DNA of 64,000 bases from Marinicauda algicola. GTDB lineage: Bacteria; Pseudomonadota; Alphaproteobacteria; Caulobacterales; Maricaulaceae. Under the pieces are notes generated by a model, which saw only the letters and a program-made list of their open reading frames with translations, did not search any database and was not told the origin of the DNA. The stretch lies in contig NZ_CP071057.1 of NCBI RefSeq assembly GCF_017161425.1, positions 1,116,001 through 1,180,000 of the forward strand, read 5' to 3'. The translations under genes and the position numbers were made by a program. How positions within the stretch are numbered: position 1 is the stretch's first letter; every line of letters starts with the position of its first letter. This document shows positions 1-64,000 of this stretch, piece after piece.

Positions 1-359
1 TCGTGGATGGCGGCACGGTGCGCCTGCCGCGCCTGATCGGCCAGTCGCGCGCGCTCGACATGATCCTCACCGGGCGGCCGGTGGACGCGCAGGAGGCGTT
101 CCGCATCGGGCTCGCCAACCGGACCTGCGCGGACGGGCAGGCGCTCGAGACCGCGAAGGCGCTGGCGCGCGACATCGCCGCCTTCCCGCAGACCTGCATG
201 AGAAATGACCGGACAAGCGTCCTCGAGCAGTGGTCCCTGCCCGAACGCGACGCCCTCGCGAACGAGACCCGGCGCGGCCTCGACACGCTGAAGAGCGGGG
301 AGACGCTGGAGGGCGCCAGGCGCTTTTCCGGGGGAGAAGGCCGGCACGGCCGGTTCTAG
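1..359 (+). CDS. Enoyl-CoA hydratase/isomerase family protein, C-terminal part
   Basis: Only the last 118 or so codons are in the window; the gene begins upstream. The visible part carries the crotonase C-terminal pattern: a helix with LPRLIGQSRA, then the segment ILTGRPVDAQEAFRIGLAN, followed by helices ending in LEGARRF. These enzymes hydrate or isomerise enoyl-CoA thioesters, typically in fatty-acid beta-oxidation. The oxyanion-hole and catalytic glutamate region lies upstream of the window, so the exact reaction cannot be assigned. It converges on the M14 peptidase gene, with a strong hairpin between them. Confidence 0.85.
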   Translation, partial: VDGGTVRLPRLIGQSRALDMILTGRPVDAQEAFRIGLANRTCADGQALETAKALARDIAAFPQTCMRNDRTSVLEQWSLPERDALANETRRGLDTLKSGETLEGARRFSGGEGRHGRF

Positions 360-368
360 ACACGCGAA

Positions 369-394
369 GGCCCGGCCGCCGGAACGGCCGGGCC
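369..394. terminator. Hairpin between convergent genes
   Basis: A perfect 10-bp GGCCCGGCCG stem with a 6-nt loop lies between the stop codons of the enoyl-CoA hydratase and the M14 peptidase. There is no long T-tract on either strand (TTCG follows on the minus strand). It is probably a bidirectional, imperfect intrinsic terminator. Confidence 0.5.
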
Positions 395-416
395 GCGCGC
401 GCGGAGCTGTCCCCTC

Positions 417-3023
417 CTACTCCTCGTAATCGCCGAACGGGCGATCGATGAGACCGGACAGGAAGATGGCGTTCAGCAGCAGCTTCTCGCTGCCCGGATA
501 GGTGCCGCGGAACACAGGATTGTCGGCGAACAGTATCACCGCACCCGCACCGTGGCGCTGGGCGACGACGGCCGGGGTGCCGGCGATCTCGTCGAGACGG
601 CGCTGCGAGGCATAGCCCGACAGGAGCGGTTCCTCGGTGTACTCGGCCACCACCGCGTAAGGATCACCCTCGGGACGCACCAGCGTCGCGGTGGTGTTGC
701 GGTTGACGGCAAGCGAGCGGTCCAGCAATCCGAAGCCGAGCGGGTGGGTGATGTCCAGATCGGTCTCGAACAGCGCCCCTCCAATGACGTGCTCGGCATC
801 GCGTACGTCCAGCTCGGCGAAGTCGTAGCGGACATAGCGGGTCTGGTCGGCGACGTCCTCACCCTCGCCCTCGTCCTCATCGCCGGCCGCTTCCAGTCCG
901 AGGAAGGCCTCCTGGGCCCAGTACGCGCCCTGCCGGCTGGCGATCAGCGTGCCGCCCTCTTCGCGGATCCACTGGTTGACGCGGGTTGTGGCCTCCTCGG
1001 ACAGGCCCGCATTGCCGCCCACGAGGATCAGGTGCGTGTAGCGCGACCAGTCGAGACCGCCGAGATTGTCCTTACGGCGCAGCGTCACCGGAACGCGCAT
1101 GCGGTAGTCCAGCGTCCACCAGACCTCGCCGGCGTCGTAGCGGGCGAGCCCGTCGTCGTAGAGCAGCAGGATTTCCGGCCGCTCTACGGTGGAGAACACG
1201 TTCCAGGCGCCGAGATCGCGGCCGGGCGTGGGGGTGAAGCCCGAGGTCACGGCATGCACGTGCACTCCGTCCTCGTTCGCGATCGTGCGCATGAGATCGT
1301 GGATGCGCGCCGGCCCCTCGTCCTGGCGCGCCAGCGGAACGAACACCGCCCCGCGCTCGAAATCGGCCTCGCCCTCCGTGGTCTCCACCGTGAAGGGCTC
1401 GCGGCTGACGCGGGCGAACAGGCCGGCGTCGAGCACCCGGTAGAGCGCGCGCGGCGCATAGCTGTCGGTCCAGGAGAAGACATAGCCGTAGGGGGCGCGC
1501 GGCGGCACCGGAGGCGCCGCGAGCGTGCCCATCGCGGCTTCGCCCAGCAGGCGGTCGTTGAACTGTCCGCCGGTCAGCGCGGCATAGTCGAGATCGTAGG
1601 CGAGCGGCAGCGTCCAGCCGGAGACGTCGTAGAAGATGTTCTCCTCGAACTCGGTGACCCGGTCGAACACGCCGCGGATCATGCGGTACTGGTCCTGGTT
1701 CATCGGCACGACGAAGGCCTCGCCGGCCGCGAACTCGGTCCCGTCCACCGTCACGTCGCGGGCAAGCTCGAACACGTCGACATCGTGCTGGCGCAGCAGC
1801 TCGACGAAACGCGCGCTGCGCGCCGCGTCGCCGCGGGCGGTGAACACGTAGGCGCGGGTACGGTCCTGGCGCGCCAGGCGCGGCGCCTCGGCGAAGAACT
1901 CGCGCTGGTAGGCGGTGATTTCCTCGCGCTGGGCCAGCGCGCCCTGCACCGTGGTGAGCGAGGTGCGGAACTGGGTGCGCACATTGTCGGCGTGGGTCAC
2001 GAGACCGTGCTCGGATTCGATTTCACCTCCGCGCGCCGCGCCGATCTCGAACAGGATGCCCAGAGAGCCGTTGACCTGGGGATAGGTCGAGCCCTTGCCG
2101 ATGTAGAAATTGTCGAAATTCTCCTCGGCCGTGTAGAGCCGCGCCTCGGTGTCGAGCCAGCCGGCATGATGCCCGGCGATGCCGAGCGTCAGATCGCGCG
2201 CACGCTCCGGGATCAGCGGGTTGCGCCGGGCCGGTTCGCCGGGATGGAAGTAGAACGGGCTGTCGGTGCCCATCTCGTGATAGTCCGCCGAGACCATGGG
2301 CTTCCACTCGTGCCACTTGGCGATCCAGGCCTGCGCCTCGGGCTGGGTTAGGAGGAGCCACTGGCGATTGAGGTCGAACCAGTAGTGATTGGTGCGCGCC
2401 TCGGTCCACAGATCGTGGGCGGCATGAGCCGGGTCGGTGACGTCGGCATAGGTCCAGAAGGTGTTGTTGTGGTCGATCCGGCGGGTGTGACCGTCCGGAT
2501 TGAAGATGGCGGTGACCAGGATCACGGCCTCGGAGAGCTGCGCCTCGACCTCCTGCCCCTGCGCGGCGGCATAGTGGTAGAGCAGCGGGATCGCCGCATC
2601 CATGCCGGAGCTTTCCGCGCCGTGGACGCCGTAATTGAGCCAGATCGGCATCGGCGCGGCGTCGGCCGGAGCCTCGCCCAGGCGACGCTGGAGATGGGCC
2701 TCGCGGATCTCGCCGATCCTTGCGTGGTTCTCCGGGCTCGTCACGGTGAAGAACAGGATGGGGCGGCGCTCGTGGGAATAGCCGATCGTCTCCACCTCGA
2801 TGCGGTCGGAGACCTCGGCGAGACGGGTGAGGTAGGCCACCATCTGGTCGTGGCGCACCGGGCGCTCGCCGATGCCGAACCCGAACACCTCCTCCGGCGT
2901 CGGCACGGCGCTGTCGTAGCGGGTGTTCTCCACCTGGAAGAAGCCGATCGGCTCGGCGCTGGCGGCGCCTGTGACGGCAAGCAGGCTACAGGCGGCCAGG
3001 ATGGCGCGCGGCAGTCGAAGCAT
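417..3023 (-). CDS. Secreted M14-family zinc metallopeptidase with long C-terminal extension
   Basis: The 868-aa protein has an N-terminal signal peptide (about residues 1-23, ending ASA). The M14 carboxypeptidase fold follows, with zinc ligands visible as HGAE (H134, E137) and H249 in SADYHEMG, the substrate-binding LNR at 218-220, and the likely catalytic glutamate E326 in ILFEIG. Family members remove C-terminal residues or cleave peptide amides outside the cytoplasm. The roughly 500 residues after the catalytic domain contain an acidic linker (DEDEGEGED, near residue 715) and a region resembling the class-I glutamine amidotransferase-like fold; that reading is inference. Shine-Dalgarno GGGGAG precedes the ATG. 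It is transcribed divergently from bipA. The exact substrate is unknown. Confidence 0.88.
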   Translation of the reverse strand: MLRLPRAILAACSLLAVTGAASAEPIGFFQVENTRYDSAVPTPEEVFGFGIGERPVRHDQMVAYLTRLAEVSDRIEVETIGYSHERRPILFFTVTSPENHARIGEIREAHLQRRLGEAPADAAPMPIWLNYGVHGAESSGMDAAIPLLYHYAAAQGQEVEAQLSEAVILVTAIFNPDGHTRRIDHNNTFWTYADVTDPAHAAHDLWTEARTNHYWFDLNRQWLLLTQPEAQAWIAKWHEWKPMVSADYHEMGTDSPFYFHPGEPARRNPLIPERARDLTLGIAGHHAGWLDTEARLYTAEENFDNFYIGKGSTYPQVNGSLGILFEIGAARGGEIESEHGLVTHADNVRTQFRTSLTTVQGALAQREEITAYQREFFAEAPRLARQDRTRAYVFTARGDAARSARFVELLRQHDVDVFELARDVTVDGTEFAAGEAFVVPMNQDQYRMIRGVFDRVTEFEENIFYDVSGWTLPLAYDLDYAALTGGQFNDRLLGEAAMGTLAAPPVPPRAPYGYVFSWTDSYAPRALYRVLDAGLFARVSREPFTVETTEGEADFERGAVFVPLARQDEGPARIHDLMRTIANEDGVHVHAVTSGFTPTPGRDLGAWNVFSTVERPEILLLYDDGLARYDAGEVWWTLDYRMRVPVTLRRKDNLGGLDWSRYTHLILVGGNAGLSEEATTRVNQWIREEGGTLIASRQGAYWAQEAFLGLEAAGDEDEGEGEDVADQTRYVRYDFAELDVRDAEHVIGGALFETDLDITHPLGFGLLDRSLAVNRNTTATLVRPEGDPYAVVAEYTEEPLLSGYASQRRLDEIAGTPAVVAQRHGAGAVILFADNPVFRGTYPGSEKLLLNAIFLSGLIDRPFGDYEE

Positions 3024-3169
3024 GAGCTCTCCCCATTTCGTCTTTTTTTGCAGGCATTGATTTCGAGCCGGACCATAACGATCTGATCGTGCGAGCGCCA
3101 GCTAGCCATGCCGCGCCCGCGCCTGTATGAGAGCGCGCAAATATACTCCCCCGCCAAGGAAGAGCCTTC

Positions 3170-4993
<1,824 letters not shown>

Positions 4994-5007
4994 GACGCCT
5001 TCTTCGC

Positions 5008-5030
5008 GTCATTCCGGCAACCGGAATGAC
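5008..5030. terminator. Hairpin between bipA and glycosyltransferase gene
   Basis: GTCATTCCGG-CAA-CCGGAATGAC is a perfect 10-bp stem with a 3-nt loop, placed 15 nt after the bipA stop and 19 nt from the convergent stop. It has no T-tract, so it is a weak or bidirectional terminator, or a small REP-like palindrome. I see no second copy in the window. Confidence 0.45.
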
Positions 5031-5048
5031 GGGGGATCGGAAGGGGTA

Positions 5049-6752
5049 TCATTCGCGCACCCGCACCGCGCTGCGCTCCAGGGTGAAGGCGGTCATCACC
5101 AGGTCGTCGCCCTTGACGTAGTTGTACCCGGTGAGCGTGCCGAGCGCCCGCAGCTCGCCGCCGGCCGCCTCGACGACCGCCTGGAAGGCCTCGGCCTGCG
5201 TGACGTCGACGAAGGCCATGCCGCATTCGGGATGGGCGAGCACGAACGCGCCTGCTTCGGCCCCGTCCTCGGCGCGCAGGGCGGCGGTGCCGACATTGAA
5301 GGCGATGGAGGGCTCGCGATAGCCGGCCACGGCGATCGCGATGTCCTCGCAACCGGCGAGCTGGGCCGCAAACCGGCCCATGTCGCGCGAGATCCACATC
5401 GGCGTCACGGCGGGAATGGCGAAGGCGAAGGCGGCCGCATAGGTCGCCGCGGCGGCGACCGCGACGGCGATGAGCCGGTCGAGGCCCGGCCGCAGCACCA
5501 GCGCGATGACCGCGAGCGCGGCGACGATCCCCATCGCGAGCGTGGCATAGGCGGCAAGGCCCGGTTCGAGTTCGAAGAAGAGCCGCGCCGCCAGCGGCAC
5601 GCCGGCCACGACCAGTCCGGCCAGGACGCCGAACGCGGCAAGCGTCCCGTAGAACGCCTTCGAACGCCAGCCGGCGAGCAGCTCCCGCCACCGGTCGAGG
5701 CCGAGCGCGACCAGGATCGCGATCGCGGGCAAGGCCGGCAGGGTGTAGTGCGGCAGCTTCGTCGCCACGAGCTCGAACACGACATAGGTCGGCAATGCCC
5801 AGGCGATCAGGAACTTCACCCGGTCGTCCTCGCGCCCGCGCCACGCCGCCAGGAGCGCAAGCCCCAGCAGCGCGGAGGCCGGCCACAGCACCAGGGGCGA
5901 CAGCATCAGGTGATAGCCGAGCGGGCCGCCATGGGCCTCGTGGGCCTCGGTCACCTTGCCGAGCAGCGACCAGCCGACCGCCTTCTGCGCGAACGCCCAG
6001 TCGGTCTGCAGATTGATGGCGAGGAACCAGGGCAGGAAGATCGCGAGCGCGAGCGCGATGCCCGGCAGGGGCCGCACCTTCAGGAACAGCCCCGGATCGC
6101 GCTTCCAGCCGGCATAGACGGCGAGGGTGAGCGCCGTGATCATGAAGAAGATCGGGCCCTTGACGAGCAGGCTCGCCCCGATCGCGGCCCACATCGCCGC
6201 CGGCCAGCCCCAGAAGCCGGGCCGCCGGTTCTGATCCTTCAGGAGGATCATCGCGAGCCCGGCCTGGGCGATCATCCCGAAGCCCAGGAGGATCGCGTCG
6301 GTCTTCGCGGTACGCGCCTCGAGCGCGAGCAGGAGCGTCGCGGCAAGCGCGATCCCGGCGGCGAAACCGACATAGGGCGAGAACAGGCGCGCGCCGATGA
6401 AGGCCGTCAGCGCCACGGCCGCGAGCGAGAGCAGGAAGCCCGGCAGGCGGTGCGCGCCGATCGGCGCATCCGCGCCGCCGAAGGGCACGGCCGCCGCGGC
6501 CTGCAGCCAGTAGGTCATCACCGGCTGCTTGTGGCGCGCCTCGTCCTGGAAGCGGATATCGATGAACTCGCCGGTCTCGAGCATCTGGCGGCTCGCCTGG
6601 GCATAGCGCGCCTCGTCGCGGTCCACGACGGGAATCGAGAACAGGCCCGGCAGCAGCGCCGCAATGGCGACCAGCATCAGCACGAGCCAGGCGCGCGGCG
6701 AGAGCCGGTCCTCGCCCGGGTCGCGGCTCAGCGCGACGAAACCCCTCCTCAC
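5049..6752 (-). CDS. ArnT-like membrane glycosyltransferase (GT39/GT83 type)
   Basis: A 567-aa multi-pass membrane protein with the GT-C signature: a first periplasmic loop with VDRDEARYA (D44, E47) after the first transmembrane helix, about 11-12 helices, and a soluble C-terminal domain. Such enzymes transfer a sugar from a polyprenyl-phosphate carrier onto lipid A, protein or glycan on the periplasmic side. I start it at the GTG at 6752, which overlaps the upstream gene's TGA (GTGA), rather than at a longer extension that would run through that gene. The DPM1-like partner directly upstream probably makes its polyprenyl-linked donor. Acceptor unknown. Confidence 0.85.
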   Translation of the reverse strand: MRRGFVALSRDPGEDRLSPRAWLVLMLVAIAALLPGLFSIPVVDRDEARYAQASRQMLETGEFIDIRFQDEARHKQPVMTYWLQAAAAVPFGGADAPIGAHRLPGFLLSLAAVALTAFIGARLFSPYVGFAAGIALAATLLLALEARTAKTDAILLGFGMIAQAGLAMILLKDQNRRPGFWGWPAAMWAAIGASLLVKGPIFFMITALTLAVYAGWKRDPGLFLKVRPLPGIALALAIFLPWFLAINLQTDWAFAQKAVGWSLLGKVTEAHEAHGGPLGYHLMLSPLVLWPASALLGLALLAAWRGREDDRVKFLIAWALPTYVVFELVATKLPHYTLPALPAIAILVALGLDRWRELLAGWRSKAFYGTLAAFGVLAGLVVAGVPLAARLFFELEPGLAAYATLAMGIVAALAVIALVLRPGLDRLIAVAVAAAATYAAAFAFAIPAVTPMWISRDMGRFAAQLAGCEDIAIAVAGYREPSIAFNVGTAALRAEDGAEAGAFVLAHPECGMAFVDVTQAEAFQAVVEAAGGELRALGTLTGYNYVKGDDLVMTAFTLERSAVRVRE

Positions 6753-7513
6753 CGCGTCTCTCCCGGTTCGCGAAGGCTCGCGCCGAGCACCAGTTCCTTC
6801 GAGGGCACATGGGTGCGCCGCATGATCCAGATCACCCCCATCAGGTCGAAGAAGCCCGCTACGGCCCGTCCGATATTGGTGTATTTCGAGCTGCCCCCTG
6901 CGCGCGGACGGTTCACCACGGGCACATTGACCGTCTCGTAGCCGAGATGTCCGGACAGGGCCGGAAGATAGCGGTGCAGCGCGTCGAAGAAGGGCAGCGC
7001 CAGGAACAGGTCGCGCGGGATGAGCTTGAGCCCGCAGGCGGTGTCCGGACAATCGTCATTGAGAAGCGTGCGCCGCAGCGTGTTGGCGATCCGCGAGGCG
7101 ATCTTGCGGCTGCCCCCGTCGGTGCGGTTCTTCCGGTTGCCGGCGACCACGCCGATCTCGCCGACCGTGCCGAGATCGACGACCTGCACCATGTCGAGGA
7201 CGGAGCGCGGATCGTCCTGCCCGTCCCCGTCCATCGTGGCGACCCAGACCGCCTTCGCGGCGAGCACGCCGGTGCGCAGGGCCGCGCTCTTGCCCGAGCG
7301 GTTGGGATGGCGGATGACGCGCACGCGGGGGTCGGCCTGGGCAAGCGCGGCAAGCGCGCCAGCGGTGTCGTCCGCGCTGCCGTCGTCGATCACGATGATC
7401 TCGAAGCTGTCGAGGCTGCCGGCGAAGACCTCGAGCGCTTCGCGCACCACGGTCTCGATGCTCTCGGCTTCGTTATAGGCAGGGATGACGATCGAGAGGC
7501 GGGGCGCGGTCAT
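6749..7513 (-). CDS. Family 2 glycosyltransferase, DPM1/ArnC-like
   Basis: A 254-aa cytoplasmic GT2 enzyme with the GT-A fold: SIVIPAYNEAESIE at the N terminus, DDGSADDT and the DxD-type MDGDGQDDP. It has the dolichyl/undecaprenyl-phosphate glycosyltransferase look (NRSGKSAALRTG) and one C-terminal hydrophobic stretch (FFDLMGVIW). The predicted role is to load a sugar nucleotide onto polyprenyl phosphate for the ArnT-like enzyme that follows with a 4-base overlap. The pair sits downstream of the hfsK-like gene on the same strand, 117 bp away. It could decorate lipid A, the holdfast glycan or another envelope polymer. Confidence 0.85.
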   Translation of the reverse strand: MTAPRLSIVIPAYNEAESIETVVREALEVFAGSLDSFEIIVIDDGSADDTAGALAALAQADPRVRVIRHPNRSGKSAALRTGVLAAKAVWVATMDGDGQDDPRSVLDMVQVVDLGTVGEIGVVAGNRKNRTDGGSRKIASRIANTLRRTLLNDDCPDTACGLKLIPRDLFLALPFFDALHRYLPALSGHLGYETVNVPVVNRPRAGGSSKYTNIGRAVAGFFDLMGVIWIMRRTHVPSKELVLGASLREPGETR

Positions 7514-7630
7514 CGGCAGGACTCTTCACGCAAGGAGGCTGGCGGACCAGCTTGGCACTGAAAACAGCGCCTTCCTAGCGCGAAGCGGCGCACGACGCCA
7601 CGCCCGCCTCGCAGGCGGTGGGCCCCGGGT

Positions 7631-8701
7631 TCAGCGCGCGTGAATGCCCGCCATCAGGTCGATGCGCCGGAATACCCGGCCCGGCAGACCGCCGACGGGA
7701 CGCGGCAGCGCATCGCCCGCGCGCTCCAGACTGCCGGCAAGCGCGCGCACCGCGCCGGCGAACGAGGGTCGGCCGACATAGCCGCGCACCAGCGGGAACT
7801 GCCAGCTGCCGAGCTGGGCCTTGAAGTCGTAATCGCCCGGCCCGAGGTGGATCTCCTGGACACCGTCCTCGCTCAGCGCCTGCGCGAGCCGCATCAGAAG
7901 GGCAAGGCCCGGGCCGAACTGGGAGAAATCGGGATCGTAGGACGGAAACCAGTAGTGCATCACGCGCGCGCTGCGCATGCCGACATGAACCGCCGCGAGG
8001 CGCCCGCCGATCTCCAGGCTGGAGACCAGACCCCGTGTCTCGCCACGTGAGGCCAGCAGCGCGGACATCAGATCGCGCGTCCAGCCTACCGAGAACACGT
8101 CGAGATGGCCGGTGCGCCTGTATTGCGCGCTCTTCCACGCCAGCCCGGCCTCCAGCACGTGCGCGCGCCGGTCGTCGACGCGCAGCACCGCGCCGGCCTC
8201 TTCGATCTTCCGCTCGCGGGCACGCAGATTGCGGAACGCCTTCGGCTCGAGCGCAGTGCGGCGGGCGAGATAGGCGTCGAACCCCTCCGACAGATCGATC
8301 ACCCAGGAACCGTCCTCGATGCGGCCGTGGGCGCGAAACGCCCCCTGGTTACCCGGGACCCCGAAGAAGTCGTACACGGCGATGCCGCCCGCTTCCACGA
8401 GGCGGGCGAGATCGATGCGCGCGCCAGGCTCCGCGATCAGCCCGTGATGATCGCCGAGCGGGCCGCCGAGCGGGCGGGCATGGCCGAGAAGACCGGTATG
8501 CAGGGGCAGGAAGGCGGCGGGACGGCCGGCCTCGCGCGTCACCAGGACGCGCACGTCGTGGCGCACGCCCGCCATCGCGTCGAGGAAGTCGAGGGAAAAA
8601 TAGGGGCTCGCCAGCAGCGGGTCGGCGGCGCGGAAGGCACACCAGGCCTCCCGCTCGGCCCGGCCGAGTTCCTCTGCGCGGCAAACCGAGACGTCCGGCA
8701 T
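7631..8701 (-). CDS. hfsK: CelD/BcsL-type GNAT acyltransferase, HfsK-like
   Basis: A 356-aa protein with the two-lobe acyltransferase architecture of the CelD/BcsL and FemAB-like group. SPYFSLDFL lies near the start and the C-terminal GNAT-like half contains VHVGMRSARVMHYWFPSYDP and GPGLALLMRLAQAL. In Caulobacter, HfsK is a GNAT-family protein needed for a cohesive, properly modified holdfast. Here it lies divergent from the hfsG-H-L-like run, which supports that name, but the CelD family is broad and orthology should be confirmed. Probably soluble and cytoplasmic; no signal peptide. Confidence 0.7.
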   Translation of the reverse strand: MPDVSVCRAEELGRAEREAWCAFRAADPLLASPYFSLDFLDAMAGVRHDVRVLVTREAGRPAAFLPLHTGLLGHARPLGGPLGDHHGLIAEPGARIDLARLVEAGGIAVYDFFGVPGNQGAFRAHGRIEDGSWVIDLSEGFDAYLARRTALEPKAFRNLRARERKIEEAGAVLRVDDRRAHVLEAGLAWKSAQYRRTGHLDVFSVGWTRDLMSALLASRGETRGLVSSLEIGGRLAAVHVGMRSARVMHYWFPSYDPDFSQFGPGLALLMRLAQALSEDGVQEIHLGPGDYDFKAQLGSWQFPLVRGYVGRPSFAGAVRALAGSLERAGDALPRPVGGLPGRVFRRIDLMAGIHAR

Positions 8702-8974
8702 GGTTCGCTCCTGTCAGGCGCACCGCGTTGAAACGCAGCGCGCAACCTTCGCGCGGCTTAAGCCCGCTTTCAGGTCTTCGTGTGCAGGATGCGTGCCGGG
8801 CCGCAACCGGGTCGCCGAGCGATCGGCCCCGGCCTTGCATGAAGGGCCCTCCAAGATGCGCCGCCATCCGATCCTGGGACACTGCCGCTCCATGCCGCAC
8901 GCTCGACCCGCCCTTCCCGCTCTCCCGTCCGCCTCGCGGCGCGGCGTCGAGGCGCTCATCAGGGCGATCGCGCA
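8702..8974. promoter_or_regulatory. Divergent intergenic region hfsK / hfsG
   Basis: This 273-bp spacer separates two divergent polysaccharide genes and must hold both promoters. A TTAAGC half-site resembling half of a CtrA box is present near 8758, without a good second half. No hairpin or credible small gene is seen. Confidence 0.35.
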
Positions 8975-9904
8975 ATGAGCCCCGCCCTGTTCACCGAGAC
9001 CGTCAATGCGGCCGCGAACTCGGCGGGCACGGCGCACCTGTCCGTGCTGGTGCCGTTCTACCGCGACGACGCGGGGGCCCTGCTGTCCGCCTTCGAGCGG
9101 GAGGCCGGGGACGGGACGGAGATGGTCCTCTTCGACGACGGGTGCCCGGACGAGCGCCTCAACGCCGAGACCGCCCAAGCGGTCCTGGCCTGTCCCCGGC
9201 CGGCCCGACTCGTCACCGCCCGCAGCAATCTCGGCCGTGCCGGCGCACGCAATGCGCTCGCCCGGCGGGCCCGCGGCGCCTGGCTTCTCTATCTCGATGC
9301 CGACATGGTGCTCCCCGCCGGCTTCTTCGCGCGCTGGCAGGAGATCGCCGGGAAGGCCGAATTCGACGCCGCCTTCGGAGGGTTCGACCTTATCGCCGAC
9401 GAAGCACGCGAACACCGCGTCCATGCCGCGCTCGCCCGCGCCGGCGACGTCGCACCGGCCGCCGCACGGACCGCACGCGGAGCGTCTGCGGTGTGCAGCT
9501 CGAACCTCCTGGTGCGCGCCGCGCTGATGCGTACCGTCCCGTTCGACGAGGGCTTCACAGGCTGGGGCTGGGAGGATGTCGACTGGGCCGTGCGCGCGTC
9601 GAAGGCAGGCCGCCTCGTCCATGTCGACAACTCGGCCGTCCATGCCGGCCTGCAGCCGGTGGAGGGACTCCTGTCCAAGTTCGCCGCCGGCGGCGCCAAC
9701 TTCGCCCGCTTTCTCGCCCGCAATCCGGAAATGTCCGTCCTTCCCGGAGCGCGCGCCGCCGTGCTGGTGAAGCGCACGCGCCTGGCATCGCCCGTCCGCC
9801 GCCTCTCGGCCGCGGCCGCGCGGTCCCAGGTGCTGCCGGTCCGGCTGCGGGTCCTGGCACTCAAGCTCTACCGGGCGGCCTGCGCAGCGGAGGCGTTGTC
9901 ATGA
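8975..9904 (+). CDS. hfsG: Family 2 glycosyltransferase, HfsG-like
   Basis: A 309-aa GT2 enzyme. It has LSVLVPFYRDD at the N terminus, the metal-binding LYLDADMVLP, and FTGWGWEDVDWAVR, the acceptor/catalytic ED motif of galactosyl- and N-acetylglucosaminyl-transferase-type GT2 enzymes. It builds a repeat-unit glycan on undecaprenyl phosphate in the cytoplasm. It is followed with a 4-base ATGA overlap by a polysaccharide deacetylase, the same G-H pairing as hfsG-hfsH of Caulobacter. The name rests on this context plus family membership. Start: ATG with AGGG upstream; a longer in-frame extension is not supported. Confidence 0.75.
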   Translation: MSPALFTETVNAAANSAGTAHLSVLVPFYRDDAGALLSAFEREAGDGTEMVLFDDGCPDERLNAETAQAVLACPRPARLVTARSNLGRAGARNALARRARGAWLLYLDADMVLPAGFFARWQEIAGKAEFDAAFGGFDLIADEAREHRVHAALARAGDVAPAAARTARGASAVCSSNLLVRAALMRTVPFDEGFTGWGWEDVDWAVRASKAGRLVHVDNSAVHAGLQPVEGLLSKFAAGGANFARFLARNPEMSVLPGARAAVLVKRTRLASPVRRLSAAAARSQVLPVRLRVLALKLYRAACAAEALS

Positions 9905-10680
9905 GCCAAACCTACATCCCCGCGTCCGGCTTTGCCGGCAAGCTGCGCCGCCTGGCGGCGCGCCGGCTCGCCCGGACCCCGCTCCAGATCACGCTTGACC
10001 GGGCACTCGTCAGCTTCACCTTCGACGATTTTCCGATCTCCGCCGCCACGGCGGGCGCGCAGATCCTGGAGGACTTCGGCTGGCGCGGGACGTTCTTCGC
10101 CAGCGCGGGCTTTGCCGGGGGCGAGACCCATCTCGGCAAGATGTTCGAGACGCGCGAACTCCTGCGCCTGTGCCACTCCGGTCACGAGATCGGCTGTCAC
10201 ACCTATGCGCACGAGGATGCGAGCCGGATCGGTGCCGGCGATGTCGTGCGCGACTGCGCGCGCAATCGGCGCTGCCTCGAACTGATGGGTCTCGAGAAAC
10301 CCCTGACCAGCTTCGCCTTTCCCTATGGCGAGGCGAGCCCGGGGGCCAAGGCCGCGCTCTCGCGCGTCTACCGCGCGCTGCGCGGCGTGCAGCCCGGCAT
10401 CAATCGCGGCGAGGCCGACCGGGCACTGCTCAAGGCGGTGCCGCTCGATGGCGGCCAGGCCGGGCTCGCACGCGCACTCGACCACGTGCGCGATGCGGTA
10501 CGCGCTCCGGGCTGGCTGATCTTCTACGGCCACGATGTCCGCAACGCCCCCGGACCCTGGGGCTGCACGCCGGAATTCCTGCGCAGCGTCTGCCGCCTCG
10601 CCGCCGACCTCAAGTGCGAGGTGCTGCCGATGCGCGAGGCGCTCGACCGTATCGAGGCACGCGAGGTGGAGGCGGCATGA
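9901..10680 (+). CDS. hfsH: Polysaccharide deacetylase, HfsH-like
   Basis: A 259-aa NodB-homology (CE4) deacetylase. The motifs are visible in order: SFTFDDFPI (TFDD, catalytic base and metal Asp), HSGHEIGCHTYAH (the H-x3-H metal ligands), and later LIFYGHDV. HfsH deacetylates N-acetylglucosamine in the Caulobacter holdfast, giving the adhesin its cohesive and adhesive strength. No signal peptide or transmembrane segment is seen, matching a cytoplasmic enzyme acting on lipid-linked repeats. The ATG overlaps the upstream glycosyltransferase stop; the gene's own stop overlaps the next ATG. Translational coupling of all three is therefore likely. Confidence 0.83.
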   Translation: MSQTYIPASGFAGKLRRLAARRLARTPLQITLDRALVSFTFDDFPISAATAGAQILEDFGWRGTFFASAGFAGGETHLGKMFETRELLRLCHSGHEIGCHTYAHEDASRIGAGDVVRDCARNRRCLELMGLEKPLTSFAFPYGEASPGAKAALSRVYRALRGVQPGINRGEADRALLKAVPLDGGQAGLARALDHVRDAVRAPGWLIFYGHDVRNAPGPWGCTPEFLRSVCRLAADLKCEVLPMREALDRIEAREVEAA

Positions 10681-11588
10681 GCCTCAGCGTCCTCATCCCG
10701 ACCTTCCGGCGGCCGGACGGGCTGTCGCGCGCCCTCGTCAGCGTCTTCGCCCAGACCCGCGCGCCGGACGAGATCGTCGTCGTGGACAATGCGCCCGAAG
10801 GCGGGGCCAGGGCAGTCATCGACGCGCTCGCGCCGCGCTCGCCGGCGGGGATCGTCCACGTCCACGAGCCCTCGCCCGGTGTCGCCAATGCCCGCAATGC
10901 CGGCTTCGCCGCAGCCAGGGGCCGCCATATCGCCCAGCTCGACGATGACGAGAGCGCCTCGCCCGACTGGCTGCAGCGCCTGATGGAAACGCGCGAGCGC
11001 CTCGATGCGCCCGTCGTGTTCGGCCCCGTCGCGGCCCAGGCGCCGCAAGCCGGCGCGCTGCGCCGGGCCTACGTCACGCGCCTCTATTCACGGTCGGGGC
11101 CGGGCGCCGACAGCGTGCTGACCAAGCCGTATGGCTGCGGCAATTCCCTCATCGACCGGGCCGCGGCGCCGCTGCCGGCCGAACCGTTCGACCCGGCGAC
11201 CAACGAGACCGGCGGGGAAGACGACCTCCTGTTCGCACGCCTTGCCGCCCGCGGCACCCGCTTCGCCTGGTCGGCGCGCGCACATGTGGTCGAGCATGTC
11301 GATCCGCGCCGCGCGCGCTGGGCCTATCTGATGGCGCGCAGCTTCGCCTATGGCCAGGGCCCGAGCCAGGCCTGCGTGACCGGTGAGCGGGTCCGCCCCC
11401 TCAGGCTCGCGGCCTGGATGGGGATCGGCGCAGCGCAGATGGCCGTGTTCGGCGCGGCCGCCCTGCCCGCACGCCTCGCCGGCGCGGAGGCTGCGGCCGC
11501 CTGCCTGGACCGCGCCGTCCAGGGGGCTGGCAAGGTGCTCTGGATGGATGCCTTCGGGCCGCGCTTCTACGGTGCGGCTCACGCCTGA
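10677..11588 (+). CDS. hfsL: Family 2 glycosyltransferase, HfsL-like
   Basis: A 303-aa GT2 enzyme with SLSVLIPTFRRP at the start, VVVDNAPEGG, NARNAGFAAARG and the metal-binding QLDDDESASP, followed by ETGGEDDLLFARL as the acceptor-site motif. It has one C-terminal hydrophobic segment. Third gene of the coupled G-H-L-like trio; it would add another sugar of the holdfast repeat unit. Its stop overlaps the convergent polymerase gene by 10 bp. Assignment to HfsL rather than another holdfast GT2 (for example HfsJ) is inference from position. Confidence 0.68.
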   Translation: MSLSVLIPTFRRPDGLSRALVSVFAQTRAPDEIVVVDNAPEGGARAVIDALAPRSPAGIVHVHEPSPGVANARNAGFAAARGRHIAQLDDDESASPDWLQRLMETRERLDAPVVFGPVAAQAPQAGALRRAYVTRLYSRSGPGADSVLTKPYGCGNSLIDRAAAPLPAEPFDPATNETGGEDDLLFARLAARGTRFAWSARAHVVEHVDPRRARWAYLMARSFAYGQGPSQACVTGERVRPLRLAAWMGIGAAQMAVFGAAALPARLAGAEAAAACLDRAVQGAGKVLWMDAFGPRFYGAAHA

Positions 11589-12832
11589 TCGCGCGGCGCC
11601 GACAGCTTGACCGCCGTCGCCACGAGAACGGCCCAGACCAGGCTGTTCTGCTGCAGCATGCTGCTCTCGGAGAGGCTGATCACGCCCCACATCACGAGGA
11701 AGGGCAGCGCCCAGTAGGTCTCCCGCCCGGCGAAGAGCCGGGCAAATCCCCCGACGAGCGCGCGTAGATAGACGAACAGCGCGAGCCCGAGGCCGGGCAG
11801 GCCCAGCGCAAGCGCGGTCTCGATCCAGGCATTGTGCGCCGTCGGCACGTCCCAGGCGGTCGCCAGGCGCACCCAGTGCACCGGCCCGCCATCGGTCTCC
11901 CAGAACGCGCCGTATCCGAACCCGGTCCAGGGCCGCTCCGCAATGAGGCGGACGAGTGCCGCCCAGATGTCGGTACGCCCCGTCAGGGTGGCGTCCCGTC
12001 CGAGCATCTCCAGGATCACCCCCGGCCCGATGGCCAGCACGAAGCCGAGCGCGAGAACGCCGAGCAGGCCCGCGCTCATCGTCAGCGCCGCGAACCCGAA
12101 GCCCTTGCGGGCGAGTGCGATGGAGCCCGTACCTGCGATCGCGACGAGACTCGCCAGGAGCGCGGTCTTCGACGTCGACAACAGAACGAGCAGGAGCGCG
12201 AGCGGGACGAGCGCTCGCCACAGCGCGCCGTAATGCCGGTCGAGCGCGCCCGCGGCCAGGAAGGCGAGCAGCGCCCAGGCCATCATGGCCCCCAGCGTGT
12301 TCTTCTCCCACCACAACCCTTTCCAGGCACCGGGATGGATTTCCTGCATCACGCCGAAGCCGGGAACGAGCGCCCCGGCGAGGAAGCTGCCGGCAGCAAG
12401 GATCGCGAAGCCGGCTGCGAGAACGCGCAGCAGCTCGCGCCAGCTGAACGCGGCGGCGAGCCAGATCCCGAACAGGGTCGTGAAGACGAGCGCGATCGCC
12501 CGGCGCAGCGTCACTCCCGGATCGAGCGACCAGAGCATCGAGGCGAGCGCGAGACCGACAAGAAGCAGGATCGGCCAGGCCCCGCCGAGATGATCGAGCA
12601 CCGCGCCGGGTCGCGCGAGCATGAGCAGGAGGGTCACGGCATAGACCGGCGGCCAGATCAGGCGCAGCACGGCGGAGGCGTCCGGGTTGGCCGGATCGGC
12701 GAACAGCGGCCCGACCAGCGCCTGGGAGAACAGGAGGACCAGGACGACGCCGGCAACGCCTTCAAGCAGCCTCACCCCGGACACGCGCGGCGCCGCCGCG
12801 CGCCAGCGCACGGCAAGCTCCCAGGCGCTCAC
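11579..12832 (-). CDS. hfsC: Wzy-type polysaccharide polymerase / O-antigen ligase family, HfsC-like
   Basis: A 417-aa polytopic inner-membrane protein with about 10-12 hydrophobic segments. The large periplasmic loop contains TGRTDIWAALVRLIAERPWTG-type sequence, the hallmark of the Wzy_C/O-antigen ligase family. It would polymerise lipid-linked holdfast repeats. GTG start at 12832 overlaps the stop of the hfsB-like gene (GTGA). It sits in the order A-B-C with the co-polymerase genes, as in Caulobacter hfsDABC. Caulobacter has a second polymerase (HfsI); which this matches best cannot be judged by eye. Confidence 0.75.
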   Translation of the reverse strand: MSAWELAVRWRAAAPRVSGVRLLEGVAGVVLVLLFSQALVGPLFADPANPDASAVLRLIWPPVYAVTLLLMLARPGAVLDHLGGAWPILLLVGLALASMLWSLDPGVTLRRAIALVFTTLFGIWLAAAFSWRELLRVLAAGFAILAAGSFLAGALVPGFGVMQEIHPGAWKGLWWEKNTLGAMMAWALLAFLAAGALDRHYGALWRALVPLALLLVLLSTSKTALLASLVAIAGTGSIALARKGFGFAALTMSAGLLGVLALGFVLAIGPGVILEMLGRDATLTGRTDIWAALVRLIAERPWTGFGYGAFWETDGGPVHWVRLATAWDVPTAHNAWIETALALGLPGLGLALFVYLRALVGGFARLFAGRETYWALPFLVMWGVISLSESSMLQQNSLVWAVLVATAVKLSAPRDQA

Positions 12833-13440
12833 CCGTCCGTCCCCGGCGCGCGGTTGACGACGATCCCGAGAACTCGCCCGCCCGCGGATTCGATGCGGTC
12901 GGCGAGCTCCTCCGCCTCGTCGCGGCGGGTCCGCTCGGCGTCGCCGACGAGGATCACGCCGTCGAGATCGCCGGCGATGGCGGTGGCGGCCGGGCTGCCG
13001 GCCGGGACGTCGACAAGCGCCAGCGCGCAGGCGGCCCGGACCCGGTCCCAATAGGCGGGCGCCGAGGTGAAGACGACCCGGCGCAGGGTCTCGGGGCGGC
13101 GCTCGAAGACCGAAACGAGCACCGGCGCGGTCTCCACCTTGCGCAGGATGAGACGGGCCGATCCTTCCGGGTCGGCGCGCCAGAAGGGTTCGGTCCCGAA
13201 ATCGGCGTCGTAGGCGGCGCCGTTGAGCCGCGTGCGTCCGGCCTGGGTGTTGGCCGCGAAGTCGAGATCGTAGAGCCAGACGGGACGCCCGCTTTCGCGC
13301 GACGCATTGGCGGCGAGCCGGGCGCTGACCCAGGAGGCACCGGCCCCGGCGCGGACCGGCATGATCATGACGGCGCGCCCGCGCTCCCCGCGCGCGACGA
13401 GACGGCGCGACAGATCCTGCAATTGCGCGCAAACGGTCAT
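12829..13440 (-). CDS. hfsB: BY-kinase-like P-loop protein lacking the Walker A lysine, HfsB-like
   Basis: A 203-aa cytoplasmic protein with the fold order of CpsD/CapB partner ATPases. The P-loop region reads PVRAGAGASW instead of GxGxGK[S/T], so the nucleotide-gripping lysine is absent. The Walker A' strand is VWLYDLDFAAN and the Walker B strand is ALVDVPAG. There is no tyrosine cluster at the C terminus, so it is unlikely to be an active tyrosine autokinase. It follows the Wzz-like gene by 57 bp and overlaps the polymerase gene, so it probably regulates or scaffolds the HfsA co-polymerase. Confidence 0.65.
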   Translation of the reverse strand: MTVCAQLQDLSRRLVARGERGRAVMIMPVRAGAGASWVSARLAANASRESGRPVWLYDLDFAANTQAGRTRLNGAAYDADFGTEPFWRADPEGSARLILRKVETAPVLVSVFERRPETLRRVVFTSAPAYWDRVRAACALALVDVPAGSPAATAIAGDLDGVILVGDAERTRRDEAEELADRIESAGGRVLGIVVNRAPGTDG

Positions 13441-13497
13441 GAGCCGGACTCCCTGGAGACCGAACCTAGCCCGGCGAGGGTTAACGATGGGCTGACG

Positions 13498-14991
13498 CTA
13501 CTGGCGCCCGACGCGAGCGAGGACGGGCAGCGGGTCGCGCCTCGGTGCCGGGTGCGCTGACTGGCGCGCAGCGCGAGCGCCCGCGCCGCCCGGATCGGGG
13601 GCATGCGGAGGCGGCGAGCGGCGCGGCGCCGGGTCGCGCCAGTCCTGCGCATAGCCGACGAGCAGGCCGAGAAGTCCCGCGAGACCCAGCGCGAACACGC
13701 CTGCGCCAGCGATCGCGATCTTGCGCAGCGACTTGGCTTCCGCAGGCGTTTCGGCGCGCTCCACGATCCGCACGGCATCGGCCGCGTCGCCCGACCCTGC
13801 GGCCTGGGCGACCGCGTTCGCGCTCTGCTCGGACAGGCGTTCGGCAGCGGTCTCGGCCGCGCTCACCTCCCGGCGAAGGCGATCGTGGGCCGGTGCGAGG
13901 GCGCGCAGCCGGTCGGCCTCCGCACGCGCGTCGGCAAGCTGGCGGCGCAGCATGGCGGCAAGCCTGCGCTGCGCTGCGGCTGCCCCGGCCTGCTGCAGGC
14001 GCGCGGTCTCGAGCTCCTGGTAGACCGGATTAGCGCCGGTCCGCCTCTGCCCCGCGCCCTGCGCGCCTCCGGCGTCGATGAAGTCGCGCAGCGCCGCGAT
14101 CTCGCGCTCGATCGCGACGACCGGCGGCGCGTCGGGCAGATAGCGCGCAAGCAGCTCGCGGCGGCGTACCTCGAGGGTCAGGAGCTGGCCGGTCACGTCG
14201 TTCTCGACATAGTGCTCGATCGTCTGGGGTATCTCGGTCAGGCGCGCCTCGATCGCGGCGGCGCCGGCCGCGGCGGCCTCGGCTTCGGCCTCGGCCAGCA
14301 GCAAGCGGGTCTGCAGGTCGGTCACGCGCGCGACTGCCGCGGCCTGCTCGGCCTCGAAATCGACGAGGCCGTGATCGTTGAGGAAGGCCCGCAGCTCGCC
14401 GGCCGCTTCCTGCGCCACGATCTCGGCGCGGGCGAGCCGCGCCCTGAGCTGACCGGCGCCGTCCTCGACGAGCACTTCCTGGCGGTAGTCGAGATAGGCC
14501 TCCACGATCGCGTTGAGCACCGTGGCGGCGAGTTCGGGATCGTCGGACTCGTAGGTCGCCGTAATCACGCTCGCATTGGGCGCGCGCGAGACCGAGAAAC
14601 CCGAGCGCAGGCGTCGCAGCGCGGCCGACGTCGGCTCGGCGCCGCGGCGTTCGATCGCGCGCCGGCGCACGGCATCGGAATCGAGGATCTCGATCTCGGA
14701 CTGCAGCACCTGGTCGAGCACGAAGGCCCCGCCCGAGCCGGCCGCACCCGGGGTCGGGTCATCCTCGTCGAGCAGGACCAGCAGGCGCGTCTCGGCCTCG
14801 TAGGTGGGGGTGAGCAGCGTGTAGGCGGCGATTGCGCCGGGAATGAAAAGCGCAAGAAAAACCAGGATGATGAGAAATTTCTGCGTCCACACGATCGCAG
14901 CCAGGTCGAACAGGTCGATCTCCCGGCGGCCATGGGCCGGCGGGGCGGATCGTCCCGGCCCGGAATCGTGAAAGTCGCTCATCACGCCCAT
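13498..14991 (-). CDS. hfsA: Wzz-type polysaccharide co-polymerase / chain-length determinant, HfsA-like
   Basis: A 497-aa inner-membrane protein. The N-terminal transmembrane helix is at about residues 35-58, with the LTPTYEAETRLLV motif typical of Wzz proteins just after it. A long Ala/Arg/Glu-rich coiled coil fills about residues 160-400, a second transmembrane helix is near 413-437, and the tail is proline-rich. It controls polymer length and bridges the inner membrane to the Wza-like exporter. It heads the A-B-C strand-run and is divergent from hfsD. A second in-frame ATG at 14982 is an equally possible start; neither has a strong Shine-Dalgarno. Confidence 0.8.
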   Translation of the reverse strand: MGVMSDFHDSGPGRSAPPAHGRREIDLFDLAAIVWTQKFLIILVFLALFIPGAIAAYTLLTPTYEAETRLLVLLDEDDPTPGAAGSGGAFVLDQVLQSEIEILDSDAVRRRAIERRGAEPTSAALRRLRSGFSVSRAPNASVITATYESDDPELAATVLNAIVEAYLDYRQEVLVEDGAGQLRARLARAEIVAQEAAGELRAFLNDHGLVDFEAEQAAAVARVTDLQTRLLLAEAEAEAAAAGAAAIEARLTEIPQTIEHYVENDVTGQLLTLEVRRRELLARYLPDAPPVVAIEREIAALRDFIDAGGAQGAGQRRTGANPVYQELETARLQQAGAAAAQRRLAAMLRRQLADARAEADRLRALAPAHDRLRREVSAAETAAERLSEQSANAVAQAAGSGDAADAVRIVERAETPAEAKSLRKIAIAGAGVFALGLAGLLGLLVGYAQDWRDPAPRRSPPPHAPDPGGAGARAARQSAHPAPRRDPLPVLARVGRQ

Positions 14992-15006
14992 CTCGCGCGC
15001 GCGCGC

Positions 15007-15021
15007 TTAATTTTTCCTTAG
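15007..15021. promoter_or_regulatory. Candidate CtrA box between hfsA and hfsD
   Basis: TTAA-tttttcc-TTAG matches the CtrA consensus TTAA-N7-TTAA at 7 of 8 fixed positions. It lies in the 83-bp divergent spacer between the hfsA- and hfsD-like genes, an AT-rich island in GC-rich surroundings. Binding is inference. Confidence 0.4.
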
Positions 15022-15074
15022 CCGTAACGGGCCCAGTCTGCCCGGACGGTCTGAATTTCAAGCAAAGGTGCGCC

Positions 15075-15800
15075 ATGGCCTGCCGCCCGCGGCTCCTCGC
15101 CGGTCTTGCCCTCGCGGCCCTGCTCGTGCCGGCCTGCGCCTCCGGTCCCGAGCCCGCGCGCGGCTTCGAGCCTGCGCGATTTGCCGCATGGGACGACAGC
15201 GCGCCCTCCTACCGGCTTTTTCCCGGCGACCAGATCGAGGTCACCGTCTACACGGCCCCCGAGCTCTCCGGCACGGTGACGATCGCGCCCGACGGGCGCG
15301 CTCATCTGCCGATGGTTGGCGCGGTGATGATTTCGCAGCAGAGCGAGCCCGAGGCCGCGCGCGCGATCGCGCAGCGCTATGCCGCCGTCCTGCGCGATCC
15401 GATCGTGGAAGTGCGCGCGAGCGACTTCGGCTCGCAGCAGATCCTGGTCGGCGGGGAAGTCAACCAGCCCGGCCTCTACGCCCTGCCCGACGGGCGGACC
15501 GGCGCGCTGGAGGCGGTCATGCTCGCCGGCGGCTTCCAGCCGACGGCCAAGCGGCGCGAGGTGGTCATCCTGCGGCGCGGGCCGGACGGGCGGACCATGA
15601 TGCGCACGGTCGATCTCAATGCGGCGCTGTCGGGCAACGGAGGCGACGCCATCCCCCTGGCGCGTCACGATATCGTGTTCGTGCCGCGCTCGGCGATCGC
15701 CGAGGTCAATCTCTTCGTCGAGCAATACGTCAGCAATATCGTGCCGTTCAACCAGGCCTTCGGCTACGCGCTGGCCAACGAGGTGTTCGACGACAACTGA
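15075..15800 (+). CDS. hfsD: Wza-type polysaccharide export lipoprotein, HfsD-like
   Basis: A 241-aa outer-membrane export protein. Its lipoprotein signal ends in LVPAC (Cys22). Residues about 50-125 form the Poly_export domain, starting at YRLFPGDQIEVTVYTAPELSG. An SLBB-type domain follows, with ILVGGEVNQPGLYALPDG and LAGGF. A short C-terminal helix (VEQYVSNIVPFNQAFG) would form the outer-membrane pore. It exports the holdfast polymer. Unlike the single hfsDABC operon of Caulobacter, here the gene is separated and divergent from hfsA. Confidence 0.83.
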   Translation: MACRPRLLAGLALAALLVPACASGPEPARGFEPARFAAWDDSAPSYRLFPGDQIEVTVYTAPELSGTVTIAPDGRAHLPMVGAVMISQQSEPEAARAIAQRYAAVLRDPIVEVRASDFGSQQILVGGEVNQPGLYALPDGRTGALEAVMLAGGFQPTAKRREVVILRRGPDGRTMMRTVDLNAALSGNGGDAIPLARHDIVFVPRSAIAEVNLFVEQYVSNIVPFNQAFGYALANEVFDDN

Positions 15801-15817
15801 CGCGTCCGACGAGTCGA

Positions 15818-16090
15818 CTAGTGGCGGGTGGCGAGCCACTCGCGCGCGGCGCGCTGGGCCGCGGCGATCTGGTCGGAGTCCATCTCCCCGGACAGCTCGC
15901 GGCGATAGTGCTTGGCCGCTTCCGAGCCCATCAGGGCCGCGAGATTGAACCATTTGTGCGCCTCGACATAGTCGATCACGCCGCCCTGGCCGGTCGAATA
16001 GATGAGGCCCAGCTTGCACAGATCGTCGCCTTTCGGCTCGCCCGTGACCGCTTCGTGGACCTGCGCGGTTTCGACGTCGGTGAACGCCAT
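15818..16090 (-). CDS. Small Sel1-like repeat protein
   Basis: I place the start at the ATG at 16090 (GGGGA seven bases upstream), giving 90 aa; a longer in-frame extension has no ribosome binding site. The centre holds one Sel1-like repeat: LGLIYSTGQGG then YVEAHKWFNLAALMGSEAA. A predicted helical tail (DQIAAAQRAAREWLA) follows. Sel1-like repeats form alpha/alpha superhelices for protein-protein contacts. No signal peptide. It is convergent with hfsD, 17 bp apart. The function is not known; its position beside the holdfast genes may be incidental. Confidence 0.65.
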   Translation of the reverse strand: MAFTDVETAQVHEAVTGEPKGDDLCKLGLIYSTGQGGVIDYVEAHKWFNLAALMGSEAAKHYRRELSGEMDSDQIAAAQRAAREWLATRH

Positions 16091-16263
16091 CTTCAAATCC
16101 CCATTCTTGCTGCCGGTCGCCCGCCTTGCTGGCGGTGTCGATCCGGCGATCCCATCCACTCAAGCCCCTTCGGGACCCGTCGTGTGAGAGGGAGAATGGC
16201 GCGCCTTGGTATCCACACGGTTAAGGCACATCAAGAATAACGCGTTTTAACCGTTTATTTTCG

Positions 16264-17730
16264 TTAGATTTTCTTGCGAAGGATTAAGCTCTCCGTACGA
16301 TTTGCAAACGCGCGCAGTCCGCTCCGCCTGCCCGTGGCGGCCTCCAGGTGCGCGCCGAGCGGTGCGCTGAGCGCAAGCAACAGGGCAAGGGCCGCGAGCC
16401 CCGCCGACAGCCGCCAGGCGCCGATCTCCTCCAGCCTCACGCGCGGTGCGCCGTCTGCAAGATCCAGGAGGGCTTCGGGGTCGGCATGCAGGTGGAACAG
16501 GGCAAGGGTCTGAGGCCCGATCACGCCGGCAAGGGCGTTGAGGCGGGCGAGATCCTCCGGCGTGCGGACCGCCGCGAGCAGGCGCAGCGCCGCGCCCGTG
16601 CCGACCCGCCGTCGAAGCTCCGCGGTGCCGGCAGCGAGCGCGGTGAGCCCGTCGACGTCCGCGCCGGCCAGGCCCTGCCCGGCCGCCGCACCGAGTTCCG
16701 CAGCCGATCGCACCGGCTGGCTGTAGATCTCCCCGGCCTCCTCCAGGAAGGGCGCCAGAGACCCGAGCAGCCGGGCCTGCCCGCCCGCATCCCCGGCAAG
16801 GCGTCCCGCGAGCTCGGGATGCATGATGTCCGCCTTGCGCGCGGCGAGCAGCAGGCGCGCCCCGGCCGCGGCTCCCCCGCCGGCCTCCAGTGCATCGGCC
16901 TCGAGTGCGGCGGCGAGCGCGGCAAGGTTCAGCGCGGCCGGGTCGGGCGCGGGCTTGACGATGAAGCCGGTCTCGCACGCGCCTGTCGCGCGCGGCGTGT
17001 CGCGCAGGGCCGCGTACGCCTCTGCGATGAGCCCCTGCACGCCGCCACGCAGCTCCACCGGACGGTCCAGGCGCCCGGCCCAGCCGGGTACGCGGTCGAG
17101 CCGCAAGGTGCGGCCGGCCGGATCGGCGAACCAGGCCTCCATCCCCGCCAGCGTACGCCCGTAGAGCCGGTCGGCAGCGGCGAAGCGCTCGCGCACCAGC
17201 GGGTCTGCGAATACGAGTTCGGGGGGGTCGAGCCCAGCCTGCCGGGCCTCCTCTAGACGCGCCTCGAGGGCTCGGTCGAGGCGGCGCCGCCGTTGCCAGT
17301 CCGGCCTCGCGCGCAGCTCGGCCTCGATCGCGGCGGGCGTACGCGCCTCCGAGAGCACAGCCAGGGCAAGACGCTCGCGCCCCGCCATCGGATCGAGCGC
17401 GCCGGCAAGCGAGCGGGCGAGGTCGAGGTCGGGCTGGGGCAGTCGGGCCGGGTCCAGGCTGCCGCGCAGCGCGGCGAGCCAGACATCGCCCGGCGCGGCG
17501 CCCTCGGGCACGGTTTCAAGGAAGGCGCGCTCGATGCGCCGCTCCAGCGTCGCCGTCTGCGGCGACCAGCCCGTGCGCGCCTCGTAGGAGACCGCGCCGC
17601 GCCAGCCATACCACACCGCACCCGCGGCCAGGGCCAGGAAGAGCGCCGGACGAAGGGCACGCACCGGCACGCTCACGAGCCACCAGACCAGGCGCCGTGC
17701 GAGAATCGGTCTGTCCGCCGCGATGTCCAC
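16264..17730 (-). CDS. Uncharacterised inner-membrane protein
   Basis: About 488 aa. I do not recognise the family. One hydrophobic helix lies near the N terminus (ALFLALAAGAVWYGW) and a second near residue 450 (LSAGLAALALLLALSAPLG). Between them is a roughly 390-residue, presumably periplasmic, Ala/Leu/Arg-rich helical domain with a single cysteine in GACETGF; a short basic cytoplasmic tail follows. The GTG at 17730 is preferred because GAGGGG precedes it; a TTG at 17766 would add 12 residues. It is single-copy on the minus strand between a Sel1-like gene and a glutathione transferase. Confidence 0.6.
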   Translation of the reverse strand: MDIAADRPILARRLVWWLVSVPVRALRPALFLALAAGAVWYGWRGAVSYEARTGWSPQTATLERRIERAFLETVPEGAAPGDVWLAALRGSLDPARLPQPDLDLARSLAGALDPMAGRERLALAVLSEARTPAAIEAELRARPDWQRRRRLDRALEARLEEARQAGLDPPELVFADPLVRERFAAADRLYGRTLAGMEAWFADPAGRTLRLDRVPGWAGRLDRPVELRGGVQGLIAEAYAALRDTPRATGACETGFIVKPAPDPAALNLAALAAALEADALEAGGGAAAGARLLLAARKADIMHPELAGRLAGDAGGQARLLGSLAPFLEEAGEIYSQPVRSAAELGAAAGQGLAGADVDGLTALAAGTAELRRRVGTGAALRLLAAVRTPEDLARLNALAGVIGPQTLALFHLHADPEALLDLADGAPRVRLEEIGAWRLSAGLAALALLLALSAPLGAHLEAATGRRSGLRAFANRTESLILRKKI

Positions 17731-17812
17731 CGAGCCCCTCGCCCCTCCTTCGACCGACCAAGTCAAGCATGGGCGAAGGGCCGATCAAAGCGCGCAGCGA
17801 GGCAGGAGACGA

Positions 17813-18535
17813 TTACTCGCGCGCCTTTTGCCCGAAAAGCACAGCGCGGGCCTTCTTCATCTCCTCGGAATCCTCGTCGAGCGAACGGCGCAGGTCCTTG
17901 CCGACATCGCGCCCCCGGCGCAGGGCGGGCCGCTCCTTCAGGCGCTCGTACCAGACCTTCAGGTTGGGGAAGTCGTCGAGGTTCTGGCCCTGCCCCTCGG
18001 GCAGGATCCAAGGCCAGATCGCCATGTCGGCTATGGAATAGAACCCGGCGACGTAGTCGCGGCCGGCGAGCTGCTTGTCGAGCACGCCGTAGAGCCGGTT
18101 GACCTCGTTGGTATAGCGCTCGCGGCCATAGACGATCCTCTCCGGGTTGCTCTCGATCTTCGGGGCGTAGCTGCGGAAATGGTGCGCCTGTCCGGCCATG
18201 GGGCCCAACCCGCCCATCTGCCACATCAGCCACTGATCGACATTGACCCGGTCGCGCTCGGTCTCGCCGTAGAACCGGCCGGTCTTGCGCGCCAGATACT
18301 GCAGGATCGCGCCGCTCTCGAAGATCGAGATGGGCTGACCGTCCGGACCGTCGGGATCGACGATGGCCGGCATGCGGTTGTTCGGACTGATCTTCAGGAA
18401 ATCCGGCTTGAACTGGTCGCCGGCACCGATATTGACCGGCTTCACCTCGTAGGGAAGGCCCATCTCCTCGAGCGCGATGGTGATCTTCCATCCGTTGGGT
18501 GTGGGCCAGTAGTGCAATTCGATCGGCGCGGTCAT
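17813..18535 (-). CDS. Glutathione S-transferase, Nu-class (YghU/YfcG-like)
   Basis: A 240-aa cytosolic GST. The N-terminal thioredoxin-like domain has YWPTPNGWKITIALEEMG, with the TxN glutathione-activating motif of Nu-class/Ure2p-like GSTs in place of a catalytic Tyr or Ser. NRMPAIVD (cis-proline) and FESGAILQYLA follow. The helical C-terminal domain includes YSIADMAIWPW. Members typically show disulfide-bond reductase or peroxidase activity with glutathione. Shine-Dalgarno AAGGAG precedes the ATG. It is divergent from the 2-oxoglutarate oxygenase gene with a 102-bp spacer. Confidence 0.9.
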   Translation of the reverse strand: MTAPIELHYWPTPNGWKITIALEEMGLPYEVKPVNIGAGDQFKPDFLKISPNNRMPAIVDPDGPDGQPISIFESGAILQYLARKTGRFYGETERDRVNVDQWLMWQMGGLGPMAGQAHHFRSYAPKIESNPERIVYGRERYTNEVNRLYGVLDKQLAGRDYVAGFYSIADMAIWPWILPEGQGQNLDDFPNLKVWYERLKERPALRRGRDVGKDLRRSLDEDSEEMKKARAVLFGQKARE

Positions 18536-18637
18536 AACAGTCGCTCCTTGAAATTGACGTCGCCCTGCAAGGTGGTACCTGCGACAATCCGGTCAAGCGC
18601 GCAGGTCTTCACGAGCGCGCGAGCCCGGCTTACACGG

Positions 18638-19597
18638 ATGTCCATGATGACCTCGACCCTCACCCAAGATTCCATCGTCCCGGTCTCCCTGAAGAGCGCC
18701 GAGACCGATCCGCAGGGCTTTGCCGACGCGCTCGGCCGCTCGTTCCGCGAATACGGCTTCGCCGTGATCAAGGACCATAGCGTAGATACCGGCGTGATCG
18801 GGCGCGCGCTCGCCGACACCAAGGCCTTCTTCGCCCTGCCCGAGGAGGTGAAGCGTAGCTATCACGTTCCGGGCGGGGGGGGCGCGCGGGGCTACACGCC
18901 CTTCGGCATCGAGATCGCCAAGGGCGCCAAGGAGCGCGACCTGAAGGAATTCTGGCATCGCGGGCGCGACCTGCCCGCGGGCCACAAGTACGAAAGCTAC
19001 ATGCCGGCGAACATTCCGGTGAAAGAGGTCGAAGGCTTCGATATCTCGACGAAGGCGCTGTACGAGGCCCTCGACGAGATGGGAGCGATCCTCCTGACAG
19101 CGATCGCGCGCCATCTGGGGCTGGCCGAGCGCTGGTTCGAGAAGACCGTCGATCAGGGAAACTCGGTACTGCGGCTGCTGCACTACCCTCCGATCGAGGG
19201 CACGCCTGGCGGGGTACGCGCAGGCGCGCACGAGGACATCAACGTCATCACCCTGCTGCTCGGCGCGGAAGAAGCCGGCCTGCAGGTCAAGACGCGCAGC
19301 GGCGAGTGGCTCCCGATCCAGCCGCCCGAGGGCGCGCTTGTGGTCAATGTCGGCGACATGCTGCAGCGCCTGACCAACAACGTCCTGCCCTCGACCACGC
19401 ACCGCGTGGTGAACCCCTCGGCCGAGCGCATGAAATTCCCGCGCTATTCCACGCCCTTCTTCCTGCACTTCAATCCGGACTTCATGATCGAGACCCTGCC
19501 GGGCTGCATCTCGGACGAGAATCCGAATCGCTACCCGGTGCCGATCACGGCGCACGACTATCTCGACGAGCGCCTGAGGGAGATCGGGCTGAAATAG
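18638..19597 (+). CDS. Isopenicillin-N-synthase-family 2OG/Fe(II) oxygenase (copy 1)
   Basis: About 319 aa. The N-terminal DIOX_N-like part begins with IVPVSL and includes EYGFAVIKDHSV. The iron-binding triad is visible as H198 and D200 in HEDINVITLL and H255 in TTHRVVNP. The co-substrate carboxylate is held by R269/S271 in PRYSTPFF. Related bacterial proteins are annotated as IPNS-family oxygenases; substrates are mostly unknown, and there is no NRPS here, so penicillin chemistry is not implied. Three in-frame ATGs (18638, 18644, 18647) compete as start. A paralogue lies at 53138-54049. Confidence 0.85.
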   Translation: MSMMTSTLTQDSIVPVSLKSAETDPQGFADALGRSFREYGFAVIKDHSVDTGVIGRALADTKAFFALPEEVKRSYHVPGGGGARGYTPFGIEIAKGAKERDLKEFWHRGRDLPAGHKYESYMPANIPVKEVEGFDISTKALYEALDEMGAILLTAIARHLGLAERWFEKTVDQGNSVLRLLHYPPIEGTPGGVRAGAHEDINVITLLLGAEEAGLQVKTRSGEWLPIQPPEGALVVNVGDMLQRLTNNVLPSTTHRVVNPSAERMKFPRYSTPFFLHFNPDFMIETLPGCISDENPNRYPVPITAHDYLDERLREIGLK

Positions 19598-19685
19598 GGC
19601 TGCGCCGGGCGATTGCACCGGCGCCCTCCCTTCCCCGGCCGCAGCGGGCTATATCTCGGAAGCCCCACGGCTGCGCGGAACGTCC

Positions 19686-20828
19686 ATGCCTTTGAAAATC
19701 CGGATGATCGAACGCCTCGCCGAAGTCTCCCGGGAGGCGTGGGACAGCGTGGCGAACCCGCAAGGTGCGCCGTTCGAACCGTTCCTGTCCTGGGATTTTC
19801 TCGACGCGCTGGAGACCTCCGGATGCGCGGTGGAGGAAACCGGCTGGGGGCCGAAGCATCTGCTCGCCGAGGATGAAGGCAGCGGTGAACTGCTCGGCGT
19901 GCTGCCGCTCTATCTGAAGGGACATTCCTACGGCGAGTTCGTGTTCGATCACGGCTGGGCGAACGCCTACGAGAATGCCGGCGGCCAGTATTACCCCAAG
20001 CTCGTGACCGCCGTGCCGTTCACGCCGGTGACCGGGAGGCGGGTCCTGGCCCGCGATCCGGCCGTGCGCGGCGCGCTTGTCGACGCCGCGCGCCATGTCG
20101 CGGCCGAGTGGGGGCTTTCGGGCTGGCACGTGCTGTTTCCGTTCGAGGCCGAATGGGGCGAGCTGCGCGATGCGGGTCTGCTGGGCCGGACCGACATCCA
20201 GTTCATCTGGGAGAACCGCGGCTACCAGAGCCACGAGGATTTCCTCGCCGATCTCGCCTCGAGGAAGCGCAAGGCGCTGAAAAAGGAACGCGGCACCGCG
20301 CAGCACGGCCTCGAGATCGAGCGGCTGAGCGGCGACGCGCTCACCAAGCATCACTGGGACGTGTTCTTCGCCTGCTATCAGGAGACCGGCGCGCGCAAAT
20401 GGGGCTCGCCCTACCTCAATCGCGCGTTCTTCTCGCTGATCCATGAACGCATGGCCGATCGCGTCCTGCTGGTGATGGCGAAGAGAGAAGGCGAGCACAT
20501 CGCCGCCGCCCTCAACTTCATCGGCTCGCAGGCACTCTACGGACGCTATTGGGGGGCTCTTGAACACCGCGACAGCCTGCATTTCGAACTCTGCTATCAC
20601 CAGGCCGTCGATTACGCGATCGAACACGGTCTGAAGCGCGTCGAGGCCGGCGCACAGGGGCCGCACAAGATGGCGCGCGGCTACCGGCCGCAAGCGGTTC
20701 ATTCGGCCCATCACCTGACCCAGGAGAGCTTCGCCCAGGCCGTCGACCGCTTCCTCGCCCGCGAACGCGCGGCGGTGCAGGCCGAGATCGGGGCTCTGGG
20801 CGCGGAGACGCCGTTCAAGAAGGACTGA
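19686..20828 (+). CDS. DUF482/COG3146-type N-acyltransferase
   Basis: A 380-aa soluble protein of the predicted N-acyltransferase group related to FemAB/GNAT enzymes. FEPFLSWDFLDALE near the start and LPLYLKGHSYGEFVFDHGWA are family signatures, as are KRKALKKER in the middle and EAGAQGPHKMARGY near the end. Members are thought to acylate an amino group on a small molecule or envelope component; no member in this group is well characterised to my knowledge. It follows the oxygenase gene by 88 bp and precedes the HIT gene by 67 bp on the same strand. Confidence 0.85.
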   Translation: MPLKIRMIERLAEVSREAWDSVANPQGAPFEPFLSWDFLDALETSGCAVEETGWGPKHLLAEDEGSGELLGVLPLYLKGHSYGEFVFDHGWANAYENAGGQYYPKLVTAVPFTPVTGRRVLARDPAVRGALVDAARHVAAEWGLSGWHVLFPFEAEWGELRDAGLLGRTDIQFIWENRGYQSHEDFLADLASRKRKALKKERGTAQHGLEIERLSGDALTKHHWDVFFACYQETGARKWGSPYLNRAFFSLIHERMADRVLLVMAKREGEHIAAALNFIGSQALYGRYWGALEHRDSLHFELCYHQAVDYAIEHGLKRVEAGAQGPHKMARGYRPQAVHSAHHLTQESFAQAVDRFLARERAAVQAEIGALGAETPFKKD

Positions 20829-20895
20829 CGCTCTGGCCTGAACCCGTGCGAACCGGTAGGTGTTGATCCTCAAACGAGGAAGGGAGATCGCAGCA

Positions 20896-21330
20896 ATGAG
20901 CCTGACCGGCAGCTATGACGACGCCAACATCTTCGCGAAGATGCTGCGCGGGGAGATCCCGGCGGTGAAGGTCTATGAGGACGAGGCGGTCCTGGCGGTG
21001 ATGGACCTCTATCCGCAGAGTCCGGGCCACACCCTCGTCATCCCGAAGGAGAAGGCGCGCAATCTCCTGGAACTGTCCGACGAGATGGCCGGCAAGGCGA
21101 TCGCGCGCGTCAAGCGCATCGCGCAGGCCGTCGTCGAGGCGCTCGATCCGGATGGGGTCGTTGTCACGCAGTTCAACGGCGCGCCGGCCGGCCAGTCCAT
21201 CTTCCATATCCACTTCCACATCATCCCGCGCTGGGAAGGCCGGGCGATGGGCCAGCACGGCGGCGGCGGACAGGCCCGCACCGCCGAGCTCGAGGAGCTG
21301 GCGGAGAAGATCCGCGCGGCGCTGGACTAG
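20896..21330 (+). CDS. HIT-family nucleotide hydrolase/transferase
   Basis: A 144-aa histidine-triad protein. The active-site motif HIHFHIIPRW (HxHxHxx) is at about residues 100-109, preceded by the NGAPAGQSIFH segment; FAKMLRGEIPAVKVYEDE near the N terminus is the typical HINT/FHIT-like start. These enzymes hydrolyse nucleoside phosphoramidates or dinucleoside polyphosphates. The start at 20896 is chosen because AAGGGAGA lies upstream; a 12-codon in-frame extension has no good ribosome site. Four bases separate its stop from the next gene. Confidence 0.92.
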   Translation: MSLTGSYDDANIFAKMLRGEIPAVKVYEDEAVLAVMDLYPQSPGHTLVIPKEKARNLLELSDEMAGKAIARVKRIAQAVVEALDPDGVVVTQFNGAPAGQSIFHIHFHIIPRWEGRAMGQHGGGGQARTAELEELAEKIRAALD

Positions 21331-21334
21331 CATC

Positions 21335-21820
21335 ATGACGACGCATCGCGACCCGGGGCCGGAGAGGAACCCGCTTGGCGGGTTTGCGCCCTACGAAGAC
21401 AGGCCCATGCGGTTTGCGGGGCTGCGCAAGACCGCCGGATGGGCGATCAAGGTCTACGAGGTCTGGATGCGGACCGCGCGGTTCGAGCCCGACCGCTTCG
21501 CGCGCGGAGAGGCGATGGCGCTGTGCGCCCTGCCGGACGCGCCCGCGCCGGGGCGGCCCGGCGTCGGTTTCCTGATCCTGCACCAGGGGCGCGGCATGGA
21601 CTATGCCGTGCTGGCCTGGTGGGACCGCGAGAACGAGCTTCCCACGCGCGTCTTCGTGGATGAAGGCGCAGGCTGGCGCAGCGCCGTGACCGAATCCTTC
21701 TGCGTCTGGGACATGCAGATCATGAACGCGGAACGCGACGCCTATGTCCGCCATGTCCTGGCCGACCCGCGCCATGGCGATCTCGCCGCCTATCTGGCGG
21801 ACACTTGCCCTGCATCCTGA
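21335..21820 (+). CDS. Uncharacterised protein co-transcribed with HIT gene
   Basis: 161 aa, no recognised domain. Composition is Trp/Arg/Asp-rich and no signal peptide or membrane helix is visible. Recognisable conserved-looking segments are WAIKVYEVWMRT, GFLILHQGRGMDYAVLAWWDREN and ESFCVWDMQIMNAERDAYVRHVL. Its start lies four bases after the HIT gene's TAG, so the two are almost certainly one transcript and may act on the same nucleotide-type substrate; that is inference from linkage only. Confidence 0.7.
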   Translation: MTTHRDPGPERNPLGGFAPYEDRPMRFAGLRKTAGWAIKVYEVWMRTARFEPDRFARGEAMALCALPDAPAPGRPGVGFLILHQGRGMDYAVLAWWDRENELPTRVFVDEGAGWRSAVTESFCVWDMQIMNAERDAYVRHVLADPRHGDLAAYLADTCPAS

Positions 21821-21903
21821 CGCCGGCCGGCAGCGCGCAGGCTGGCCTGCCCGCCTCGCGGACCGGTCACAGGGGCAGAGCGCGCTTCCGCTTGCGCTAT
21901 AGA

Positions 21904-21915
21904 ACGAACGTTCGT
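21904..21915. promoter_or_regulatory. Palindromic operator candidate for the TetR regulator
   Basis: ACGAACGTTCGT is a perfect 12-bp palindrome 11 nt before the tetR ATG, flanked by CTATAG and TATAAG, either of which could be the -10 element. The position suits autoregulation by the downstream TetR protein. Confidence 0.55.
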
Positions 21916-21926
21916 ATAAGTTGCTC

Positions 21927-22499
21927 ATGAGCACCGACACCCGCACCCGAATCCTCGATGCCGCCCTCGAGGCCCTGCCCGAAACCGGCCTTGCCGGCCT
22001 GTCCGTCGGCAAGCTCGCCGCGGCGGCGGGGATGAGCAAGAGCGGCCTGTTCGCCCGCTTCGGCGGCCAGGACGCGCTGCAGAACGCCATCATCGAGGCT
22101 GCGATCGACCGGTTCCGCGACCAGGTGATCGAACCGGCCCGCGCGCAAAAGGGCGCGCGCGCCCGGCTGGAGACGCTTGCCGACCGCTGGACGGATTGGC
22201 TCCTTCTCACGCGCCCCTGCCCCATATTGCAGGCCGCGTTCGAGGCGCCGGGCCTGACGCCGCAGGCTGCCGAGACCGCCCGTCAGTCGCGGCGCGACTT
22301 CACGTCCTGGGTCGAACGGCTCGCCCGGATCGCCGTTGCCGAAGGCGGCCTCGCCGCGCACACGGACCCGGCTAGTTTCGCCTTCCGCTTCGAGGGAACC
22401 GGGCTCGCCACCCAGTCGGCCGGTCCGATCCAGGGCCGGGATGATGCCGCTACCCTCGCCCGCGCCGCCTTCTCCGACCTCTTCAAGGCTCACAGCTAG
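21927..22499 (+). CDS. TetR-family transcriptional regulator
   Basis: 190 aa. The N-terminal HTH covers about residues 5-55: TRTRILDAALEALPETGLAG, then LAAAAGMSKSGLFARFGGQD. The C-terminal ligand/dimer domain is all-helical. ATG at 21927 is used; a TTG two codons earlier is less likely. It is directly followed, without a gap, by an alpha/beta hydrolase gene, which it probably controls together with itself through the palindrome at 21904-21915. The effector cannot be inferred. Confidence 0.88.
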   Translation: MSTDTRTRILDAALEALPETGLAGLSVGKLAAAAGMSKSGLFARFGGQDALQNAIIEAAIDRFRDQVIEPARAQKGARARLETLADRWTDWLLLTRPCPILQAAFEAPGLTPQAAETARQSRRDFTSWVERLARIAVAEGGLAAHTDPASFAFRFEGTGLATQSAGPIQGRDDAATLARAAFSDLFKAHS

Positions 22500-23324
22500 A
22501 TGACCCAGATGCCCAAGCCCGCGATCCTGATGGCCAATGCGGCCGCCTGGATCGCCCCGCAGAGCTTTACCCGCAAGGCCGTCTCCGCCTTCGTCACCCC
22601 GCGCGCCAGGCGCCAGAGCGAGCGCGGGCGGGACTTTCTCGAGACGCTGGCGCGCGAGACCTTCCCCGGACCGATCGGCGCGCAGCGCGCCTATGCCGGA
22701 GGGGATGGGCCGACGCTCTTCTTCATGCACGGCTGGGAAGCCGACAGCGCCGACCTCGCCACCCATGCCGAAGCGCTCATGCAGGCCGGCTACCGCGTCG
22801 TGCTGATCGACGGACCGGCCCATGGCGAGAGCGAGGGACGCAAGACCTCCATGCTCGATTTCGCCGCCGGCCTCGGCGCCGCCGCGCAGGCGTTCGGCGC
22901 GCCGCACGGCGTGGTCGCGCACTCGATGGGCTGTCCCTCCACCGTCATCGCCACTGCACGCGGCCTCATCGCGCCGCAGGTCTTCGTCGCCCTCGCCTCG
23001 CCGCGCTCGCTGCCGGAAAACGTGGAATTCCAGGGCCGCTCGATGGGGCTCACGCGGCGCGCCGTGCGCCTGATGCTGGACGGCATCGAGAAGCGCCTCG
23101 GCGAGCCGATCGAGCACTTCGACATCGCCCGCGATGCGCCTGCGATGCGGGCCCGCGCCCTCTTCGTGCACGGCACCGGCGACCAGATCGTGCGCGCGCA
23201 GAGCTCGCACGACATCGCGCAGGCCTGGCCGGGGGCGGAGGTGGAATTCTACGACGGGCTCGGCCACCGCGGCGTGCTGAGGAACCCAGCCGTCACCGGC
23301 CGCATCCTGAGCTTCCTGCGGTGA
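22500..23324 (+). CDS. Alpha/beta hydrolase
   Basis: A 274-aa alpha/beta hydrolase. HGWE provides the oxyanion-hole segment; the nucleophile elbow is AHSMGC (Ser in a variant GxSxG with Ala first); a candidate acid is D in GTGDQIV and the catalytic histidine is in GLGHRG. The N-terminal stretch has no clear signal peptide. Its ATG abuts the TetR stop codon, so the two are one operon. Substrate unknown; likely an esterase or lipase-like activity on small acyl compounds. Confidence 0.87.
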   Translation: MTQMPKPAILMANAAAWIAPQSFTRKAVSAFVTPRARRQSERGRDFLETLARETFPGPIGAQRAYAGGDGPTLFFMHGWEADSADLATHAEALMQAGYRVVLIDGPAHGESEGRKTSMLDFAAGLGAAAQAFGAPHGVVAHSMGCPSTVIATARGLIAPQVFVALASPRSLPENVEFQGRSMGLTRRAVRLMLDGIEKRLGEPIEHFDIARDAPAMRARALFVHGTGDQIVRAQSSHDIAQAWPGAEVEFYDGLGHRGVLRNPAVTGRILSFLR

Positions 23325-23325
23325 G

Positions 23326-23352
23326 TCCCGCTCCCCTCCGAGGAGCGGGACC
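23326..23352. terminator. Hairpin between alpha/beta hydrolase and membrane-protein gene
   Basis: GTCCCGCTCC and GGAGCGGGAC form a perfect 10-bp stem with a 7-nt loop directly after the hydrolase stop. The convergent gene ends 11 bp beyond. It probably serves both strands; no T-tract is present. Confidence 0.5.
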
Positions 23353-23362
23353 CCGCAGCGCT

Positions 23363-23941
23363 CTAGCCGGTGAAGACCAGGTAGAGTCCGCCAATCACCG
23401 ATAGCGGCATGATGAAAAGCAGGGGAATTGGAATGAGCGGCAGGGCGATGCGAACCTTGCCCCACCATTCCAGCAGGACCAGCCAACCCGCGCCGAGCAC
23501 CGAACCGAGCACGAGCATGAGACCGATCTGCCGGTCACTGCTCATGCCGGTCACGTCAAGGCCGAGATCGAGAAGATAGGCTGCCACGGCGAAGGGAACG
23601 AGGATCAGCGCAAGCACGATGTATTCCCCGACCAGCAGCAAGCCGGTCAGCATCTGGAGATAGGTCTGCTGGCTGTTGCCGGCCGGCTGCGCCGCCTCGA
23701 CGACCGCGCCGCCACCGGCCTCGGCCCCGGCCGCCGCTCCGGCAGCCCTCTTGGCCTGGCCAGACGCCTCGATCGCGTCCCGGATCGTGGTCAGCCAGCG
23801 GACGAACAAGAGTGCGACCACGGACGCAAACCAGTAAAATGCATAGTTTGCGATCCCTCCGTCCTGCTCTCCCAGGAGCAGGACGATTGGAATGAAGAAC
23901 AGGGTCCCGAAGATCAGGGCAAAAATGAAGTTGCGGCGCAT
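23363..23941 (-). CDS. Uncharacterised multi-pass membrane protein
   Basis: 192 aa from the ATG at 23941, chosen for GGGGAGG eight bases upstream over two upstream ATGs without ribosome sites. Five or so hydrophobic segments: FIFALIFGTLFFIPIVLLL, YAFYWFASVVALLFV, LTGLLLVGEYIVLALIL, IGLMLVLGSVLGAGWLVLL and LLFIMPLSVIGGLYLV. An Ala/Gly-rich hydrophilic loop separates segments two and three. No family recognised. Single gene; no neighbours on the same strand nearby except the clpA end upstream. Confidence 0.65.
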   Translation of the reverse strand: MRRNFIFALIFGTLFFIPIVLLLGEQDGGIANYAFYWFASVVALLFVRWLTTIRDAIEASGQAKRAAGAAAGAEAGGGAVVEAAQPAGNSQQTYLQMLTGLLLVGEYIVLALILVPFAVAAYLLDLGLDVTGMSSDRQIGLMLVLGSVLGAGWLVLLEWWGKVRIALPLIPIPLLFIMPLSVIGGLYLVFTG

Positions 23942-24151
23942 GAGGCCAGCCTCCCCTATGTCGAGGCATGGCACTAGCGACATTCGCGCGCCCGACACCC
24001 CGGCGTGCCTGGGCACATTTTCAAAAAAGTGATGATTCCTTTCCCCGGTCTATATTCTTGTCGCCCCAGGCAGACTGCGGCCCGATCGCGCGGGTGGAGC
24101 CGGGATGGGGTTTGTGAGGCGGGTCGTATACCGGCAGCGCAGAAAAGAGAG

Positions 24152-24180
24152 GCCCCGCGGTGATCCTCTCACCGCGGGGC
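24152..24180 (-). terminator. Intrinsic terminator of clpSA
   Basis: A perfect 12-bp stem (GCCCCGCGGTGA/TCACCGCGGGGC, 5-nt loop) followed on the minus strand by CTCTCTTTTCT. It lies 37 nt after the clpA stop codon, a standard rho-independent terminator position. Confidence 0.8.
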
Positions 24181-24216
24181 GCTGCTGTCTGACCGCTATC
24201 TCGCGTTACCCGGCCC

Positions 24217-26541
<2,325 letters not shown>

Positions 26542-26545
26542 GTCG

Positions 26546-26872
26546 CTAATCCTTTTCCATCGTGCACTGCAACGGATGCTGGCTCTGCCTCGCCGCGTCC
26601 ATCACCTGGGCGACCTTGGTCTCGGCCACCTCGTAGGTGAAGACGCCGCACACCCCCACTCCATGTTGGTGCACATGGAGCATGATGCGAGTCGCCTCTT
26701 CAGGGGACTTGTGAAAAATCCCCATGAGGACTTCGACGACGAATTCCATCGGCGTGTAGTCGTCGTTGAGGAGCAGCACCTTGTACATCGAGGGGCGCTG
26801 CGTCTTCACTTTCGGCTTTAGGGCCAGACCGGTTCCCCGTCCGGGTTGGTCTGGGCTGCGCCGTTCGGTCAT
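26546..26872 (-). CDS. clpS: ATP-dependent Clp protease adaptor ClpS
   Basis: A 108-aa adaptor. The core begins at [20 protein letters not shown], with the N-degron pocket residues N and D of LLNDDYT, and continues with [24 protein letters not shown]. It binds proteins with N-terminal bulky hydrophobic residues and delivers them to ClpA. The unstructured N-terminal tail (about 26 residues, Lys/Pro/Gly-rich) needed to switch ClpA is present. ATG at 26872 is chosen since upstream in-frame sequence lacks ClpS character. In Caulobacter this adaptor also serves cell-cycle proteolysis. Confidence 0.95.
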
Positions 26873-27063
26873 GGCGGTCTTCAAAGTCCTTGCCGGTGGC
26901 CGGCGTCCCGCATCTTCGGACGCCGCGCTCCACATCACCCTGACAGAAGTAATTAAATAGTGGGTGACCGGTTCCTGGGAAGCCCCCGAAATCGGTTGTG
27001 CGCAGCCCGGCGCGCAAAAACCACAGTTGGCGCGCGCAAGAATTGCGGTTATAGGAGGATCAC

Positions 27064-27098
27064 AAAAAAGAGGCCCGGTCACCTTGCGGTGCCGGGCC
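27064..27098 (-). terminator. Intrinsic terminator after the phasin gene
   Basis: Reading the minus strand, GGCCCGGCACC pairs with GGTGACCGGGCC (one bulged base) around a GCAA loop, followed by TCTTTTTT. It sits 57 nt beyond the phasin stop codon. Confidence 0.8.
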
Positions 27099-27155
27099 AG
27101 TCGGGAGGAAATCGGTTGCCGGGCGCGCCATCGGGCGCTGCCCGGCAAATTCGTC

Positions 27156-27848
27156 TTAGCGCTGCGACTGCGCGACCTCGACGGCGGCCGCGAAGCGGTC
27201 GTTCAGCGGCTTGAAGCCGTCCTTGAACATGCCGCTCATCAGCTCGGTCGCCTTGTTCACTTCGGCCAGGTAGGCCTCGAGCGAGGACTTGGTGAAGTCG
27301 GCCTGGATCTCGATGAGCTCCTGAAGCGACTTCGCCGAGGACATCGACTTGGCGGCGGCGACGCCTTCTTCCATCGACTTCTTGGCGAAGGCGATCGAGT
27401 TGGCGTTCAGCTCCTCGAGCGACTTCGACGTGGCGGTCGCCGAGGCGATCACGGCATCGACGGTATCCTTCTGGAACGCGCTGAACTCGTTCAGGGCGTT
27501 CAGGGACTTCTCGAAGCCCTCCTTGACGGCCTTGTTGGAGGCCTGGGTCACCTTGTCGAGGGTTTCGGTGGCGGTGTCTTTCTTGGCGTTGGACATGAAG
27601 GTCTCTCCGGTAATCTTGCGGGGCGCGGAAGGCTGGCGCGGCTTGGCCTTCGGCTGGGGTTGGGGCTTGGTATTCGGTTGCGGTTGCGGTTGCGGTTGCG
27701 GTTTCCGGGCTGCGGCCTTCGAAGCGGCCGGCTTCGGCGCGCCGTTGGAATTCGCGGCAGCCTTCGGAGCGGACGGCACGACCTTCGCCGGCGCGGCCTC
27801 GGCCGGCTTCGGCTCGGGGTTGGCAGCAGGTTTCGTGTCCTCGGCCAT
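27156..27848 (-). CDS. Phasin family protein with Pro/Gln/Ala-rich N-terminal extension
   Basis: From the ATG at 27848 (AAGGAG upstream) the protein is 230 aa. The first 84 residues are low complexity, Ala/Pro/Lys-rich with a QPQPQPQP run. The last 146 residues are a typical phasin helical domain ([20 protein letters not shown]). Phasins coat polyhydroxyalkanoate granules. A second in-frame ATG at 27596 has its own GGAGAGAC ribosome site and would produce the standard-size 146-aa phasin, so two isoforms are plausible. It is followed by a strong terminator, and a PhaR-type palindrome lies upstream. Confidence 0.85.
27596..27611 (-). promoter_or_regulatory. Internal ribosome binding site and second start of the phasin gene
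   Basis: GGAGAGACCTTC-ATG inside the phasin frame nearly duplicates the upstream start GGAGAGACGCTC-ATG at 27848. The motif and spacing fit a real initiation site for a short phasin isoform. Confidence 0.5.
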
Positions 27849-27922
27849 GAGCGTCTCTCCTTCAGCCGCCCTCTTCGCAGCTGCAGCAAAAATGGCGTTC
27901 GAGAGCTCAAAAGTCAAGCATT

Positions 27923-27941
27923 TTTTGTGCAGTGCACAAAA
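27923..27941. promoter_or_regulatory. PhaR-like operator upstream of phasin
   Basis: TTTTGTGCA-G-TGCACAAAA is a perfect 9-bp inverted repeat with a 1-nt centre, 75 nt upstream of the phasin start. The core TGC-AGT-GCA fits the TGC-N3-GCA type sites reported for PhaR repressors controlling phasin genes. PhaR itself is not in the window. Confidence 0.55.
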
Positions 27942-27999
27942 TCCGTTTCAACCCTTGCGGTTAACGCGATTTCAACGCCGCGCGGCCCAGCATGGGGCC

Positions 28000-29244
28000 A
28001 TGATCAGAGCCTGTCTCGCCCTCCTCCTCGTGCTCGCCGCCACGATTTCGGCCGGGTCCGCGCACGCGCAGAGCCGCAGCGCCGCCTTCGTCGCGGACAT
28101 GGACAGCGGCCAGGTCCTGCATGCGCGCCAGGCCGATGCGCCGCGCCATCCGGCTTCGCTGACGAAGATGATGACGCTCTACATGCTGTTCGAGGCGATC
28201 GAGCGCGGCGATGTCGCGCTGACCGACACGATGACGGCCTCCGCCGAGGCCGCCTCGCGCCCGGCCTCCGATCTCGGCCTCGCCGCCGGCGACACGATCG
28301 AGGTCGAGCAGGCGATCCGCGCCCTGGTGGTGAGGAGCGCCAACGACGTCGCCGTCGTGGTCGCCGAACACCTGTCGGGCAGCGAATCCGCCTTCGCCGA
28401 GGCGATGACCGCGAGGGCGCGCGAGCTCGGCCTGACCTCGACCACCTTCCGCAACGCCTCCGGCCTGCACGATCCCGCGCAGCTGACCACGGCGCGCGAC
28501 ATGGCCCGCCTCGCCCATGCCCTGCATCGCGATTTCCCGCAGCACTTCCACTATTTCGCCGAGGAGCGCTTCGCCTACGACGGCGCGACCTACCGCAATC
28601 ACAACAGCCTGGTGGGCAGGGTCGAGGGCGTGGACGGGCTGAAGACCGGCTATATCCGCGCCTCGGGCTTCAATGTCGTGACGACCTCCCAGCGCGGCGA
28701 GCACCGCCTCGTCACGGTGGTGATGGGCGGGCGCACCGGCTCGGTGCGCGACGCCCATGCCGAGGAGCTGATCGAGGCGGCCTACACCGCGCTCGACGCG
28801 CGCGCCCAGAGCCGCCTGCTCGCGAGCCTCGACCTGCCCCGGCTCAACCCGGTGCGCGAGCGCGAGCTGATGACCGCCGAACTCGCCGGTCTCGATGGGC
28901 CGGTCGCGGTCGGCTCGAACGACGGCGCCCCGGCGGCCGCGGTGATCCTCGCCGACGCCGACCCGCTCGCGGAACCGCGCCTCGTCACCGAACCGGCCTG
29001 GGCGGTGCAGGTCGGTGCCTACGCCTCGCAGGCCGCGGCACGCGCGCGCCTGGAAAGCCTGTCGGCGACGCTCGGCGATGCCGAGATCGCGCGCGCCGCA
29101 CCGGTCACCGAGCCGGTCGAGCGCCAGGGACGCACGCTGTGGCGCGCCCGCTTCGACCGGCTGGACGCGGATGCTGCCCGGCGCGTGTGCGAGCGGCTCG
29201 CACGCATGGGCGAGCCCTGCTTCGCGGTGAGCCCGCAGGCCTAG
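28000..29244 (+). CDS. D-alanyl-D-alanine carboxypeptidase (class C low-MW PBP) with SPOR domain
   Basis: 414 aa. The signal peptide ends at about residue 23 (AHA). The serine-protease-like active site is complete: S53-LTK, S113-A-N115 and K215-TG. The C-terminal 75 residues form a SPOR domain (WAVQVGAYASQAAARARLESL and PCFAV) that binds denuded septal glycan. It trims the terminal D-Ala of peptidoglycan stem peptides in the periplasm, probably at the division site. Divergent from phasin; its stop shares a CTAG with the convergent J-domain gene. No C-terminal amphipathic membrane anchor is seen; SPOR replaces it. Confidence 0.93.
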   Translation: MIRACLALLLVLAATISAGSAHAQSRSAAFVADMDSGQVLHARQADAPRHPASLTKMMTLYMLFEAIERGDVALTDTMTASAEAASRPASDLGLAAGDTIEVEQAIRALVVRSANDVAVVVAEHLSGSESAFAEAMTARARELGLTSTTFRNASGLHDPAQLTTARDMARLAHALHRDFPQHFHYFAEERFAYDGATYRNHNSLVGRVEGVDGLKTGYIRASGFNVVTTSQRGEHRLVTVVMGGRTGSVRDAHAEELIEAAYTALDARAQSRLLASLDLPRLNPVRERELMTAELAGLDGPVAVGSNDGAPAAAVILADADPLAEPRLVTEPAWAVQVGAYASQAAARARLESLSATLGDAEIARAAPVTEPVERQGRTLWRARFDRLDADAARRVCERLARMGEPCFAVSPQA

Positions 29245-29717
29245 CGCCTCAGATTTTCCAGAAGCACGTCGCGCGCCTCCTGGACGCGCGTCGCGAGCCC
29301 GCCCGAACCGCCGGTATCGGGATGGACCTTCTTCATCAGCTCGCGGTGGGCCTTGCGGATTTCCGCCTCGTCCGCCTGCGGACCGACGCCGAGGATCTCG
29401 CGCGCCTCGGCAACGCTCATGCCCACCCGGCGGGGCGGCGGAGCGCCGCGAGAATCGCGGCCGCCTTCCGCTCCCGGCCCCGGTTTCGCGCCCCCGCGCC
29501 GCATCGCGACCCCGAGCAGTCCCATCGCGGCACCGGCGAGCGGCACGCCCACCACGGCGAGCCCGCGCACGGTCAGAACGATGCCGGCCAGCACGCCGAG
29601 CACCCCGAGGACGATGCGCGTGCTCTGCGCCGCGCTCCCGGCCTTCATGCGCGAGAACAGCCAGCCGAGGCCCAGCATGGCGGCGGCCGCGACCAGGAGG
29701 CCGAAGAGAATGCTCAT
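29241..29717 (-). CDS. Membrane-anchored J-domain protein
   Basis: 158 aa. Two hydrophobic segments come first (SILFGLLVAAAAMLGLGWLF and VLGVLGVLAGIVLTV/GLAVVGVPLAGAAMGLLG). A short charged Gly/Arg-rich linker leads to a C-terminal J domain, from SVAEAREILGVGPQADEAEIRK, with the HPD motif in VHPDTGGS that activates DnaK. It resembles DnaJ-like mitochondrial-import Tim14/Pam18-type proteins common in alphaproteobacteria. It lies 16 bp downstream of mipZ on the same strand. Confidence 0.88.
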   Translation of the reverse strand: MSILFGLLVAAAAMLGLGWLFSRMKAGSAAQSTRIVLGVLGVLAGIVLTVRGLAVVGVPLAGAAMGLLGVAMRRGGAKPGPGAEGGRDSRGAPPPRRVGMSVAEAREILGVGPQADEAEIRKAHRELMKKVHPDTGGSGGLATRVQEARDVLLENLRR

Positions 29718-29733
29718 CCGCCCTCCTTGCCGC

Positions 29734-30621
29734 TCAGAACGGGATCTTCTCGCCTTCCAGGCCCGGCAGCTTCAGCACGATCAGCAGATCGCGCAATTCC
29801 TGGCGCGCGGCGACATGGCTCAAGGTGAACTGCATGGCCGACCCGTCCTGGGTGAGGTCCAGCAGGGTGAGGCCGAGCGGGAAGAGCTCGCGGTAGATGA
29901 CGCGCTCGCCGAAGCCCGGCGCCAGACGAAAGCCGACCCGCTCGGAGAGCTTCTTCAGCCCCTTGCCGACCCGGCGCTTGTTGCGCGCATCGAGCGTGGA
30001 GATGCGGTTTCGCATCACCACCCAGTCGATCGACTTCTTCTCCCGGACCGCCTTCTGCTTGCGGCAATCCCACACGAGAGCGGAGTATAGGCTCGGCCGG
30101 CCGACCTCGTAGGTATCCGGATCGACCTCGGCGAGAAGGTCGAAATCGACGAAGGAGTCGTTGACCGGGGTGATGATCGTGTCGGCCGCCGAATGGGCGA
30201 GCCGGGCAAGATGGGTGTCGGCGCCGGGCACGTCGACGACGACGAAGTCGCAGCGCGCCTTCAGTGCGGTGAGCGCGTTCTGCCAGGCCTCGTTCTCCTC
30301 GGCCTCGGCCTCGTCGAGCGAACGCGCCGCACTGGGCCTGACGTGTTCCTGTTCGGGCAGGGGCAGCTCGACCCCGCGCCGCTCGCACCAGCGCCGGCGA
30401 TTGTCGAGATAGCGCGCGAGCGTGGACTGGCGCACGTCGAGATCGATGACGCCGACCTGGCGGTCCATGCGCATCAGGGCGATGGCGAGATGGATCGCCA
30501 CGGTGGACTTGCCCGCCCCGCCCTTCTCGTTGCCCACCACGATGACATGGGCGGGCCGCGCCCCGGCGCGCGGCGGCGCGGGCGTGCGGTCTTTCAGCTC
30601 GAAGGGGCTCGGCGTCTTCAT
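29734..30621 (-). CDS. mipZ: Division-plane positioning ATPase MipZ
   Basis: A 295-aa ParA/MinD-superfamily ATPase. The deviant Walker A is KGGAGKST (residues 33-40); the Walker A' strand GVIDLDVRQSTLARYLDNR is characteristic of MipZ, and Walker B is FVVVDVPGAD. MipZ forms gradients from ParB-bound poles and inhibits FtsZ away from midcell in Caulobacter and relatives. Neighbouring panC and the J-domain gene match the arrangement common in this group. Start ATG at 30621. Confidence 0.94.
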   Translation of the reverse strand: MKTPSPFELKDRTPAPPRAGARPAHVIVVGNEKGGAGKSTVAIHLAIALMRMDRQVGVIDLDVRQSTLARYLDNRRRWCERRGVELPLPEQEHVRPSAARSLDEAEAEENEAWQNALTALKARCDFVVVDVPGADTHLARLAHSAADTIITPVNDSFVDFDLLAEVDPDTYEVGRPSLYSALVWDCRKQKAVREKKSIDWVVMRNRISTLDARNKRRVGKGLKKLSERVGFRLAPGFGERVIYRELFPLGLTLLDLTQDGSAMQFTLSHVAARQELRDLLIVLKLPGLEGEKIPF

Positions 30622-30672
30622 GGCGATACAGATAATCCGGGCCGGGGCGGCGCAGAAGGGGCGCGCGCAGCT

Positions 30673-31242
30673 TCACTCCGCGAGAGCGGTGCCGGTGAAG
30701 TCGGTCACTGCACACCAGTCTCCGCGCGACTCCAGCTCCGCACAAAGCGAAGCGGCGGCGCCGCGCGTATCGAACGGGCCGACCTTGAGACGATACCACC
30801 GCCCGGAATCGAGCTCCACCTCGGCCGCGACGGCCTCATGCCCGGAGAGAGCCGGGTCCTGGCGGTAGATCGCCCAGCCGCGCCCGGCGAGGTCCATGCT
30901 GCGATAGGAGGCGATGTGCGCGGCGTGGAAGACCGGCTCCATTCGCGAGAGATCGGGCGGCGGGTCGAGCGAGGCGGCAGGCTGCGGTTCCACCTGCGGG
31001 GCGGCCTCGCCAGCGGTCAAGGCCGATTCGAGCGCAGCCATCTCCTCCCTGGCGGTTTCCAGGCGCGGATCTCCGGCGCGCGCGGCCGCCTGCAGCAGGG
31101 CCGCGAGACGCGCGGCCTGCGAATCGGGCACGGGGGCAGGCGCCGGCGCACTCGCACAGCCGGCGAGCGCCAGCACGGCGAGGCCCGCGCTTGCCTGGCG
31201 CAGGCGCCCCCGGATAGCGTGCGCGCACCCTGCCCGCTTCAT
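30673..31242 (-). CDS. SPOR-domain-like lipoprotein
   Basis: 189 aa. The signal peptide ends in a clear lipobox (LALAGC, Cys at about residue 29). A Pro/Ala-rich linker and a short helical stretch lead to a C-terminal SPOR-like fold (YRLKVGPFDTRGAAASLCAELESRGDWCAV). It probably sits on the outer membrane facing peptidoglycan. The start codon lies only nine bases from the divergent panC start, so both genes' 5' ends are extremely short or overlapping. No specific partner is known. Confidence 0.75.
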   Translation of the reverse strand: MKRAGCAHAIRGRLRQASAGLAVLALAGCASAPAPAPVPDSQAARLAALLQAAARAGDPRLETAREEMAALESALTAGEAAPQVEPQPAASLDPPPDLSRMEPVFHAAHIASYRSMDLAGRGWAIYRQDPALSGHEAVAAEVELDSGRWYRLKVGPFDTRGAAASLCAELESRGDWCAVTDFTGTALAE

Positions 31243-31251
31243 GGAGCCCTC

Positions 31252-32103
31252 ATGTCCTTGCCGCTCAGCATGACCGACACTGTCGCCGGACTTCGAGACG
31301 AGGTCCAGAGCTGGCGCGAGGCCGGGTACACAGTGGGCTTCGTACCCACCATGGGCGCGCTGCACGCCGGGCACATCTCGCTGGTCAGGACCGCCCTGCA
31401 ACGCGCCGATCGCGTGGTGGCGAGCGTGTTCGTCAACCCCGCCCAGTTCGCGCCGGGCGAGGACTTCGAGACCTATCCCAGGACACTGGAGGAGGACGCG
31501 GCCAAGCTCGCCGAGGCCGGCTGCCACCTGCTTTACGCCCCCACGGTGCGCGAGATGTATCCGACCGGCTTCGCCAGCGCGGTGCATGTCGACGGCCCGG
31601 CCTTCGGCCTGGAAAGCCAGACGCGGCCGCATTTCTTCGGGGGCGTCGCCACGGTCGTCACCAAGCTTCTGAACCAGGTCCGTCCCGACACCGCCGTGTT
31701 CGGGGAGAAGGACTATCAGCAGCTCCTCGTCATCCGCCGCCTCGTCACCGATCTCGATCTCGGCGTGGAGATCGTCGCGGGCGAGACGCTGCGCGAGGGC
31801 GACGGGCTCGCCATGTCCTCGCGCAACGCCTACCTGTCCGCGGAGGAGCGCGGCCGGGCCGGCCAGCTCAACCTCATCCTGAAGGACCTCGCCCAAGAGG
31901 CGGCGAGCGGCAAGCCGCTTGAGACCAGCCTCCTGCACGCGCGTACACGGGCCGAAGAGGTGTTCGACGCCGTCGACTACATCGAGATCCGCAACGCCCA
32001 CACGCTGCAGGCCATCGAGACCGAGACCCTGGAGGAGCCCGCCCGCGTGCTCGCCGCGGTCCGAGTGGGAAAGACACGCCTCATCGACAACATGGCGGTG
32101 TGA
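31252..32103 (+). CDS. panC: Pantoate--beta-alanine ligase PanC
   Basis: 283 aa, full length. The ATP-grasping HIGH-like motif MGALHAGHISLV and VFVNPAQFAPGEDF, followed by GEKDYQQL and the C-terminal KMSxS-like SSRNAYLS, are all present. It condenses pantoate with beta-alanine to pantothenate, the coenzyme A precursor. Start ATG at 31252 with GGAG seven bases before; longer in-frame starts would overlap the divergent lipoprotein gene. panB and panD are not in the window. Confidence 0.96.
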   Translation: MSLPLSMTDTVAGLRDEVQSWREAGYTVGFVPTMGALHAGHISLVRTALQRADRVVASVFVNPAQFAPGEDFETYPRTLEEDAAKLAEAGCHLLYAPTVREMYPTGFASAVHVDGPAFGLESQTRPHFFGGVATVVTKLLNQVRPDTAVFGEKDYQQLLVIRRLVTDLDLGVEIVAGETLREGDGLAMSSRNAYLSAEERGRAGQLNLILKDLAQEAASGKPLETSLLHARTRAEEVFDAVDYIEIRNAHTLQAIETETLEEPARVLAAVRVGKTRLIDNMAV

Positions 32104-32128
32104 GGGCGCAGGGTCGAACAGCCGGGCC

Positions 32129-33196
32129 CTACCCCTCGTCGCCGAAGATCTGCACCACAGGCTCGCCGTCCTCTCTCAGGGAGGCGCGATACATGCCCGG
32201 CGTGTTGAAGCTCCAGACCGGCTCGCCCTCGTAGAGCATGACGATGCCGCCATCCCCGCCGAGCGCGCCGAGATCGGCGTGGATCACGCGGTCTGCGCTC
32301 GCCCGCGCGGCCTCGGCCGGCGTCAGGGCGCCCTCCTCGATGCCCCAGCAGATGCGGGCGGCGACGTTGAGGCGGATAAAGTACTCGCCCGTGCCGGTCG
32401 CCGAGACGCCGCATTCGCCGGCCGCATAGGTGCCCGCGCCGATGATCGGGGAATCCCCGACCCGGCCCCAGCGCTTGGCGGTGGTGCCGCCGGTGGAGGT
32501 GCCCGCCACGACCGTGCCGGTCTCGTCCATGGCCACGACGCCGACCGTGCCGAAGGCGTGCTCGGCCTCCATCAGGTCGAGCGCGCCCTCCTCGACCGGT
32601 TCCGGCTCGGGGGCGTTCTCCGGGCGCTGCGGAACGGGCAGGCCCATCGCCTCGACGGCGCGCACCATGGACTGCCAGCGCCGCTCGGTGAAGAAGTACG
32701 AAGGATCGACGAGTTCGAGGCCCTGCTCGGCGGCGAAGGTCTCCGCCCCCTCCCCGGCCAGCATGACGTGCGGGCTGTCTTCCATCACCGCGATGGCGAG
32801 CGAGATCGGGTGACGCACATTGGTGACGCCCGCGACCGCGCCGGCAGCGAGGTCGGAGCCGCGCATCACCGAGGCGTCGAGCTCGTTCGTGCCGGCCGAG
32901 GTGAAGACCGCGCCGCGGCCGGAATTGAACTTGGGATCGTCCTCAAGGCCGTGGATGACCGCCTCGACCGCGTCGAGCGCGCTGCCGCCGTTCTCCAGGA
33001 TCTCCCCGCCGGTGCGCACGGCCAGTTCCAGCGCGTCGCGATAGGCCGCCTCGGTCGCGGCATCCATGTTCTCGCGTTCGATCACGCCGGCCCCGCCATG
33101 GACGACGATGGACCATTGCCGGTCCGCGTCCTGCGCGAGGGCGGGGGCGGTCAGGGCCGAAGCGGCGACGGACAGGGCAAGGGCGGCGCGAAGCAT
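32129..33196 (-). CDS. Secreted isoaspartyl peptidase / L-asparaginase (Ntn hydrolase)
   Basis: A 355-aa plant-type asparaginase. Signal peptide at about residues 1-21. HGGAGVIER and NSGRGAVFT are N-terminal signatures. The autoproteolysis and nucleophile site is the Thr in AFGTVGVVAM, and STGGTTAKRWGRVGDSPIIGAG is the substrate-binding segment. The enzyme self-cleaves before that Thr and hydrolyses isoaspartyl peptides or asparagine. The signal peptide places it in the periplasm, unlike E. coli IaaA. It is convergent with panC. Confidence 0.92.
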   Translation of the reverse strand: MLRAALALSVAASALTAPALAQDADRQWSIVVHGGAGVIERENMDAATEAAYRDALELAVRTGGEILENGGSALDAVEAVIHGLEDDPKFNSGRGAVFTSAGTNELDASVMRGSDLAAGAVAGVTNVRHPISLAIAVMEDSPHVMLAGEGAETFAAEQGLELVDPSYFFTERRWQSMVRAVEAMGLPVPQRPENAPEPEPVEEGALDLMEAEHAFGTVGVVAMDETGTVVAGTSTGGTTAKRWGRVGDSPIIGAGTYAAGECGVSATGTGEYFIRLNVAARICWGIEEGALTPAEAARASADRVIHADLGALGGDGGIVMLYEGEPVWSFNTPGMYRASLREDGEPVVQIFGDEG

Positions 33197-33270
33197 GGCG
33201 GGTCTCCTCCAGGATCAAGATCGGCTGGAGAGAACCACGCGGCGCGCGCGCACCGCAAGCCCCGGGAGCC

Positions 33271-33867
33271 TCAGGGCACCAGGCGCAGGCGGTTGTGGGC
33301 GAGCGTGCGCAGATGCGTCGCGCTGGGGATGCAGTGGCCGAACACGTCGCGGTATTCGCTGCGGGTGGTCGCGCGCCCGAGCCGGCGGGCGGTGTCGATG
33401 CACAGTCCGCGGGTGTGCTCCGCGCTCCAGTCGCCGACATCGGCCGAGCCGCAGGCCTCCTCGAGAAGGCGCAGCGGATGGCCGCGCTCCTCGGCGTCGT
33501 ACAGCGTGGTGGTCAGCGACATCGGCGCGGAGAAGCCGATCATCACCACACCGGCGCTCGCACTCTCCATGATGGAATCAAGGTCGGGATGGGCGTAGGC
33601 GGAGATTCCCGCCCGGCGCAGCAGAACCTCGCCCGGCTTCGGCTCGCAGCCCGGAATCGACTGGTGCAGTCCCTCGCCGGCCAGCATCGGGCCGCCGCGA
33701 TGCAGCTGGCTGTGCACGAGCTGCCATCCCGCCTGCCGGGCGGCGCCCAGCACCGCGATGCAGACCTCGGCTATGTCCTCGCCGTCCGGATCGGCCCATG
33801 GCCGGCCCGGCACCACGAATTCCTGCTGCAGATCAACGCAGAGCAGGACAGGCGCGCCCAGTCTCAT
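33271..33867 (-). CDS. Isochorismatase-fold protein lacking the usual catalytic Cys and Lys
   Basis: A 198-aa isochorismatase-like hydrolase. The catalytic Asp is present in VLLCVDLQQEF. At the usual Lys position the sequence reads LLRRAGISAY (Arg instead) and at the nucleophile position IGFSAPMSLTTTL (Ser or Met instead of Cys). The fold is therefore intact but the triad is not canonical; it may be inactive, or act with a different chemistry. It is followed by nothing on its strand nearby; the upstream GNAT gene ends six bases before it, so they could be one operon. Confidence 0.8.
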   Translation of the reverse strand: MRLGAPVLLCVDLQQEFVVPGRPWADPDGEDIAEVCIAVLGAARQAGWQLVHSQLHRGGPMLAGEGLHQSIPGCEPKPGEVLLRRAGISAYAHPDLDSIMESASAGVVMIGFSAPMSLTTTLYDAEERGHPLRLLEEACGSADVGDWSAEHTRGLCIDTARRLGRATTRSEYRDVFGHCIPSATHLRTLAHNRLRLVP

Positions 33868-33872
33868 AGTCC

Positions 33873-34565
33873 TTAAACCGTTTCCCTGCGACCGCGCCCG
33901 GCGCGGCCCCCCGTTTTGCCGGCGCCAGCCGCCCCGGACGGGGATTTGTCCGATTTGGCGGTCGCCGGCATCGCCGACTTTGCGCCGCGTGCGGCGGACC
34001 GGTCAAGCGGTCCGGGGCGGTCCCACGCGCCTTCGGGGCGGTCGAGAACCAGGGGGTCGACGTCGAGGTGCAAAGCATCCTCGCGTTGCGGGAAAATGCC
34101 GAGCACCTCGCGGTAGGCCCGATCGGAGAACACGAACGTATCGCGTTCGTTGCGAGGCAAAAGGCCGTAGCGCTCCCAGTAGCCGACGAGGTGCTCCTGG
34201 GCATGGCCGAGCACCTTGCGATAGCCCTTGCGCCGAATGAGATCGATCGCGTGGTCCATCATCACCCAGCCGATCCGGAAGGAGCGGAAGTCGGGCCGCA
34301 CGCAGGAGCGCTCGACCTTGGCAAAGTCGCAGAACCAGCGCACCCGCATGCAGCCGACCGGCTCTCCACCGATCTCGGCGAGCAGGTGTGTCGCCCCGGC
34401 GAGATCGTTGCCGTCGAACTCCTCGTCATAGGGGCAGTCCTGCTCGGCCATGTAGATGAGCGCGCGCAGGGCCACGATCTTCTGGAAGTCGTCGAGCGTG
34501 CGGACCACGCGTACCTTCACCGGGCCGGGAGAGCGGGCGAAGTCGTCAGGCCTCGATCCGTCCAT
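33873..34565 (-). CDS. GNAT family N-acetyltransferase with basic C-terminal tail
   Basis: About 230 aa from the ATG at 34565 (AGGAGG upstream). The GNAT core includes RALIYMAEQDCPYDEEFDGND, GEPVGCMRVRW, IGWVMMDHAIDLIRRKGYRKVLGHAQ and YWERYGLL, matching acetyl-CoA-binding motif A and the catalytic-core helices. The last 60 or so residues are Ala/Lys/Arg/Gly-rich, predicted disordered. It overlaps the end of the upstream gene by 20 bases, so the two are translationally coupled. Acceptor unknown. Confidence 0.82.
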   Translation of the reverse strand: MDGSRPDDFARSPGPVKVRVVRTLDDFQKIVALRALIYMAEQDCPYDEEFDGNDLAGATHLLAEIGGEPVGCMRVRWFCDFAKVERSCVRPDFRSFRIGWVMMDHAIDLIRRKGYRKVLGHAQEHLVGYWERYGLLPRNERDTFVFSDRAYREVLGIFPQREDALHLDVDPLVLDRPEGAWDRPGPLDRSAARGAKSAMPATAKSDKSPSGAAGAGKTGGRAGRGRRETV

Positions 34566-35190
34566 CGCGAACCTCCTCCTGCGGGGCATGGCCCGCCGCC
34601 ATGCTGGACTGGGTGATGACATGCTCGGCCTGGGGCACCCAGCCGAGCCAGGCCGCCGGGCCGTTCGGCGCATCGAGCGCAGCGGTCATCATGCGCCCTT
34701 CCCGGCTCACCGGCCGGGCGAAGAGCGGAATGTGCTCGAAGGCCCTGCGGCGCGCCTCGGTGACCGCCCTAACGAGGGCCCGGCGGGCTTCCTCGCCGTT
34801 GGCGGCGAGGCACCAGACATAGATCGCGCTCGCATCCTCGTCACGCTGCGTGAGATGGCCGAGCCAGGGATCGACCGGGGCGAAACGCCCGCGCATCAGC
34901 GCCTCGTAGCCGGCCTCGTTGAGATAGAGCAGCGCGATGAAGCCCTCCACCGAGCCGTCCGGCGCATGGCGCACGAAGAAGCAGCGCCCGGTCCGGTCCT
35001 CGCAGGCCTTCACGGTGGCCGCATCCGCCTGGCCGCCGCCGAGCACGCTGGCGCATGCTTTTAACGCGGCCTCAATCGTGGTCAGATCAGATGTGGATTC
35101 GAAGCCCCGCCGCCTGAACAGATGTTTCAGCAGGGTGGTGCGTGGCGCGTCGCCTCGCGGCGTGCCATTTAGAGTGGTATGCGCAGTCAT
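34546..35190 (-). CDS. Uncharacterised protein, possible degenerate GNAT, paired with an acetyltransferase
   Basis: 214 aa from the ATG at 35190 (GAGGG five bases upstream). No family recognised. The segment GFIALLYLNEAGYEALMRGRF followed by IYVWCLAANGEEARRALVRAVTEARRRAF resembles the beta4-alpha3 core of a GNAT fold without a clear Q/RxxGxG/A loop. It is coupled to a canonical GNAT gene downstream and divergent from a LysR regulator, with a shared spacer containing a palindrome and a CtrA-type box. The role is unknown. Confidence 0.6.
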   Translation of the reverse strand: MTAHTTLNGTPRGDAPRTTLLKHLFRRRGFESTSDLTTIEAALKACASVLGGGQADAATVKACEDRTGRCFFVRHAPDGSVEGFIALLYLNEAGYEALMRGRFAPVDPWLGHLTQRDEDASAIYVWCLAANGEEARRALVRAVTEARRRAFEHIPLFARPVSREGRMMTAALDAPNGPAAWLGWVPQAEHVITQSSMAAGHAPQEEVRDGRIEA

Positions 35191-35207
35191 GAGTCCCTCG
35201 CAGAGCC

Positions 35208-35229
35208 TTAATAAAGTATTAAACTTTAT
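35208..35229. promoter_or_regulatory. CtrA-type box overlapping a LysR-type palindrome
   Basis: TTAA-taaagta-TTAA (35208-35222) is a perfect CtrA core. Overlapping it, ATAAAGT-attaa-ACTTTAT (35211-35229) is a perfect 7-bp inverted repeat suited to a LysR-type regulator. It lies in the 103-bp spacer between the GNAT operon and the divergent LysR gene. Confidence 0.55.
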
Positions 35230-35293
35230 CGAGCCGTCGCGCTGCACCAAAAGTGGAATGGCACCCATGCGCAAAAATGAGGGAGCCTAGACC

Positions 35294-36295
35294 GTGTCCA
35301 GTTCAGATCGCGAACCGCGCTTCGACTGGAATGACCTGAAGATCTTTCACGCGCTCGTCTCGGCGGGCTCGATGAGCAAGGCGGCACGACTGCTCGGCGT
35401 GGTCCAGCCGACCGTGAGCCGGCGCCTCGAACAGCTCGAGATGCGCATCGGCGCACGCCTCGTCACGCGCGGCGCGGAAGGCGTGGAGCTGACCGATGTC
35501 GGCGAGCGGATCTGGACGCTCGTCCAGACCATGCAGAGCACCGCCGGCGATATCGAGCGCGTGGCCGGCCAGGCCGACCAGGCCGAGGCGGGCCGGGTCC
35601 GCCTGACCGCACCGGACGGCATCGCCAGCTACTGGATCGCCCAGCAGCTGCCCGGTTTCGTCGAGGCCAATCCGGCGATCAAGCTGGAGATCTCGACGCT
35701 CCAGGCCGGCGAGAAGCCGATCGACCCCTATTGCGACGTGATGCTGCAATACACGCCCAGCAAGCGCATGGACCTGGTTCCCAAGGACCTCGCCACGCTG
35801 CACTTCGTCCCCTTCACCTCGCAGGCCTATCTGGACACCTACGGGCGCCCGGAGGGCCTCGTGGACGCACTCAAGCACCGACTCGGCGACCTCGAAAGCT
35901 ACGAGGAGGAGACTCGCGATGCCTGGCCGAGCGAGGCGCAGGCGATCAAGAAGATGATGAAGCCGTCGCTGACGACCGACTCAAGCTCGGTCCTCCTGGA
36001 GGCAGTGCGCTCCGGCTCGGTGATCGCGATGGGTCCCACCTATCTCGCGCGAGTCTTCCCCGAGCTGATCCATCTCGATCTCGACCTCGTCATCCCGGTC
36101 AAGCTCTGGATGTTCTACCATCCCGACCAGCGCCGGATCACGCGCGTGCGCAAGGTGCTCGACTGGCTCGACGAGATATTCGACACGGCGCGCTATCCCT
36201 GGTTCCGCAAGGACTTCGTCGCACCGCGCGAATTCTCCGACATCGAGACGGTCCATGTGCGCGGCGAGCGCCCGAAGCCGCGGATCGTGAAATAG
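35294..36295 (+). CDS. LysR-family transcriptional regulator
   Basis: A 333-aa LTTR. The N-terminal winged HTH (WNDLKIFHALVSAGSMSKAARLLGVVQPTVSRRLEQLE) is followed by a linker helix and a substrate-binding-protein-like effector domain. GTG start with GAGGGAG upstream. It is divergent from the paired GNAT operon, the classic LTTR arrangement, so that operon is the likely target. Its stop is one base from the convergent oxidoreductase. The basic C-terminal tail (about 15 residues beyond the usual length) is unremarkable. Confidence 0.9.
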   Translation: MSSSDREPRFDWNDLKIFHALVSAGSMSKAARLLGVVQPTVSRRLEQLEMRIGARLVTRGAEGVELTDVGERIWTLVQTMQSTAGDIERVAGQADQAEAGRVRLTAPDGIASYWIAQQLPGFVEANPAIKLEISTLQAGEKPIDPYCDVMLQYTPSKRMDLVPKDLATLHFVPFTSQAYLDTYGRPEGLVDALKHRLGDLESYEEETRDAWPSEAQAIKKMMKPSLTTDSSSVLLEAVRSGSVIAMGPTYLARVFPELIHLDLDLVIPVKLWMFYHPDQRRITRVRKVLDWLDEIFDTARYPWFRKDFVAPREFSDIETVHVRGERPKPRIVK

Positions 36296-36296
36296 C

Positions 36297-37271
36297 TCAG
36301 GTGGTGAGCACAACCTTGCCCATGACGCGGCGCTCCATGATGTCGGCGAAGGCCTTCCTGAAATCCTCCAGATCGTAGGCCGCGGAGATGCGCGGCCGGA
36401 TCCTGCCGGCCTCGTAGAGATCGAACAGCTCCTTCATGTTCTGGGCGTTCTCGCGCGGGAACTGACCGACCCAGGCGCCCCAGAACACGCCGAGAATGTC
36501 GCGGCTGTTGAGTAGGGCGAGATTGAGCGGAATCTTCGGGATGTCGCCCGCGGCAAAGCCGATCACGAGATAGCGCCCGCCCCAGCCCGTCGCGCGCAGG
36601 GCCGGCTCGGCGAGGTCGCCTCCGACGGGATCGTAGACCACGTCGACGCCCTTGCCGGAGGTGATCTCCTTCACCTTCGCCTTGAGATCCTCGCTCGTGT
36701 AGTTGACGAGGTGATCGGCGCCGGCCTCTTTGGCCACCTCCAGCTTGTCGTGGCTGGAGGCCGCGGCGATCACCGTCGCTCCCATCGCCTTGGCGATCTG
36801 GACGGTCGCGAGGCCCACCCCGCCGGCCGCGCCGAGCACCAGGATGGTCTCGCCCTCCTTCAGCTTCGCGCGCTGCTTCAGCGCGTGATAGCTGGTGCCG
36901 TAGATCGTGGTGAAGGCCGCGCCTTCCTCGAAGCTCATCGAATCCGGCATGGGAACGGTCTGCGCCGCCGGGGCGGGCACCTTCTGGGCGAAGGCGCCGA
37001 GCATGGTCGCCACGATGACGCGGTCGCCGACCTTCACCCCCTGCGCGCCCTCGCCCAGCGCGGAGACCACGCCGGCCGCCTCCATGCCCGGCACGAACGG
37101 GGTGGGCGGCTTCATCTGGTACTTGCCCTCCACGAGGAGGATGTCGGGGAAATTCACCCCGGCCGCCTTCACGTCGACCATCACCATGCCCGGTGCGAGC
37201 TCCGGCTCCTCGATGTCGTGGACCTTCAACTCGGAGTAGGGAGCGAACTCTTCGCAAACCAATGCGCGCAT
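36297..37271 (-). CDS. NADPH:quinone oxidoreductase (zeta-crystallin family)
   Basis: 324-aa MDR-superfamily oxidoreductase without catalytic zinc ligands. The GroES-like N-terminal domain has VKAAGVNFPDILLVEGKYQ and PFVPGMEAAGVV; the Rossmann fold has VLGAAGGVGLATVQIAKAMG (GxxGxxG), and the C-terminal part reads DLEDFRKAFADIMERR, all typical of quinone reductases. Reduces quinones or enones with NADPH. Start ATG at 37271 is preferred over an upstream ATG because GGAGAA precedes it and because conserved MRALVC starts there. Confidence 0.9.
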   Translation of the reverse strand: MRALVCEEFAPYSELKVHDIEEPELAPGMVMVDVKAAGVNFPDILLVEGKYQMKPPTPFVPGMEAAGVVSALGEGAQGVKVGDRVIVATMLGAFAQKVPAPAAQTVPMPDSMSFEEGAAFTTIYGTSYHALKQRAKLKEGETILVLGAAGGVGLATVQIAKAMGATVIAAASSHDKLEVAKEAGADHLVNYTSEDLKAKVKEITSGKGVDVVYDPVGGDLAEPALRATGWGGRYLVIGFAAGDIPKIPLNLALLNSRDILGVFWGAWVGQFPRENAQNMKELFDLYEAGRIRPRISAAYDLEDFRKAFADIMERRVMGKVVLTT

Positions 37272-37456
37272 GGGGGCCATTCTCCAATGGGTTAATTTGG
37301 CTGACTTCACGCGACCATAGAGGGCCGCGGCGGGGAATCGCAATCCGTGAGCGCCCTGCTTTTGGCATCGCGCACGCCTGCCGCTAGGATCGGCGCGCGC
37401 CCGGGCCGGCCCCAGCCGGCTCGGAACCCTCCCCCCGCCAATGAAGGTTCGCCTCC

Positions 37457-38761
37457 ATGCCCGACACCGAAGCGCCTGACCTGATGTCCCTCTCGCCCAC
37501 GATCCAGCTGAGCCTGAACGTGCGCGGCCTGCCCGTGTCGGCGACGCTGGCGATCAACGAAAGGTCCGCAGCGCTGAAGGCCGCCGGGCGGGAGGTGAAG
37601 AAGCTCGGGCTCGGCCAGTCCCCCTTCCCCGTCCCGAAGGTCATGCAGCGCGCGCTGGAGAGGAACACCCACCAGAAGGACTATCTGCCCGTCCAGGGCC
37701 TGCCCGCACTGCGCGAGTCGATCTGCGGCTATCTCGAACGCACCCAGGGGCTGGATTTCGATCCGGAGGACATCCTCGTCGGGCCGGGCACGAAGGAGCT
37801 GATGTTCCTGGTCCAGCTCGCCTATTACGGCGATCTCGTCATCCCGACCCCGAGCTGGGTGAGCTACGCCCCGCAGGCGCAAATCCTCGGCCGGCCGGTC
37901 ACCTGGCTGCCGACCGACATCGAGACCGGTCTCGGCGTGACGCCCGCTGCGATCGACAGGGTCTGCGCACACGATCCCCAGCGCCCGCGCCTGCTGATCC
38001 TCAACTCGCCGGGCAATCCGACCGGTACGGCCTATACGCGCGAAAGCCTCACCGCCATCGCGGAGGCGGCCAAGCGCTACCGCATGCTGCTGCTCTCCGA
38101 CGAGATCTATGGCGGGGTGCAGTTCGACGGCCGCCATCTGTCCGCGGCGCGGATATATCGCGGCGGAACGATCATCTCCGACGGCATCTCCAAATGGGCC
38201 GGCGCCGGCGGCTGGCGGCTCGGCTTCTTCGCGTTTCCCAAGGCGCTCTCCTGGCTGAAGGATGCGATGGCGAGCGTGGCGAGCGAGACCTACACCTCGG
38301 TCTCCGCCCCGATCCAGCATGCCGCGATCACCGCCTTCGAGGGCGGGCCGGAGATGGAGCTCTATCTCGACCGGTCGAGGAAGGTGCTCGCGGCGCTCGC
38401 CGGATTCGTCACCGCGCGCCTGGAAGACGCCGGCGCGCTGGTCAACCCGATCAGAGGCGGATTCTACGCCTTCCCGAATTTCGATCCGTTGCGCGAAAGG
38501 CTCGCCGGACGCGGGATCGAGGACAGCCAGACCCTGTGCGAGCGCATGCTGGAGGAAACCGGCGTGGCCACCCTGCCCGGCGCGGCCTTCGGGCGGCCGC
38601 CGCACGAGCTGTCGCTGCGCCTGGCCTTCGTCGATTTCGACGGGCAGGCGGCGCTCGATGCGCTGGCCGAGGGCGAAACGCTCGACGAGGCCTTCCTGCG
38701 CCGGCATGCGCCGCACGTCACCGGGGGCATCGAGGCGATGGCCCGATGGGTCGCGGACTGA
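37457..38761 (+). CDS. PLP-dependent class I/II aminotransferase
   Basis: A 434-aa fold-type I aminotransferase. Conserved pieces: GLGQSPFPVP, YLPVQGLPALRESI, NSPGNPTGT (PLP ring Asn), SDEIYGGVQF, and SKWAGAGGWRLGF, with the Schiff-base Lys in DGISKWAG. The C-terminal Arg for the alpha-carboxylate falls in LSLRLAFVDFDG. Sequence looks like the aspartate/aromatic or kynurenine aminotransferase group; substrate not assigned. It is divergent from the quinone reductase and followed by a small membrane-protein gene. Confidence 0.88.
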   Translation: MPDTEAPDLMSLSPTIQLSLNVRGLPVSATLAINERSAALKAAGREVKKLGLGQSPFPVPKVMQRALERNTHQKDYLPVQGLPALRESICGYLERTQGLDFDPEDILVGPGTKELMFLVQLAYYGDLVIPTPSWVSYAPQAQILGRPVTWLPTDIETGLGVTPAAIDRVCAHDPQRPRLLILNSPGNPTGTAYTRESLTAIAEAAKRYRMLLLSDEIYGGVQFDGRHLSAARIYRGGTIISDGISKWAGAGGWRLGFFAFPKALSWLKDAMASVASETYTSVSAPIQHAAITAFEGGPEMELYLDRSRKVLAALAGFVTARLEDAGALVNPIRGGFYAFPNFDPLRERLAGRGIEDSQTLCERMLEETGVATLPGAAFGRPPHELSLRLAFVDFDGQAALDALAEGETLDEAFLRRHAPHVTGGIEAMARWVAD

Positions 38762-38839
38762 GGCTTTTCGTGGTGCACGGCCGCCGGCGGGCGCCTATAT
38801 TGCGCCGGGGGGGAATTTCTCGAGGAGCCGCGCGCACCC

Positions 38840-39160
38840 ATGCCCATGGACTGGCAATGGTCGGACCTGTTCGAAGGCCAGGCGATGCAGACCTGGATCC
38901 GCATCATGCAGTGGGTCTGGGCCTTCTCGATCCTGTGGATCGCGACCCTGCTGTTCCGGGGCGGCTTCACCGATATCGACGACATCGCCCGCTCGCCTCA
39001 TGCCACGCGCGCCGAACGCGCCCAGGCCCTGATCCAGAAGCCGGTCCGCGCGCTGGCCCTGCTCGCGGCGGCCCTGTTCGGGGCGACGAGCTTCGCCCTG
39101 CCGCTCTGGTTCCAGGGTGCGGTCCTCATCGTCATCTGGCGCCAGGTGAGCGGTGGATGA
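38840..39160 (+). CDS. Small uncharacterised membrane protein
   Basis: 106 aa. Two hydrophobic helices (WVWAFSILWIATLLF and ALALLAAALFGATSFALPLWFQGAVLIVIW) with a charged loop (DDIARSPHATRAERAQALI) between. A second ATG two codons in is possible. No recognised family. Its position 78 bp after the aminotransferase gene on the same strand may make it part of that transcript. Confidence 0.6.
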   Translation: MPMDWQWSDLFEGQAMQTWIRIMQWVWAFSILWIATLLFRGGFTDIDDIARSPHATRAERAQALIQKPVRALALLAAALFGATSFALPLWFQGAVLIVIWRQVSGG

Positions 39161-39257
39161 GGACATGAACTTTCCGCGAACGGCGTAGTTTCCATCCTTG
39201 CGTGCGGGGCCCGTCCGCGCGAGTCTGCCCTTCCCGAACCGCCGACACGGAGCCTTC

Positions 39258-40559
39258 ATGCATCCCGCCCTGGCCATGCGCGCCGACCTTGCCGACCGCG
39301 CGGCACTGAAGGCGCGCTTCGAGACCGCCCGGTCGCAGACCGAACAGCTGGCCGCGCCGCTGGAGCCGGAGGACTGCCAGGTCCAGACCATGGTCGATGT
39401 CAGTCCGACCAAGTGGCATCTCGCGCACACCACCTGGTTCTTCGAGACCTTCGGCGCGCTGCGCTTCAAGGCGGGATACGCGCGGCCGGACGACCTCTAC
39501 GGCTATCTCTACAATTCCTATTACGAGGCGCTGGGGCGCAAGTGGAGCCGGCCCGAACGCGGCCTGCTCTCACGTCCCCTGCTGCGCGAGGTGATGGCGT
39601 ATCGCAGCCACGTCACCGCGCTCGTGGGCGATCTGATCGACACGGTCAGCGACAACGAGTGGAGCGAACTCGCCCCGATCGTCGAGCTCGGAATCCATCA
39701 CGAGCAGCAGCACCAGGAGCTGATCTGCACCGACATCAAGCATGTCCTCTCGCGCTCGCCCCGGCCCTATGCGCCCTATGCCCCCGCACCCGGGGCGAAC
39801 GGGCATGGCGGGGCCGGACCGGTGAGCTGGATCGGCTTCGAGGGCGGGCTCGTCGAGATCGGCATGGACGAGGACGGCTTCGCCTACGACAACGAGTATC
39901 CGCGCCACAAGCGCTATCTCTACGATTTCGAGATCGCGAGCCGGCCGGTGACGAATGGCGAGTTCCGCGCCTTCATCGAGGACGGCGGCTACGAGACGGC
40001 TGCGCTCTGGCTCTCGGACGGCTGGGACTTCATCCAGAGAAACGGGATCGAGCATCCGCTCTACTGGCGCCGCCAGGACGACGGGAGCTGGCTGGAATAC
40101 ACCCTGTCCGGCCTCAAGCCCCTCGATGAGGACGAGCCGGTCTGCCATGTCAGTGGCTACGAGGCGGCGGCCTATGCCGAGTGGGCCGGCCAGCGCCTGC
40201 CCTCCGAGCCGGAGCTGGAACTGCTCGCGCGCGCCCATCCGGACCGCGGTGCGCTGCTGTTCGCCGGACCCGGCGTGCATCCGCATGCGCTGAACGCGAC
40301 GGCGCGGCCTCAGTGCGTCATCGGCGGCGTGTGGGAGTGGAGTTCGAGCGCCTACGAGCCCTATCCCGGCTACAGCCCGCCGGAAGGCGCGGTCGGCGAG
40401 TACAATGGCAAGTTCATGTCGAGCCAGCAGGTGCTGCGCGGAGGCAGCGCGGCGACGCCGCAGAGCCATATCCGCCCGACCTACCGCAATTTCTTCCCGC
40501 CCGGCGCGCGCTGGCAGTTCTCCGGGATCCGCCTCGCGCGCAAGCTCGCCCCGGCCTGA
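39258..40559 (+). CDS. egtB: Ergothioneine biosynthesis sulfoxide synthase EgtB
   Basis: 433 aa. The DinB-like N-terminal domain has the iron ligands H54/H57 region (TKWHLAH) and HHEQQHQEL (H148, H152). The C-terminal formylglycine-generating-enzyme-like domain includes GGVWEWSSSAYEPYPGY and VLRGGSAATP. EgtB joins hercynine to a thiol donor with oxygen. The ATG at 39258 (CGGAGC upstream) is preferred over a longer start. EgtD, usually adjacent, is not in the window on either side; it may lie elsewhere. Confidence 0.92.
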   Translation: MHPALAMRADLADRAALKARFETARSQTEQLAAPLEPEDCQVQTMVDVSPTKWHLAHTTWFFETFGALRFKAGYARPDDLYGYLYNSYYEALGRKWSRPERGLLSRPLLREVMAYRSHVTALVGDLIDTVSDNEWSELAPIVELGIHHEQQHQELICTDIKHVLSRSPRPYAPYAPAPGANGHGGAGPVSWIGFEGGLVEIGMDEDGFAYDNEYPRHKRYLYDFEIASRPVTNGEFRAFIEDGGYETAALWLSDGWDFIQRNGIEHPLYWRRQDDGSWLEYTLSGLKPLDEDEPVCHVSGYEAAAYAEWAGQRLPSEPELELLARAHPDRGALLFAGPGVHPHALNATARPQCVIGGVWEWSSSAYEPYPGYSPPEGAVGEYNGKFMSSQQVLRGGSAATPQSHIRPTYRNFFPPGARWQFSGIRLARKLAPA

Positions 40560-40566
40560 CGCGAAA

Positions 40567-40590
40567 CGCCCCGGCCGCAAGGCCGGGGCG
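40567..40590. terminator. Hairpin between egtB and hdeD-like gene
   Basis: CGCCCCGGCC-GCAA-GGCCGGGGCG, a perfect 10-bp stem with a GCAA tetraloop, lies between the convergent stops of egtB and the HdeD-like gene. On the minus strand TTT follows. Probably bidirectional termination. Confidence 0.6.
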
Positions 40591-40616
40591 CGTCTATCCT
40601 CAGCGGCGCGGCGGGG

Positions 40617-41183
40617 TCAGGCCAGCTCGCGCTCGCCGGGCGTGCGGCGTCCGCCGAGGACGAGGAAGGAGAACCCGAGAAAGAGAGCGTGCACGCCGAA
40701 CAGAAGCCCGACCGTGAAGCCGGCGGTGCCGGGCAGGCCGAACAGGATGAGCGCGGCGAGCACGAGGCTCAGAATGCCGCCGAAGATCAGCCAGCCGCGC
40801 CGTCCGTAGGATTCGCGCCGGAAGGCGAAGATCAGCCGGATCACGCCGTCCGCGCCGAAGAACGCGCCGAGCACCACGGTCAGGGCGAAGATGCCGGTTC
40901 CCGGCGAGAACAGGATGATCGCGCCGGCAACGAGGCTGATCACGCCGATGAAGAGCTCGAGCAGCGTGTCCCCGGCCGAGCGCCGGGAGAAGGCGTCGAA
41001 GAGCTGGACCAGGCCGGAGATGATCAGCAGTGCGCCCACGAGCAGGGTGAGCGCGACGGTCGCGGTGTAGGAGAAGAAGATCGCCAGCACGCCCACGATC
41101 AGGAGCACGATGCCGAGCGCGATGGCGGTGCCGCGCCCCGGCGGGGCGATGGCGATCTCGTTTGGGTCGTTCGGACGAGCCAT
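40617..41183 (-). CDS. HdeD/DUF308-family membrane protein
   Basis: 188 aa with six hydrophobic helices in three hairpins, starting GTAIALGIVLLIVGVLAIFF and SYTATVALTLLVGALLIISGLVQL. The repeating helix pairs are the HdeD/DUF308 pattern, linked in E. coli to acid resistance. Start ATG at 41183; a longer in-frame extension upstream lacks membrane-protein character. Convergent with egtB, with a hairpin between. A specific role here is unknown. Confidence 0.82.
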   Translation of the reverse strand: MARPNDPNEIAIAPPGRGTAIALGIVLLIVGVLAIFFSYTATVALTLLVGALLIISGLVQLFDAFSRRSAGDTLLELFIGVISLVAGAIILFSPGTGIFALTVVLGAFFGADGVIRLIFAFRRESYGRRGWLIFGGILSLVLAALILFGLPGTAGFTVGLLFGVHALFLGFSFLVLGGRRTPGERELA

Positions 41184-41270
41184 CCGGATAAACTCCCTTT
41201 CTGGATGCGTTCGCCTTGAAAAACCCCGCGATGGTACGCGAGGTTCCGGCAAGCCGAGGGAGGTGCGAAG

Positions 41271-41591
41271 ATGACGATCGCCGTGCTCTACCGCTGGCGC
41301 GCGAGGCCCGGCATGGAGGACCAGTTCCGCCGCGGCTGGGTATCGGGTACCCGCGCGATCGAGCGCCAGTGCGGCTCGTTCGGCGCGGCCCTGCACCAGG
41401 CGCAGGACGGCACGTTCTGGTCCTATGCGCGCTGGCCCGACGAGGCGACGCGCCGGGCCTGCTTCCAGGACGGATCGGTCTTTTCCGATCCCGGCTTCGG
41501 GCAGATGAGCGAGGCCACGGCGGAGACCTTCGAGGAGATCCCGCTGGAGATCACCGACGATCTGCTGGTCCTGACCAGAAGGAGGCGCTGA
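41271..41591 (+). CDS. Small ABM-superfamily-like (ferredoxin-like alpha/beta barrel) protein
   Basis: 106 aa. The order strand (IAVLYRWRARPG), helix (MEDQFRRGWVSGTRAI), strand (SFGAALHQAQDGTFWSYARW), helix, strand (LEITDDLLVL) matches the antibiotic-biosynthesis-monooxygenase-like dimeric ferredoxin fold. GGGAGG before the ATG. Its stop overlaps the next ATG (TGATG), so it is coupled to the DUF421 gene. The substrate is not known. Confidence 0.7.
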   Translation: MTIAVLYRWRARPGMEDQFRRGWVSGTRAIERQCGSFGAALHQAQDGTFWSYARWPDEATRRACFQDGSVFSDPGFGQMSEATAETFEEIPLEITDDLLVLTRRRR

Positions 41592-42136
41592 TGGAGGATT
41601 TCCTGTTCGACGGCTGGACGGGAATCGCGAAGATCCTCATCGCCGCACCGGTCATCTACATCCTGGTGGTGGCGCTGACCCGCGTCTCGGGCAAGCGTTC
41701 GGCCTCGCAGATGAACAATTTCGACTGGATCGTCACCGTGGCGATCGGCTCTCTGGTGGCCTCGGCGGTCCTGTCCCAGGGTGTGGCGATCGCCGAGGCG
41801 GCCCTCGCCATCACGGCCCTGTTCGCCCTGCAATACGGCTTCACCCTGGGCGCGCGCCGTTGGGGCAAGGTCGAGCGCCTGCTCAAGGCCCGCCCGAAGA
41901 TCCTGCTGGCGCACGGCGAGTTCGACGAAGCGGCCATGGATGCGGAACGCGTCACGCGCAGCGAAATCCTCGCCGCGATCCGGGAATCGGGCAATCGCCG
42001 TCTCGACGAAGTCGAATACGTGATCCTCGAAAGCGATGCCCGCTTCTCGGTCATCGCCCGGGGCGAGCGTGCGCTCGACGAGGCCGTCCTGGCCACGATC
42101 CGCCGGCCCGAGGGCGCACCCCGCGCCCCGGACTAG
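41591..42136 (+). CDS. DUF421/YetF-family membrane protein
   Basis: 181 aa. Three N-terminal transmembrane helices (ILIAAPVIYILVVALTRVSGKRS, FDWIVTVAIGSLVASAVL, EAALAITALFALQYGFTL) and a soluble domain with RPKILLAHGEFDEAAMDAERVTRSEILAAIRESG follow the YetF/DUF421 architecture. The family is of uncertain function; Bacillus homologues support germination or stress phenotypes. It is coupled to the upstream small gene. Its stop shares a CTAG with the convergent lipoprotein gene. Confidence 0.85.
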   Translation: MEDFLFDGWTGIAKILIAAPVIYILVVALTRVSGKRSASQMNNFDWIVTVAIGSLVASAVLSQGVAIAEAALAITALFALQYGFTLGARRWGKVERLLKARPKILLAHGEFDEAAMDAERVTRSEILAAIRESGNRRLDEVEYVILESDARFSVIARGERALDEAVLATIRRPEGAPRAPD

Positions 42137-43029
42137 AGGCCCGACACCGTCTGCTGGACCGGTTCGTTCGCGGCGAGGACGTCGGCAACCGGCAGCGCCA
42201 GGTCGTCCGGGCTCACCGGGCCGGGATAGGCCGTGGCGAGCACGCCGAGCGCGTCGCGCGCCGCGTCGGCGAACCCGGCGTGATCGGCGGCGATGGCCTC
42301 CAGGTGACGCTCCGCCCAGCGCTGCGCGGTCTCGGCAAAGCCGTAGCCGTCGAGGAAGGCGCCTTCGGGGGCGTCCTCGGCCGCGGCGAACTCGTATTGC
42401 AGCGCGGCGCGCTCGACGAGGTCGGCGAGCACGCGGGCGCGCACGGCCGACATGTCCTCGGCCTGCGGCGCGGCGGCCTCGGCCCGGTCGATGGCCTCCA
42501 GCACGGCATCGACCCTCGCCTCGATCTCCTCGTCGCTGGCCCCCTGATAGGGCGCGACGCTCGCCTGCGTGAGCGCGTCCATGAAGGAATCCACCCCGCG
42601 CTCGACGATGACCGGTTCGAGATCGACATAGATCTCCGAGATCGGGTGGGAGAACATCTCCGCCCCTGCCGAACGCTCGCCCGCCTCCAGGGCGTCGAGC
42701 CCGGCGATGTAATGGGCGCGCATCACCTCGAGCGCGGTGAGATAGATCACCGGATCGTTGGCGGCGGCGACGGGATCGATGCCCATCTCCCCGCCCGACG
42801 GCGCACCGCCCTCGCCTTCGCCCTCGCCGGCCATGCGGTAATCGACCGCTTGCGGACCTTCCTGCTCCACCTCTCCGGTGGTTTCCGGCAGCACGTCGGG
42901 CTGACCTTCGTCGACCGCTTCGGGCTGGGAGCCGCCGGTATCGACGGTCTGCTCCCCGCATCCGGCAGCGCCGAGCATGGCAATGGCGCTGACACCGGCT
43001 AGGAATCGGGGCGTCTTGCGGATACCCAT
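42133..43029 (-). CDS. Uncharacterised lipoprotein
   Basis: 298 aa. Signal peptide with lipobox LGAAGC (Cys at about residue 24). An acidic Glu/Gly/Pro-rich linker (including EGEGEGG) runs to about residue 90, then an all-helical domain with ALEVMRAHYIAGLDALEAGE, HPISEIYVDLEPVI, and ALQYEFAAAEDAPEGAF. The pattern is vaguely like imelysin-type helical periplasmic proteins, but I cannot assign it. No operon partner is evident. Confidence 0.65.
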   Translation of the reverse strand: MGIRKTPRFLAGVSAIAMLGAAGCGEQTVDTGGSQPEAVDEGQPDVLPETTGEVEQEGPQAVDYRMAGEGEGEGGAPSGGEMGIDPVAAANDPVIYLTALEVMRAHYIAGLDALEAGERSAGAEMFSHPISEIYVDLEPVIVERGVDSFMDALTQASVAPYQGASDEEIEARVDAVLEAIDRAEAAAPQAEDMSAVRARVLADLVERAALQYEFAAAEDAPEGAFLDGYGFAETAQRWAERHLEAIAADHAGFADAARDALGVLATAYPGPVSPDDLALPVADVLAANEPVQQTVSGL

Positions 43030-43119
43030 GGCGGTCGAGCCTCCTCTTGGCTTGCTTCGCGCTCCTAACTAGGACAGCGTCACGTCTGTGACAATAACAA
43101 TCATTCGCACGATACAGCC

Positions 43120-43782
43120 ATGACCGCCCTGCTCCAGAACGTCCTCACCGCCGAAGAGATCGCCCGCATCGGCGAACTCGTGACGGGAGAGGACCGCTTC
43201 GAGGACGGCAAGGCGACGGCCGGCTGGGCGGCGAAGCGGGTCAAGGCGAACGAGCAGGCAAAGTCCGGCCCGCGCCTCGACGCGGTGCGGCGCCTGGTGC
43301 GCGCGGCGCTCGAACGCCATGAGCTGTTCGCCAGCTATGCCGTGCCGAAAGCCGTGTTCCGCATCCTCGTCTCGCGCTACCGGCCGGGCATGGAATACGG
43401 GCTGCATGTCGACGACGCGATCATGAGCGGGCACCGCGCCGACCTGTCCTTCACGCTCTTCCTGTCCGACCCGTCCTCCTACGAGGGCGGCGAGCTGGTG
43501 ATCGAGGCGGCCGAGGGCGAGACGGCGATCAAGCTGGAGCCGGGACAGGCCGTTGTCTATCCCACCGGCGCGCTGCACCGCGTCGCGCCGGTCGCGTCCG
43601 GGGAACGCCTGGCGATCGTCGGCTGGGTGCAGAGCCTGGTGCGCCGCGCCGACCGGCGCGAGGTCGTCTTCGATCTCGACCAGACGATCCGCGCCCTGCA
43701 TCAGGCCAAGGCGCCGCAGGCCGCGATCGACCGGCTGCTGAAGACCAAGGCCAATCTGATGCGCCAGTGGGCCGAGGTCTAG
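43120..43782 (+). CDS. PiuC/YbiX-type Fe(II)/2-oxoglutarate hydroxylase
   Basis: 220 aa, family-typical length. Prolyl-4-hydroxylase-like core with H96 and D98 (GLHVDDA), H153 (GALHRVAPV) and R163 (GERLAIVGW). YEGGELVIEA precedes the distal His. The family (PiuC, YbiX) is often co-regulated with TonB-dependent siderophore receptors, although none sits next door. Stop shares a CTAG with the convergent DUF2147 gene. Confidence 0.9.
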   Translation: MTALLQNVLTAEEIARIGELVTGEDRFEDGKATAGWAAKRVKANEQAKSGPRLDAVRRLVRAALERHELFASYAVPKAVFRILVSRYRPGMEYGLHVDDAIMSGHRADLSFTLFLSDPSSYEGGELVIEAAEGETAIKLEPGQAVVYPTGALHRVAPVASGERLAIVGWVQSLVRRADRREVVFDLDQTIRALHQAKAPQAAIDRLLKTKANLMRQWAEV

Positions 43783-44249
43783 GAGTCCTCGCCGAGCCGG
43801 GGATCGTCCGCCGGCACCCGCTCCCAGGTCTGCTCCTTGCAGAACACCATGAGGGCGCAGCCTTCCAGCTCGAGCTCGTCCGGGCCGGTCTTGCGGATCT
43901 CGCCGGAATAGGTGCGCCCGTCATCGGGATTGTAGACCTCCCCGCCCTCGAAGACATTCTCCTGCGTGCGGGTGAATTCCCACAGGATGTCGAGCCCGAC
44001 GAGCGGGCGGCCGCGCAGCTCGGGATCGGGATTTTCCACGTCGCGCTGCGGCTCGTCCTGCGAGAGCCAGGCGATTTCCCCGCACAGATCGCCCGGACGG
44101 TCCCGGCATTCGAAGAGACGCACGATGGAGGTGTCCTCCGGCGTTTCCCAGAAGCCGTGGACCGAAGAGCCGGTTTCCCCGGAACCGGCAAGGCCGGCGG
44201 CCGAAGCGCCCAGGACGAGGCCGGCGGAGGCAAGGAGAATGCGCAGCAT
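43779..44249 (-). CDS. DUF2147-family secreted protein
   Basis: 156 aa from the ATG at 44249. Signal peptide of about 22 residues (LASAGLVLGASAAGLAG). The body fits DUF2147: HGFWETPEDTSIVRLFECRD, LCGEIAWLS, GRPLVGLDILWEF, NPDDGRTYSGEI, LELEGCALMVFCKEQTWERV. Four cysteines could form disulfides. The family is lipocalin-like and periplasmic with unknown ligand. It lies 67 bp downstream of a histidine kinase on the same strand. Confidence 0.85.
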   Translation of the reverse strand: MLRILLASAGLVLGASAAGLAGSGETGSSVHGFWETPEDTSIVRLFECRDRPGDLCGEIAWLSQDEPQRDVENPDPELRGRPLVGLDILWEFTRTQENVFEGGEVYNPDDGRTYSGEIRKTGPDELELEGCALMVFCKEQTWERVPADDPRLGEDS

Positions 44250-44316
44250 GGCGGTATTCCTGTCTGCGGGAAGATGTCCCTCCCGAACGGAGCTGCGCCC
44301 TAGCCGGTTCCCCGGT

Positions 44317-44973
44317 TCAGAAGGCAGGCAGACGCACGCGTACACAGGTGCCCGCACTGACCTGCGGATAATCGGTCTCGCCCCCGAGGGCGGCCGCCAT
44401 GGCGGAGATCAGTGCCGATCCCTTCCCGGTCCGCGATGCGGGATCGCGGCCCCGGCCATTGTCGCGCACGGTCAGCACGAGGCGTGCGTCCTCGCGCGTG
44501 AGGCTCGCCTCCACCCGGCCCGTCTGCGGCTCGGGAAAGGCGTGCTTGACCGCATTCATCACGGCCTCGGTGACGATGATGCCCAGCCGCGCCGCCGGCC
44601 GGGGCGGCAGCAGAATGTCCTCGTCGGCGCGTGCGGCGAAGCGGCACCGCCCCTCGAGCGCGAGACCCAGCGTGCGCTCCAGCGAAGCCATGTAGTCGCG
44701 CATGGAGACGGCCTCCATGCCGGCAAGATCGAGCAGGCGGTGCAGCTCGGAGAACGCAGTGACATTGGCGGCGCACCGGCGGCAACGCTCCGGCTCCGCG
44801 CTCCCGCTCTCCTGAAGGCGCACCAGGGCCGCCACCTGCTGGAACTCGTTCTTCACCCGGTGGGACAGCTCCTGATAGCGCCGCTCGGCGCGTTCGGCCG
44901 CTTCCAGGGCCGCGTCTCGCTCCTCGCGCAGGCGGTGCGCCTCGCTCCGCAGGCGGTCCTCGGCGACGCTCAT
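44317..44973 (-). CDS. HisKA_2/HWE-type histidine kinase without sensory domain
   Basis: 218 aa. After a coiled coil (about residues 10-45), the phospho-acceptor motif ELSHRVKNEFQQVAALVRLQ appears. The CA domain has the N box EAVMNAVKHAFPE and G box VRDNGRGRD. A CxxC (CRRC) sits after the dimerisation helix. No PAS, GAF or membrane segment, so input must come from a partner. ATG at 44973 with GGGAG upstream. It follows the SLC13 transporter gene by 66 bp on the same strand. Confidence 0.85.
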   Translation of the reverse strand: MSVAEDRLRSEAHRLREERDAALEAAERAERRYQELSHRVKNEFQQVAALVRLQESGSAEPERCRRCAANVTAFSELHRLLDLAGMEAVSMRDYMASLERTLGLALEGRCRFAARADEDILLPPRPAARLGIIVTEAVMNAVKHAFPEPQTGRVEASLTREDARLVLTVRDNGRGRDPASRTGKGSALISAMAAALGGETDYPQVSAGTCVRVRLPAF

Positions 44974-45039
44974 CTCGAAATCTCCCGGCAGCCCCAGGCC
45001 AAACGCCGACGGTAACCATACCACAATTACGGGTTTGAC

Positions 45040-46896
45040 CTAGAACGGCCAGAAGACCGGGATCAGCGCCACGGCGATCGCCCACATCAGGACATTCAAC
45101 GGCAGGCCGACCTTCGTGAAGTCGGCGAAGTGGTAATTGCCCGCACCGTAGACGAGCGTGTTGGTCTGGTAGCCGAGCGGGGTGGCGAAGCTGGCGCTGG
45201 CGGCGAACATGACGGCCACCACGAAGGGGCGCGGATCGACGCCGAGCTGGTGTGCGAGCCCGATCGCGATGGGCGTCAGCAGGATCGCGGCGGCATTGTT
45301 GGTCACCGTCTCGGTCAGCGCCGAGGTGACGAGATATAGAATCGCGAGCATCGCCCAGGGTCCGAAACCTGCCACCAGCGCGGCCATGTTGTGGACGATG
45401 AATTCGGCCGCCCCGCTCGCCTGCATCGCCCGCCCGATCCCCAGCATGCCGAAGATCAGGAACAGGATGCGCCAGTCGACCGAGCGATAGGCCTCGCCCG
45501 GGCGCACGCAGCCCAGCGCCAGGACCGCCACGGCCGCGACGAGCGCGGCCATCGCTATCGGCAACAGTCCGATCGTGGCCACGGCGATGAACCCGGCGAC
45601 GGCGGCGATCGCGATCGGAGCCTTCTCGCGGCGCTCGCGCTGCAGCACCGGCTGGGACAGGGAGACGATATCGCCGCGGTCGAACAGCGTGCGCATGCCG
45701 TCCGCCGGGCCTTCCAGCAACAGCGTGTCGCCGACCTGCAGACGCAGGTTCTCGAACTCCTCCCCGATCTCCTCGTCCGGCCGGCGCACGCCGAGAATGC
45801 GCACATCGTAGAGCCGGCGCAGATTGAGCGACCCGACGCGGCGGTCCTCGAAACGCGAGCCCGGCCCGATCACGCCCTGGCGGATGACCGCCTCTTCCTC
45901 GACCACGGTCTCGATCCCGGCCTTGGCGAGCCGGTCGGTGATGTTCTCCTCGCCGTCGCCGGAGGCGACCGCCGCCTCCAGCTCCTCCTCGGCCTCCTCG
46001 GCGATCTCCGGGCGGGCGGCGCGCCGGAAATGAACCGCGTCGGCGGGCGGGGCGCGCAGGATGATGCGGTCGCCCGCCTCCAGTTCGGCTGTCCGGCGCT
46101 CGGACCTCGTCAGGCTCTGCCCGCCGCGGATCAGATCGACGATCTCGACATCGTCCTGCCCGGCAATGCCGGAAAGCGGTTCGCCGATCAGGTCGGAGGT
46201 GCGCGTGACGACGAGTTCGGTCAGGAAGGAAAGCTCGGGCTCTTCCTCGATCTCCTCGCTGGCGCTGCGCCGTTCGGGCAGCAGGCGCCGCCCGATCAGC
46301 ATCATGTAGGCGATGCCGGCGAGCCCCATGATCACGCCGGGCACGAACAGCTCGAACATGTTGAAGGCCGCCAGCCCCTCCTCGATCGCGACGCCGTTGA
46401 CGAGCAGGTTGGTCGAGGTGCCGATGATCGTCGTCGCGCCGCCGAAGATCGAGGCATAGGAGAGCGGGATCAGGAAGCGCGACGGGGCCTCGCCCTGATC
46501 GCTCGCCATCGAGATCACCACCGGGATCAGCATCAGCACGACCGGCGTGTTGTTGACGAAGGCGGAGAGCACCATCACCCCGACCATCAGGCCGAGCATG
46601 TTCACCCAGCTCGAGTCCACGGCCATCCGTCGCGCGAAGCCCGCGATCTGCCCGATCACGCCGGTGCGCTGCAGGGCCGCGGTGAGGATGAACATCGCCC
46701 CCACCGTGATCGGCCCGGAATTGGAGAACACCCTCAGCATGTCCTCGCTGTCCAGCACGCCGGCCACGACGCAGGCCATCGCCCCGGCGAGCGCGATCAC
46801 GTCCGGCGATGCCCACTGGCGGTAAAACGCCAGGAACACCACCGCCACGACGGCGAGCACGAATGCGGCTTCCAGGGTGAGAGCGGTCGTGTCCAT
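45040..46896 (-). CDS. SLC13-family permease with RCK_C (TrkA_C) domains
   Basis: 618 aa. Two membrane bundles flank a cytosolic pair of TrkA_C/RCK_C domains (about residues 215-385: LIGEPLSGIAGQDDVEIV and LQVGDTLLLEGPADGMRTL). The substrate-site motifs are visible as NNTPVV in the first half and NNAAAILLTPIAIGLA in the second. Such SLC13-RCK carriers (SLT/YfbS type) move sulfate or other small anions. cysK lies 79 bp upstream on the same strand, suggesting sulfate/sulfur supply; that is inference. Confidence 0.87.
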   Translation of the reverse strand: MDTTALTLEAAFVLAVVAVVFLAFYRQWASPDVIALAGAMACVVAGVLDSEDMLRVFSNSGPITVGAMFILTAALQRTGVIGQIAGFARRMAVDSSWVNMLGLMVGVMVLSAFVNNTPVVLMLIPVVISMASDQGEAPSRFLIPLSYASIFGGATTIIGTSTNLLVNGVAIEEGLAAFNMFELFVPGVIMGLAGIAYMMLIGRRLLPERRSASEEIEEEPELSFLTELVVTRTSDLIGEPLSGIAGQDDVEIVDLIRGGQSLTRSERRTAELEAGDRIILRAPPADAVHFRRAARPEIAEEAEEELEAAVASGDGEENITDRLAKAGIETVVEEEAVIRQGVIGPGSRFEDRRVGSLNLRRLYDVRILGVRRPDEEIGEEFENLRLQVGDTLLLEGPADGMRTLFDRGDIVSLSQPVLQRERREKAPIAIAAVAGFIAVATIGLLPIAMAALVAAVAVLALGCVRPGEAYRSVDWRILFLIFGMLGIGRAMQASGAAEFIVHNMAALVAGFGPWAMLAILYLVTSALTETVTNNAAAILLTPIAIGLAHQLGVDPRPFVVAVMFAASASFATPLGYQTNTLVYGAGNYHFADFTKVGLPLNVLMWAIAVALIPVFWPF

Positions 46897-46975
46897 CGCG
46901 GCCCGCGGAGCGGCCTCGCCTGCTGCTGCGCAGACGAACGTCCCGCCAGCGCGAGGGGTTTCGCCGGCCCCGCGC

Positions 46976-47893
46976 TCAGGCGGGCAGGAAGCCCTCGATG
47001 GAGAGGTAGCGCTCGCCGGTGTCGTAGTTGAAGCCGAGCACCCGCGCGCCCCGGGGCAGATCGGGCAATTTCCTCGCGATCGCGGCGAGCGTCGCACCGG
47101 AGGAGACGCCGACCAGCATGCCCTCCTCGCGGGCGGCGCGGCGGGCATGATCCATCGCCTCGGCCGGCTCGACCTGGAGGACGCCATCGATCGCGTCCAT
47201 CTCCAGTATGCCCGGCACGAAGCCCGCGCCGATCCCCTGGATCGGGTGCGGACCCGGCTTGCCGCCCGACAGGACGGGGGAGAGCGTCGGTTCCACGGCG
47301 AAGACCTTCAGCTCGGGCCAGGACTGCTTCAGCGCCTGCGCGCAGCCGGTGATGTGCCCGCCCGTGCCGACGCCGGTGATCATTGCGTCGAGCCCTTCGG
47401 GGAAGTCCTCGAGGATTTCCTTCGCGGTGGTCTCGCGGTGGATCTTCACATTGGCCGGGTTCTCGAACTGCTGCGGCATCCAGGCGCCGGGCGTTTCGGC
47501 GAGGAGTTCCTTCGCGCGCGCGATGGCCCCCGACATGCCCTTCTCGCGCGGCGTCAGGTCGAAGCGCGCGCCATAGGCGAGCATGAGCCGGCGGCGCTCG
47601 ATCGACATGCTCTCCGGCATGACGAGCAGGAGATCGTAGCCCTTCACCGCCGCGACCATGGCCAGCCCGATCCCGGTATTTCCCGAGGTCGGCTCGATGA
47701 TGGTTCCGCCCGGCTTCAATGCGCCGGACGCCTCCGCCGCCTCGACCATGGCGAGCGCGATCCGGTCCTTGATCGAGCCGCCCGGATTGACCCGTTCCTG
47801 CTTGATCCAGACCTCGTGATCGTCGCCGAACAGGCGCCGCATTCGCACGTGGGGCGTACGCCCGATGGTGTCGAGGATCGAGTTCGCGCGCAT
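46976..47893 (-). CDS. cysK: Cysteine synthase (O-acetylserine sulfhydrylase)
   Basis: 305 aa. PLP Lys in [12 protein letters not shown] (K42), substrate loop [10 protein letters not shown], phosphate-binding [10 protein letters not shown], and VGVSSGA near the C terminus. It makes cysteine from O-acetylserine and sulfide. CGGAGG precedes the ATG. Downstream of a HK/receiver pair and upstream of the SLC13-RCK carrier on the same strand. CysM-type activity cannot be excluded. Confidence 0.94.
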
Positions 47894-47963
47894 GGAAGCC
47901 TCCGTGTTGCGTGGCGCCGAGCGTAGGACGGTCCGTCGCCTGCGGTAAGCCCCGCGCTGCGCC

Positions 47964-48317
47964 TCAACGCTCGCGGGCAGCGGACCTGAGCGCGCGATCG
48001 AGGCGCTCGAAGGCGACAGGCTTGGCGTGGATGCCGAGATGGGCGAGGTCGTCTGGCAGGACCTCGCGCGAATGTCCCGACAGAAAGACCACCGGCACGG
48101 CCTGTCCGACCAGCGCACGCGCGACCTCGAAGGAATCCCCGTCGCCGAGTTCGATGTCGAGCAGCGCGGCGTCCACCGGCGTGTGCGAGAGGATCGCGAG
48201 CGCGTCGGCGGCATTGCCGGCCGGCCCGGCCACGTCCCAGCCCCGCGAGCGCATCTCCGCCTCGATGTCCCAGGCAATCAGCGGTTCGTCCTCGCAGATC
48301 AGCAGGCGGTTCCCCAA
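47964..48317 (-). CDS. Stand-alone response regulator receiver
   Basis: 117 aa receiver only. Acidic pair in [14 protein letters not shown], phospho-acceptor Asp in [13 protein letters not shown], switch Ser in VVFLSGHS and Lys in HAKPV. No output domain, as common for partners of HWE/HisKA_2 kinases in alphaproteobacteria. The kinase gene ends 13 bp upstream, so the two form one operon. Confidence 0.92.
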
Positions 48318-48330
48318 GCCCGGTCCTCCC

Positions 48331-49707
48331 CTAGAGGGGCAGCAGGATCTCCGCCTGCAACCCTCGGGGATCGTAAATGATTTCGGATTTCCCGCCTAGC
48401 GAATGTTCGAGCGTCGCGCTGATCAGCCGGGTTCCGAAGCCCTGCCGGCGCGGCGGCTCGACGCGCGGCCCCTTCTCTTCGCGCCAGGTCAGGCGCAGCG
48501 CACGGCGCTCGTCGTGCGCCCCGGTTTCCCAGGACAGCCGGATGACACCGGTATCGTTGGACAGCGCGCCGTATTTCGAGGCGTTGGTGACGAGTTCGTG
48601 CAGCACCAGGGCAAGGCCGTGCGCGACCGGGGCCGGCAGCTGGACGGATGGCCCCGCGATGTCCAGCCGGCTCGTTTCCACTGGCGCGTGGGGGCCGAGC
48701 TGGGCTTCGATGAGGCCGTGCAGGTCGGCGCGCCCCTCCCCGGCATTGAAGATGATGTCGTGCGCCGCGGCCATGGCCTGCAGCCGTCCGGTGAAGGCGG
48801 CGCTGAAGCTCTCGAGGTCCTCGGCATGGCGCAGCGTGTGATTGGCCATGGCCTGGATGGTCGCCAGAGAGTTCTTCACCCGGTGATTGAGTTCCCGGAC
48901 CAGGAGCGCGCGCTGGGTCTCGTGCTCCTTCTGGGCGGTGATGTCCTTGAACACCAGCGCGAAACAACCGTGCGGTTCGACCGGGGTGGCGAACACGTCG
49001 AAGAACCGGCCCATGGCCTGCGAGCCCTGCTGGAAGCGTATCGTCTCGCCGCCGAGCCCCACGCGGGCATAGTCGTCCAGCCATTTGCGCTCGAGATCGG
49101 GGAGCAGTTCGAACGCCGTGCGCCCCTTGGCGTTCTTAAGCCCGGTCATCTGCTCGAACAGCGGATTGACCTCCAGGAAGCGGTAATCGACCGGCGCTCC
49201 GCCCTCGTCGGTGACGATCTCGCAGAGGCAGTAGCCCTGGTCGATGGAGTCGAAGATCGTGCGCAGGCGCGCCTCGCTCGCCGCGAGCCGGCGCTCGCCG
49301 GCCTTGCGCTCGGTGATGTCGACCCCGGAGGCGACGAGTTCCACGATCCGCCCCTCGCCGTCGCGGCGCGCGACGAGCTGGTAGTCGACATTCATCATCT
49401 GGTCGCCGCTGACCCGCACGAGCGCATCGCGGCGCACCGTGCCGCCCGACGCCGCGCGCTTCACGTCGGCGCGCACGCGGCGCTGGACATCCTCGTCGAA
49501 CGCCCACCAGAAGCATTCCCAGAACGGCTTGCCGATCACGTCGGCGCGCGTCAGGCCGGCGATGTCGAGCGCCGGCTGGTTGACCGCCGTCATCTCCCCG
49601 GTCGGGGCGAGCGTTGCGACGAAGGCGAGGATGTGGTCGAGCGTGCCGGCCAGAGCGTCGCTGTCCGGGTCCGCAGCCGGGGACGGGGCATCCAGCTCCT
49701 GTGTCAT
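48331..49707 (-). CDS. PAS-PAS HWE-type sensor histidine kinase
   Basis: 458 aa. Two PAS domains (about residues 20-140 and 145-275, each with the AVNQPALDIAGLTRADV or FLEVNPLFEQMTGL signature, the first ending in ITERK). The phospho-acceptor helix follows with LVRELNHRVKNSLATIQAMANH, then the HWE-type ATPase domain with LVLHELVTNASKYGALS and GFGTRLI. Cytosolic; no transmembrane segment. AGGAG lies 12 nt before the ATG. Phosphorylates the receiver encoded immediately downstream, most likely. Ligand of the PAS domains unknown. Confidence 0.9.
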   Translation of the reverse strand: MTQELDAPSPAADPDSDALAGTLDHILAFVATLAPTGEMTAVNQPALDIAGLTRADVIGKPFWECFWWAFDEDVQRRVRADVKRAASGGTVRRDALVRVSGDQMMNVDYQLVARRDGEGRIVELVASGVDITERKAGERRLAASEARLRTIFDSIDQGYCLCEIVTDEGGAPVDYRFLEVNPLFEQMTGLKNAKGRTAFELLPDLERKWLDDYARVGLGGETIRFQQGSQAMGRFFDVFATPVEPHGCFALVFKDITAQKEHETQRALLVRELNHRVKNSLATIQAMANHTLRHAEDLESFSAAFTGRLQAMAAAHDIIFNAGEGRADLHGLIEAQLGPHAPVETSRLDIAGPSVQLPAPVAHGLALVLHELVTNASKYGALSNDTGVIRLSWETGAHDERRALRLTWREEKGPRVEPPRRQGFGTRLISATLEHSLGGKSEIIYDPRGLQAEILLPL

Positions 49708-50070
49708 CGCTCGCCGCGTCTCCTCCTTGTCTTGCCAAGGAAACCTAACGCGGACCCGGCGATATCCCAAGCCTTGCCGGTCGCGCGAAAGCGGCCGGTC
49801 ACCCGGCCGCCCTGGCGTTCCGGCGCGGCCCTCAGGCCGCTTCGGCCGCGGGCAGGATCGGTCCGCCCTCGGCGAGCCAGCGGGCGCAAGCCGGGGAAAT
49901 GGCCCGGCTGCATCCGGCATGCAGCGCGCAAGCGGTTGGCGCCGCGGCCCGAAACCCGCTAGTGGTCGTCCTTTGCGCGGACATCCGTCCCCGCCCGAGC
50001 AACAAGACACGCATCCGCCCCGCCGGATGCGGCCCCCGGCGGCGATCGGGGCGAAGCCAGAGAGGACGCG
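49708..50070. other. 363-bp divergent spacer with hairpin and possible short minus-strand ORF
   Basis: This is the only gap over 300 bp. It separates the PAS kinase from nupC, so it must hold two promoters. A hairpin with an 8-bp GCGGCCGG stem and 4-nt loop is at 49791-49810, followed on the minus strand by TTTCGCG. A 50-codon open frame (49984 to 49832, minus) ends just before it. That is the order expected of a small gene with its terminator, but coding character is weak, so I do not call it a gene. Confidence 0.4.
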
Positions 50071-51312
50071 ATGCCCGACAGCATCCCCATCCCGCAGAGT
50101 GTGAGCAGCCTGTTCGGGGTCGCGCTCGTGCTCCTCATCGCGTTCCTGCTGTCCACCAACAAGCGCGCGATCAGCCTGCGCGTCGTGGCGAGCGCCTTCG
50201 CCCTGCAGCTCGCCTTCGCCGTCATCGTGCTCTACCTGCCGCCCGGCCGGGCCGCGCTGGCAACGGCGGCGCGCGGGGTGAACCAGCTGCTCGAATACGC
50301 CGGGGCGGGCATCGCCATGGTGTTCGGCCCGCTCGAAGGGGTGGGCTTCAGCTTCGCCCTGCACGTGCTGCCGGTGATCATCTTCTTCGCCGCGCTGATG
50401 AGCGTGCTCTACCACGTCGGAATCATGCCGCGGCTCGTGGCCGGCTTCGGCTGGCTGCTGAACCGGCTGCTCGGCACCGGCCGGGTGGAGAGCCTGAATG
50501 CGGCGGCGAACATCTTCGTCGGCCAGACCGAGGCGCCCCTGACGGTGAAGCCCTACCTGCCCAAGGTCACCCAGCCGCAGCTCTTCGCGATCATGACCTC
50601 GGGCCTGGCCTCGGTCGCCGGCTCGGTGCTCGCCGGCTACGCCCAGCTCGGCATCTCGGTGGAATACCTGCTCGCGGCGAGCTTCATGTCCGCGCCGGGC
50701 GGGCTCCTGATGGCCAAGATCATCATGCCCGACGAGAAGGGCGCGCCGGCAGAGCCCCAGGACCTCATCAAGATCAAGCCCGACGACGGCCGCCATGCCA
50801 ATGTCATCATGGCCGCAGCCATGGGCGCCAAGGACGGTCTGTGGCTGGCGCTCAACGTGGGCGCCATGCTGATCGCCTTCGTCTCGCTGATCGCGCTTCT
50901 GAACGGCCTGCTCGGCTGGGCGGGCGGGTTCGCGGGGCTGGATGGCCTGACGATCCAGACCATTCTGGGCTACCTGTTCTCGCCGCTCATGTACGCCCTC
51001 GGCATCCCGGTCGAGGAGGTGGTGCGCGCCGGGGGAATCCTCGGCGAGAAGGTCATCGTCAACGAGTTCGTGGCGTTCATCTCGCTGTCCGGGACGATGG
51101 AGGAGTTCTCCCCGCGTACCCAGGCGATCCTGACCTTCGCGCTGTGCGGCTTCGCCAACCTGTCCTCGATCGGCATCCTGCTCGGCGGGCTCGGCAGCCT
51201 GATCCCCGAGCGCATGAGCCAGATCGCGCGCTTCGGCCTGCTCGCCGTCGCCGCGGGCACGCTGTCGAACCTGATGAGCGCGGCGCTCGCCGGGCTTCTC
51301 TTCATTCCCTAG
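50071..51312 (+). CDS. Concentrative nucleoside transporter (NupC family)
   Basis: 413 aa with about 8-10 transmembrane segments. CNT hallmarks: [15 protein letters not shown] in the core helix, and [31 protein letters not shown] near the end. [11 protein letters not shown]-like sequence ([18 protein letters not shown]) is the substrate and Na+/H+ binding region. GAGAGG before the ATG. First gene of a nucleoside salvage operon, so it imports purine or pyrimidine nucleosides for the hydrolase downstream. Confidence 0.93.
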
Positions 51313-51325
51313 AGACCTGCCCCCG

Positions 51326-52267
51326 ATGGACAAGCACCGCGTCATCTTCGATTGCGATCCGGGCGTCGACGACGCCATCTCGCTGCTGACCGCGATGGCA
51401 TCCCCGGAGGCGATCGAGATCCTCGCCATCACCACGGTCGGGGGCAATGTTCCGCTGGAGACGGTGACGCGCAATGCCTGCGCCCTGCGCAGCTTCGCCG
51501 GACGCCGGGACGTGCGCGTCTTCGCGGGCTGTCCGCGTCCGCTCGTGAAGCCGCCCGTGTTCGCCGATCACGTCCACGGCGAGGCCGGGCTCGGGGCCGG
51601 CACGCTCGCGCCCTGCGATCTGCCGGCGGAGACCCGGCACGGCGTCGACGTCATCATCGAGACGCTGCGCGGCGCGCCGGACGCCTCGGTCACGCTGGTG
51701 CCGACCGGGCCCCTCACCAATATCGCGGTGGCGCTGGTGAAGGAGCCGAACATCGCCAGGGCCGTACGCGAGATCGTGCTGATGGGCGGGGCGCACCGCG
51801 AGGGCGGCAACATCACCGCCTCGGCCGAATTCAACATGAGCGTCGATCCCCACGCCGCCCACGTGGTCTTCGAATCGGGCTGCCCGATCGTCGCGGTCGG
51901 CCTCGACGCGACCTATCAGATGCGCATGACGCCGGCCCGGATGGAGCGCCTCGCGGCGATGGGAAGCGCGGCGGGACACTTCGTCCACGCCATGCTCGAG
52001 CACGTCAACGCAATCTATGCCGATCTCTACGGTGCGCAGGGCTGCGCGCTGCACGACCCGTGCACCGTCGGCTACCTGCTCGCGCCCCGGCTCTTCGAGA
52101 CACTCCCCTGCCGGATCGACGTGGAGACCGCCTCGCCGCTCACCGCCGGCCATACCGCGGTCGATTTCCATGCGCGCACGGGCCGGCCGGAGAATGCGCG
52201 CTGGGTGACCCGGCTCGATGCCGACGCCCTGTTCGCGCTCATCCTGGAAAGGCTCGCCCGGCTATGA
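51326..52267 (+). CDS. Nucleoside hydrolase (IUNH family)
   Basis: 313 aa. Ca2+-binding DCDPGVDDA at residues 8-16, then VPTGPLTNIAVAL, EFNMSVDPHAA and LHDPCTVGYLL (active-site His/Asp region). Hydrolyses imported nucleosides to base and ribose in the cytoplasm. Fourteen bases after nupC and overlapping the ribokinase start (ATGA), so ribose is passed on to ribokinase. Base preference not assignable by eye. Confidence 0.94.
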   Translation: MDKHRVIFDCDPGVDDAISLLTAMASPEAIEILAITTVGGNVPLETVTRNACALRSFAGRRDVRVFAGCPRPLVKPPVFADHVHGEAGLGAGTLAPCDLPAETRHGVDVIIETLRGAPDASVTLVPTGPLTNIAVALVKEPNIARAVREIVLMGGAHREGGNITASAEFNMSVDPHAAHVVFESGCPIVAVGLDATYQMRMTPARMERLAAMGSAAGHFVHAMLEHVNAIYADLYGAQGCALHDPCTVGYLLAPRLFETLPCRIDVETASPLTAGHTAVDFHARTGRPENARWVTRLDADALFALILERLARL

Positions 52268-53118
52268 GCGCGCCTAAGATCACCGTCGTCGGCTCGATCA
52301 ATCTCGATATCGTCGCACACGCCGACCGGCTGCCCTTGCCCGGCGAGACGGTGATGGGCGGCGCGCTCGCCCTCTATCCCGGCGGCAAGGGCGCGAACCA
52401 GGCCCTCGCCGCGCGCCGGCTCGGCGCCGAGGTGTCGATGATGGCCCGCGTCGGGCGCGACGCCCATGCCGGCCAGGCGCTCGCGCTCCTGCGCGCCGGC
52501 GGCGTCGATCTCTCCGGCGTCATCGAGGACGATCGCCACCCCACGGGCGTCGCGCTCATCGTCGTGAGTTCGGACGGGGAGAACCAGATCGTCGTCACGC
52601 CCGGCGCCAATGGCGCGCTCGCGCCGGAGGATGTCGATGCGATACCGGGCGCGGCGATCTGCCAGCTCGAGGTGCCGTTGGAGACCGTCGAGGCCGCCGC
52701 GCGGGCGTGCGAGGGCTTCCTCGCGCTGAACCTCGCCCCGGCAAGACCGGTGCCGGACACGCTGCTGACGCGCGCCGATCTCATCGTGGCCAACGAGAGC
52801 GAAGCTGCCTTCTACGGCCTCGACCGCCTGCTCGCGCCGGGCAAGCGCCTCGCCGTGACGCTCGGCGCGAGGGGCGCGGTGCTCTACTCCAGCGGGGTGG
52901 AACGCGCGCGCGCAACGCCGCCTGCGGTCACGCCCGTCGACACGACCGGGGCCGGCGACACGTTCGTGGCCGCCCTCACCCTCGCCCTGCTCGAAGGGCG
53001 CGCAGAGGCGGACGCCCTCGCCTTCGCGTGCGCCGCCGGCGCGGCGGCCACCCTGCACCACGGCGCGCAATCCTCCCTGCCTCGGCGCGAGGCGGTCGAG
53101 GACCTGATGCGCCGCTGA
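52264..53118 (+). CDS. rbsK: Ribokinase
   Basis: 284 aa PfkB-family kinase. N-terminal VGSINLDIVAHADRLPLPGET, GGKGANQALAARRLG, and the ATP/anion-hole motif DTTGAGDTFVAAL with the catalytic Asp. Phosphorylates ribose released by the nucleoside hydrolase. Start ATG overlaps the hydrolase stop. The C-terminal monovalent-cation loop region looks ordinary. Other PfkB sugar kinases are possible but the context strongly favours ribose. Confidence 0.93.
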   Translation: MSAPKITVVGSINLDIVAHADRLPLPGETVMGGALALYPGGKGANQALAARRLGAEVSMMARVGRDAHAGQALALLRAGGVDLSGVIEDDRHPTGVALIVVSSDGENQIVVTPGANGALAPEDVDAIPGAAICQLEVPLETVEAAARACEGFLALNLAPARPVPDTLLTRADLIVANESEAAFYGLDRLLAPGKRLAVTLGARGAVLYSSGVERARATPPAVTPVDTTGAGDTFVAALTLALLEGRAEADALAFACAAGAAATLHHGAQSSLPRREAVEDLMRR

Positions 53119-53137
53119 ACCCGGAACGGAGTCCGCG

Positions 53138-54049
53138 ATGTCCTCGATCCCCCGTTTCGATCTCCGCGAGTTCACCGGCGGCGGCGATGCCGCCCGGCGC
53201 GAGTTCGCCAGCGGGCTCGTGGCGGGGCTGAAGCGCTACGGCTTCATCGTCGTGTCAGGCCACGGTGTCCCGCAGGCGCTGATGGAGGACGCCTACCGCG
53301 CTTCGGCCGCATTCTTCGCCCTTCCCGAGGCGGAGAAGCGCCGCCATGCCGGCGCGCTGCGCGGCTACACCCCGTTCGGGATCGAGCACGCCAGGCAGTC
53401 CGACAAGCCCGACCTGAAGGAATTCTGGCAGATCGGCCACGAACCGGCCCCCGGCCTCACCGTGGAGCACCCCAATACCTGGCCCGAGCACCCGGCGGAG
53501 TTCCGCGCCACCTTCACAGCCCTGTTCGACGCCCTTTTCGACGCCGGAGGCTCGCTGCTGTCCGCGATCGCGCTCGATTTCGGCCTCGAGGAGGAGTTCT
53601 TCGACGCGCGCATCGCCGGCGGCCAGTCGCTGCTGCGCCTGCTGCACTATCCCCCCGTGCCCGAGGGTACCGATCCGGGCTGCGTGCGCGCCGCGGCGCA
53701 CGAGGACATCAACCTCATCACCCTGCTGATCGCCGCGAACGGGGCCGGGCTCGAACTGCTCGACCGCGACGGGCGGTGGCTTCCGGTCGAGGCCGGGCGC
53801 GAGGACATCATCGTGGATACCGGCGACATGATGGCGCGGATCACCGGCGGCGTCCTGCCGGCGACCACGCACCGCGTGGTCAACCCGGCCGGGCCCAATG
53901 TCAGCCGCTACTCCATGCCCTTCTTCGTCCAGCCGCGCTCGGAGGTGCTGCTCGAACCCCTGCCCGGCTGCCGGTCCGACGCCGAGCCGATCACCGCCGG
54001 CGAGTACCTGAACCAGCGCCTGAAGGAGATCGGCCTGCCCGCGGCCTGA
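53138..54049 (+). CDS. Isopenicillin-N-synthase-family 2OG/Fe(II) oxygenase (copy 2)
   Basis: 303 aa, paralogue of 18638-19597. Iron ligands H188/D190 (HEDINLITLL) and H245 (TTHRVVNP), with R257/S259 (SRYSMPFF) for 2-oxoglutarate. It starts 19 bp after the ribokinase stop with GGAG upstream, so it is the fourth gene of the nucleoside operon. An oxygenase in this setting could act on a nucleobase or nucleoside; this is inference. It is convergent with the SLC13 transporter gene. Confidence 0.88.
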   Translation: MSSIPRFDLREFTGGGDAARREFASGLVAGLKRYGFIVVSGHGVPQALMEDAYRASAAFFALPEAEKRRHAGALRGYTPFGIEHARQSDKPDLKEFWQIGHEPAPGLTVEHPNTWPEHPAEFRATFTALFDALFDAGGSLLSAIALDFGLEEEFFDARIAGGQSLLRLLHYPPVPEGTDPGCVRAAAHEDINLITLLIAANGAGLELLDRDGRWLPVEAGREDIIVDTGDMMARITGGVLPATTHRVVNPAGPNVSRYSMPFFVQPRSEVLLEPLPGCRSDAEPITAGEYLNQRLKEIGLPAA

Positions 54050-54088
54050 GCCGGGCGGGGTGAAGGCGAGGCGCGGCGGCGAAGGAAA

Positions 54089-55561
54089 CTACCAGGCGCT
54101 CCCGAACACGGCCGGCGCGATCACCAGGGCGACGAGGCTCAACACCGCGACGGCGACCACGTTCAACGCCAACCCTGCTCGCGCCATTGTTGGAATCGGT
54201 ACCAGCCCGGAGCTGAACACCACCGCATTGGGCGGCGTGGCGACGGGCAGCATGAAGGCGCAGCTCGCGGCGAGCGTCACGGGAATGACGTAGATCAGCG
54301 GATCGGCTCCGGTCTCCACGCCGATCGCGGCGATTACCGGCAGGAAGGTCGCGGTGGTGGCCAGGTTGCTCGTCAGCTCGGTCAGGAAGATGACGAGGGT
54401 CGTGGCGGCCACGATGAGCAGAATCGTGTTCACCGAGCCGAGCCCTGCGAGTTGCTGGCCCAGCCACAAGGCGAGGCCCGAGCTGGTGATCGCGGAGGCG
54501 AGCGCCAGCCCGCCGCCGAACAGGATGAGCACGCCCCAGGGCAGCCGGCCCATCGCGTCCCAGGTCATAAGCGCCTCGCCCTTTCGTCCGGACGGGATGA
54601 GAAAGGCCGCCACCGCCGCGGTCATCGCCACGCCGGTGTCGCTCACCTCGCCCAGGAAGGGCAGGTCGTCGAGCCAGTCGCGGGTGAGCCAGCCGACCAC
54701 GAGGAAGACGAACAGCAGACCGGTGCGCATCTCGGCCTTGCTCATGGCGCCCAGGCTCTTGCGCATCGTCCGGATGTGACGAAGCGCTTCCTCCGAGGCT
54801 CGGAAATCGATGGGAAACAGCACGCGCGTCAGAAGGAACCACGCCAGGGGCAGCAGGACGAGCGATACGGGGAGCCCCACAAGCATCCAGCGTGCGAAAT
54901 CGATCTCCACCCCGTAATTGTCGGCCATGAAGCCTGCCATGAAGGCGTTGGGCGGCGTACCCACCAGGGTCGCCAGCCCGCCGAGCGTGGCGCCGTAGGC
55001 CAGCCCCAGCAACAGCGACACGCCGAAATTGTCTCGCTGCTTCAGGGAGAGGCCCGGCATCGTCTCGCCGATCACCGTCACGACGGACACCGCGATGGGC
55101 AGCAGCATGAGCGCCGTCGACGTATTCGAGATCCACATGCTCACGAAGGCCGCCGCCGCCATGAAGCCCGCGACGAGCGCGCGCGCATCGGCCCCGACGA
55201 GGGCGAAGACCCCGAGCGCGATGCGCCTGTGAAGCCCGCAACGCTCTATCGCCAGGGCGATCACGAACCCTCCGAAGAAGAGATAGATGATCGGATGAGC
55301 GTAGGGCGCGGCGATCTCGCCCACTGTCGTCACCCCGAGAATGGGCAGAGCGACCAGCGGCAGGAAGGCCGTCACCGCTACCGGGATCGCCTCGGTCGCC
55401 CACCAGATGGCCATGAGCAGGCCCACTGCGGCGACCAGAGCCGCCTCGCGCGGCAACCCTTCCGGCGAGAAGCCGGCGAGCACCGCAAGGGCAGCGGCAG
55501 GGCCAAGATACAATCCGACGCGCTGGTAGAGCGCCGGGCGGTCGTCGGTTTTCGTCGTCAT
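54089..55561 (-). CDS. DASS/SLC13-family sodium:dicarboxylate-type symporter
   Basis: 490 aa, about 11-12 membrane helices. Both Na+/substrate-clamshell SNT motifs are present: SNTSTALMLLPIAVSV in the first half and SNLATTATFLPVIAAIG in the second, with TPPNAF and TPPNAV nearby. The DASS group carries succinate, fumarate, malate or sulfate. Seventeen bases separate it from the hydrolase gene upstream, so TonB receptor, hydrolase and this carrier read as one operon. It would be the inner-membrane importer of that locus. Confidence 0.9.
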   Translation of the reverse strand: MTTKTDDRPALYQRVGLYLGPAAALAVLAGFSPEGLPREAALVAAVGLLMAIWWATEAIPVAVTAFLPLVALPILGVTTVGEIAAPYAHPIIYLFFGGFVIALAIERCGLHRRIALGVFALVGADARALVAGFMAAAAFVSMWISNTSTALMLLPIAVSVVTVIGETMPGLSLKQRDNFGVSLLLGLAYGATLGGLATLVGTPPNAFMAGFMADNYGVEIDFARWMLVGLPVSLVLLPLAWFLLTRVLFPIDFRASEEALRHIRTMRKSLGAMSKAEMRTGLLFVFLVVGWLTRDWLDDLPFLGEVSDTGVAMTAAVAAFLIPSGRKGEALMTWDAMGRLPWGVLILFGGGLALASAITSSGLALWLGQQLAGLGSVNTILLIVAATTLVIFLTELTSNLATTATFLPVIAAIGVETGADPLIYVIPVTLAASCAFMLPVATPPNAVVFSSGLVPIPTMARAGLALNVVAVAVLSLVALVIAPAVFGSAW

Positions 55562-55578
55562 GCGATCCGTCTGTCGAT

Positions 55579-56442
55579 TCAGGGTTGAGCCGGCGGTCGG
55601 ACGGCGAGAGCGTTGATGTGCGCGGCGGCCGCCTCGGCCATACCGGCATTGTCGTGTGCGACCCCGGCAACCGTTACGAGTCGCCAGGCCAGTGGCGCGT
55701 CCATGGCGGCGGCCCGGGTCCGGGCGGCATCGAGGAAGTTCAACCCGCGTGCATAGCGGTTCGGCCCCTGGGCGTCGGCCTCGGCAGTGCGTCTCAGGTG
55801 ACGATGCTCCGGGTCGTCATCCTCCTCGCCGAGCAGGATCACCAGTGGAGCGGCCAACCAGGCGCGCTCCGCCTCCTCCGTCACCGGAGCGCCGCCCAGC
55901 CCGTATGGCCAGGGCGTCCCAGGATCGGGAAAGGTGTACCAGCCCGCGTTCGCGGCGTAGGCCGTGCGCAGGCGCGGCAGGTCCTCGAGCAACACGGCGC
56001 GGTGGACGGCTTGCGCGCCGGCGGAATGGCCGAACAGATGATAACCCTCGGGCGCGCCGCCGCGCGCAGCGATCGCGTCGAAAAGCGGCTCGAGCGCAGT
56101 GAACGCGTAAGGGCCCTCCGTGCCCGCTCCGCCAAGATTGTACATGGCCGCGCCGGGAAACGCCTCGGCGGAAAACGCCGGTGCGTAGATGCGAAGGCCG
56201 AGGGCGCCGGCCGGCCCGGCCCAGTTGTCGCGATACGCATCCGCGTTCCGGTCCACGCCGTGTAGTACGATGACCACAGGCGCATCCGGGAACCGCGCCG
56301 GGTCGGGCTCGGCGTAGAAGACTTCGAGGGTCGGCCCGTCCCAGCCGGAAAACGCGAACCGGCCCGTGGCCGGCGGCTTGGCCAGGGAAGAAGCGGGCAG
56401 GAACGCGGCAGCGCAGAGGGAAATCGTCAGGAAGCGGAGCAT
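55579..56442 (-). CDS. Secreted alpha/beta hydrolase (PHB-depolymerase/feruloyl-esterase-like)
   Basis: 287 aa. Signal peptide of about 21 residues (LTISLCAAAFLPASSLA). VVIVLHGVDRNADAYRDNW holds the oxyanion region; nucleophile Ser in FGHSAGAQ; candidate acid in LGEEDDDPEHRH and His in VAGVAHDNAG. Periplasmic or exported serine hydrolase, possibly an esterase. A strong hairpin separates it from the TonB receptor gene upstream. ATG at 56442 starts the signal peptide; longer in-frame upstream sequence is not expected to be used. Confidence 0.85.
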   Translation of the reverse strand: MLRFLTISLCAAAFLPASSLAKPPATGRFAFSGWDGPTLEVFYAEPDPARFPDAPVVIVLHGVDRNADAYRDNWAGPAGALGLRIYAPAFSAEAFPGAAMYNLGGAGTEGPYAFTALEPLFDAIAARGGAPEGYHLFGHSAGAQAVHRAVLLEDLPRLRTAYAANAGWYTFPDPGTPWPYGLGGAPVTEEAERAWLAAPLVILLGEEDDDPEHRHLRRTAEADAQGPNRYARGLNFLDAARTRAAAMDAPLAWRLVTVAGVAHDNAGMAEAAAAHINALAVRPPAQP

Positions 56443-56454
56443 GTCGGAAAGAGC

Positions 56455-56480
56455 GGAGGCGCCGCGCACGCGGCGCCTCC
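56455..56480 (-). terminator. Strong hairpin between TonB receptor and hydrolase genes
   Basis: GGAGGCGCCGCG and CGCGGCGCCTCC form a perfect 12-bp stem with a 2-nt spacer, 12 nt past the receptor stop on the minus strand; GCTCTTTCCGAC-ATG (hydrolase) follows. With only short T-runs it may be a partial terminator/attenuator or mRNA-stability element that keeps receptor levels above the downstream genes. Confidence 0.55.
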
Positions 56481-56491
56481 CTCTATTTTCC

Positions 56492-59400
56492 TCAGAAGTG
56501 CTTGCGCACGTCGAAATAGACCTGGCGGCCACGGATGCTGTGATAGGCCGCATCATAGCCGTTGGTCTCGTCGGCGAGGGGCGGATCCTCGTCGAAGATG
56601 TTGTTCGCACCGACCCGGACCTGGACGCCGTCGAGCGCCCCGGGCCTGTCGAACTCGTACTGGACGTAGGCGTTGGTCTGCGTCCACGCATCCACGATGA
56701 ACGGATCCCCGTTCGGATCGAGTCCCGCGCCGGTGTCGATGAACTCGCTGGTATAGTCCGCACGCACACCCGCACCGAAGCCGCTGTCGTGACGCCAGGT
56801 GAGCGTGGCGCCCACCCGCCACTCCGGCTGGCCGTCCTGACGGATGATCTCACCTTCCTGGGAAACCTCGATCTCGTTGGAGATCAGCCCGCTCTCCACG
56901 GCGTCGCGGATCTGCTCGGCGCCGGGCGACAGCGAGATAAAGTAGGTGTCCAGATAGGAGGCGTTCACCTTCAGGTCGAAGTCGCCGACCGGCGTGTCGT
57001 CGAACGCGTAGTAGAGCGCGTAGTCCCAGCCTTCGACGTCGATGTCCTCGTTGTTGTCGTAGGTGTCGCGGATGAACAGGATGTCGCCGGCCGGCGTGAG
57101 CCCGGCCGCGTTGAAGAAGGCGATCTCGTCCACGTTGGGCGTGTCGCGCACCACGTTCGGGTTGGACGAGCCCTGCAGGCGCAGGAGGTAATCCAGGCTG
57201 ATATGGTTCTCCGCTCCGAACACGCCGACCACGTCGCGGCGCTGGATTTCCCAGCGGTCGACCGTGACGGTGAGATTGTTCAGGAAGCTGAAACCGCCCT
57301 CGAACCCGCTCGGCTCGAAGACGAAGCCGTAGGTGATGTTGATGTCATCCTCCGGCCCGATGTCGTCGGCGACCGAACGGCGCTCGGTGCGGCCCTCGGT
57401 GTAGCCGACGCAGTCGGCGAAGGTCGCAAACGTGCCGTTGCGCACGCCGGCCTCGCAGAAATAGCTGTCCTCGCGCGCATTGGACCGGTCGACGCCTTCA
57501 TTGATCACGATGAGGTTCGGCGCCCGGAAGCCTTCCGAATAGGCGCCGCGGAACTTCAGTCCGTCGAACGGAACCCAGGCGGCGGCTATCCGCGGCTTGA
57601 TCCCGCTGCCGCCGAAGTCGGAGTAGTGCTCGTAACGGGCCGCGATCTGCACATCGAACGTCTCGACCAGCGGCACGTTCATGTCGGGGCCGACCAGGGG
57701 TATGGAAGCCTCGGCGAAGGCGGCGAACACCTCCCGAGAGCCGCTGGAGTCCGGGGTCGGGCTGGTGCCGTAGACGTCGGTCTCGCTCACTTCACCCGTC
57801 ACCGCGTCGGTGAAGGTGATGGTGCCGTCCAGGCGGGAATCGCGGTCCTCGTCATAGGCCTCGTAGCGCGCCTCGGCACCGCCCGCCAGGCCGATGAAAC
57901 CGCCGGGGAGGCTGAACACCTCGCCATTGCTGACCTTGAAGTCGGCGAGCGCCAGCTCGGCGGTGCTCTTGCGCACCACGTCGACCAGGAACGGCTCCAT
58001 CAGGCTGCGGTCGTTCGCGGTGGCGTCGCCAACCGAGGGATTGTCCGGATCTCCGCCGTTGAAAAGATTGTAGACGTTCGGCGTCTCGTTGAAGAGTGCC
58101 TGCTGGAACAGGGTGCGGGAGATCGAGTTGTTCTCCGTGTCCTCGGCATGGGAGCGGTTGTAGAGCACCGCGCTGTCCCAGTCCCAGCCGCTCTCGCCGA
58201 ACGTGCCGCGGGCGCCGCCCAGCGCACGCCACTGGGTGTTGACGATCTCGATGTCGCGGAAACCCACGTCGACGAAGCGGTAGCGCCCGGCGTCGGTGAA
58301 CACCGGCAGCCCGCTCGCGGGAACGTTGGTGAGGCCGGGCAGGCGGTTCGGGTTCGGCGTGCCGTCGGAGAAGGTCACCGGGCCGAACGGGTTCCAGTAG
58401 TAGTTCGCCGGAACCGAGATTCCGGTCGCCCCGATCCCGTTGCGCGGCTCGTTGGTCCCCCGGGTCTCCGCGTAATACAGCCCGAACTCGCCATACAAGC
58501 GCACGCCGTTGTCGAGGTCGTGATTGAGGAAGGCGAAGCCGTTGAAACGATCGCGATCGGAGATGATGGAGCGCTCATAGGCACCGTCGAAGCGCAGGTC
58601 ACGATCCTGGCTGCCGTCGTCGATGCAGAGATTTGCGACCGAGAGCGCGCCGGCGGTGTCGGCCCGGCAGCCCGGAAAGGTCGCCGGCTGGAAGTGGAAC
58701 ACGCCCGAGGGTGTCGTGAGGGTCACCCCGTTCTGCCGCACGCGCGTGGAGGAGGTCGTGTTCAGCGTCCACTGGCCCCAGGGGGTCTGGGTGGCGCGGT
58801 TGTCGAAGGATACGTCGCCTTCGAAGCTCGTCCCGACCAGGAACGGCCTCAGATCCTCGCTCGCCGAGCGCTCGAGTTCCGAGGCGAACAGCCCGTCCCG
58901 GCGCGAATACTCGGCCGAGAAGGACAGGTTCGTCCGGCCGCCGTTGAAGGAATCGCCGGCCCGCACCGTCAGGGTCTGTTCGTCCAGTCCGTTGCCGGTG
59001 GCGTAGAGATGGCGGCCAAGGATTTCGAATCCCGAGAAATCGTCGTCGAGAATGGTGTTGAACACCCCAGCGACCGCGTCCGAGCCGTAGATGGCCGAGG
59101 CGCCGTCGTTGAACACCTCGACCCGGGAGATGCCCGCGACGGGAAGTGCGTTCACGTTCGTCGTCGTGACCGGCGTGGACAGTTCGGCCTGGGTCGAGGG
59201 GTGGTTGACCACCCGGCGGCCGTTCAGAAGCACCAGCGTACCGCTGGACCCGATCGATCGCAGGTTGATCGAGGCGATGTCGCCGCGCGCGTTGTTGTTG
59301 GTGGTGTTGTTGTCGCCACGGAAGGCGACGCCGCCCTGGGAGGGCAGCGCGCGTATCAGATCCTCACCGTCCACCCCGCCGATCGAGGCGAGATCGTCCT

Positions 59401-59599
59401 GGTTGATGATCGTCACGGGCAGCGACTCGTTGATCCGGGCGCCCTGGATGTTCGTACCCGTAACGACGATGACGTCGCGTGTTTCTTCCTGCACAGCGGA
59501 AGCCTGCGTGGTCTCGGCCACCTCTTGCGCCAGCGCTGTCTGACCCAGCGCAAGCACGCTGAGCGCCACTCCCGATTTCAAAAAGCTGCGAACCGACAT
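56492..59599 (-). CDS. TonB-dependent outer-membrane receptor
   Basis: 1035 aa. Signal peptide to about residue 25 (ending ALAQ). The plug domain has the TonB-box-like RDVIVVTGTNIQ, SLPVTIINQDDL and RSIGSSGTLVLLNGRRV. The barrel follows and ends in the conserved C-terminal Phe (VYFDVRKHF). Of the type that takes up oligosaccharides, peptides or other complex solutes rather than clear siderophore types. GGGGGAGG before the ATG at 59599. It is divergent from the tandem TetR operon. Substrate not readable from sequence. Confidence 0.94.
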   Translation of the reverse strand: MSVRSFLKSGVALSVLALGQTALAQEVAETTQASAVQEETRDVIVVTGTNIQGARINESLPVTIINQDDLASIGGVDGEDLIRALPSQGGVAFRGDNNTTNNNARGDIASINLRSIGSSGTLVLLNGRRVVNHPSTQAELSTPVTTTNVNALPVAGISRVEVFNDGASAIYGSDAVAGVFNTILDDDFSGFEILGRHLYATGNGLDEQTLTVRAGDSFNGGRTNLSFSAEYSRRDGLFASELERSASEDLRPFLVGTSFEGDVSFDNRATQTPWGQWTLNTTSSTRVRQNGVTLTTPSGVFHFQPATFPGCRADTAGALSVANLCIDDGSQDRDLRFDGAYERSIISDRDRFNGFAFLNHDLDNGVRLYGEFGLYYAETRGTNEPRNGIGATGISVPANYYWNPFGPVTFSDGTPNPNRLPGLTNVPASGLPVFTDAGRYRFVDVGFRDIEIVNTQWRALGGARGTFGESGWDWDSAVLYNRSHAEDTENNSISRTLFQQALFNETPNVYNLFNGGDPDNPSVGDATANDRSLMEPFLVDVVRKSTAELALADFKVSNGEVFSLPGGFIGLAGGAEARYEAYDEDRDSRLDGTITFTDAVTGEVSETDVYGTSPTPDSSGSREVFAAFAEASIPLVGPDMNVPLVETFDVQIAARYEHYSDFGGSGIKPRIAAAWVPFDGLKFRGAYSEGFRAPNLIVINEGVDRSNAREDSYFCEAGVRNGTFATFADCVGYTEGRTERRSVADDIGPEDDINITYGFVFEPSGFEGGFSFLNNLTVTVDRWEIQRRDVVGVFGAENHISLDYLLRLQGSSNPNVVRDTPNVDEIAFFNAAGLTPAGDILFIRDTYDNNEDIDVEGWDYALYYAFDDTPVGDFDLKVNASYLDTYFISLSPGAEQIRDAVESGLISNEIEVSQEGEIIRQDGQPEWRVGATLTWRHDSGFGAGVRADYTSEFIDTGAGLDPNGDPFIVDAWTQTNAYVQYEFDRPGALDGVQVRVGANNIFDEDPPLADETNGYDAAYHSIRGRQVYFDVRKHF

Positions 59600-59772
59600 C
59601 TCGGCCTCCCCCGAATTTATTGGTTTTGTGACGGAAGCAATGCACCCAGACACTGTCAACAAAAAACATACACGCGGTTCAAATTTTTGACTTCAGCGGT
59701 TGCCAATTTGCGTCAATCCTGCTCGCATGGGGTGTGGCCGAACCAGTCCGCGCGAACGAGGGCGTAACCCAA
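59600..59772. promoter_or_regulatory. Divergent regulatory region, TonB receptor / tandem TetR
   Basis: A 173-bp AT-rich spacer. On the minus strand a TTGACA (59659-59654) could be the -35 of the receptor promoter; on the plus strand TTGACT (59687) is a candidate -35 for the regulator. Imperfect repeats (TTTTGTGAC and GTCAACAAAA) suggest an operator but are not clean. No gene fits here. Confidence 0.45.
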
Positions 59773-61083
59773 ATGTCGGTTCTAAAACCGCAATTTCCCG
59801 ATCACGGCTCGCCATTCTCCCGTGAACAGGCACGGCGAAGAAAGCTCGACGCCATCCTTTCTGCCGCGGCGAAGCGCTTCAACGAACAAGGCTTCGCCGA
59901 CACCCGCCTCGAGGATGTCGCGGCGGACCTGGGACTGACGAAGACCAGCATCTCCTATTATTTCGCGAGCAAGGAGGACCTCGCCGAGGCGGTGTTCCGG
60001 GAGGCATCCAGCTTCCTGCGCGACGCGGTCGCAGCGGCCCTCGATGCCCCCGGAGACGCCGGCGCACGAATCCTCGCCTTGTTTCGTGCCTATGCGTCAC
60101 AGCTTGACTCGGTGGCGCGCCGGGTTCGCGGACCTGTCGCCGCCCTGCGCGACCTGGATGCCCTGCCGGATGCGATCTGCGAGCAGATTGCAGGGGAGAT
60201 ATCCGGCTGCCTGGCCCAGATCACGCGGCTCGTGGCGGCCTGGAACGAGGAGAACGGGGCGCCGCTGGGTCGAGCCGAACCGGCGAGTTTCCTGATACTG
60301 GCCCTACTTGACTGGCTCGGCGAGCGCGGCAATCAACATCGCAGGGGCAGCGATATTCTCGCAGACTTGGATGTCCTCACCGACATCGTCGCAGGCGGCC
60401 TTCTCGCCAAACCGTTCGGATACCCGGCGCCTGTGCCGCTGAACCTCGGGTCGAACGAGACGCTGGCGATCTTCGACCGGGCGGCTCGCAACAGGATGAA
60501 GCGCGAAGCCTTTCTCAAGGCGGGATCCCGTCTGTTCAACCAGAAAGGCTTCGGCGGAACCTCCCTTGCCGAAGTCGCCTCCGTTCTCGGCGTCTCGCGC
60601 GGCGCGTTCTACTATCACATTGAGGACAAGGAGCAGTTCCTGGACCAGTGCCTCGAGCGTTCGCTGAACATCATCGAGCAGGCGCTCTCGGCCGTGGACG
60701 AGTCAGACCTTCCGCCTGCGGAGCAACTGCGCAGCGTCCTCGCCGAGCTGGTCTATCTCCAGGCAGCCGGAATCGAACCGCTTCTGCGTCCCGGCATGGC
60801 ATCGGTGCTTCCCGCGCCGCGCCGCCGACGTCACCTCACCCGCCTGCGCACGATCGCCCGACGGTTCGGCGATCTTCTTGCCGAGGGCGCCGAGACAGGC
60901 GAGCTGCGCCCGGTCGATCTCGGTCTCGCCGAGGACGTTCTCGCCAGCATCGTCTTCCTGAACGGGGGCTACACGCTCGCCGCAGCAGGAAGCGCGTCCA
61001 GCTGGAGCCTGTTCGAGGATGCCCGCAGCGCGACGACCGATTATCTGCACCTGCTGTTTCACGGCATCGGGAAGCGGCAATGA
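59773..61083 (+). CDS. Regulator with two TetR-type HTH domains in tandem
   Basis: About 436 aa, twice normal TetR length. The first TetR_N HTH is at about residues 22-72 (LSAAAKRFNEQGFADTRLEDV, LGLTKTSISYYFASKEDL), the second at about 242-292 (LKAGSRLFNQKGFGGTSLAEV, LGVSRGAFYYHIEDKEQF). Each is followed by an all-helical ligand domain. I start at ATG 59773 (GAGGG upstream) rather than a GTG at 59734. Divergent from the TonB receptor and overlapping the lyase start (ATGA), it likely controls both runs. Confidence 0.88.
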   Translation: MSVLKPQFPDHGSPFSREQARRRKLDAILSAAAKRFNEQGFADTRLEDVAADLGLTKTSISYYFASKEDLAEAVFREASSFLRDAVAAALDAPGDAGARILALFRAYASQLDSVARRVRGPVAALRDLDALPDAICEQIAGEISGCLAQITRLVAAWNEENGAPLGRAEPASFLILALLDWLGERGNQHRRGSDILADLDVLTDIVAGGLLAKPFGYPAPVPLNLGSNETLAIFDRAARNRMKREAFLKAGSRLFNQKGFGGTSLAEVASVLGVSRGAFYYHIEDKEQFLDQCLERSLNIIEQALSAVDESDLPPAEQLRSVLAELVYLQAAGIEPLLRPGMASVLPAPRRRRHLTRLRTIARRFGDLLAEGAETGELRPVDLGLAEDVLASIVFLNGGYTLAAAGSASSWSLFEDARSATTDYLHLLFHGIGKRQ

Positions 61084-62495
61084 GATCGGCCCTCGCCGCC
61101 CTGCTCGCGATCGTCGGGTTCTGCGGGCTCGCGCCGGCCGAGGCGCAGCCGGCACCTGAACCGATCTCCGGTCAGGAGATCGCGCAGGTCTTCTCTCAGG
61201 AAAGCCTCAATGGCCACGTGCTTCGCATCGAGGCGGCACTGGCGCGATCCCAGGCGGCGGAAGGCGTCATTCCCCGGGATGCGGCCGATGCGATCACGCG
61301 CGCAGCGGTTCCGGCGAGCGTGCCGCCGGACGAACTCGCCGCGGAATACGAGATCGTGCGTCACCGGATGGTTGCCCTGCTCAACGTGCTGAGCCGCGCC
61401 ATGGACGAGGAGGACGCGGCCTGGCTTCACTACGGGGCGACCACCGTCGACATCTACGACACGGCGCTGATGCTGCAATTGCGCGACGCCGTGCTGTATC
61501 TGATCGAGGATCTTCGCACGCTGGAACTGCAGCTCGTCGCGCTGGCGGAGCTCCATCGGGCGACTCCCATGATCGGTCGCACGCTCGGCCAGCACGCTCT
61601 TCCGATCACGTTCGGAAAGAAGCTCAGCGTCTGGATTGGCGAGAACCGGCGCCATATCGACCGGCTCGACGATCTTCTGGAACGGATCGAACGTTCCGCG
61701 ATCCTCAAGGGCGCGGTGGGCAGCTATCTCGGCCTCGGGCCGGAGGCCATCGCGGTGGAGCGGCGCTTCGCCGGTGAACTGGGACTGGCCGCACCGTATG
61801 AGGACGACTGGCACGCCGCCCGTGACGTGATCGCCGAATACGCGCTCGTCTGCGGACTCATCGCGCGATCCTGGGGCCGGTTCGGACAGGAAGTGTTTCT
61901 CCTGCAGTCCACCGATATCGGCGAGATCGCCGAGCGCCGCCCGGCCTCGGCGGTCGATTCGAGCGCGATGCCCCACAAGTCGAACCCGTTCCTTTCGGAG
62001 GCGCTGATCCATGGCGGCCGGGTCATCCCCCGTCAGGCCGAGACGGTCGCAGACGATGTGGTCAACTTCTTCGAGCGCGACAACACCTCGCGGCCGAACG
62101 CGCTGATCGAGACACTCTCGATCGAGACCGAGGCCCAGCTACGCAACGCCAGCCAGCTCATCGACCGGCTCGAAATCTATCCCGAGCGCATGCGGGCGAA
62201 TCTCGATCGCACGAACGGATGGATCCTTGCCCAGCGGGTCGTCTTCGCGCTCGCCGGGCACATGGGCCGCCCCGAGGCCGAGCATCGCATGCGGGATCTG
62301 GCCGATGATGCGCGCCTGAGCGGCGCGAGCCTTGCCGACTCCCTCGCGGCGGATCCGCAGATATCGGCCCTGCTGTCACAGGATGAGCGCGCGCAGCTCC
62401 TCGACCCGACGACGTATATCGGGCTGGCGGCCGAGCAGACCGACGCGGTGATCGCCGCGGCGCTGGCCGCGCGTGCCCGGGATCGACTTCCGTGA
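61080..62495 (+). CDS. Signal-peptide-bearing aspartase/fumarase-superfamily lyase
   Basis: 471 aa. Residues 1-23 are a clear signal peptide (AIVGFCGLAPAEA). The mature enzyme has the three superfamily regions: GATTVDIYDTA (119-129), RTLGQHALPITFG (167-179) and the signature SS-loop SSAMPHKSNP (294-303) with the catalytic Ser. Closest look is the 3-carboxymuconate cycloisomerase/adenylosuccinate-lyase group; in region two the usual RTH reads RTL. Such enzymes cleave C-N or C-O bonds releasing fumarate or cyclise muconates. Secretion is exceptional. Coupled on both sides by ATGA and GTGA overlaps. Confidence 0.85.
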   Translation: MRSALAALLAIVGFCGLAPAEAQPAPEPISGQEIAQVFSQESLNGHVLRIEAALARSQAAEGVIPRDAADAITRAAVPASVPPDELAAEYEIVRHRMVALLNVLSRAMDEEDAAWLHYGATTVDIYDTALMLQLRDAVLYLIEDLRTLELQLVALAELHRATPMIGRTLGQHALPITFGKKLSVWIGENRRHIDRLDDLLERIERSAILKGAVGSYLGLGPEAIAVERRFAGELGLAAPYEDDWHAARDVIAEYALVCGLIARSWGRFGQEVFLLQSTDIGEIAERRPASAVDSSAMPHKSNPFLSEALIHGGRVIPRQAETVADDVVNFFERDNTSRPNALIETLSIETEAQLRNASQLIDRLEIYPERMRANLDRTNGWILAQRVVFALAGHMGRPEAEHRMRDLADDARLSGASLADSLAADPQISALLSQDERAQLLDPTTYIGLAAEQTDAVIAAALAARARDRLP

Positions 62496-63613
62496 GACCC
62501 GGCGCCATCGCCTTGCTTCTGCTGGCAGGGTGCGCCCTGCCGCCCGCGCCGGCGAGTTGCCTGGACGGCGACGTCCGGCTCACGGCGGACATGCCCGGGG
62601 CGCCCGCCTCGCCCTGCACGCGGATATCCGGATCCGAGTTCCGTCTCGATATCCTGCCCGAGGCCGAGCCCATCAATCCGAGCCCTTGGTACGCCTTCGC
62701 GATCGACAGCGGAATCCATACCCGCACCCTGGTGACGCTGGACTACGCCGCGGCCGGCCATCGCTACGCGCCCTGGGTGAGCCGGGATGGCGCACGCTGG
62801 ACGAGGCTAGAGCCCGCATCCGTCTCGATCGAGGAAGACGGGAGCGCAGCGCGCCTGGACCTCGTCCTCGCCCCCGGCCGCCTCATGGTCGCCGCGCAGC
62901 CTCCCTATGGCGGTGACGCGTATCATGCGCTCGAGATGCGCTGGGCGGGCGACTGGCGCACGATCGGGTCGAGCACGCAGGCGCGCCCGGTGCGCGCGCT
63001 CATCGCGCCGCCGGCCGACCCCGAGGCGGGATGGATTCTCATGCTCGGCCGTCAGCATCCGCCGGAAATTCCCGGCGCCTGGGCGTTCGAAGCCTTCGCC
63101 GACGAGATGCTTCGCCGATATGGCGCGGGCGAACTGCGCGCCGGGCTCATCCTCGTTCCGCTGCTGAATCCTGACGGTGTCGCTCATGGCCACTGGCGGC
63201 TGACCGGGGCGGGTGTCGACCTGAACCGGGACTGGGCGGCACGCGCCCAGCCGGAAGTCGCAGCGGTATTCGACCTGCTCAATGCGACGGGTATCGAGCC
63301 GGGCGATCTGGAGCTGGTGGTCGATTTCCACGCCACGCGCTCCGACCGGCTCTACCTGCCCCAGCCCGAAGAGCTGCCGGCCGGACCGAACGCGGCCCTG
63401 GAGGCGTGGCTGGGCGCGATGGCCTCCGCGGGGCTGTTCGAGCGGATCGAGCCCGTGCGCACCGATCCCGCTCTGCGGGTCAGTGCGAAGGCCGTCTTCA
63501 CGGACCTTTGGCAGGCGCCGGCCCTGACCTGGGAGGCCGGCGACGAGACACCCGAGGACGAGGTGCGAGAAAGTGCGCGCAGGGCCGCCGCGCTGTGGAC
63601 CGGATCGGAGTAG
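62492..63613 (+). CDS. M14-family metallocarboxypeptidase lipoprotein
   Basis: 373 aa. GTG start overlapping the lyase TGA. Signal with lipobox LAGC (Cys14). Beta-rich N-terminal domain as in cytosolic carboxypeptidase-like M14 proteins, then zinc ligands H189 and E192 (GRQHPPEIPG), NPDG at 226-229, substrate N245/R246 in VDLNRDW, third ligand H280 (VDFHATRSD) and catalytic Glu348 (TWEAGDET). A periplasm-facing zinc carboxypeptidase that would trim amide-linked residues in the same compartment as the lyase. Confidence 0.87.
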   Translation: MRPGAIALLLLAGCALPPAPASCLDGDVRLTADMPGAPASPCTRISGSEFRLDILPEAEPINPSPWYAFAIDSGIHTRTLVTLDYAAAGHRYAPWVSRDGARWTRLEPASVSIEEDGSAARLDLVLAPGRLMVAAQPPYGGDAYHALEMRWAGDWRTIGSSTQARPVRALIAPPADPEAGWILMLGRQHPPEIPGAWAFEAFADEMLRRYGAGELRAGLILVPLLNPDGVAHGHWRLTGAGVDLNRDWAARAQPEVAAVFDLLNATGIEPGDLELVVDFHATRSDRLYLPQPEELPAGPNAALEAWLGAMASAGLFERIEPVRTDPALRVSAKAVFTDLWQAPALTWEAGDETPEDEVRESARRAAALWTGSE

Positions 63614-63865
63614 TTCCGTGTCGGCGCCCGCTCCTCGAACGGCCGCTGACGACGGGCACGCGCGCTCAGGGTAGCATGCCGGCTCCCGAGGGCGGCACGG
63701 CACGCGCCGGAGAGATCGGCCCAGGAGCTTCTGGGCGGATAGCGTTCAGGGTCCCGTTCGAAGTCGACGGGTCAGCACGCAGGGTGATAAGACGAGGACG
63801 AAGCCCGGGGCTTGTGCTCGGGACCGGTTCCTGGCCGCTGAACCGGAATCTTCCAGGAGGGCAGC
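63614..63865. other. 252-bp spacer before a lipoprotein gene
   Basis: No credible open frame, hairpin or repeat is visible here. It probably carries the promoter of the downstream lipoprotein gene and any terminator of the lyase/M14 operon is not obvious. Confidence 0.35.
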
Positions 63866-64000
63866 ATGGCGCGACTTCACGGGATAGGCCTTCTGTTTCT
63901 GGCCGCATTGCTATCCGCCATCGTCTCTTGCGATGCGGCGGCCCGGAGCGGGGATGAGCGTGGCACGCCGGATGACGGGATAGTTTTCGCCGACGAGTTC
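63866..64000 (+). CDS. N-terminal part of a lipoprotein, possibly a GH16 glycosidase
   Basis: The first 45 codons only; the gene continues beyond the window. Strong AGGAGG six bases before the ATG. Signal peptide with lipobox-like IVSC (Cys at residue 22). The polar stretch after it leads to IVFADEF, which resembles the VFxDEF start of glycoside hydrolase family 16 domains (laminarinase-like). That family call rests on seven residues and is tentative. Confidence 0.55.
   Translation, partial: MARLHGIGLLFLAALLSAIVSCDAAARSGDERGTPDDGIVFADEF

Follow-up and report, generated by a model that had tools for sequence, protein, structure and literature searches.

A six-gene locus of Marinicauda algicola encodes a TonB-dependent receptor, a secreted hydrolase, a carboxypeptidase lipoprotein, an exported lyase, a dicarboxylate-type carrier and a regulator, and quite possibly, on a reading that we favour tentatively, constitutes a TonB-dependent uptake-and-cleavage system for acidic aspartate-type compounds. 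The most likely substrates would be aspartyl peptides or oligomers that are beta-linked, racemised or both, with the lyase releasing fumarate from an N-substituted aspartate and the carrier importing the C4 acid. In the window, the 64,000 nt stretch of DNA that was analysed, all six reading frames are open, and the genes, coordinates and overlaps described in the earlier sequence-only reading are all present:

54089 to 55561, minus strand: DASS/SLC13 sodium-coupled dicarboxylate-type carrier, 490 aa (TIGR00785; Na_sulph_symp; SNT and SNL motifs)
55579 to 56442, minus strand: secreted alpha/beta hydrolase of the PahZ1 clade, 287 aa (6ve6 match, tree, motifs)
56492 to 59599, minus strand: TonB-dependent outer-membrane receptor, 1035 aa (Pfam Plug and TonB_dep_Rec above cut-offs)
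59630 to 59682, no strand assigned: conserved block in the divergent promoter region, a candidate control element (alignment of six loci)
59773 to 61083, plus strand: double-TetR regulator, 436 aa (two TetR_N domains)
61080 to 62495, plus strand: exported PurB/PcaB-like lyase, 471 aa including the signal sequence (Lyase_1 and ADSL_C)
62492 to 63613, plus strand: M14 metallocarboxypeptidase lipoprotein, 373 aa (Peptidase_M14; lipobox LAGC)

The TetR and lyase frames overlap by ATGA, and those of the lyase and the M14 protein by GTGA.

A Pfam profile search identified Lyase_1 and ADSL_C domains in the lyase, which also has an N-terminal signal sequence; the catalytic Ser295 lies within the motif SSxMPxKxNP, and S294, S295, M297, K300 and N302 are invariant. 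The structures nearest to the model of the protein were 3c8t, 1re5 and PurB, with a Z score of about 35 against PurB structures. Scores against the profiles for PurB (TIGR00928, 264.5 bits; cut-off 326.2) and PcaB (TIGR02426, 223.6, cut-off 355.75; PRK09053, 296.9, cut-off 595) are all below the cut-offs, and the best NCBIfam score, to the 3-sulfopropionylcysteine synthase XcbD (NF052536), is 312.9, far below the cut-off of 600. Those against the aspartate ammonia-lyase and class II fumarase profiles are only 38.4 and 31.2 (cut-offs 510 and 664.75, respectively); the lyase does belong to the aspartase/fumarase superfamily, as had been proposed, but its closest relatives are in the PurB/PcaB/fumarate lyase branch and not among the aspartases or class II fumarases. 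The exported clade stands apart from canonical PurB in the tree (SH-aLRT 100), and the source genome has a separate PurB of its own (L175). Signal-like hydrophobic N-termini or a lipobox could be read from the sequences of nearly all of the about 70 clade members. Class-level matches scoring near 340 bits were rejected as members, being ordinary proteins of the PcaB/fumarate-lyase type with GRTH... and TTQD motifs. Judged by sequence, the lyase thus belongs to the PurB/PcaB family but to a distinct clade of exported proteins, for which adenylosuccinate lyase is a likely mis-annotation.

The fold, catalytic serine loop and succinyl-binding motifs are shared with PurB, PcaB, the fumarate lyase 3c8t, the trans-aconitate decarboxylase Tad1 and the nitrosuccinate lyase CreD, from all of which the window lyase differs in its export, separate clade, linkage to uptake genes and possession of V123, K180 and K210. 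A further difference is at the position of the THL-type general-acid histidine of aspartase and class II fumarase, which is occupied by L169 in the window lyase and by Leu, Ile or Arg across the exported clade; this counts against the aspartyl reading, since more than one kind of leaving group would fit. The exported lyases have additional invariant residues, K180, K210 and H95, which could bind further carboxylates; H95 is common to the lyase and PurB.

The PurB-like fold, along with NupC, nucleoside hydrolase (IUNH) and ribokinase genes upstream on the plus strand of the window, might indicate a role in purine or nucleoside salvage, with the lyase cleaving succinyladenosine. However, this is scarcely credible: no other locus has any of these three genes close to the lyase, the minus-strand run of carrier, hydrolase and receptor genes intervenes and converges on them, and the usual PurB histidine is missing from the lyase.

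The gene set is not confined to close relatives but widespread among marine bacteria, since 72 further loci were found in alpha- and gammaproteobacteria, namely in Maricaulis, Hyphomonas, Hyphomicrobium, Erythrobacter, Microbulbifer, SAR92 and SAR86; linkage is retained across both classes, whilst gene order and regulators vary. The co-occurrence within 10 kb suggested as a check on the sequence-only reading was borne out for DASS or SDF carriers in 34 of the 51 long lyase loci, and in 32 of 33 once SAR86/Porticoccaceae-type loci are left out; amide hydrolases are near 29 of the 51. Neither carriers nor hydrolases of these types were present in any of the 20 same-order neighbourhoods of canonical PurB that served as a control, so the gene set reflects more than chance. 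These results agree with the proposal of a single unit comprising receptor, secreted hydrolases, exported lyase and C4-dicarboxylate carrier, and the outcomes that would have refuted it did not occur, the set extending well past close strains and the lyase having an export signal and retaining these neighbours. On the other side, 17 of the 51 long loci lack a carrier, and in some SAR86 and Porticoccaceae genomes the exported lyase has neither carrier nor receptor nearby. Extra genes at Erythrobacter loci encode a lipoprotein resembling D-aminoacylase, a D-amino-acid dehydrogenase and an SDF carrier bearing a GltPh-type acidic-amino-acid motif, whilst gamma-glutamyltransferase (GGT) or M28 genes are added elsewhere.

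GGT adjoins the lyase in six loci, as might be expected if the system salvaged S-(2-succino)cysteine or succinated glutathione, with GGT and peptidases freeing S-succinocysteine for periplasmic cleavage to fumarate and cysteine. Were the leaving group a thiolate, the general acid that is missing here would be dispensable, and XcbD, the best-scoring profile although far below its cut-off, joins cysteine to an acrylate. We nevertheless regard this as decidedly improbable, as most loci, including that in the window, lack GGT, and the PahZ1-type hydrolase, D-aminoacylase and D-amino-acid dehydrogenase would go unexplained.

Two further members of the superfamily are iminodisuccinate lyase, which converts an N-substituted aspartate to fumarate and an amine, and the argininosuccinate-lyase-like EDDS lyase; both are cytoplasmic, and neither is known to be associated with TonB receptors or peptidases. 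The cleavage of C-N bonds in N-substituted aspartates by EDDS lyase, yielding fumarate and an amine (PMC12363623), is a precedent for the same locus architecture acting on small aminopolycarboxylates or succinyl-amino acids, such as iminodisuccinate, EDDS/aspergillomarasmine-like compounds or N-succinyl amino acids. The lyase would then generate fumarate and an amino acid directly, with the hydrolases only trimming conjugates, and the retained succinyl-binding motifs, the H95 in common with PurB and the C4-dicarboxylate carriers beside the lyase all fit. This is the alternative nearest to the N- or O-succinyl conjugate originally envisaged, but it seems somewhat unlikely, as it accounts neither for the large receptor nor for the recurrence of PahZ1-type, M14, GGT, M28 and D-aminoacylase genes. 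The idea of an uptake-and-cleavage unit is supported by the conservation and the controls, whereas an N- or O-succinyl conjugate is one candidate substrate among others; an aspartyl peptide or polymer is no less plausible, given the D-amino-acid and isopeptide enzymes at other loci and a closest solved hydrolase relative that points to beta-linked polyaspartate.

That relative, missed when the protein was correctly described as a secreted alpha/beta hydrolase, is poly(aspartic acid) hydrolase-1 (PahZ1; 6ve6), the best match in the PDB (E 2.1e-50); 9o7u is also matched (E 1.9e-26). The window hydrolase falls in a clade with 6ve6 (SH-aLRT 98), has the conserved GHSAG motif and C-terminal histidine, and is about 40% identical to the Sphingomonas sp. 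KT-1 enzyme, with which it shares catalytic motifs; it is by sequence a relative of PahZ1 and may likewise cleave beta-Asp amide bonds. Counting against this reading, the hydrolases of Hyphomicrobium loci lie outside this clade. PahZ1, from strain KT-1 and Pedobacter sp. KP-2, is described as acting on thermal polyaspartate, and the papers found do not place it in a locus with receptor, lyase or carrier genes. Thermal polyaspartate is synthetic, a point against an aspartyl substrate.

The wider hydrolase family includes the putative polyester depolymerase LpqC (3d0k), which raises the alternative that the hydrolase is an esterase freeing malate from polymalate or malyl esters, the lyase eliminating fumarate from an O-acyl-malate end; the carboxylate leaving group would make a general acid unnecessary, and DctA also occurs in loci without the lyase. 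This we consider highly improbable, since M14, GGT, M28, D-aminoacylase and D-amino-acid dehydrogenase all act on amides or amino acids, and PahZ1 itself is an amidase (PMC4456602), which does not support the esterase role first suggested for the hydrolase.

The M14 lipoprotein scores 31.1 bits against Peptidase_M14 (cut-off 21.6), and its zinc ligands and catalytic glutamate (H189, E192, H280 and E348, in an HxxE...H pattern) are invariant. A PahZ2-like identity is not claimed for it, as the M14 proteins retrieved no PDB chain named PahZ2. The enzyme PahZ1 does not cleave beta-Asp dimers and yields free D-Asp (PMC4456602), and so a further activity would be needed. It is conceivable, although unlikely, that the lyase provides it by splitting aspartyl amide (isopeptide) bonds through beta-elimination rather than hydrolysis, for instance converting beta-aspartyl-aspartate to asparagine and fumarate, and so disposing of the dimers that resist PahZ1-type hydrolases. 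The elimination by PurB from the SAICAR amide is a chemical precedent.

The carrier exceeds the TIGR00785 cut-off (290.6 against 198.6 bits) and is predicted to be of the C4-dicarboxylate type, its motifs not settling between these substrates and sulfate or citrate. The carrier of the Hyphomicrobium lyase loci is a true DctA by score (618.8 against 513 bits) and motif, making a C4-dicarboxylate product likely. However, sphingomonad loci that have a TonB receptor, M14 and PahZ1-like gene but lack the lyase often have DctA too, in place of the aspartate-type SDF carrier that had been expected there; this weakens any rule that the lyase entails a dicarboxylate carrier, and the presence of a carrier is no proof that its cargo comes from the lyase. 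The receptor exceeds the Plug and beta-barrel cut-offs (51.5 against 23.9 and 62.7 against 27 bits) and has orthologues of 77-84% identity at Maricaulis-type lyase loci, whilst orthologues of the double-TetR protein (31-66%) are found at 17 lyase loci. The conserved block at 59630-59682 contains TGTCAAC, AAAA, ATACAC and GGTTCAA across the six aligned loci; a promoter scan found nothing.

On the favoured aspartyl reading, the receptor would bring acidic aspartate-type compounds into the periplasm, where the PahZ1-type hydrolase and M14 carboxypeptidase would shorten them; the exported lyase would beta-eliminate fumarate from the N-substituted aspartate unit left unfinished by the hydrolases, the DASS (or DctA) carrier would import the C4 acid, and the double-TetR protein would control the divergent operons. 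Outer-membrane receptor, surface or periplasmic cleavage, inner-membrane carrier and local control are likewise found in TonB-based nutrient loci such as polysaccharide utilisation loci, from which this locus differs in having a fumarase-superfamily lyase, amide hydrolases and a dicarboxylate carrier, and no glycan genes. As the sequence-only reading had supposed, the literature yielded no description of a system so composed, and nothing of the kind emerged from that on PurB-like lyases that are secreted or periplasmic, on succinocysteine lyases or on SAR86 lyases.

These loci define, within a family of central-metabolism enzymes, an exported branch that occurs in ocean bacteria including SAR86, and they may be where enzymes so far seen only in the degradation of synthetic polyaspartate naturally belong. 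Were the lyase to cleave isopeptide bonds, marine bacteria would have a pathway that breaks down acidic polymers with a peptide-bond lyase. If the aspartyl reading is true, the locus would place polyaspartate hydrolases, hitherto tied to a biodegradable polymer of synthetic origin, in a natural genetic context, and would provide a concrete recycling route for racemised or beta-linked aspartyl material.

The six genes proposed in the sequence-only reading, and the ATGA and GTGA overlaps it described in the plus-strand run, were all found intact and in place, and Pfam and NCBIfam agree with the family assignments. The region lies in a genome consisting of a single contig of 3.42 Mb, and is arranged as follows:

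50071-54049, plus strand: consecutive genes for NupC nucleoside carrier, nucleoside hydrolase, ribokinase and 2OG-Fe(II) oxygenase, converging with the DASS gene
54089-55561, minus strand: DASS carrier
55579-56442, minus strand: hydrolase
56492-59599, minus strand: TonB receptor
59773-61083, plus strand: double TetR regulator
61080-62495, plus strand: lyase
62492-63613, plus strand: M14 lipoprotein

The minus-strand run is compact, with 17 bases between carrier and hydrolase and 49 between hydrolase and receptor. The row at 50071-54049 is a ribonucleoside salvage operon, the genes of which were not conserved near the lyase at other loci. Within the divergent promoter region, a block at 59630-59682 (TGTCAAC, AAAA, ATACAC, GGTTCAA) is strongly conserved across six loci with diverged flanks, and is a candidate promoter or TetR site. 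In conservation the receptor ranks first, or close to it, among the proteins of the cluster, its orthologues sharing 77-84% identity where the lyase has 52-73%; this is unusual for a receptor and suggests a single fixed ligand.

The lyase matches Lyase_1 and ADSL_C, and the nearest structures to its AlphaFold model (pLDDT 87) are the fumarate lyase 3c8t, PcaB (1re5), trans-aconitate decarboxylase and PurB. Identification as PurB or PcaB was nevertheless ruled out by the tests made: the protein falls below all NCBIfam cut-offs, and the exported lyases form one separate clade (SH-aLRT 100) in a tree that also includes canonical PurB, PcaB-type and structurally solved proteins. One scan of GTDB species genomes found relatives at 72 loci, with 43-73% identity except for one fragment; within the same order, 20 of the 398 genomes have one. 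The labels of MAG bins given as Gemmatimonadota and Acidobacteria may be wrong. Nearly all clade members, including those of SAR86, carry a signal sequence or lipobox, as judged from sequence and hydropathy. The superfamily catalytic residues are invariant, the family being marked by H95, V123, K180 and K210, and Leu, Ile or Arg replaces the usual general-acid His. The export signals and invariant residues make it an exported lyase that is probably active and has kept its binding of a succinyl/fumarate unit. In one SAR86 genome the gene is split, apparently by a frameshift (L099, 9926-11319).

Homology-supported gene calls placed the receptor cluster at 45 of 75 loci, DASS at 36, the hydrolase at 30 and M14 at 27; the regulator varies between a double TetR, LysR and ECF/FecR. 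When 51 long lyase loci were compared with 20 PurB loci taken from the same order as controls, a DASS or SDF carrier lay within about 10 kb at 34/51 versus 0/20 (Fisher p 8e-8, a rough value, as are the others, since related loci are non-independent samples), a receptor at 31/51 versus 2/20 and amide hydrolases at 29/51 versus 0/20. The stronger point is that linkage persists across alpha- and gammaproteobacteria with differing regulators and gene orders. Receptor, hydrolase, DASS, M14 and lyase genes form a one-strand row in genome G056, Henriciella (locus L056) and locus L061. The carrier is absent from 17 of the 51 long loci, and neighbours of this kind were not found beside SAR86 and Porticoccaceae lyases. 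At SAR86 loci L069, L070, L084, L089, L090, L094 and L097, the exported lyase adjoins PhzF-like and oxidoreductase-like genes, with none of the system's carriers or receptors nearby.

Sphingomonad loci without the lyase have a receptor and PahZ1-like gene, mostly with M14 and in some cases DctA, showing the lyase to be an extra component of loci of this type. One lyase-less locus (L165 in genome G037, 3927-14449) comprises a PahZ1-like hydrolase, aminotransferase, beta-keto-acid-cleavage-like gene, LysR, TonB receptor, M14 and GGT lipoprotein. In sampled genomes the lyase was seen only where a PahZ1-like gene was present: 2/2 lyase genomes in a class sample (base rate 18/385) and 2/2 in a one-family sample (15/200), the samples sharing one lyase genome. 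In G796, one of these lyase genomes, the two genes are on different contigs.

The best solved relative of the window hydrolase is poly(aspartic acid) hydrolase-1 (PahZ1, 6ve6), with which it shares a clade (SH-aLRT 98) that takes in all eight hydrolases of receptor loci without lyase (8/8), but only four solitary genes. Most solitary relatives fall outside, as do the Hyphomicrobium hydrolases. PahZ1 of Pedobacter acts on beta-Asp amides, tolerates both D and L units and frees D-Asp, but is unable to cut Asp dimers (PMC4456602). Erythrobacter loci additionally encode an N-acyl-D-amino-acid deacylase-like lipoprotein and a D-amino-acid dehydrogenase, and gammaproteobacterial loci GGT or M28. Taken together, clade membership, the Pedobacter enzyme's properties and these companions favour acidic aspartyl material, joined by amide bonds and in part D-configured, as the putative substrate. 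In a Pseudomonadales MAG, a shortened PahZ1-like gene lies between lyase and GGT (L052, 1727-1999).

In Hyphomicrobium loci, lyase and hydrolase are accompanied by c27, an uncharacterised gene that recurs among them and may encode a porin; several of these loci also have a carrier that passes the DctA model (618.8 versus 513 bits) and shares the binding motif of DctA. In most Erythrobacter loci DASS adjoins the lyase, and many have an SDF carrier bearing MDMMRT...NVTGD, the acidic-amino-acid motif of GltPh. These carrier types point to the lyase freeing a C4-dicarboxylate and the hydrolases an acidic amino acid; DctA is present also at loci without lyase.

Fumarate is the likely product of the lyase. 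Its substrate may be the amide of a dimer, a secondary amine, a thioether or an ester, the leaving group being uncertain because the general-acid His is missing. Neither an exported PurB-like lyase nor a receptor/PahZ1/M14/lyase/DASS locus was found described in the open-licence papers searched, which leaves absence unproven. In the proposed mechanism, the receptor would import the substrate, PahZ1-type and M14 enzymes would hydrolyse it in the periplasm, the lyase would beta-eliminate fumarate from the leftover N-substituted aspartate, and DASS or DctA would take up the product. The locus would work like other TonB-based nutrient utilisation loci, as a variant with a new composition.
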